Origin: Apostichopus japonicus
Lineage: Eukaryota; Echinodermata; Holothuroidea; Aspidochirotida; Stichopodidae
Direction: 5' to 3'
Length of the DNA: 64,000 bases
NCBI RefSeq assembly: GCF_037975245.1
Contig: NC_092580.1
Coordinates: 10,329,001 to 10,393,000 of the forward strand
Positions 1 through 64,000 of this stretch are shown piece by piece. Below the pieces are notes generated by a model. That model was not told the origin of the DNA and did no database searches. It worked only from the letters and a program-made list of their open reading frames with translations. Numbering within the stretch: the stretch's first letter is position 1; every line of letters begins with the position of its first letter. The position numbers and the translations under genes are program-made.

Positions 1-616
1 ATATAAGAAAAAGAGTGTGACGTAATGTACTTGAAAGGGGGGTGGGGGAATTGTAAGAAACCAATTAATAAGAAAAGGTAAAAAAAATACTCCAAATTGC
101 CTATAGTTTAAACCTTGAAGGTAGTTTGCCAGCCAGTGAATAAGCCATGATTCTTCAATAAAATGACAGATGATTTGCATTAAACTATCTCCGAAGTACT
201 TGAAAAATCCAGGAAAATAACCTTATAGACCCTGTTTTGTCACCTCTATTTACCTCTGAAATAATATCTCGAACACGTTTCATTCTTGCGTCTTCAAATG
301 AAACATCCTTATTCCTATCACAAAGTGAAGTAAAGACTTGCATTCTGTATAGAGACAGCTTTGATATCATTTTGGTTTTTAGCATTGGTTGCAAGTAAAA
401 TAAACAGTAAATAACCACGGTAAAAGCTAGATTTCATGCATTTTGGGAGATGTGTGTCTGTCTGGTAAGGCGTAGTTCAATCCTCATTGGAGACCATTAG
501 ACGTTGGCCTATGGGTTTGCAGACCACTTCATCGCACTCAATTTTCATAGGCAAACCATAATCATACCATTCATGTTTATGCTAGGATTGACATTTTACA
601 AGACAAAGTGTACTCA

Positions 617-735
617 GAATGATAAAGTAATTTAGTTTAGATATACATTGTGTAAAGTAATTTAGTTTTTGATACGCATTCAGTAATTTGTGTAAAGTAA
701 TTTAGTTTAGATACACATTAAATATACATTGTGTT
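617..735. repeat. Short tandem repeat, AT-rich
   Basis: The phrase AAAGTAATTTAGTTT followed by GATA-type sequence occurs three times, joined by related spacers ending in ATACATTGTGT or similar. It is an imperfect minisatellite of about three units. No function is visible. Confidence 0.7.
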
Positions 736-891
736 ACCTTTTTCTTCACATCTTTATTCAAAGTAATGGATTGAACAAGGTGGGTCACGTTGACCTGGAA
801 TATATTTACTAATGAATCACGCATTTTTTTTACTTTACTTTAGAATGTTACACACCCAATAGCATTGTATATATACATTGTAAACATGTTT

Positions 892-894
<3 letters not shown>

Positions 895-929
<35 letters not shown>
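895..929. repeat. (TA)n microsatellite
   Basis: About 17 uninterrupted TA units, followed by AAT-rich sequence. It is a simple repeat prone to length change. Confidence 0.9.
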
Positions 930-932
<3 letters not shown>

Positions 933-2243
933 TATAATAACAATAATAATAATACCAATCGTATCGTAATCGTATTTAGTTGTTGTTTTTTACTAACTGT
1001 GAATCGTGGAAATACATACCATGCGTGTTCTCGTCGTCTTTGATTAGAATAAGTTAATTAATTGCTTAAGTATAATTATTGCTATGTTCAATACGATTAT
1101 TGAAAGATTGAAAACAATATACTACAGAAACGATACATTTTATGCAAAATATTGCAGTTCTTTTCTTACAATTGCTAAATTTATGCCGAAAATCTATGCT
1201 GGGGACAGTGTAAGGATGCTTCATTGCTATGTTTTTGACTTGATTAATCAGTTTTCTAATCTCATTTTGAGGATATCTTGCAATGTTTTCGCAGTTACTC
1301 ATAAAGTAGGTTAACAAGAAGCCATCGATTATAATATTTTCAAGTATCAAAGTTGGTTAAGAGATGTTGTTTAGAGATTAAGAAAAAGAGTATAATTGCT
1401 TTGTTATTTATTGCATCTCACGATTTGACCAAACCGCAAGTCAATCACTTCCGGTATGTTTAGGATACTATACTAGAAACGAATGGCAAATTAAACAAAA
1501 TGGGAATATGGAAATCTATAAATTGTTATAAATTTGCATGCAAAGTACTTTTAGTGGAATAGTTGATCATTCAAATCTGTAGATTTTAAATGTAGATGAA
1601 GATTTTCGATCGATATATTCTCTTTCTCTAGTTTAATCTGAACTGTCGAATGATTGAATATATTCAAGCGATAATTAAACCTCGTGTCTGACGTTTCTCG
1701 TCTTGGGCAACCTTATAGCAAGTAGACAAAAAAGCCGGTTAAGAACTCGAAATCAATACCAAACGACTGAAGTAATTAGAAGCTTATCGTAATGGAGAAC
1801 CAAATCAACAAAACACTTATGATGCAGCAAAATATAGGAAATTAAAAACTACACCTGGTGTTAACAGAGGAAACAGGTTTATTAATTCCCCCCAAAAAAT
1901 ATATTTACCTTTGTCAAGATTACAAATGAAGGAAATTAATAGTTGTCCATTAATAACTGAAAACCCAAGCGTGATGGTTTTCTCCAAATTTTGAGCTTTT
2001 AGTCTATTTATGCATTGTTACATACTCTCACTTACGCTTCACAAGAAAGCGACCTATAAAGCCCTTTTCAGGATTCCATTACTGCGCATGCACGTATTCA
2101 TTTCATAACTTTGAACTGGGTCAATTGCCACAGAGTTTAAAAACGCATCGTGTTTACTTCCCCACGTATCTTCCGGTTTACGTCACCCTTGATTTGATTT
2201 TTTTTGGAAGATATATAGAATAAATAAAGTTATTTTTCCTACC

Positions 2244-2269
2244 ATGCTTATATATATATTATATTATAT

Positions 2270-2311
<42 letters not shown>

Positions 2312-2345
2312 CATATATTTATATTTATATATATATATTTATATA
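2244..2345. repeat. TA / ATATT compound microsatellite
   Basis: TA runs are mixed with ATATT pentamers and TTATA interruptions over about 100 bases. It is a compound simple repeat, and no coding frame crosses it. Confidence 0.85.
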
Positions 2346-2862
2346 TCATTAGAATGTATTAATAAGTCTGTACTGACACCGACAACTCAAAGTGTTACCA
2401 TTATTAAATAGTTAATAACGTTCGCACAAAACGAAATGTTAATTCAGGTGCTGGTTGAAAACGATTATATTCTCTATTGTTTTTTCTTTCTTTGTAGACA
2501 CATGATGCAATGAGTTTCTTATAGGAATTTACTAATGAATTTTTAGACATTTAGTTATTGCATTATCCTTTAGATTCCATGAAGTGTTATTTTCACCCGT
2601 CAGTTCATTGTATACACTGGTTCATGACTTTAGTCATTGGAACTATAGAATACTGTAGCATAAAGTATTAAACATGTTGCTTACTATCGTGGTGACATGT
2701 TTTCTAATGCGTATAGCCCGGCTCTGCTGTAAGAATGCATGGATCCTCCCCATGCCCCCACAACTACCCCCCCCCCCAAATAGACTTGGACTGCAAACTT
2801 AAGTCTAAACTCAAAGTTGTGCTAACAAAAACCACTTTCGGAATTTTGGTTGAAGGCGAGAT

Positions 2863-2925
2863 AAGGGTGGGGTGGGGGGGAGGTGGGGGCTCCGGGGTGG
2901 GGGGAGGTGGGGGCTCCACACCACA
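2863..2925 (+). repeat. G-rich 24-bp tandem repeat, possible G-quadruplex
   Basis: A unit made of GGGGTGGGGGGAGGTGGGGG plus CTCC is present twice in a row after further G runs. Many runs of at least four G lie within 60 bases, which meets the usual G-quadruplex pattern on the plus strand. A short open frame here gives only a Gly/Trp-rich peptide and is not a gene. Confidence 0.7.
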
Positions 2926-4075
2926 CTACCCGCCCACGAGGAGCCTAGAATAAATCTGCTGACACGAATTGACTTTTATGTCATTGTTATGATTTTGGTT
3001 CGATAAATGACATTAATGGTGTCGTGCTTTCGCCACCCAGCTCGGACTTTTTTGGAATATAAAAAGCCTTCTCTATTACATAAAGGTTTGGAATTGTTTA
3101 TGTTATCAATATAAGTGCTTTGAAACGTGATACATAGGCACCGTAGATAATGGCAGTATGCCTTAAAAACTTGTATTAACTAGATGATCATCGTGATCGA
3201 TATACTAGTTTAATATTAATATTTTAATATATATTATACATATATCATATTATATTAATTATTAAGTCTTATGGGGATATAAAGATATAAGATTCTACTT
3301 ATTGCAAGAAAAGAAAAATAATGATAACGTAAATATGAAATGCAAAATTTTACTTGCTTTCGTCCTAAGAAAATGTTACAAAATTGACAGCATTTTAGAT
3401 ATGAACAGAAAGGTGTTACTAGTCTCTTGTCAATCAATTATCTCGATTAAATACAGAAATATAATTATTTTGAGAGCAAGATCTAATACATTGAAAATAA
3501 TTCTACCTCACCGACAATAAATAAACGTAATGTAAAGTGTCCATTCCTTTGTAGTTTTAGTGTATGCATGACAATGACACGTAAATACAAACAAAGTCTA
3601 CTTAATCAACCTAAAACATAAGTAATTCAAAATTTACATTTCTATATTGTTTTGCGGGGCATGTCGATAAAATAAATACTCATATAAAGCCTCCTCATCC
3701 TTCGGAAACTGCCAAATTGATTTGTGCATGAAATAGCTAATGTAGACACATTTATCAATGAGGTATTTTGCATTGTTTGCTATGGTGAGTTATTTAAGGC
3801 TATTGCTGGCAATGTTTTTGTCTCCCACAGTAGATTGATTCTTTTTGTATGTTGCCGTTCTCATTCCTAAAGAATCTCATACAAGGGACAATACAATAAT
3901 CGGATCCATCTCAAAAAAAGAGTTGCACAATGCCGTCTGCATGGTTTCCAAGGTAGGTTGTCATTCTACTTTCGCCCGGCTGAAATACGTAAGGGCATGC
4001 AAGCGCTAACGACGGGTCCGGGATTACTCTCCTCTAGAAATCGAGGCATATTGAGACTCCATGTTTGGTCTAAGT

Positions 4076-4457
4076 CAGAGGTTCCCAAACTGGGGTGCAC
4101 GAATCCCCAGGGGGGTGCGTGAATCCATCCCAGGGGGTTCATGAGACGTTTCTGCAAGTCAAACCTAGAGCACTTTTTGTTGAAATAAAATCTGATATAT
4201 CATATAATTTAGGAATGTACAAAAGTCGTACCTATCGACAAACTCTTTTCGCGTTCCATACGCATACGTTGCCATAGTATTACCGTACCTTGCATTTGAT
4301 AAATAACTGAATTATGAAACAGACACAGGCTGTTATGCGTTTTATAGTATAATAATGACTCCGATTGTGTCTCGAATAGTTGGGGGTTCGTGGACAACTT
4401 TGACATCCACAGGGGGTTCGTGGGGTGAGGGGGGGGGGTAAAGTTAGGGAAACCCTG
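4076..4457. mobile_element. hAT-type MITE, 382 bp, with 8-bp target duplication
   Basis: The left end reads CAGAGGTTCCCAAACT, and the right end is the inverted relative (...AAGTTAGGGAAACCCTG). Identical 8-bp copies of GTCTAAGT sit outside both ends, at 4068-4075 and 4458-4465. Eight-base duplications and CAG-starting terminal repeats are typical of the hAT superfamily. There is no transposase frame inside, so it is non-autonomous. Confidence 0.9.
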
Positions 4458-4673
4458 GTCTAAGTGAAAGGCTGTACTTCCTAATACTTATAAAAGTTTG
4501 TGTGAGGTCGCAACTGCGGGGGGGGGGGGGGTCGTGTGCACGCCTCACCTCAGATCTGAACCTAGTTGAGGGCTCTCTTTCTGCCCTGATTGAATGTTAT
4601 AAATTTCCCGACGACTGATTGTTTGAACGTTCCTCAAGCTGTACCAAGTCAGCCGGCAGTACCCGACGTTAAT

Positions 4674-5847
4674 TTAGGAAGTTGAATTGTTACTCTTGAC
4701 TTTGATTAATGCCGCTTTTACAAGACAGATGCTTTTGTAAATAGCTTGCCTGAATGTCGGCGAAATAGTTGCATAGATGAAGGGATTAATAGCTGAGTTC
4801 AAAAACAACAAGAAATAGCAGATATGCAAAACTAACTTAGGTAGAGTGATAAAGAGTCTAATACAAGTCATAACATTAAACGGTAGCCAACAAACTAGAA
4901 ACGCAACGTCTAGAAACAGCAAGTTTCTCGCAATTTTGTATAATTTCCTTTCTCTGTTATTCAGTGCGATGATGTTGTCTTGATCTTCGGGCGGTTCAAG
5001 AAATCTCACACGTAGATTCGCGTTCCTACGCAATTCACTGATGCTGCTGGATGATGGGAGCGCTGTAGCAACATTACCTGGTATTGTGCTGAGTGTTGCC
5101 TCAACCGGCGCATTTTCGTAATGTACCGCCGGTGTCCTTTGCCCGATTGTATTATTGTCTCGACCACCAATATTTGCGCGCGTTTTTAAGACTTAATTTT
5201 CTGCGCCATCTCACAACGAAAATCCAGTTCGTAACGACTAGTATTGTAAATGGAGTCAAGAAATAGATCACTACTTGACCGTAGTCTGTTAAAATAGCTA
5301 CTAAGTATTCGTCAACATTTTGCAGCCTTTGCTTGGGTGGGAGGAACACCTCAAAGGATATCAACAGAATGACGTCATAGAGACATGCGTAGCAGGCACT
5401 TCCAATCCAGACCAGCATCGTCGTCTGCGTGCTTTGTCTGTATGTTTTTGAAGTGTGGTACTTGATTGGATCGGTCACCAAACGGACTCGATCATAACTT
5501 ATAATGATGACAACGAAAACGGACATCACTACGGGAACATGAAATGCCCATTCGTGAAATAAATTCCATCCAGAGAGATGAGTGTCCGCAAATAGTTCAG
5601 CATGTACAAAAGCTGGTATGGATATCAGAGCAACGAAAAAGTCTGCTACAGTGAGAGCTAAGATTTGTCCGTTAAAGCGAATAGCTCTCACTGGTTTGTT
5701 CTTACAATACACAAAAATAACTAACCCATTGCCAATGATGATCAAGATAATTAATACACTGTACAAAATTATGAAAATAATCAAATGGATCAAATCTAAG
5801 TTTCCTCCTCCGTGGCTTTTCCTGGAAAATAATGCTCCCAAAGCCAT
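4674..5847 (-). pseudogene. Rhodopsin-family GPCR with a frame break in loop 3
   Basis: A class A seven-helix receptor. The first frame (5847 to about 5155, starting with a true ATG) carries TM1-TM5: GN in TM1, LxVAD in TM2, and DRV in place of DRY after TM3. The second frame (ending at 4674) carries TM6 with CWLP and TM7 with NPFIY. The two frames differ by one base near 5150-5190. Both are open through the loop, so a single missing or extra base separates an intact gene of about 390 codons from this broken one. The stretch between them is too short for an intron. The usual TM3 disulfide Cys and amine-binding Asp are absent. It may be a recent pseudogene or a sequence error. Confidence 0.8.
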
Positions 5848-5893
5848 TTCTACAAGAAAAGATTATCCGAAGGTAGTCATACAGAATAGACAC

Positions 5894-8040
<2,147 letters not shown>

Positions 8041-8470
8041 GTATAGCCCGAATAACGACCGAGTCTTACTCATCTAGACTAATCTCATCTCTAGCCTATA
8101 ACAGAATAACGACAGTCTTACTCACCTAAACAATATCTGCTTTAGCCTATATCAGAATAACGACAGTCTTACTCATCTAAACATTTATTATCTGCTTTAG
8201 CCTAAAAGTAAAACAGAATAACGACAGTCTTACAATTATTATCTGTGTTAGCCTATAACAGAATAACGACAGTCTTACTCATCTAAACAAATAATCTCAG
8301 CATTAGCCTATAACAGAATAACGACAGTCTTACAATTATTATCTGTGTTAGCCTATAACAGAATAACGACAGTCTTACTCATCTAAACAAATAATCTCAG
8401 CATTAGCCTATAACAGAATAACGACAGTCTTATTCATTTCAACAATTAATCTCAGCTTTAGCTTATAACA
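8041..8470. repeat. Minisatellite with higher-order structure
   Basis: Monomers of about 44-60 bp share GAATAACGACAGTCTTAC and GCCTATAACA. There are about eight. Two variants alternate: a longer one with CTCATCTAAACAAATAATC and a shorter one with AATTATTATCTGTG. This makes a dimer of about 96 bp repeated almost exactly twice. The array ends 13 bases from the stop codon of the GPCR at 8483, so it probably lies in that gene's 3' untranslated or flanking sequence. Confidence 0.9.
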
Positions 8471-8482
8471 GGGATTAAAACC

Positions 8483-9715
8483 TCAACGGGAAGAATTTTT
8501 ACTATGACAAAACGACTGAAGTACTTCTGTAAAATATTTTCTATATCTTAGGTTCATATTTGCATAAATAAATGGATTTAAAGCAGAATTAGCATATAGA
8601 AAGAACAATGCAATCTCATCCCAAAAACTTTCATCCCCAACGAAAACTATAAGACGCCAAACGAATAAAACATGCACAGGTAACCAACAAATTAGGTAAA
8701 CAGACACGAAAACGAATAAATTCCAGACAATTTTGCCAATTCTTTTTGGTGGTTTACTTTTGTCTTTTTCTGGGTTTACTGTATTTTCTGTTACAAAACC
8801 AGAATTATTAACACTCAGTTGGACCGATGATAGGGTAATATCATCTTGATTCTCAGCCGATGAGACTGCGATGTTGTCTCCTACTTGGAAAGTTTCTGAC
8901 GGATGTTTTCTTAAATAATCAGTTTTAACAGATTTTGTAAAATCCTCGGTTTGGTGGTTTATATCTGTTGTTGGAGTTATAGTCATTTCTTCAGCATTTG
9001 ATGAAATCCAAAGTACCCTATGGCTCTTTAATAGAACTTCACTGCTCCATCTGGTATGTTTATTAAGCTTTACGTACACCAAAACATTGATTGTCAAAAG
9101 AGCTATCACGGGAATGAAAAAGTTAAGAATTAGTTGAGCAATCGTGAACGTTGCACGGCTAAACAAGCTGTGTCGACGATAGAAATTAGTTACGGTAAAC
9201 AACGCAAAAATTGAAAATATAAAGCAGTATAGCACTGCAAATATCCACGCCTTTATCATGAGTTTCACATTTGCTTTCCTTGTACGATTTCTATAATATG
9301 TGAAAGTGTCAGTTACAAGTTGATAACGATCCAGACTCATAATGATTATGATGACGAGAGACATGTACGTCACTGAGGTACTCAGCCAGAGGGAACTCAT
9401 TTCTAACGGCAACGGCAAAGTCCATCCTCCAACAAGAAGCTCGATTGCTTCCATTGGTAGATTATGCAAACCAACTAACAAATCGGCTACAGATAAATGA
9501 AAAATGTACACATTGAACGGTAAACTTCTAACTTCATTACTGCGTAGATATGCGTAAATCACAAACAGATTCCCGACCACAGCTACAAGAGCAAGTACCA
9601 TAGAAACACAAAATATTGTAACACGTTGTAAATCAGATGGAATGTCAAGTACTGCTAAATTAACAGTCTCGGTTGAATACGAAAAGTTACTCTGTGTGAT
9701 GTAAGTAGTTTCCAT
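8483..9715 (-). CDS. Intact single-exon rhodopsin-family (class A) GPCR
   Basis: A seven-helix plasma-membrane receptor of 410 residues, expected to signal through G proteins; ligand unknown. The start is the ATG giving METTY, because the paralog at 16714 starts at the matching place; the longer frame begins with TTG. It has an NFS glycosylation site near the N-terminus, GN in TM1, LSVADLL in TM2, DRY (residues 129-131), CWLP in TM6 and NPFIY in TM7. Loop 3 is long (about 130 residues) and hydrophilic. The sequence after DRY (QLVTD..TYY..RT) recalls muscarinic and histamine H3 receptors. However, Glu stands 25 residues before the DRY Arg where Cys is expected, no Asp is at the amine-binding position, and extracellular loop 2 has no Cys. 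A minisatellite follows directly. Orthology cannot be settled by eye. Confidence 0.93.
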   Translation of the reverse strand: METTYITQSNFSYSTETVNLAVLDIPSDLQRVTIFCVSMVLALVAVVGNLFVIYAYLRSNEVRSLPFNVYIFHLSVADLLVGLHNLPMEAIELLVGGWTLPLPLEMSSLWLSTSVTYMSLVIIIIMSLDRYQLVTDTFTYYRNRTRKANVKLMIKAWIFAVLYCFIFSIFALFTVTNFYRRHSLFSRATFTIAQLILNFFIPVIALLTINVLVYVKLNKHTRWSSEVLLKSHRVLWISSNAEEMTITPTTDINHQTEDFTKSVKTDYLRKHPSETFQVGDNIAVSSAENQDDITLSSVQLSVNNSGFVTENTVNPEKDKSKPPKRIGKIVWNLFVFVSVYLICWLPVHVLFVWRLIVFVGDESFWDEIALFFLYANSALNPFIYANMNLRYRKYFTEVLQSFCHSKNSSR

Positions 9716-12673
9716 ATTGAAAATATAACTGTCAACAAAGCAAAGGAATGTCAACCGCAAACCTCAACACCAGTCAAAGGGAAACTATCAGCTCCTTCGG
9801 AAATAAATCCTTACAGATTTTGCTCAGACAAGGAACAACGTCGTTATAGCGTTAGAAGTCCTTAATCCATCCGCTTCAGCACTACATTTGGCAACTCTTT
9901 TAGTGGTCGCTTCGTTTGTTATTAATTGCTGCCAATGCACACGATTCGTTTTTTTAATAACACCAAAGTAGTCGGGTTTGTTCCTATTGAATAAACAAAT
10001 TCTGAATAAAACTTCCACCCACACGTTAAGCGATCTTCTCTTAAGATAAAGACAAAGTGGAAATATAAAAGTGCTCGTAAACCAAAGTACCTTAAATATT
10101 TGTCTTCCTTTTTGATATCGTGAATTCAGTTTATATCTTCCCCTTCAATCTGATCCATAAGGGTCTGTATATGACCCACCTTCAGTTAGTATATGACGGC
10201 AATTATTCATAGACATGATCTCATTCAATGTAGTGCTCAAGAGATTAGTTTCAAACTCATGTTTAACAAACTTACACAAACGAACAAAAAGAGGGAAATG
10301 GTGGACCAGCTTCGTTCAGCACTTCATTTCTCATAATACTACATATAGGGTCTAACATGTCTTAAAAAAAGAAACTGCACAACAATGTCGGCAGCAAAGA
10401 TGATACGAAGCCGAAAAGTCCTGTTGTTCCAGGCTTCACTGTATTTTGAAACTTCCATCATCGTTAGACTAATGTATACTTGTACAGTTATCTGGAATTA
10501 TAGCAATGTGGGCTATTGCTATTGCGATACTTGGCAGGTTTAGGCTATTGAAACCTGTACATTAACCTCATCGGATCAGAAATTGAACGTCCAATAGGGT
10601 ATCAAAACTGTCGAGTAAAACAATTATATATTTTGTGCTACTTAACGAAACAGCTGACCACTATGCAACATGCTAGTTTTACATCTAAGAAGTATCGACA
10701 AACATGTCAACTTTAAGTCTAACATCAAAGCATATATGGTGCTAACAAGTCTGAAGCGGTGAACTACGAAATGTGTAGTAAAAGAAAAGATCATAAAAGA
10801 GCACGAAGAAAGTTTTATAAGTGAACTTTTCTTGATATTTACTTTAAAAATATGATAAGATACAGTCAATATATACAGTCAATATGATCATATACAGTCA
10901 ATATGTTATGCATAACTATAGTTTAAGTGAATCTAGTGATGGGGTGCCACTCGTCATGTGGTTTATTAAGTATTTATTTGTAACGTTTCCGTCATTGGAA
11001 GTAATTATTGATCAGCCTAATTTACTTCGTGAGAAAACATTTTTTGCCAAAAATCAATTTGTTTTAATCCCTTTCTCGGTTCAAAGTATAAAGTGTTACT
11101 AAACCTCAGCTATGAGATTTTTACTAACGGGATTTCTCTAGTACAGACCCATTCAAGCATCTCTATTTTCATCGCGCCTACTCATATAGCTAATTGTTTC
11201 TAATGGTTTTTAAAAGCATTTTACAAGGAAAGAGAAAAATATATTGCTCAAAGAACCTTACAAGTTCTTATTGCGACTACTTAAATGGAATAATAACAGA
11301 AACGATAAAGGGCCGTCACGGTATTTTAAAGTATAAACAGATGTATTTCTTAATGGAAACGTGTTGAGATGTCATTGTTATGTTGGAATATATGACAATT
11401 GCAGTTTATTTTCAACTGTCATGCTAAACTACATTGATTAACGTCACTGAAAACGTCATATTTCTTTTGTTAATATTCTTGTACAACTTTTTGCAACTAA
11501 AGAAATGATTTTCAGCTATCATTTTCCATCCATTTTGAATAAATGGTGCCTTCCACTCAAATTACCGACTGATTTTTAAGTTTGTATAGTCTATGTAATG
11601 ATCTAAATCTCATGAACCTGAAATCAGATGCAAATGTGATCAAGACTATCGCTAATTATAACAGAACAACAAATTAAGAGGTTTATAAAGGTTACCACGC
11701 GTATCTCATCATTCTTTATTTCATGTTATACATTTGTTCCAAAGTTGTATTGAGAGCTATGACAAAACAATGCAGAGACTGAAAGTTATGCAGTATACTG
11801 TGGAAGGACGACATCTTCTTTATTCTGAATAGTTTAAAACAAGGGACCATTTATTAAAATATGAAAAATAAATAGAGATAAACATTGAGTTCAAAGTGAA
11901 AATATTTAAAAATTCCAGGCTAATAAAACTCTGCAAGGTTTCTCAAAAAGACAACGAATTATCTAAATGTGTGGTCCGTATATATCTATTATATACTGAG
12001 GTAATTTCTGATTTAGATGTTAGGTTTAGCTTTACCCAATTAAGTATCGTGTGTAAAAGTATAAAGAGCTGCTTTATCCTACAGGACTTATGAAGTATGA
12101 AAACAATCCTCATACAATCATATCTTACTTCCAGGAAATAGAGTAACGTGGGCTCTCTTAGTTTAGAACAATAAAAAAATCCAATAAAATAAACGCAAAT
12201 TTGTGCATCAGCAAGCTGTCATATAGGTTAAACACTGATGCATTGGTTGTAGATTACATATAAATATGTAAAGTACTCAAATTTAGCTTATTCTTTGCAT
12301 CTTTCGGGTGAACTCACAAAGTGAAGTTACGCTCTATGGCAGTCATTTTAGATGACACAGACCTGATTACGAAAAGAGAGACATGTTATTTAATTTACAA
12401 CTATCATGTATGTATATTTTAATGTTCTAACGATGAATTAAACTTATTCAACTGTTCCTAAGGCTTTCATTTCCAACAAAACACAACAGTTTATTAATAT
12501 TCCTGGTGAGATATTATTCATTGCTCATTCATTCATTCATTTATTTGTTTCTTCACACTATAAATACAGAGAAGTTAACTAAGTGACAACACATATCAAC
12601 AACAGGCAAAATTGTGAAAGGAAGCACTCAAAAAAAAACCCAGAGGGCTTAATTATTTAAATATATTATGCAC
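9716..12673. other. Non-coding interval between receptor genes
   Basis: AT-rich sequence with no frame above about 75 codons that resembles a protein. Near 10859-10905 the phrase ATACAGTCAATAT occurs three times in tandem. The sequence just above 9716 should hold the promoter and 5' untranslated region of the intact GPCR, but I see no distinct core motif. Confidence 0.5.
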
Positions 12674-13660
12674 CTAACAATGAATAAAGGAGTGTAATGT
12701 TTCTGTGAACGCTTTTTGGAATCTGATGTTCATAGCTGTATTAATAAACGGATTTATCGAGGAATTACCATAGAGAAAGTAATGAGCAATTTCATCACAG
12801 AAACTGTTGTAAACGATGAAATTTATAAGACGACACACCAACAGAATTGGGATCGGTAGCCAACAAATCATATAAACAGAAACCAAAATGAATAATTTCC
12901 GTACAGCTTTATTCATACCATTTGATGATTCAGCCATCCCCTTAAATCCTCGTTGGTTAACTATTTTGGTCTATTTTGATTTCCAATAATTCTTTTGGAG
13001 TGAACATATTAATTTCCAAACTAGACTCTACGTTGGTTGAGTTCCACAATGCTCTCTTACCGTGTAACCGCTTTATGCTATGTTCATGCCTCCATCTTTT
13101 GTGTTTCTTCAGTCTAATGGAACCAACATATTTATTGTCAGGAAAAAATCAGCAGGGGAAGATCAATTTTTTTTAAAACAAAGCAGAAAAAAAGAGAAAA
13201 TTTCCACGACTTCAGCACAAGTTTCATATTTGCTCTCTTTGTCCAATATGATATGTAAATGTATTTGTCACAAGTTTATAACGATTAAAACTCATAATAT
13301 TAATAATAATAAGTAAAGACATCGACGATACTTAATACACCAGCCAAAGAGACACAAGTTGTACTGGAAATGGTAAAGTGCTTCTTCCCAGGAGACCCTC
13401 GCCAACCTTTAAAGTTAAAGTATGTAGCCCAACAAACAAGATTGCTACGGATAGATGCAAAATATAAGTATTGAAGGGTAATTCTCTAAATTTACCACTG
13501 CGTGAATATGCGTAAATCACAAGAAGATTTCAGCAGTAGCTATAAGAGCAAGAAAAACAAAGGTACTAACTATTGCTGCTGTCATTCCTACTTCAAACTG
13601 AGTGACATTGATTGCCAGATTGAGTTCTTAAGATGGATATAGGAAAAAATGCTGTCTTTG
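12674..13660 (-). pseudogene. Degenerate GPCR pseudogene
   Basis: Fragments of the same receptor family lie in order on the minus strand. A TM1 remnant (about 13520-13640) is followed by TM1/TM2 (LPFNTYILHLSVAILFVG) at 13332-13520. A TM3 end with NRY instead of DRY and the family signature KLVTNTFTY lies near 13230-13320. TM6/TM7 with CWLP and NPFIN is at 12674-12937. Loop 3 is largely missing, stops and frame changes separate the pieces, and NPxxY is broken. It is a dead paralog of the receptors at 8483 and 15453. Confidence 0.88.
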
Positions 13661-13689
13661 TGGAAATTTGTTTCCATTTTCCAAGAACA

Positions 13690-15452
13690 AGGGTGCTAAA
13701 TTTTGTTGATAATTATGACAATTAAGTATTTCTAGCGTTACTTCAGACACTGCAACCACTGCACACTGAGTATACCTGAGTCATAGATATACGTTCATGC
13801 TCTGCATCCTTAGCTTATTGCAACATCAGGTTGTGAGCAGCCTTTAACTCCTCCTCATCTGATTAGCACGGTTATTAATAGATGAGATTTAAGTCCCTCA
13901 TCTCAAGGTACGTGTGCTAAGTCAGTAATTCAGTTAGCTGTCAGGTAAGACTTTGCTAACCACATCCATATTTATTTAATTTTTTGTAACACTTTTGGTT
14001 CGGGTGGAAGATTATCCTGATATCTCCGTTGCTTTTCGCTTTGAAATTTGACAAAACCAGGGCTATTGCGGCAATCTCTAAGAATAAGGGCACAATAATA
14101 TTGAATATCTATTGAATATCTATACAAACGATATGAAAATAGTCTGAGTTTCTGTTGAACTTGGTATGATTATTATTTAGTCGTTCACGTGCTCTTCGTG
14201 AAGCAAAACGTCAAATAAACGCATGCCAGTGAGTACTTGGAATAAAACGTGGACACACTGAAGGATCTTGAAAGCCTTTCCTTTCGGGCTGTGATGTAAG
14301 GCTTACAGGGTGTAGTTTGCCGACTAAACAATTCATCCACTCTATTGTTATACAACGCCAAAATCGGGAATCACCTCTCCGGCTGAAGACATATGTCAGC
14401 TCTTAATTGCAACCAGTTGCAAGGTGTGATTCCAAGATCGCTGATAGATGTGTTTAAAGATGCGAATACATGATTCAAAGATGTATTTACCACAATCTTT
14501 GAGAGTGCAAATTATGGAATAATTTTTGATTATGATAAACTTTGTTTACTATGTGTGTGATTACATATAATGAAGGAGAATGTCTTTCAAAGTTAGATAT
14601 AAGAATCAAAACATATAAATCAAGAAACACAAGAATCAATTATACCGTAAATTATTGTTCAGGTGTGAACTTTTGACTATATATGTTATGCGTACACCAG
14701 TTGTTTCGGTTAGAGGAACTTAACGTTTTCACCATAATATTTACATATCACAAGACGAACAAACACGTTACTATTGTAATGACGTGGGTCATTAATGTAA
14801 TGTACAGTAGGTATATGATGTGAAGGACACCCTTTAGCAGGGAAAAATAACATTTCGTAAAATTGTTTTTTGAAATTGCTTGTTAAAAGGTTTTTTTTGT
14901 CGTGAGCTCACAAGCATAAACAGTCAGTCTAATAGCATCTGAAATACCTCACTCTACATCATTTTCCATTTTCATTTTACTTTAAACGAAAATAAGGAAA
15001 CTTGCAAAAAAAACCAAGTTTCTATCATTGTAACATTTTTAAGTGCATGGCTACCTGCGATAGGTCACTTTTGTTTCTCAAATCTATCGAGTATTAATCA
15101 AAGTAAGTTTGTGTAAGTTATCCAAATAAGAATCCGTCGATCTCAGATGATTATTTCATTATAAAATGAACCTTAATGAGCAAATGATTGATCAACTTGA
15201 TTCGAAATTTAACCTTCTTCGTCACCCGGATCACTTTTATCTTACTGGTGATTTCTAGTTTTGGTAGTATATATATTAAATGTAAATTTTATCTCAAGCC
15301 GTATAGGCAATATATACTTAAATCACATTTGAATAGTAATCCATAATTTCTGTATCTAAAATTCCTTCTTGGAAAAATTCACAATTCACAATTTCACAAT
15401 TTACATAATTGTTGTCCTTAAAATCAGTAGACATACTTCTAACGATATAAAC
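13690..15452. other. Non-coding interval
   Basis: AT-rich sequence between a dead receptor and the next receptor copy. No exon, transposon end or array could be supported here. Confidence 0.5.
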
Positions 15453-16714
15453 TTAGTCAGAACCTCCCCGGGAAGTAGTTTTACAGTGACATAATGATTG
15501 ATATACTTCATTAAAATATTTTCTATATCTCAGGTTCATATTTGCATATATAAATGGGTTCAGAGCAGAATTACCATAAAGAAAGAATACTGCAATCTCA
15601 TACCAAACATCGTCGTTTCCGATTAGAGAACTGAGACGCCAAACAACCATAACGTTAATAGGTAACCAACAAACTAGATAAACAAACACGAAAACGAATA
15701 AATTCCAGACAAGTTTGTCAATTCCTTTTGGTGGTTGACTTTGGTCTTTCTCTGTGTTAAGTTTATGTCCTGCTACAAAACCAGGACTATCAATATCCAG
15801 TTGGAATGATGAAACGGTAATGTCAACTTGAGTTTGGGTCAAAGAATCTGCTATTTTATCTCCTTCTTGGACAGGTTCCTCTTTTTGCTTTCTCAGATAA
15901 TCTGGTTCGACATCTCGTACAAAATCTCCAGATTTGTGTGGTAAGGCTTTTAATGTATAGCATCGGTAGTTATTCCTAGAGGAGGCCGTGTATTTGATGA
16001 AATCCAATTCACTCGATGGCTTTGACGGAGATTAATTTCATGGCTCCATCTCATGTGTTTGCTAAACTTTATGAACACCATCATATTGATTATCAGGAGA
16101 GTAATCAAGGGAAGGAGAAAGTTAATAACTATCTGGGTAATCTGGAACAACACAGGGATTATTATGCTCTTCGGAAAGTAGTCAGTTTGTACGCTCCATG
16201 CAGCAAAAAGTATATATAGTAAGGAGTATACCACTGAAAATATCCACGCCTTTATCATGAGTTTCACGTTTGCTTTCCTTGTACGAATTCTATAATATGT
16301 GAAAGTGTCGGTTACTAGTTGATAACGATCCAGACTCATAATTATTATGATGACGAGAGACATGAATGACACTGAGTTACTCAGCCAAACATTACTAATT
16401 ATTAAAGGTATGGGTAAAATCCATCTCCCAAGATAGTCGGCACCTTGCAACGGTAGATTATGCAAACCAACCAACAAATCCGCTATAGATAAATGAAAAA
16501 TGTACACATTGAACGGTAAGCTTTTAATTTCATTGCTGCGTATGTATGCGCAAATCACAAACAGATTTCCGACCACAGCTACAAGAGCAAGTAACAAAGA
16601 AACACAAAATATTGTTACACGTTGTAATTCAGTTGGAATGCTATTTACTGTGAAATTGACAGTCCCAGTTGAGTAGTACGAGAAATTACCATCTGTTATC
16701 ATATTACTTTCCAT
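15453..16714 (-). pseudogene. GPCR paralog with a one-base frame break in loop 3
   Basis: A close paralog of the receptor at 8483. The first frame (ATG at 16714, MESNM) runs through TM1-TM5 with an NFS glycosylation site, GN, LSIADLLVG and DRYQLVTDTFTYYR, then stops in loop 3 near 15950. The second frame overlaps it (16007-15453) and carries the rest of loop 3, CWLP in TM6 and NPFIYANMNLRYRKY in TM7. Loop 3 aligns with the intact paralog across the break, so one base is missing or extra around 15950-16000. Everything else looks functional. As in the paralog, the TM3 Cys is replaced (Ile) and the amine-binding Asp is absent. It is either a very recent pseudogene or an assembly error. Confidence 0.85.
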
Positions 16715-18850
16715 TTTCAAAAAACATCGGTTCCGTATTCAGTATAAAATCAGTGAAGACCCTCTTCATAACCTCTGTAGGTAAATCATTAACGATGAAA
16801 GATAATAAGGATGTTCTAATAGGTATCGAGTCTTTGTAATATGGAACTGCAATTATACGTGTTTTAAGCGTAATGATCTCTCAAGGCAGTAATAACTGCT
16901 CGGCTCTGACTATGTTTTAACACACATAATCGTTTGTTGCATACTCCGGTTGTTATTACTATTTGTCAATTTACAAGATTCACTTGTATTGGCGAAAAAG
17001 TGGTCGAGTTTACTCGACGTCTGCACGGAATAAAGAGAGTTTATGAATAAGATTTCCGGTGATACCTTCATTGATTTCTATCTTAACAAGCGATAAAAAA
17101 AATAGAATATGCAAATTTTATAGTGCTGAACGATTGCGACATTCACTTGTAAGTTGATGTTGTTATTGCTCAATCAAATGAAAATATTTAATGAAGTAAA
17201 AGCTGCAGGAGCAGTGACAAACAACAAAGCCAGGTCACAAACTCTTGAAAACTCTCCGAATAGAAAGCTAAATCCAACCAAATATGCCTGTCACATAAGA
17301 CCTAAAAACGAATAAACATACAGTTGGTAGGCCTAGTTTCTGAAAACAAAGAACTATATCACTTTGTCGAAAGTTACATGGACAAAAAAATACCAATAAT
17401 TACTACAAATGCAAGAATCGTGCACGTGAGACGCGCAGATATGTATTAAATCGTATAAGAACTTGCATAGTTATGCCAACTCATGTAACTGCAAAGGGAA
17501 AATAAATGATCCATGTTCGTGTTGTTTTCAATGGTCGAGGAACTAGAACAGATGATTATCAACATCTGCAAGAAAGCCGTAGTTTTTTAACAAACTTGTT
17601 CTGACTTAAATGTTGACAACACAATTATATAATATTAGGATTCATCCTGTGAATGTTCTTTATTAATTTCTGTCATTATCTATCTGACATTAGATAACAT
17701 CACAATTATTAGGTCCATTGTTCAACTTTAAGTAACCATTATGCACAATGCCTGACCGACAAAATTCTTCTTTTTTTTTTTGTCAAGCTTGATTGCTGCC
17801 AATATCAAAGCGATCAAAGCTTTTTATATGTAGCCCAGCCTCTTAGGTACATATTATATGATAAAATGGTGTTTAAAAAAATATTTCCACTGCTTTAAAT
17901 GAGGACATATATCGATTTTGTAATACTGGTTTAATGCCATGATAGTTAATTGGCGTTTAAATCGCTGAGTATTTGCATTTGACTATTAAAACAATGGTAT
18001 ATTTCTTGCCAATATGAGTGAGCAATCACCGATAAAAAAATATATTACTCATGTTTGATACATGATATGTTGATGATGAAAATGGTTAAACGATGGACAT
18101 TACTACGAGATCCCCCTGTTGCTGAATTTATACCTACACCTCCGTTATTTCCAAATGTTTTATACATATTTCATATTCTTTATTACTATCTCTCACGTGA
18201 TAAATATCTCGTCTTTGTCAGTGGTTTGTTCCATAACAATAATGAATACATTTCTAAAGCGCCGAAAAGAAAAAAATATGAAATAAATGTTCATGGCCCT
18301 GAACAATTAAAATTAAGTTAGTTGGCCGTTGTAAAGAATTGACATGAGGGGTGGTCTTAATTAGCAATGGGAACGAGATCCAGAAGCAGAGGGCAGCAGA
18401 TGCAAATATATTTAAAATCTATGCCTGGGGCATGCTACACAACTAGAATCGTATTATACTTATAACATTTTCAACTGGCATGTCCTACCGACCACGTGAT
18501 GGTTGGTTTGGTCTATCATGCATGGCACCCTTAAATTGACCTATTATGACCGTTTACATTTTTAGGTAGAACAAAGTAGAAAGTTTGAAATATGGCTTTC
18601 CCATGGATTACATCTGTTCTCGTCGCAAATCACTTCCATGTCGCCAGCAATTTCTAAAATACATTAAATCACCTTCAATCTTTCTGATATTTAGAGAACC
18701 ATTAGTCTAAGCTACACTCGAGCATATCATCCACGCTTTAACGTGATGGCCTTAACTGCTAGCCAGTTTCGTCGTTCTGTGTCATAATGGTTAAATATTT
18801 TCTTCCCATATGAGTGAATGCAGAGTATTTCAAATATCTTAAGACTAAAC
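16715..18850. other. Non-coding interval
   Basis: No receptor fragment, transposon terminus or array was found. An 88-codon plus-strand frame at 18055-18321 has no recognisable domain and is not supported as a gene. Confidence 0.5.
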
Positions 18851-18929
18851 TGTCCATTTGTTCACGAAGAGTGCCAAAAACCATTGTGCGGAAATCTTTT
18901 TTCGTCGATATGCTTATCAAACAGGATCT

Positions 18930-19300
18930 GGTTTTGTGAATTTTGTGTCAGAGTACACATGTCAAATGACAGTACATGTGGTATTGGGTCGGTTGAGCCA
19001 ATTTTGGCCGTTAAGATGTGAAAATTGTTTACTGGTGAATTAAGCTTGTTTTCAGGTGCACTACACAATTTGGCTCTGAAAGCCCAACTTTTGCATTGTC
19101 ATGATACGGAAACTTGAAAGTGCCATGACTGGCCAACGTTTCAGCTATCCAATGAGAGTGAGAGTTTAGCTTTTGAGAACTTTGAAAAATCTTGAGGGAC
19201 CACATCACTTTGATTGTTTATTGTGTACATCAATGGGGCAATTGTATGGGATATACTACCTTAAATCCTTAAAAGGAAGAGTTGTAATGTCGGAGCGGCG
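18930..19300. repeat. Boundary repeat at the left edge of duplication unit 1
   Basis: About 0.35 kb that recurs, diverged, near 28800-28860, 30275-30400 plus 31150-31270, and 31780-32110. Shared phrases include GTCAGAGTACACA, GTGAAAATTGTTTACTGGTG, CATTGTCATGATACGG and GGCCAAC. It lies at or between the edges of the two large units, so it is a candidate for having mediated or marked the duplication. Confidence 0.65.
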
Positions 19301-19469
19301 GGGCATAATATACCATTGCTCCCTCCCTTTAATCAATGGCATTCTCGTGAATCAGGTCCCATTGTTAACTCTTACTTTTCCTCAAATATTATTTTACCGT
19401 GCATTAATTACGTTCAAAATGCTAACCATTTACGTAACGAAAATGCTTGACATATTTCAATCAAACTTT

Positions 19470-21140
19470 TCCTGTACCGACCATCGTAACAGCATAAATA
19501 AATGGATTTATAGCGGAATTACTGAACAGAATTATTTTGGAAATGTCTTTCCAAACATCATAATCAAGGGCGGCGGAACCGGGGGGGCACAGGGGGCACG
19601 TGCCCCCCCCCCCCACTTTTCCTCAGGTTAAAAATGTGCCCTTTTTCTACATAAAAATTGAGGTGTCCCAAGTTAGCAAGAGGCCAGGGAACCAGAATGA
19701 ACACTCGGGAAGGGCCGTTTCCGGCCATCTGAGGGGTTTGTAAAACCAAAACTTTTCTTGTACGCTCCGCGCCAACCGATGGTGGCGCTCCGCTCAGATA
19801 GTCGTGCATATACAACTTTGCAAATCCTGGCTACGCCTGTGGGTCAAACTCAAAGCTATTTCGAATGGAAAAAAATTTGCTAAGATATTAACAAGAAATA
19901 AACTCGAATTCGGAAGATTCCTGCAAAGTGCCCTTTGAGGTCGGTGCCCCCCCCCCCCCCAGATTAAAAGTGCTTCCGCCGCCCTTGATCATAATCCTCT
20001 ATGACGACAAAAAGACAAAAAAAAACGCATCGTCATGGCAACCAGCATACTTACAATACCGGTACAAAAATTCATAAGTTTATAACAGTCTTTCTCATTG
20101 GTTGACTTTTATCGTATATCTCTGTCCGTTGGGGATTTGTGTTTACATCAAGACGATTAGTACTGCCTACATCATTAGTTCAATACGAAACTGTTATGTA
20201 TTTAAAAATTTCGATCTAAGAAGAGGTGCATTTTTGGGCTGCCGGAGTTACTTTATTTAAAATTGAGATAGCCTTTCGTTGATTGAAAGAACTATCTTGT
20301 TTACTTCTGAGGTCCTGTTTGAATTCCTTTTCCAGGAGTCAGAAAGCTTGATGAATTTTTCCTATTTGTTTACAGTTTAATTGCAGTCTAGTTCGGTTTT
20401 CGTGTTTGACAAGCATGACGTAAACACTGATATTTAACATGAGAAGGGTAGTACTTAATGGTACAATGAAAATCAACGTTATATCTATGATCGTAAACAA
20501 TAACACTGCAACATTTATCGTTAGAAAGAAACAAAACACTTATACATTATAGAATAGACTATTGTAGCCGTCAATGTTATTACTGTAACAAATAAAAACG
20601 ACTGCCATTTGAAGGTTATACTATTTTGTTTATGAATGAACTCGTAGGAATTCCGTGCAATACGAATAGCTGGATAAGTGCATCCAACTGTGCAATGACT
20701 TTTATATGGGAGAGAAGAAGAGAATACAGGAGAGTCGAGTACAGCCAGTCGAGGTTTCAGATACGTTTGTATTGTGCCTTGTGTTCATTCTCGTCCTGTT
20801 TTGACTTACGTCTTCAGTTCTAGTTCTTTCGCCGACAAACGTTACAATACCATAAGTAATAAGTTTGATCGATTAGTATGCTTCCGGTAATGATTGAGGG
20901 CGTCTGCAACAAGTTGATATCGATCCAAGCTCATGATTATGACAATGTTTAATGACATAAATGTCGTGAGACTAACGAACCAAAAATGGAACGGCAATGT
21001 TGGTCAAGGTACTGTCAAACCTCTCGGAAGGAAAGGAACAGCTTTCTCGACCAACTAACACGTCCGCTGTGGAAAGGTGCAAAATATACACTTTGACCGG
21101 TAAGCTACAAACTTCTGTCTATAAGTTGACCCTTGGTTTT
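19470..21140 (-). pseudogene. GPCR pseudogene in unit 1, split by a hAT insertion
   Basis: Minus-strand receptor pieces in order. TM2 (LPVKVYILHLSTADVLVG) is near 21040-21110. The TM3 end with MSLDRYQLVADA is near 20890-20980, ending in a stop. A TM5-like segment lies at 20339-20539, and TM7 with NSAINPFIYA near 19480-19555. Stops and frame shifts separate them, and the 423-bp hAT element at 19565-19987 sits between TM6 and TM7. It descends from the same receptor family as the 8-17 kb cluster. Confidence 0.85.
19565..19987. mobile_element. hAT-type MITE, 423 bp, 8-bp target duplication, empty site known
   Basis: The ends are CAAGGGCGGCGGAA and its inverted copy. ATCATAAT is duplicated on both sides (19557-19564 and 19988-19995). 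Unit 2 near 32850 has the uninterrupted target with one copy of the site, so the element inserted after the duplication. The interior has long G and C runs and shares a block (CTTGTACGCTCCGCGCCAAC and neighbours) with the element at 29008-29413. There is no transposase frame. Confidence 0.93.
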
Positions 21141-21359
21141 TATAAACAAATAAGACTATTCTACACACATCAGCAATATTAAAATGTGACTGTTCTGGAC
21201 TAGATGTTTAGCCCTTTGTGTAGGTAAAATGGTTTATCGAGTTTTGTCGCAGATGTTGTGACAATTAATACAACACTTTACCAATTAACAGTCTCTTCAT
21301 CATCTCTTTCCATCATCTCATTCTCATTTCACCAGTTATGTTTTCCGAAGATTGTTTCA

Positions 21360-21919
21360 CTTTATGAGACCGGAAGTTTGAGATATAGCGTCTTCAGCGC
21401 GATACAAAGTTCGTTGCGCACTATTTAACCAAGCTCCATGGTTAACATAAGCACGCTAGCCGTCAGTGTATTATGACTATATGCTTCAGGCTTCTAACAC
21501 ACAAAATGATGAAGCCATATTCACGCGCGCACATTTTGACAGCGTGATTTCGTTAAACACGTTCGCATTCACTTAATGATGAAGCCACTTTGTACGTATG
21601 CGCGCATTCGGTCGTCACATTCTGCGTCCTTCTTTCTTGCGTTTCTTTTTGTTTAATCAGCTACCGCACAAGTCCTTCGCGGATTCCGAATGCGCGCGCA
21701 TTGCGTCGTAATGAAAATCGCGTTGCGTCGAAAAAAAAAATTCCTTTATGACGCCACATAAGTTATACCTTGACAAGAACTATCAACGTAGCAACAATGT
21801 TGATATATATGGTTCAGTTCAACTTGCTTCTGCATCACGAACACACCGTACTTGCTTAAAGCGAATAGTACAGCGATTATTTTTACCAGTTTCTGGAACT
21901 CTTTACAACTCTACTTCCG
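21360..21919 (+). promoter_or_regulatory. CpG-rich candidate promoter and non-coding first exon, kinase copy 1
   Basis: Against an AT-rich background this segment is full of CpG (CGCGCGCA, GCGCGCATTGCGTCG) and contains two related blocks around AATGATGAAGCCA. It ends with a strong donor, TTCCG|GTAAGT, at 21919. The coding exon beginning at 22854 has an acceptor 12 bases before its ATG, so an upstream untranslated exon is expected. The same arrangement lies in unit 2 at 34560-35115. The start site itself cannot be read from sequence. Confidence 0.5.
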
Positions 21920-22865
21920 GTAAGTCTGTCATTATTTGCCTTTGTGTTGAATGGTTTTACTAAATGGAGATATATCTTAATATTTGTAATATCAGAAAAA
22001 GAATCTACGAATCAGTTCTCTACGCGGAAGATTCAGAAGACTAAGTAGCTTAGGCTAACAACGGGCACCGCCGAAATTGCGTACCAACGACATCGACAAA
22101 CACTTCATTGGGAGAGAGGGCGGCAAGCTATTACGTAAATTTTCAATTTGACGATATTTTCATTCCAAATATTAGCGGAATTTCCTTGCGGTTAACATTG
22201 AAAGCGTGTTGATGCATGGTGTTTGAGTAAGGTTGTTTACGTTGCATTACCTAACATAGTAGGCTATATATTAAGAGGGGGCTATTATTTATAAGAACTA
22301 TTGTACCCGTAAGTTGAAACTTGAGTCATTCTCAATCTCTTATTCAATCCTCTCCTAAAGCTAGTAACAACAAATGCTAAATATCCATGTAAATAGAGAC
22401 ACACGCAAACCTTGAACTGAAAAGAAGATTGACACTAATATAGGGAAATATTGAAGCATCCGGGGAAATATTTAAGCATCCTGGATGCTATTGTATGTAA
22501 CCGTATAGTTATGCATAGATGTATGAGTTATAGTTGAATATACATACATGAAAATTGTGAAGGAAAGATAGAGCAAGAGCATCAAATCAAAAGATGAACA
22601 CTGCCATCATTCCTATACACCCAGTTCATTCCCCTAACATTGTAAATGTGACCATGTGATCGTGATGTCTACCTTTGTGAATGATTCCATTACACGACCA
22701 ACCCCACCCACCCCCACCCCTCAAGAGAAAATCATCTAAATTGATACGGATAAGTGTAATCTAAACGAATATTGAAACTTACGACGTACCTTTCCAATAG
22801 TATCATATTTAAGTCTTTAATGAAAACATAATTCTTTCTGGAATCTCTTACAGTCGGTTACCACA

Positions 22866-23357
22866 ATGCCATTCGGAAGTCCTTTCAGACGAACACCTGT
22901 CCCGTCCCGACCCCGTCTAGAGAGGTAAGAATTTAACTTTTAAAATGTTTTTATTCTTCAAGAATGTTATGAAAGGGTCTGGGAGAGGGAGAGAATGTCG
23001 GAAGGGAGGTAACACCTATCCGTTTTGTCATAATCTTCGCAAAGCAAGTGGCTGGTTGCTTTAAATCGTTTCACTTTCTTAAACTATCAAACTACACTAC
23101 ATTCCCTCATATGAGACAAACCATATTCCAATATCACCTGACAGACAATATCAGAGGAATAAATTACAACCATTCATTATGATCAATATGTACATTATAT
23201 TTAATTGTCGTTAAAAAATATGTATATCTGCCGAAATACAAACCGAAGAAAATCTGATCAAATGGACAAACTTTAAAAATAAAATAATTACAACCGACAA
23301 TAATTTTAATACGCACTACAAGTTCACAAGTTAAATCGACAAATAAGGTAGAAGTTG

Positions 23358-23397
<40 letters not shown>

Positions 23398-26300
23398 TAT
23401 TTTCATGCTTTAATAAAGTGTAAAGTATAAGTACATTTCATACACTAAGTATTGTCAATAGTTTCCATTGTAGTATGATATATCGAAATATTATTACAAT
23501 GTTTAAACTATTAATTTGTCACTGTTTTTGTTTTGTTTTGTTTCAGACGTTCGGTTTGGAAGAAGGTATTTTGTACCTTGCCTTGTTGTGGCCGCACATA
23601 CGCTGATGACGATGGTCTAGCCGGAGAATATATTCCTGCTTATATCCATCCTATTCCTCGTCGTCTTCCATACTATGGCCCTATACAAGAAGACAGTCAC
23701 GTGACTGTATCAAGCGAGATGAAAAAACCTGCCTCGCGAGTTTTAAGCTTCCCTGGAGAAGATGAAGGCACCCGTGCCGTGCCTTCCACTGAGTCTTCAT
23801 CACTGATTGATACTATCTTCTCAGGAGAGCCATCGTCCCTTACTAACAGCACAAGGGATGAATCTAAACGGCACCAATCCCAAAACACCCCCGGGGATAA
23901 ACACCATCGCAATCCCTCTGATCACCATGAGATATTGCCATCAGCCAACAACTCAGAAGAGGCCACAAAAGTTCAAAGCCACCATACCCGTGAGTTGTCG
24001 ATTGACCGCCATGTCGAATGCGGTATCCGATCATCCTCTTCGTTCATCAAAGCAGGGTATTTCTTTTTCGGTTGTCAAGGAGATGTAGCCACAACAAATG
24101 TAAAAGCCACCTCCTTTAAAGGGACTACCATTCAGTCCTCGTCGACATACCAACATCGCCCAGTGAGTGACGTCAGTAATGACCGTCGTTTTGTCAAATC
24201 ATTCCAACAACAGGAGCTGATAACGCCACCCAAAGCACTCCCTCTTTCACGTCTGTCACGTGACATTCAGCTCTCGTCGGCGAACAAACATCGCCTAGTG
24301 AGTGACATCACCAACGCAACACATGTTGGTGACTCCTTTCAACATCAGGTCATGTCATCTGCGCTGAGATCATCTACGCCCTCACGTCAATTATCAGGTG
24401 GCATGCCTACCCTTCGCCTTTGCCGTGGAGTGAGCTTCCGTTCGTCAACTTCTACCGGTAATATCAGAAGTAGCAATAGCAACATGGGACATTTCATTTC
24501 TTTCAGAGATGTTCGAGTGGTCCAGTCTTTGGTGACACCAATGTTTGTTATGATTGGTCATAAACGTGCACCATCCGCACCAGCTCGAATACATGTTGGA
24601 CTAAGTTGCCAGATACTAAGTTCCTCCATCAATCGGTTTACTCGACCGAGGTGCCAATCAGAACCGGCAATGATCTGCTTTGCAAGATTGTCCATCACAA
24701 TCGGGCGAAACTGCGTATCCCTCATCGTCGCTGGTATGAAAATGCCCGAGACCGAAGGAAGGTGTAATTCAGCGCCACACCAGCTGGTACATTACCGCCC
24801 TCTTGCTACCACAGCCAAACCTGCATGGAAGTTTTCCGGCCTCGAGGAAGCAGCAGGGCCGTCGCCCCTTATGTTGTCTGTAACCAACGCCATCAAATTC
24901 CGGACACATAACACCGTGACCTTTACCACACCCAATATCAAGTCTACCAAGGATGGTGCCTCATCATGTATCAACCATCACGTCATGCCACTAATGTGCA
25001 CACCTGTACAAATGAGTGTAAAACATCAACTATTTGGTACTCGCCAAACCGCCCAATGCTCATCATCAAATACCATTTTCGGTCAGCTCTCAATTTCACA
25101 TCCATTGTCCAAAGTGGTTAAGTCGCCAGAGCATCATGACATCCTCATGCAATCTATATCTGCCAACCGTCGGGTGTATGACCATTTTCCTGATAATGGA
25201 TGCAAAATGCCAGCACACTGGATCTCAAATAACCCCATTCCAGTCGACCATATCATTCCATCGCAAAACGCAACACCGCGACGTAGCATTGCTACCAATA
25301 AGAACTGCAGTCCTAAATACACATTGCGACCTTTCAAACCAACCAATACAACAGTTGTACCTATCGGCAAGAAAATAGCCGTGAAAACACCAGGTATCGT
25401 TGGCAACCATTATACACCAAATATACCATTTCATGCACCGCCTGACGTGCCTGCTTGGCATCTTGCAACAAATTGGATGGGATCTAACCTTTTTCACCAA
25501 GGTGCATCAAATGATGCTATCGTTGGTCAGCCACTAGGACAAAATGTCAACTCGCCCTTGATACCTACCGCAGCAGGAGTAAATCCTATCGGTGGATTTA
25601 GATACAATACACCTAAATTGACTTCACCAGCTTGGGGAACGCTCGGAGGATCCCCGACTACTCCACTACAAAATAACGCACCGAATCTGTCCATCTCATC
25701 AAAGGCGTTAAAGAATGTACCTCAATATCCTTGGAAGAATCCATTCTTGCAGAACGTTCAAACAGCAATTACCGCCAAGAAGTCCCCTCCTTGTCATGCG
25801 CAGAACATAAACATCCAGCAACAACCGCTCCATGTGAGTACCGCATAAGACATCACATAGATACTGAATGATTTAATCACAATCATTATGTTAATACATG
25901 TTAACGAGAACGCGTCATGATATGTATCTGTTTTATGTCATATGCATATTCATATCAATTTGGTAATGATCTATGCATTCAATAACATTACTACATATGG
26001 AATTTAATCCGATAGAAATAACTAAAATCATAAAACTGAGTAACCTAGTTATAACGTTACAACTAAGCAGTGAAATATTTTTTTCATAAATGTATTTTTC
26101 TCTCATCCGTTTCTTTCAGAATCCATTTCAGAATTATACTGATGGAATGTGGAGTACTCAGCAACTTGCTCTGCACAGGTAGAAATCTATATGTTCCTAC
26201 ATTATTTACACAGTAAAATAAAAATACTAATAATGCTAAATAAAAAACATGATTACAAAAATGAGATTCAAAGTAACAATAACGAGAACGAGAACCACTG

Positions 26301-27792
26301 TAATAAACAGTTTAATATATTTATAGTGATAGATTCATGAGCTAATGAAAGTCATGCCACTACGACAGTCCGTATAGTTCGTGAATATCTAGTACATAAC
26401 TGTAATTGATGAAACGTACACACTGCAACTTGTTTTAGCTCATCAGGGCTCAGTGTCATGTTCACAATGAAATGACGATTGTGATCGGAAAATGTTATCA
26501 ATTGCTATGGTTACTGGTCAACTGACCTGTATCACCATGGTAACAACATGAGATTCACGGTACCAATCATAATTTATTTCAATTCTACACAGCCCACCTC
26601 CTAAGCATTTAAAGGCCTCAGACTACAATCTCCCTTCGTCTTGTGACGTCATCGCAAAGAGTGACTTGGAAGATATTTGTAACTCGATGCAGATGCCGAC
26701 GATTCTAGGAAGTGGAAGCTTTGGTGAAGTCAGGTTGATGAGGCAGCTATCTTCAAGACGCGTGTGTGCGGTCAAAGTTCATCACAAAAACCGAGATGAA
26801 AAGAGCATCATCAAGGTATACGTCAATGTGTTTATATTAAATATCATAGAAATGAAACAAAATAGTATCTTGTAATTTACGGTATATACTACATATTTTG
26901 ATGGAATTTGAGATTAAAACGGATATGCCACCTTTTGATATTAGAAGATATTTACATAATAATTAATATTATATTTATTCTTTTTTCTCTCCTTCAGTTT
27001 CAAATATGTACAATCTGTCAACTCCACAACTTCGTTATAACTCGCCATCGTTGTTAAGACCCGACTGTGGATTATTACATACTTCATACTATCAATACTT
27101 ATCGTTGATTTCATTTGGCAGGATTTGCAGAAAGAAACCTCAATGCTGACATCTCTGAGCCATCTAGACTGCATTCCTAAACTTTTCGGTATTTCAAGAA
27201 TTGGCAGCGATACCGATGTACCTGTCCTCGTTCAAGAGTTCGTCGGTGATTCGGTCACATTTAAATCTACCACGGTAGCTGACGTCATCGACGCCAAGGG
27301 CCTGAATGGGCCGAGCTCTTTCAGTGTAGCCATTCAAGTTTGTCGCGCCATTAAGGACATTCATTTCGCAGGAATGATTCACTGTGATTTGAAAACTGAT
27401 AACATCATGTTCCTGAGAGGTCCATCGGGGGAAGATGGGAGGTAAAGATCAAAATTATTGACTTTGGGAAAGCGGTGAGCAGGACAGGGAAAGCAAAATA
27501 CGAACACTTCCCAAGAAATGAACATGTTAATATCCGTAAGCAATGCTCCCACATTGCCCCAGAGGTTGTATTTGGAACCAGGCCATACAGTCTGTATACA
27601 GACGTATACGCTTTGGGACTAGTGCTAGCAAACGTGGACGCATCTCCTGGAAGATTTCTCAGGAAACTTGGATTCAAATGTTTAGCTGAAGACTGGAACC
27701 AAAGACCAAATGTCCATGAATTGATACGAGATATTGATACTTATATTAAAGACAGACAGGCCAGCTACGCTAGATGGAGGAGTGCAGGGTAG
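22866..27792 (+). pseudogene. Tandem non-RD kinase gene, copy 1, frameshifted in the kinase domain
   Basis: Five coding exons with GT/AG introns and consistent phase: 22866-22924 (ATG, MPFGSP), 23547-25833, 26120-26178, 26593-26815 and 27122-27792. The long N-terminal part is Ser/Thr/Pro/His-rich and probably disordered. The kinase domain begins with GSGSFGEV (residue 841 on) and the VAIK-type Lys863, then reaches HCDLKTDN. Relative to copy 2 one base is missing near 27438-27445 (exon 5 is 671 versus 672 bases). Translation therefore stops after residue 983, seven residues before DFG. The remaining frame, with DFG and APE, is intact downstream. The product would lack the activation loop and C-lobe. 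Alternatives are an assembly error or a truncated protein that is kept. Exon 2 has the same length as in copy 2 with no indel. Confidence 0.85.
23361..23396. repeat. (TA)n microsatellite in intron 1, short allele
   Basis: About 18 TA units. The matching tract in unit 2 (36562-36667) is almost three times longer, so this locus has expanded or shrunk since the duplication. Confidence 0.9.
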
Positions 27793-29007
27793 AGGAGAAC
27801 GAATATTTATTATATTTATTTATTAATATTTAGTAATTAAAAACATTTACTGCGCCCGGTGCGTCATAAATTTTCATGTAAATCTCTTTATTATGTATAT
27901 ATATAGTGATAAAAAAAAATCAATTAAATAAAATAGGGAAACCTATATATGAGAAAGATTTCTTCCTTTTTTTTAATAGAAATATCGCTAACTAAAACGT
28001 ATAACAAACGTAAGCCATGTCATATTGATTTGGATTCGGTTTGGCAGATTGTCAGGTAGAGAGAATGGTCGCATGTTGTCCGGTTGTCACAGGGCTACAA
28101 CGAACAACAGAGCTAAACAGATGGTTGTTTTGTTACACATCGCGTAATTACTTAACTAATTAAAAACAACAACTCCGAAGAACTCGAACACAATACTTTT
28201 TGTTGTAGCTTTATATATATTTTTTTGAATAAGGAACAAGCAAACAAATAACATGTAGGCATACCGTAATTTTGAGAAAGCAAAGAATTCAGAAATAAAG
28301 AAGCAAACATGGCATTTATTGTACACCGTACTTGTCGATGAAAGTTATAGCGTGACATATCTCTTCTCTTACAACTAACTGGTTTATAATCAAATCTCTG
28401 ATTAAATCAGATAAAGTAACTTCTAATGGAAGTATACAGAGAAACTAACAAAGCACTGAAAGTAAGTTAATATCTATAGAATAACTATAAGAAACATTTC
28501 TACGATTATATAGAAACTGGAACAGAGACTTTATCATATACGGAATACCTGCTATTGGCACTTTGCTATATTATGAAGTACAACCAGGAGTCTGACGACT
28601 CCCTGACAATTAACATCATCCGTGAGCGACTAATATACTTCGTGGTTTAATATCAGAAGTGGTGATATGATACCCATGTATCAGGACATCAACATATCTT
28701 TTAAAGTATTCGTATGCAGAAAACGTGAAAATAAGGCAAAATTGAAAATTACATCACATTGCTTAAAAGCGGTATACATTTCTTGTTGTTGTTTTTTACT
28801 GTGTGTCAGAGTACACAAATGAAAGTACTTCTGGTGCAAATATTGGGCAATGTTATTCCCTTCCTTGACTTTTACTGCCAAATTAACCCTAACATTTTAA
28901 CCAACCATTTTTTACCAACCCTTCTAGCTATAGACTTGGTTTGAGTTTTTGAATAAAGCTGAAGTATAGATCTATTCCAAAATACCTACTTTTTAGGGGG
29001 GTGGTAT

Positions 29008-29413
29008 CAGTGGCGGCGGAACCGGGGGGGGGGGCGCCGTACCAATCAAAAATAGCTTCCGACGCCCTTGTAATTATTGCATTTAATTGCAAGTAGTAAT
29101 TTACTACACTCAAAAACGTCTCTGCGAGTACACGTCGAGTATACTCTCTTAAAACACCATCGAATATACAAATTACAATGTTTTTACAGATTTATACGTG
29201 CAATCTGAGAAATTGCAGGCTTGAGACCCATGTTTTAGGGCTAGGTAATCGCAGCATAAAACACTCGGTAAGTGCCGTTTCCGGCCATCTGGGGGGGTTG
29301 AAAAACCCCAAATTTTCTTGTACGCTCCGCGCCAACTGATGGTGGCGCTCCGCTTAGATAGTCTCCACATATTAGCCCCCCCCCCCAATAATTTTCCCGT
29401 TCCGCCGCGCCTG
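29008..29413. mobile_element. hAT-type MITE, 406 bp, 8-bp target duplication
   Basis: The ends are CAGTGGCGGCGGAA and its inverted relative (TTCCGCCGCGCCTG). GGTGGTAT is duplicated exactly at 29000-29007 and 29414-29421. A second, internal copy of a right-hand end (TTCCGACGCCCTTG, to 29070) suggests a nested or rearranged element. It shares its core block with the element at 19565-19987. Confidence 0.88.
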
Positions 29414-30405
29414 GGTGGTATTGATGTTTATTTCCAAAACTTTGGTTCAAACTTTTTTTTGATTCAAAATATGTGAAAAATTCTACATTTTGACCATTTT
29501 TGTTTTTAAATAATCTAGGCGCTACTTAAAAACAGGACAACACCTACATAAATGTTCTAGAACAAGCCCAACACATAAAAATCTACCATGAAAAGATCAG
29601 GGCTATAAAGAATGGGGCATTTCAATTATCATCGGAATATTGCCACAAAAAACCTAAAGACCGAAAAACATTAAAAACTCTCCATTGTTTCAAGAAATCG
29701 TATCTCGCGCACCTACACTCTTTTTCAAAAATCTAATAACTATTATGTTTTTACAGGCTTCCTTACAAAAGTAAAGCAATGAACATCGGCATAGCACAAC
29801 CCTTTCGCTTAAGAATTTTCTGCACAATGGTTACGGTGCATGTGTGCGTGTATATACGTGTATACCTGTATTGTTTATGTATTGTAAAGCCTTGAGGAGG
29901 GGTGTGCCCCAGTTCCTATGACAATCCTTATATCTCGGTCATTTTTCAACCAATTTCCACAATTGTAGCCTCAAATGGTAGGATATATTTAAGATAATAC
30001 TATTTTAACCTAAAATACACCAAAACCAAAAAGGTTTTTACTATTGGTAGTATGTATTCCAAAATAAGTTATTTGGGGACCTAATTTGCATATTTACATA
30101 CATAACTAGCCTAAAGTTAGTGAAACTTATCAGATATGAATCAATAATTGTTACCATTTCCATTGATATCAAGGTTCCCGTACAAAATATTCCTCTGAAT
30201 TAATGTAAATTGAGTCTAAGAAAAGTCACTTTCTGCTGATTACTATACTAGCTCACATTGCCTGTTATAGGGTTAAGGTGTGAAAATTGTTTACTGGTGA
30301 ATTAAGAAGTTTGTTTTCAAGTGACTTCAAGATTGGCTCTCTTAGCTCAGCTTTTACATTGTCATGATACGGACACTTGAAAGTGCCGTAACTGGCCAAC
30401 GTGTA

Positions 30406-31147
30406 TGGTAGGCCGCATGGGAAATAATTACTGAATTATGTCCGACATAATTGCTGAATTATGTCCGACATTAATCCGAATTATGTACCACATAAATACG
30501 AATTATGTCGGACATAAATCACCAACCAGGTGAGCGCACATGCGGTACAAGCGGTACATTAATCGTATGTACCGCATAAATTCGAATTATGTACCGCATA
30601 AATCGTATGTACCACATTAATCCGGATTCAGGAGTCGTCCAAGCTCAGCATAGCGTAAGACTCTTCGAAGACTAACAAAACGATTCAAAGCATTGCGAAC
30701 AAACATCGGATTGTGTGGGACTGGGAGTCAACATTTGTCAATAACCTACGTTCGCTTCTCGACGAAAATCACGCAGATGTTGTACTTTGTCTATAATGCG
30801 TGCCATTGCGTTGTACTTTGCTTTATACAGCAGAAATAACTGCGCTGCTTTCACGCTACAGCAAGAGGGATTAATACTAACTCAGAGCATGATAACAGCT
30901 TCAAAATTCGCTAATGTGATTGGGCTATTTACTGCCGGTATTAATTCTATATAATGCTGGTATTAATTCTATTTAATGCCGGTATTAATTATATTTATTG
31001 TCAGTATTAATTATATGGAATACCGGCATATGAAGCTACATGGTGATCGGCTGAGAATTAATGCCGGTATTAAATAGAATTATTACTGGTTATAATTTTA
31101 GTTCATACGGACATTAAATCAGCAATTATTTCCCGTATGGCCTACCA
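30406..31147. mobile_element. 742-bp foldback MITE with TA target duplication
   Basis: The left end is TGGTAGGCCGCATGGG and the right end is its inverted relative, starting TGGTAGGCCATACGGG. The match continues through AAATAATT. TA flanks both sides. It interrupts the boundary repeat: the sequence on either side joins up to match 18.9-19.3 kb. The left interior carries short palindromes around ATTATGTCGGACATAAT and repeated GTACCGCATAAAT. The right interior carries GCCGGTATTAATT units about 27 bp apart. There is no coding capacity. A TA duplication suggests Tc1/mariner or a related superfamily. Confidence 0.85.
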
Positions 31148-32570
31148 TAAACATGTATGCTACCAAATGAGAGTTAGGGTTTAACTGGTTAGACAACAAT
31201 GTTTGTGCAACAATTGGGCAATTGTATGGAATATACTTCCTTAAATCGAAGAGATGTAACGCCGGAGGGAACTGGGAGGGGGCAAATGTTTTCCCAAACA
31301 GGTTTGTCCAATTATGTGTAAATAGGTCGGAAAAATTGGTCGGAAAAGTTACGTCATCACCATAGAAACCTTCACTTCGAGGTTACCAAAATGTCTACAT
31401 CCATTCGTTGCAACGAAGATACACTCGTCCTATATGTACGGTGTTTATTCAATAGTTTTATCTATATAATGATTTACCCCAATGGAGAAACATATAAGTC
31501 AACAGAAAAGTTGTGTAAACTAAGCCTTGATTATTCGCGTACCATTTTCCAAATTTTAGATAAGAAACTAGTGTCATAATCTAGTCGCGCAATTCACTCA
31601 CGTATTGTACCGATTCAAAATATTGCTGCTGTCATGTTTTGCGTATATTATAAGGTGGCATACTCCTATTAGCGTCTATATCAATCCGCCGCAAGTGTTT
31701 TCCTTCAGAAAAAGTGCCAATTAGGAGCAGGAGAACAACTTTTTTTGCTATGTTATCAATTAGGATGTGCTTTTTTTGTGGCTTTGATGTTAAAGAACAT
31801 GAATGGAAGCACATGTGGTTCAAAAATTGGGTAAAATGAGGCAATTTTAGACCAGTTTAGCCCTCCCAGGAGCAGCGTACGAAGATTGTTTACGACTGAG
31901 AAAAAAGGTTTGTTTACAAGTGACGAAAAGTTCCGGCTCTCGTAGCAAAAAATCTGCATTTTCATGGTACACAAAATTGATGGTGTCATGAAAGGCCAAC
32001 TTGTCAGCTATCCAGTGATGGGTAGCGTTTAGCAAGTGAAATCTTCTATCAAGACTTAGAGAACACATTACTTTTGTGATATAGTGTGTAAGTCAATGTG
32101 GCTTTTAATGGGCGTATATGCTACCTTAGGACTCGTGAACTCGCATCGTGAAGTTGATTGTAGTGTACCCATTCCAGGAAACGAATGCCGATTTCAATAG
32201 AACGGCTCACGAATCTTGGATAACGTAAACACGAACCCAATAGAATGTAGCGTATGTATCATAAGTAAGATTAACATGTGATCCAAACATTGAAAGCAAA
32301 GATAGGGTGTTGGAAGTAAACCTCGTATAGGCTAGACTTAACTAAGTGTCACATGTCAATCAATAACAAACATTAATCTGTGCACCATGTTCCAGTGACG
32401 TCAATGAACTCATTCATGTTTTGACATGTTTAATTAAGACCTAGGGACCTTATCACTCTTCTGATTTAGTGTTCGTTTTACAACTTCCAAGCGATGGTCA
32501 TTATTGATACTGAAGTCACGAGCAATCTGATTGGCTGAAAATTCTGTAACTGCAAACCTGTTTGTGGAAA
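31148..32570. repeat. Inter-unit region with diverged boundary repeats
   Basis: This lies between the units. The part at 31150-31270 continues the interrupted boundary repeat, and 31780-32110 is another, more diverged copy (CATGTGGT, TGTCATGAAAGGCCAAC, CAGCTATCCA). The rest, including a 62-codon frame at 31391-31579, has no recognisable content. Confidence 0.6.
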
Positions 32571-32759
32571 AAATAGCGACCGTGGGGGGGGGGGGGGGGT
32601 GGCATAATAAAACATAGCTCCCTCCTTTTAATCAACGGCATTCTCTTGAATCATTTCGCATTGTTAACTGTTAACTGTTTACTTCAAATATTATGGTTAA
32701 AAATACATGCTGACCATTTACGTTGAGAAAATGCTTGAAATATTTCAAACAAACTTTCC

Positions 32760-34330
32760 TGTACTGACGATAATAGCATAAATAAATGGATTCATAGCAG
32801 AATTACAGAAGAGAATTATTTTGGAAATGTCTTTCCAAACATTATAATCCTCTATGAAGACAAAAAGACGTTTATGTACAAGCAGGCATCGTCATGGCAA
32901 CCAGCACACTTATAGCAATACCAATATGTATGTCTTTGTCCGGTAGGGATTTGTGTTCACATCAAGACGATTAGTACTCCCTGCATTAGTTCAATACGAA
33001 ACAGTAACGTTATTTAATATTTCAATCTATGAAGAGGTGCATCGTTGGGCTGCCGAAGTTACTTCAAATAAAGATTGAGATTTTTTATCGATTGAAAGAA
33101 CTATCTTGTTTACTTCTTAGGTCCTGTTTGAATTCCTTTTCCATGAGTCAGAAACAAGGGCTTAGGAACCGGGGGGCTGGGGGCGCCAGCCCCCCTCCCC
33201 CCCCAGTGAAAAATATGGAGGGGCGGAAGTATTATTCCGCCCCCGCTTCGCAGGTCAGACAACCCCTTTTTCATTTCCAAATGAGAAAAAAATCTCATTT
33301 GGAGCACCAAATTGCATCTAAGGCCAGGTGAAAATGCAAAATTATTTACAAAATGGAGTGGGTGTTGAAGTGTGCTATATTGCACCAAAGAGGTAGGAGG
33401 TCTGAGGCCACCTGGAAATGCAAAGAAAAATTCCAAAGGGGAAGGGGACACCCCCTCCTCTTAGACCCATTCCCCAGGCCGGCCATCAGTCTTCAGCCCC
33501 CCCCCCCCACTCAAAAGTACCTTCCTACGCCACTGGTCAGAAAGCTTGCCGAATCTTTCTATTTGTTTACAGTTAAATTGCAATCTAGTTCGGTTTTCTT
33601 GTTTGACAAGCATGACGTAAACACTGATATTTAACATAAGCAGGGTAGTACTTAATGGAACAATGAAAATCAACGTTATATCTATGATCGTAAACAATTA
33701 CACTGCAACATTTATCGTTAGAAAGAAAAACAAACACGGATATAGAATAGACTATATTGTACATGTCCATGTTGTTACTGTAACAAGTAAAAACGACTGC
33801 CATTTGAAGGTTATACTATTTTGTTTATGAATGAACTCGTAGGAATTCCGTGCAATAGGAATAGCTGGATGAGTGCATCCAACTGTGCAATGACTTTTAT
33901 ATGGGAGAGAAGAAGAGAGTAGAAGAGAGTCGAGTACAGCTAGTCGAGGTTTCATATACGTTTGTATTGTGCCTTGTTTTCATTCTCGTCCTGTTTTGAT
34001 ATACGTCTTCAGTTTTAGTTCTTTCGTCGGCAAACGTTACATTACCATAAGTAATAAGTTTGATCGATTAGTATGCTTCCGGTAATGGTTGAGGGCGTCT
34101 GCAACAAGTCGATATCGATCTGAGCTCATGATAATGACAATGTTTAATGACATAAATGTCGTGAGACTTACGAACCAAAAATGAAACAGCAATGTTGGTC
34201 AAGGTACTGTCAAACCTCTCGGAAGGAAAGGATCAGCTTTCTCGACCAACTAACAAGTCCGCTGTGGAAAGGTGCAAAATATACACTTTGACCGGTAAGC
34301 TACAAACTTCTGTCTATAAGTTGACCCTTG
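32760..34330 (-). pseudogene. GPCR pseudogene in unit 2, split by a different hAT insertion
   Basis: This is the counterpart of the remnant at 19470-21140. TM7 (ILFCNSAMNPFIYA) lies near 32770-32840. A TM6 fragment near 32900 has CWLP followed at once by an in-frame stop. TM5 pieces lie at 33585-33697, and TM2/TM3 with MSLDRYQLVADA near 34080-34300. The hAT element at 33155-33535 interrupts it. Because the receptor is decayed in the same way in both units, it was already dead before duplication. Confidence 0.85.
33155..33535. mobile_element. hAT-type MITE, 381 bp, 8-bp target duplication, empty site known
   Basis: The ends are CAAGGGCTTAGGAA and the inverted relative of CAGTGGCGTAGGAA. GTCAGAAA is duplicated at 33147-33154 and 33536-33543. 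Unit 1 near 20335 has the unoccupied sequence with a single site. There is a G/C-run interior and no transposase. Confidence 0.93.
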
Positions 34331-34559
34331 GTTTTTATAAACAAATAAGACTATTCTACACACATCAGCAATATTAAAATGTGACTGTTCTGGACTAGAT
34401 GTTCAGCCCTTTGTGTAGGTAAAATGGTTTATCGAGTTTTGTCGCAGATGTTGTGACAATTAATACAACACTTTACCAATTAACAGTCTCTTCATCATCT
34501 CTTTCCATCATCTCATTCTCACTCCACCAGTTATGTTTTCCGAAGATTGTTTCACTTTA

Positions 34560-35115
34560 TGAGACCGGAAGTTTGAGATATAGCGTCTTCAGCGCGATAC
34601 AAAGTTCGTTGCGCACTAGTTAACCGAGCTCCATGGTTAACATAAGCACGCTAGCCGTCAGTGTATTATGACTATATGCTTCAGGCTTCTAACACACAAA
34701 ATGATGAAGCCATATTCACGCGCGCACATTTTGACAGCGTGATTTCGTTAAACACGTTCGCATTCACTTAATGATGAAGCCACTTTGTACGTATGCGCGC
34801 ATTCGGTCGTCACATTCTGCGTCCTTCTTTCTTGCGTTTCTTTTTGTTTAATCAGCTACCGCACAAGTCCTTCGCGGATTCCGAATGCGCGCGCATTGCG
34901 TCGTAATGAAAATCGCGTTGCGTCGTAAAAAAAAATTCGTCTTTATGACGCCACATAAGTTATACCTAGACAAGAAATATCAACGTAGCAACAATGTTGA
35001 TATATATGGTTCAGTTCAACTTGCTTCTGCATCACGAACACACCGTACTTGCTTAAAGCGAATAGTACAGCGATTATTTTACCAGTTTCTGGAACTCTTT
35101 ACAACTCTACTTCCG
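34560..35115 (+). promoter_or_regulatory. CpG-rich candidate promoter and non-coding first exon, kinase copy 2
   Basis: The counterpart of 21360-21919, nearly identical, ending in the donor TTCCG|GTAAGT at 35115. A 119-codon frame through it (34885-35244) reads past the donor into the intron and differs from unit 1 by an indel, so I treat it as untranslated. Conservation between units is expected from recency and does not prove function. Confidence 0.5.
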
Positions 35116-36068
35116 GTAAGTCTGTCATTATTTGCCTTTGTGTTGAATGGTTTTACTAAATGGAGATATATCTTAATATTTGTAATATCAGAAAAAGAAT
35201 CTACGAATCTGTTCTCTACGCGGAAGATTCAGAAGACTAAGTAGCTTAGGCTATCAACGGGCACCGCCGAAATGGCGTTCCAACGACATCGACAAACACT
35301 TCATTGGGAGAGAGGGCGGCAAGCTATTACGTAAATTTTCAATTTGACGATATTTTCATTCCAAATATTAGCGGAATTTCCTTGCGGCTAACATTGAAAG
35401 CGTGCTGATGCATGGTGTTTGAGTAAGGTTGTTTACGTTGCATTACCTAACATAGTAGGCTATATATTAAGAGGGGGCTATTATTTATAAGAACTATTGT
35501 ACCCGTAAGTTGAAACTTGAGTCATTCTCAATCTCTTATTCAATCCTCTCCTAAAGCTAGTAACAACAAATGCTAAATACCCATGTAAATAGAGACACAC
35601 GCAAACCTTGAACTGAAAAGAAGATTGACACTAATATAGGGAAATATTGAAGCATCCGGGGAAATATTTAAGCATCCTGGATGCTATTGTATGGAACCGC
35701 ATAGTTATGCATAGATGTATGAGTTATAGTTGAATATACATACATGAAAATTGTGAAGGAAAGATAGTGCAAGAGCATCAAATCAAAAGATGAACACTGC
35801 CATCATTTGTATACACCCAGTTCATTCCCCTAACATTGTAAATGTGACCATGTGATCGTGATGGTATTATGTCTACCTTTGTGAATGATTCCATTACACG
35901 ACCAACCCCACCCACCCCACCCCTCAAGAGAAAATCATCTAAATTGATACGGATAAGTGTAATCTAAACGAATATTGAAACTTACGACGTACCTTTCCAA
36001 TAGTATCATATTTAAGTCTTTAATGAAAACATAATTCTTTCTGGAATCTCTTACAGTCGGTTACCACA

Positions 36069-41057
<4,989 letters not shown>

Positions 41058-41784
41058 AGGAGAAAGAATATTTATTATATTTATTTAGTAATATTTAGTA
41101 ATTAAAAACATTTACAGCGCCCGGTGCGTCATAAAGTTTCACGTAAATATCTTTATCATGTATATAGCGATAAAAACATGGTTAATGAAATAAATAGGGA
41201 AACTTATATATGAGATGAAGTTTGAATGAGAAAATAAATTTAAATTTAAAAATTCAAGAAAGAATTCTTTCCTTTTTTTTAATAGAAATATCTCTAAATA
41301 AAAAGTAAGCCTTCTCATATTGATTTGGCTTCGGTTTGGCATATTGTCAAGTTAAAAGAATGGTCAGGGTCACATCGCATGTTGTCCGGTTGTCACTGGG
41401 CTACAATAAACAACAGAGCTAAACATATGTTGTTTTGTTACACATCGCGTAATTACTTAACTAACGAAGAACAATAACTCCGAAAAACTCAAAGACAATA
41501 CTTTCTTCGTAGCCTTATATATTTTAATCAAATAAGCAACACATACAAATAACATGTAGGCATTTCATTATTTTGAGAAAGCAGAGAAATCAGAACAAAG
41601 AAAAAAACATGGCATTTATTGGACACCGTACTAGTTGATGTAAGGCATAGCGTGACATATGACTTCTCATACAACTAACTGGTTTTTAATCAAATCTCTG
41701 ATTAAATCAGATAAAGCCACTTCTAATAAAAGTGTACTGAGAAACTAACAAAGCACTGAAAGCAGCAAGTTAATATCTATAGAG

Positions 41785-42637
41785 CCGGGGGCGGACTGGG
41801 TCTTAAACCGGCCGGGGCATTTTGCACCTAGACCAGCCCATTATTCATTGATATGTTACTTACATAGTGATCGCCATCCTGGGGGATGGATTTAAGGGGA
41901 GGGGAGGGGCGTCCCATTCCCCACTGAATTTTTTTTTGAAGTTAAGGAATGCCTAGATGTAAAATGGTGCTATATTTCTCAATTTTGTAGGTTGCAATAA
42001 TCCTTTAAAAAGATCCAAAAACAATTTTCCAGAAGCAACACTCGATTAGACTGAGAAAAGTTATAAATGTAAACAAAAATATATGTTTTAGACTGGATCT
42101 TATTTAGTTCTCCAAGCATTTTGTGACAACTCGCTTGAAAAAAAAAGAAAAAAAAAACCTTAATAAAATCTACTAAAACATACATGTTCAATAACACGAG
42201 CACATGTCATGTCTACGAAAGTAGGAGCCTACGCAGTTCGCTGCTTCTGGCAGCCACACCATCAATGATATTTTTAGTGTAAGTTACTTATATTCATACA
42301 TAATCTCTCAGGACTTAGCTACTGAGTGATATCCATATAATCTAATAATATTTTACCGTTTTTTACTTCTATGTAAATGTCAGCATGCATTGGTCACTGT
42401 AGTTGTATATCTTGCCGTAAAACATATTTGCACGGACGGGTTGCCAATATCACGTTGTTACGAACTAACAGACTAACTAACATGGCGATTTCATGAGCTG
42501 ATTCCCACAGTTAAAAATATATTTTTACACAGCCCGTCTGTATTCTATCAACTACTGTGAAAATGGGCTGTAATTTTTACCAGGCTCCCCGGCAAACCGG
42601 GCTTTGCCCAAATGCCTGTGTGGCTAGTCCGCCACTG
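41785..42637. mobile_element. hAT-type non-autonomous element, 853 bp, empty site known
   Basis: The right end, inverted, is CAGTGGCGGACTAG; the left end is a mutated form, CCGGGGGCGGACTGG. CTATAGAG is duplicated at 41777-41784 and 42638-42645. Unit 1 near 28485 has the unoccupied site. The interior is AT-rich with no transposase frame. Confidence 0.9.
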
Positions 42638-42975
42638 CTATAGAGTAATTATAAGAAACATTTCTACGATGATATAGAAACTAGAACAGAGACTTCATCA
42701 AGCACAGAGTACCTGCTGTATAGTACTTTGCGATATTAGGAAATTTAACCAGGGTCTAACGACTCCCTGACACTTAACATCATTCGTGAGCAACCAAACT
42801 CTACAAATACCAGAAGTTGTGATATGACACCCATGTATCAGGACATCAACATATCTTAAAGTATTGGTATGGGAAACCATGGAAATAAGGCAAGATTGAA
42901 AGTAACATCGGTAAATAAAATTGCACATTGCCTAACACTGGTGTCATATATTTCTTATTGTTGTTGTTTATTTTA

Positions 42976-44392
42976 TTTAATGAGAAATCGTTGGCACAAT
43001 GTCAAAGTCTTTTGAATCACATATCAAGTCAAATCAATTATAACTGTACTACAAATAAGAAACTTGTGGTTTATTTTTATTTTCATTTATTTATTTAATT
43101 TTTATGTGTAAATTGACAGTATTTTCACTGATGAAGAAAGTTTGTCATTAGACCGATAGAAATATGATAAACTAATTTTTCTAATTTTTTTGAAAATAGC
43201 TTAAACTATTGGTGTGACTGAGATGTACTGTATGTCAAGTATATATATATTTAAATTACCAATTAAGGATTCGGTTTTTAGGTCCTGCTTTGCCTGGTAC
43301 TGGCTTTTATTCCTCTATGTTGTATGACAATTTGAGTAATGTGTGAGTGCTTGGGTATGAGCGGGGGGGGGGTGGGGGAGGGGTATCTGTGCAATATACA
43401 TTAACATCGTTTTCTTTGAGAGAGACCAACAACTCGACCAATGTATCCTTAAACATGTGAAAATACAATAACTGATTGTTATTCTAGATGTCTGTTAGGT
43501 ATAAGCAGTATATCAGAGAGTGCTGAATCACATAAAATTAACAGTTGTATCTGGATATTTAAAAAAAGAAGATAGTAGGGGTGGTGGAGTGGACCAGAGG
43601 TCATTGAGTCTAACTCCCATAAAGTATGGGGGTTTAGGGGGGCCAGCAGAAAAAATACAAATTCATAGATGTGAAATGTGAAATGTTGCATTCTGAGGAA
43701 TATTTAGACAATAAGTTGGGTATATTATTAGATCAACATGCAATGTTGTTCTAATAACTATTTTTTTCCTTTTTGTGTGGCATTGAAAGGAGAGGTGAGA
43801 GGGTGGGGAGAGCAAATGTACACCCCACAGCCCCCTGAATGGTTGTGTTTACTTATGTTAATTGTTTGCAACAGTAATGAACATGCAGTTCTTTGCTTAC
43901 TGAACCAATGAAAGCCAAGAAAATAAATTGAAATATGCAGAAATTTTGGCAATATTGCAAGAAGTGTAATTATAATTGTACACTCCTGACCACTATATAT
44001 ATATACATCATTTGTCCTAATTTACAAACAATTTCAAGTCCATCAGTCTATTAAAATTCGCCAACTTGTACTCGATATGTAGTACACGCATATTAACATA
44101 ACTAGCAGTTGTAATCTGCAGTAGCTCAATTTAGTTCACGTTGCGGAAGGAAGGTTAATGTAGTAGTAGCATAAATGATGAGAGATCTGGGTGAGATCAG
44201 GTACACTGAAGGAAGCAGAAGAGTATAGAGATAACGTTCCATTCATGATAGTTGAACACCTGTAGTTAATATTTATCTTTCATCCATACACTATATTACA
44301 ACAAATAATTAACATTAATACATGTATACTGATTACATCACATGTCATCAATGACATTGAGATTGAAACCCATATTTCCCTTTTCTTTGCCA

Positions 44393-44395
<3 letters not shown>
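42976..44395. other. Non-coding interval between kinase and receptor genes
   Basis: No exon or element ends were found. There is a G run at 43363-43382. The two genes converge here (plus-strand kinase, minus-strand receptor), so this interval should hold both 3' ends. Confidence 0.5.
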
Positions 44396-44430
<35 letters not shown>

Positions 44431-44721
44431 TATATATATATATATATATATATTCGGCTAAATTTGACGGTTGGGCGAATTCCCCATTGATTTGCACACT
44501 AAAATAAAACATTAATTCCCCATATACTCCCTAACCTCTCACCCTAAAACTAACCAAACCCTAGTTTTAGACAGTGGAGAACAAGAGAAGACTATTTGCG
44601 ACAATAAAATTATGCCTAGAAATGGTAGTAAAAACGTTAAGGCGAAACAACTTTTTCAAATTTCCACTCTCCTATTGTTCAATTTCGCCCTAGCGCCGAA
44701 TTTAGTGAATATATATATATA

Positions 44722-44760
<39 letters not shown>

Positions 44761-44801
44761 ATATATATATATCTATATATATATATCTATATATATATAT
44801 A
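44396..44801. mobile_element. MITE-like inverted-repeat element (44458-44705) flanked by TA tracts
   Basis: CTAAATTTGACGGTTGGGCGAA at the left has an imperfect inverted match at the right (CTAAATTCGGCGCTAGGGCGAA). The element is 248 bp, with TA microsatellites abutting both sides (44396-44452 and 44709-44801, the latter with CTATA interruptions). It probably inserted at TA and the flanking repeat then expanded, or it carried the repeat. Confidence 0.65.
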
Positions 44802-44913
44802 TACTTCGAATTAGATTTACGAATTTTATAACCTTCTTGTAAATGTGAACCACACTGTCACAGTAGAGTCCCTTCACCCGAGAAATAGTTGACACGTTGG
44901 ACATAGCCTGGTT

Positions 44914-64000
<19,087 letters not shown>

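Follow-up and report, generated by a model that had tools for sequence, protein, structure and literature searches.

A tandem family of HCD kinase genes in Apostichopus japonicus with a fast-evolving N-terminal spacer and a local deficit of silent change

Introduction

Plant receptor kinases are among the non-RD kinases of innate immunity, in which the arginine of the catalytic loop is replaced. A gene family of Apostichopus japonicus may resemble these kinases by analogy, as the loop arginine is replaced here too: HCD stands in place of HRD in the gene called copy 2 below and in all six of the relatives fetched from elsewhere in the genome, so that by this residue none of them is an RD kinase. 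Unlike the kinases of innate immunity, these genes carry no receptor, death, or CARD domain that Pfam finds in exon 2. They also depart from typical PF00069 kinases, both in having HCD rather than HRD and in having a long N-terminal spacer without a Pfam match (none at E 0.1 across exon 2), and the PDB sequences nearest to the gene product are generic kinases only (best E 5e-11). Our scans found no viral or prokaryotic relatives.

The spacer also invites comparison with a described problem in measuring selection. Wisotsky et al., 2020 (PMC7403620) report that modeling variation in silent rates removes close to 50% of the positive results obtained on an empirical set. Our case is like theirs in that a dN/dS above one is gone once silent rates may vary apart from the ratio, and unlike theirs in that the deficit of silent change is local, affecting a single exon of genes that are probably subject to gene conversion.

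Results

Two gene copies in the window

The window, meaning the whole stretch of 64,000 nucleotides that was analyzed (C20:10329001-10393000, NC_092580.1), contains, twice in the same orientation on the + strand, a gene of five exons: copy 1 (c1) at 22866-27792 and copy 2 (c2) at 36069-41057, with GT-AG at every junction. The features used below, in positions of the window, are:

21042..23943, no strand: near-identical tract (upstream, exon 1, intron 1, and first part of exon 2), about 1.1% from copy 2
22866..22924, + strand: copy 1 exon 1, coding from the ATG, in a splice-consistent model
23547..25833, + strand: copy 1 exon 2, with the start motif RRSVWKKVFCTLPCCG and then the spacer, without frameshift or stop
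24181..24480, + strand: 100-codon segment of copy 1, in frame inside exon 2
26120..26178, + strand: copy 1 exon 3
26593..26815, + strand: copy 1 exon 4, start of the kinase domain (GSGSFGEV, AVKV)
27122..27792, + strand: copy 1 exon 5, kinase domain, with a 1-base deletion after 27438
36069..36127, + strand: copy 2 exon 1
36818..39104, + strand: copy 2 exon 2, start motif and spacer
37452..37751, + strand: 100-codon segment of copy 2
39390..39448, + strand: copy 2 exon 3
39857..40079, + strand: copy 2 exon 4, start of the kinase domain
40386..41057, + strand: copy 2 exon 5, intact kinase domain with HCDLK and DFG (Pfam PF00069, E 4.2e-18 on the open reading frame holding the exon)

The copy 2 product has 1,099 residues and its exon 2 has 762 codons; the predicted protein would start with a short conserved double-cysteine motif, continue with a spacer some 750 residues long, and end in an HCD kinase. 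The kinase scores 66.1 bits against the PF00069 profile (curated cut-off 31.7), its translation shows the glycine loop, AVK lysine, DFG, and APE, and copy 2 retains the catalytic residues (AVKV lysine, HCDLK aspartate, and IDFGK). In copy 1, the 1-base deletion in exon 5 (gap after 27438) has an in-frame stop directly behind it, at codon 984, ahead of the place where copy 2 has DFG. Past the deletion the two copies differ by three replacements and three silent changes in 116 codons, with a ratio of 0.29 for the kinase exon; because the exon is still conserved beyond the lesion, the deletion either arose recently or reflects an assembly error.

Pieces of a RIG-I-like receptor gene (two DEAD pieces, Helicase_C, and the RIG-I C-terminal domain) lie beside copy 2 on the - strand at 44914-56629, and at least three rhodopsin-type receptor genes, two of them 76% alike, lie on the same strand at 4674-16738. 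Two segments are present only in the flanks of copy 2: about 855 bases at 41784-42637, with ends ggcggact/agtccgcc flanked on either side by a ctatagag repeat (by eye), which looks like a DNA transposon insertion, and a further insertion of about 380 bases in the 5' flank at 33155-33535, with gtcagaaa on both sides (by eye).

Seven copies on C20 and relatives elsewhere

A DNA search of the genome (671.6 Mb, 35 contigs) with the kinase exon returned seven matches, all on C20, and a protein search with exon 2 returned 15 matches, all within the same seven genes, several of which stand in tandem. By our gene models four are open throughout, namely copy 2, g4 (L009), g5 (L010), and g6 (L011), and three are broken: copy 1, g3 (L008), whose exon 2 contains a 389-base repeat and whose exon 5 contains two changes that shift the frame, and g7 (L012), which has lost about 144 bases in comparison with copy 2 and also carries frameshifts and three in-frame stops. 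Trees were built from the whole coding alignment, from introns, and from upstream sequence; the coding tree is ((c1,g3),((c2,g4),g5),(g6,g7)).

Among the 56 matches listed in a protein search with the kinase exon, eight near-full-length ones lie outside C20, on C19, C21, and C23, at 37-40% identity. We fetched six of these eight, and in all six the motif RRxVW[KR][KR]VxxxLxCC opens a long open stretch and the catalytic loop reads HCD. Copy 2 matches these relatives (tblastn below E 2e-4) only at residues 20-172 and 805-1089. C23 holds a cluster of relatives, and in the C23 copies an open stretch between the spacer exon and the kinase exons consists of TAEPVKATAE-like repeats (L058:6074-6706), varying between L058 and L063.

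Copies 1 and 2 diverge as a mosaic

Between 21042-23943 and 34238-37214 the two copies are about 1.1% diverged (32 differences in 29 windows of 100 bases), after which divergence rises sharply, to 7-17 differences per 100 bases over 24544-25043; introns 2, 3, and 4 are 11.6, 9.1, and 7.2% diverged, respectively. A patchwork also appears between g5 and copy 2, whose divergence of 9% upstream and 15% in intron 1 drops to 1-3% across introns 2-4. The mosaic of divergence fits a conversion tract over the 5' part of the tandem pair, which is the probable explanation, and the 100-codon segment begins about 240 bases past the end of the homogenized tract.

All dN/dS comparisons here are between paralogous copies within one genome. 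Over the segment, copies 1 and 2 differ at 19 amino acids with no indel, just as the preliminary description had counted; its tally of about 5 silent changes becomes 7, as two further steps fall in doubly changed codons beside the 5 purely silent ones, and the partner stretch that it placed at about 37441-37740 lies 11 bases away, at 37452-37751. With 20 nonsynonymous steps in 224.9 sites and 7 synonymous steps in 75.1, dN is 0.095, dS is 0.100, and dN/dS is 0.95 by counting (Fisher p = 1), and a codon maximum likelihood estimate gives 1.12 (interval 0.55-2.84, p against 1 = 0.80). Of the claim that replacements per site match or exceed silent changes, the first half therefore holds and the second does not in this pair. 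With the intact g6 as third party, the replacements divide almost evenly, about 10.5 on the copy 1 side and about 9.5 on the copy 2 side. Kinase exon 5 has 7 replacements and 7 silent changes in 222 codons (ratio 0.29), close to an earlier count of 6 and about 7 in 224 codons, and exons 4 and 5 together give 0.29 by counting and 0.28 by maximum likelihood (p 0.007), so the contrast first described between a fast N-terminal stretch and a conserved catalytic domain is real.

The spacer keeps its frame

The diverged part of exon 2 (1,893 bases) has no indel between copies 1 and 2, whereas 996 intron bases have 8 (p 2e-4); between copy 2 and g6 there are 2 (of 3 and 6 bases) in 2,284 exon bases, against 34 in 1,563 intron bases (p 1e-11). 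Placing the substitutions at random would be expected to create 4.3 stops between copies 1 and 2 and 5.6 between copy 2 and g6, and none is seen (P 0.01 and 0.002). From the indel pattern and the absence of stops we infer that the spacer is kept as protein, though most of its sequence is free. S/T/N/Q/H/P/G make up 0.41-0.57 of the spacer and 0.33 of the kinase; on the TOP-IDP scale the two overlap. Both measures are scores of composition only, and they give no clear sign that the spacer is disordered.

A high ratio in the 100-codon segment

Among the four intact copies (c2, g4, g5, and g6) the segment has a ratio of 4.10 (p 0.006), and among all seven copies 2.21 (p 0.013), so that with same-genome copies dN/dS is not clearly below 1. 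The diverged exon has five further stretches, in which the intact four give 0.59-1.54, none off 1 at p 0.05; over 631 codons of spacer the intact copies give 0.91, and the kinase gives 0.29 (0.42 with all seven). By parsimony the intact four require 32 replacements and 3 silent steps in the segment. On the branches to g6, g5, g4, and the copy 2 side, with copy 1 added as a tip, there are about 24.5 replacements, of which about 1.5 fall on branches common to the c1-c2 pair, and 1 silent step (P 0.003-0.007). Multi-base mutation was considered as a cause of the high ratio and rejected: without the multi-base codons (1 of 100 in the segment, intact four) the ratio is 3.9 (p 0.008).

Tests for positively selected sites were run with our own codon-model scripts rather than PAML, assuming one tree, an assumption that conversion violates; since the tree of intron 4 pairs copy 2 with g5 instead of g4, one tree misfits the gene and the p values are approximate. 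Under M1a, 84-89% of spacer codons are fitted at a ratio of 1, whether or not copy 1 is included, and across the 631 codons of the diverged exon M2a finds no site class above 1 (p 0.94 over M1a for the intact four, 0.48 with copy 1). For the segment alone the same comparison gives p 0.024 (intact four) or p 0.14 (with copy 1). The p values of the segment need correction for a scan because it was picked by eye: in a permutation scan of the intact copies the best window starts at 24220, inside 24181-24480, with p 0.031 for the maximum, and 24181-24480 itself has p 0.052 with the scan or 0.0024 if taken as fixed.

The high ratio comes mostly from missing silent changes

Among the intact four, silent steps per codon number 0.03 in the segment versus 0.113 in the rest of the exon (P 0.0045), and replacements per codon 0.32 versus 0.228, a 1.4-fold rise (P 0.05). 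When the segment shares its silent rate with the rest of the exon its ratio is 1.23 (p 0.36); when it is given a silent rate of its own the ratio is 4.19 and the silent scale 0.26 (p 0.0056 for the scale), roughly a fourfold deficit. Between copy 2 and g6, dN in the segment (0.119) equals or falls below the divergence of introns 1-4 (0.118-0.182). The high ratio is accordingly due mostly to a local lack of silent change, with replacements accumulating at an intron-like neutral rate.

The deficit extends over the start of the exon. Comparing the first 311 codons with the rest of exon 2 between copy 2 and g6, silent divergence is 0.053 versus 0.127 (p 0.003) and replacement divergence 0.076 versus 0.080 (p 0.86). 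Across 23547-24480 silent change falls below that of the rest of the exon at p < 0.05 in five of six pairs, which are not independent of each other; c1-g6 is not significant (p 0.13). Measured against the kinase, the deficit is significant in two of the six pairs only. An overlapping reading frame was rejected as its source, as no other frame on either strand is open across the segment (five copies), and so was base composition, third-position GC being flat along exon 2. In four copies, RNA fold z-scores range from -2.8 to -3.5 at 23581 and from -1.5 to -2.3 at 24181; they are moderate overall, and -2.7 is also reached at 25081 in two copies.

On C23, in a cluster independent of the one on C20, the pair L058-L063 has a spacer ratio of 0.81 (28 and 11 steps) and a kinase ratio of 0.14 (3 and 6), and shows no silent deficit (p 0.155, in the opposite direction). 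The nearly identical pair L058-L062 has a spacer ratio of 0.48 on 5 steps and an 8-base deletion. In L058-L061, an older pair of relatives, the spacer ratio is 0.50 (0.85 in the first 100 codons) and the kinase ratio 0.19, with silent divergence of 0.38 in the first 200 spacer codons versus 0.65 (p 4e-6) and replacements lower there too; L063-L061 has a spacer ratio of 0.55.

Discussion

The account that best joins the observed rates, frame keeping, family layout, silent deficit, and conversion-like mosaic is, we think, a loosely constrained spacer drifting near neutrality in a tandem family that is mixed by gene conversion, while the start motif and the kinase are held; we consider this probable. 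The seven copies on one chromosome would exchange tracts by conversion, and most spacer codons would drift near the neutral rate because the spacer needs an open frame and a rough make-up but little fixed sequence. The segment would look extreme because it lies within the first ~310 codons, which show about 2-3 times less silent change than the remainder of exon 2, and because the differences immediately upstream were removed by conversion. The double cysteine, which has basic residues next to it, may be a site of lipid modification that anchors the protein at a membrane, with the spacer as a flexible tether and the kinase as the part that signals.

What lowered silent change locally is a separate matter, for which chance, constraint on silent sites, and conversion are all possible causes, chance or silent-site constraint being the likely but unproven explanation. 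Constraint on the silent sites of the first ~310 codons, through RNA structure, splicing, or regulatory signals, could by itself inflate the ratio, and we regard this as a serious contender that nonetheless falls short of being probable. The deficit over 23547-24480 in five of six pairs, the same direction in L058-L061, and the fold scores at 23581 and 24181 argue for it, though in L058-L061 replacements are lower as well, L058-L063 has no deficit, the fold scores are moderate and recur at 25081, no second open frame or shift in third-position GC accompanies the deficit, and chance would also serve. Decay of copy 1 as a pseudogene, which the preliminary description had foreseen as a source of the excess, is highly improbable, even if the kinase exon of copy 1 is frameshifted and g3, its sister, carries different disabling lesions: both members of the pair have gained replacements, exon 2 of copy 1 has neither stop nor frameshift, the kinase exon stays at 0.29 beyond the lesion, which points to a recent deletion or an assembly error, and the four intact copies give a ratio higher still (4.1, p 0.006).

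Positive selection on the segment is possible. In its recurrent form, for example with an antagonist binding the spacer, the low silent count would reflect a short local genealogy produced by copy exchange and the replacements would truly be in excess; we think this unlikely. The ratio among intact copies is 4.1, or 4.19 with its own silent scale and 3.9 without multi-base codons, the excess lies on branches outside the c1-c2 pair, and a RIG-I-like receptor gene adjoins. However, a short genealogy should lower the number of replacements as well, which is no smaller here than elsewhere, and the introns flanking the exon are both deeply diverged between copy 2 and g6 (0.182 and 0.158). The exon-wide comparison of M1a and M2a gives p 0.94, p for the segment is near 0.03-0.05 once the scan is allowed for, and the spacer ratio of older pairs goes down to 0.50-0.55. 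The arms race put forward in the preliminary description is thus possible but lacks support in the form given there: replacements accumulate no faster than neutral sequence changes, the elevated ratio is owed to few silent changes, the intact copies yield no exon-wide signal, and older relatives have a spacer ratio of 0.50. A fuller version, in which the spacer start is a conflict surface of lineage-specific double-cysteine HCD kinases that diversifies at a ratio of about 4 among working copies, with conversion spreading it through a cluster next to a RIG-I-like receptor and with the kinase kept fixed, seems to us slightly less likely again.

Under near-neutral drift of a converted spacer, the locus offers a worked case in which a ratio above one in a short window arises from missing silent changes and not from extra replacements, among young, converted tandem copies. 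It also outlines a family of kinases, with a conserved start motif, a free spacer, and an HCD kinase, that occurs in several clusters of the A. japonicus genome.
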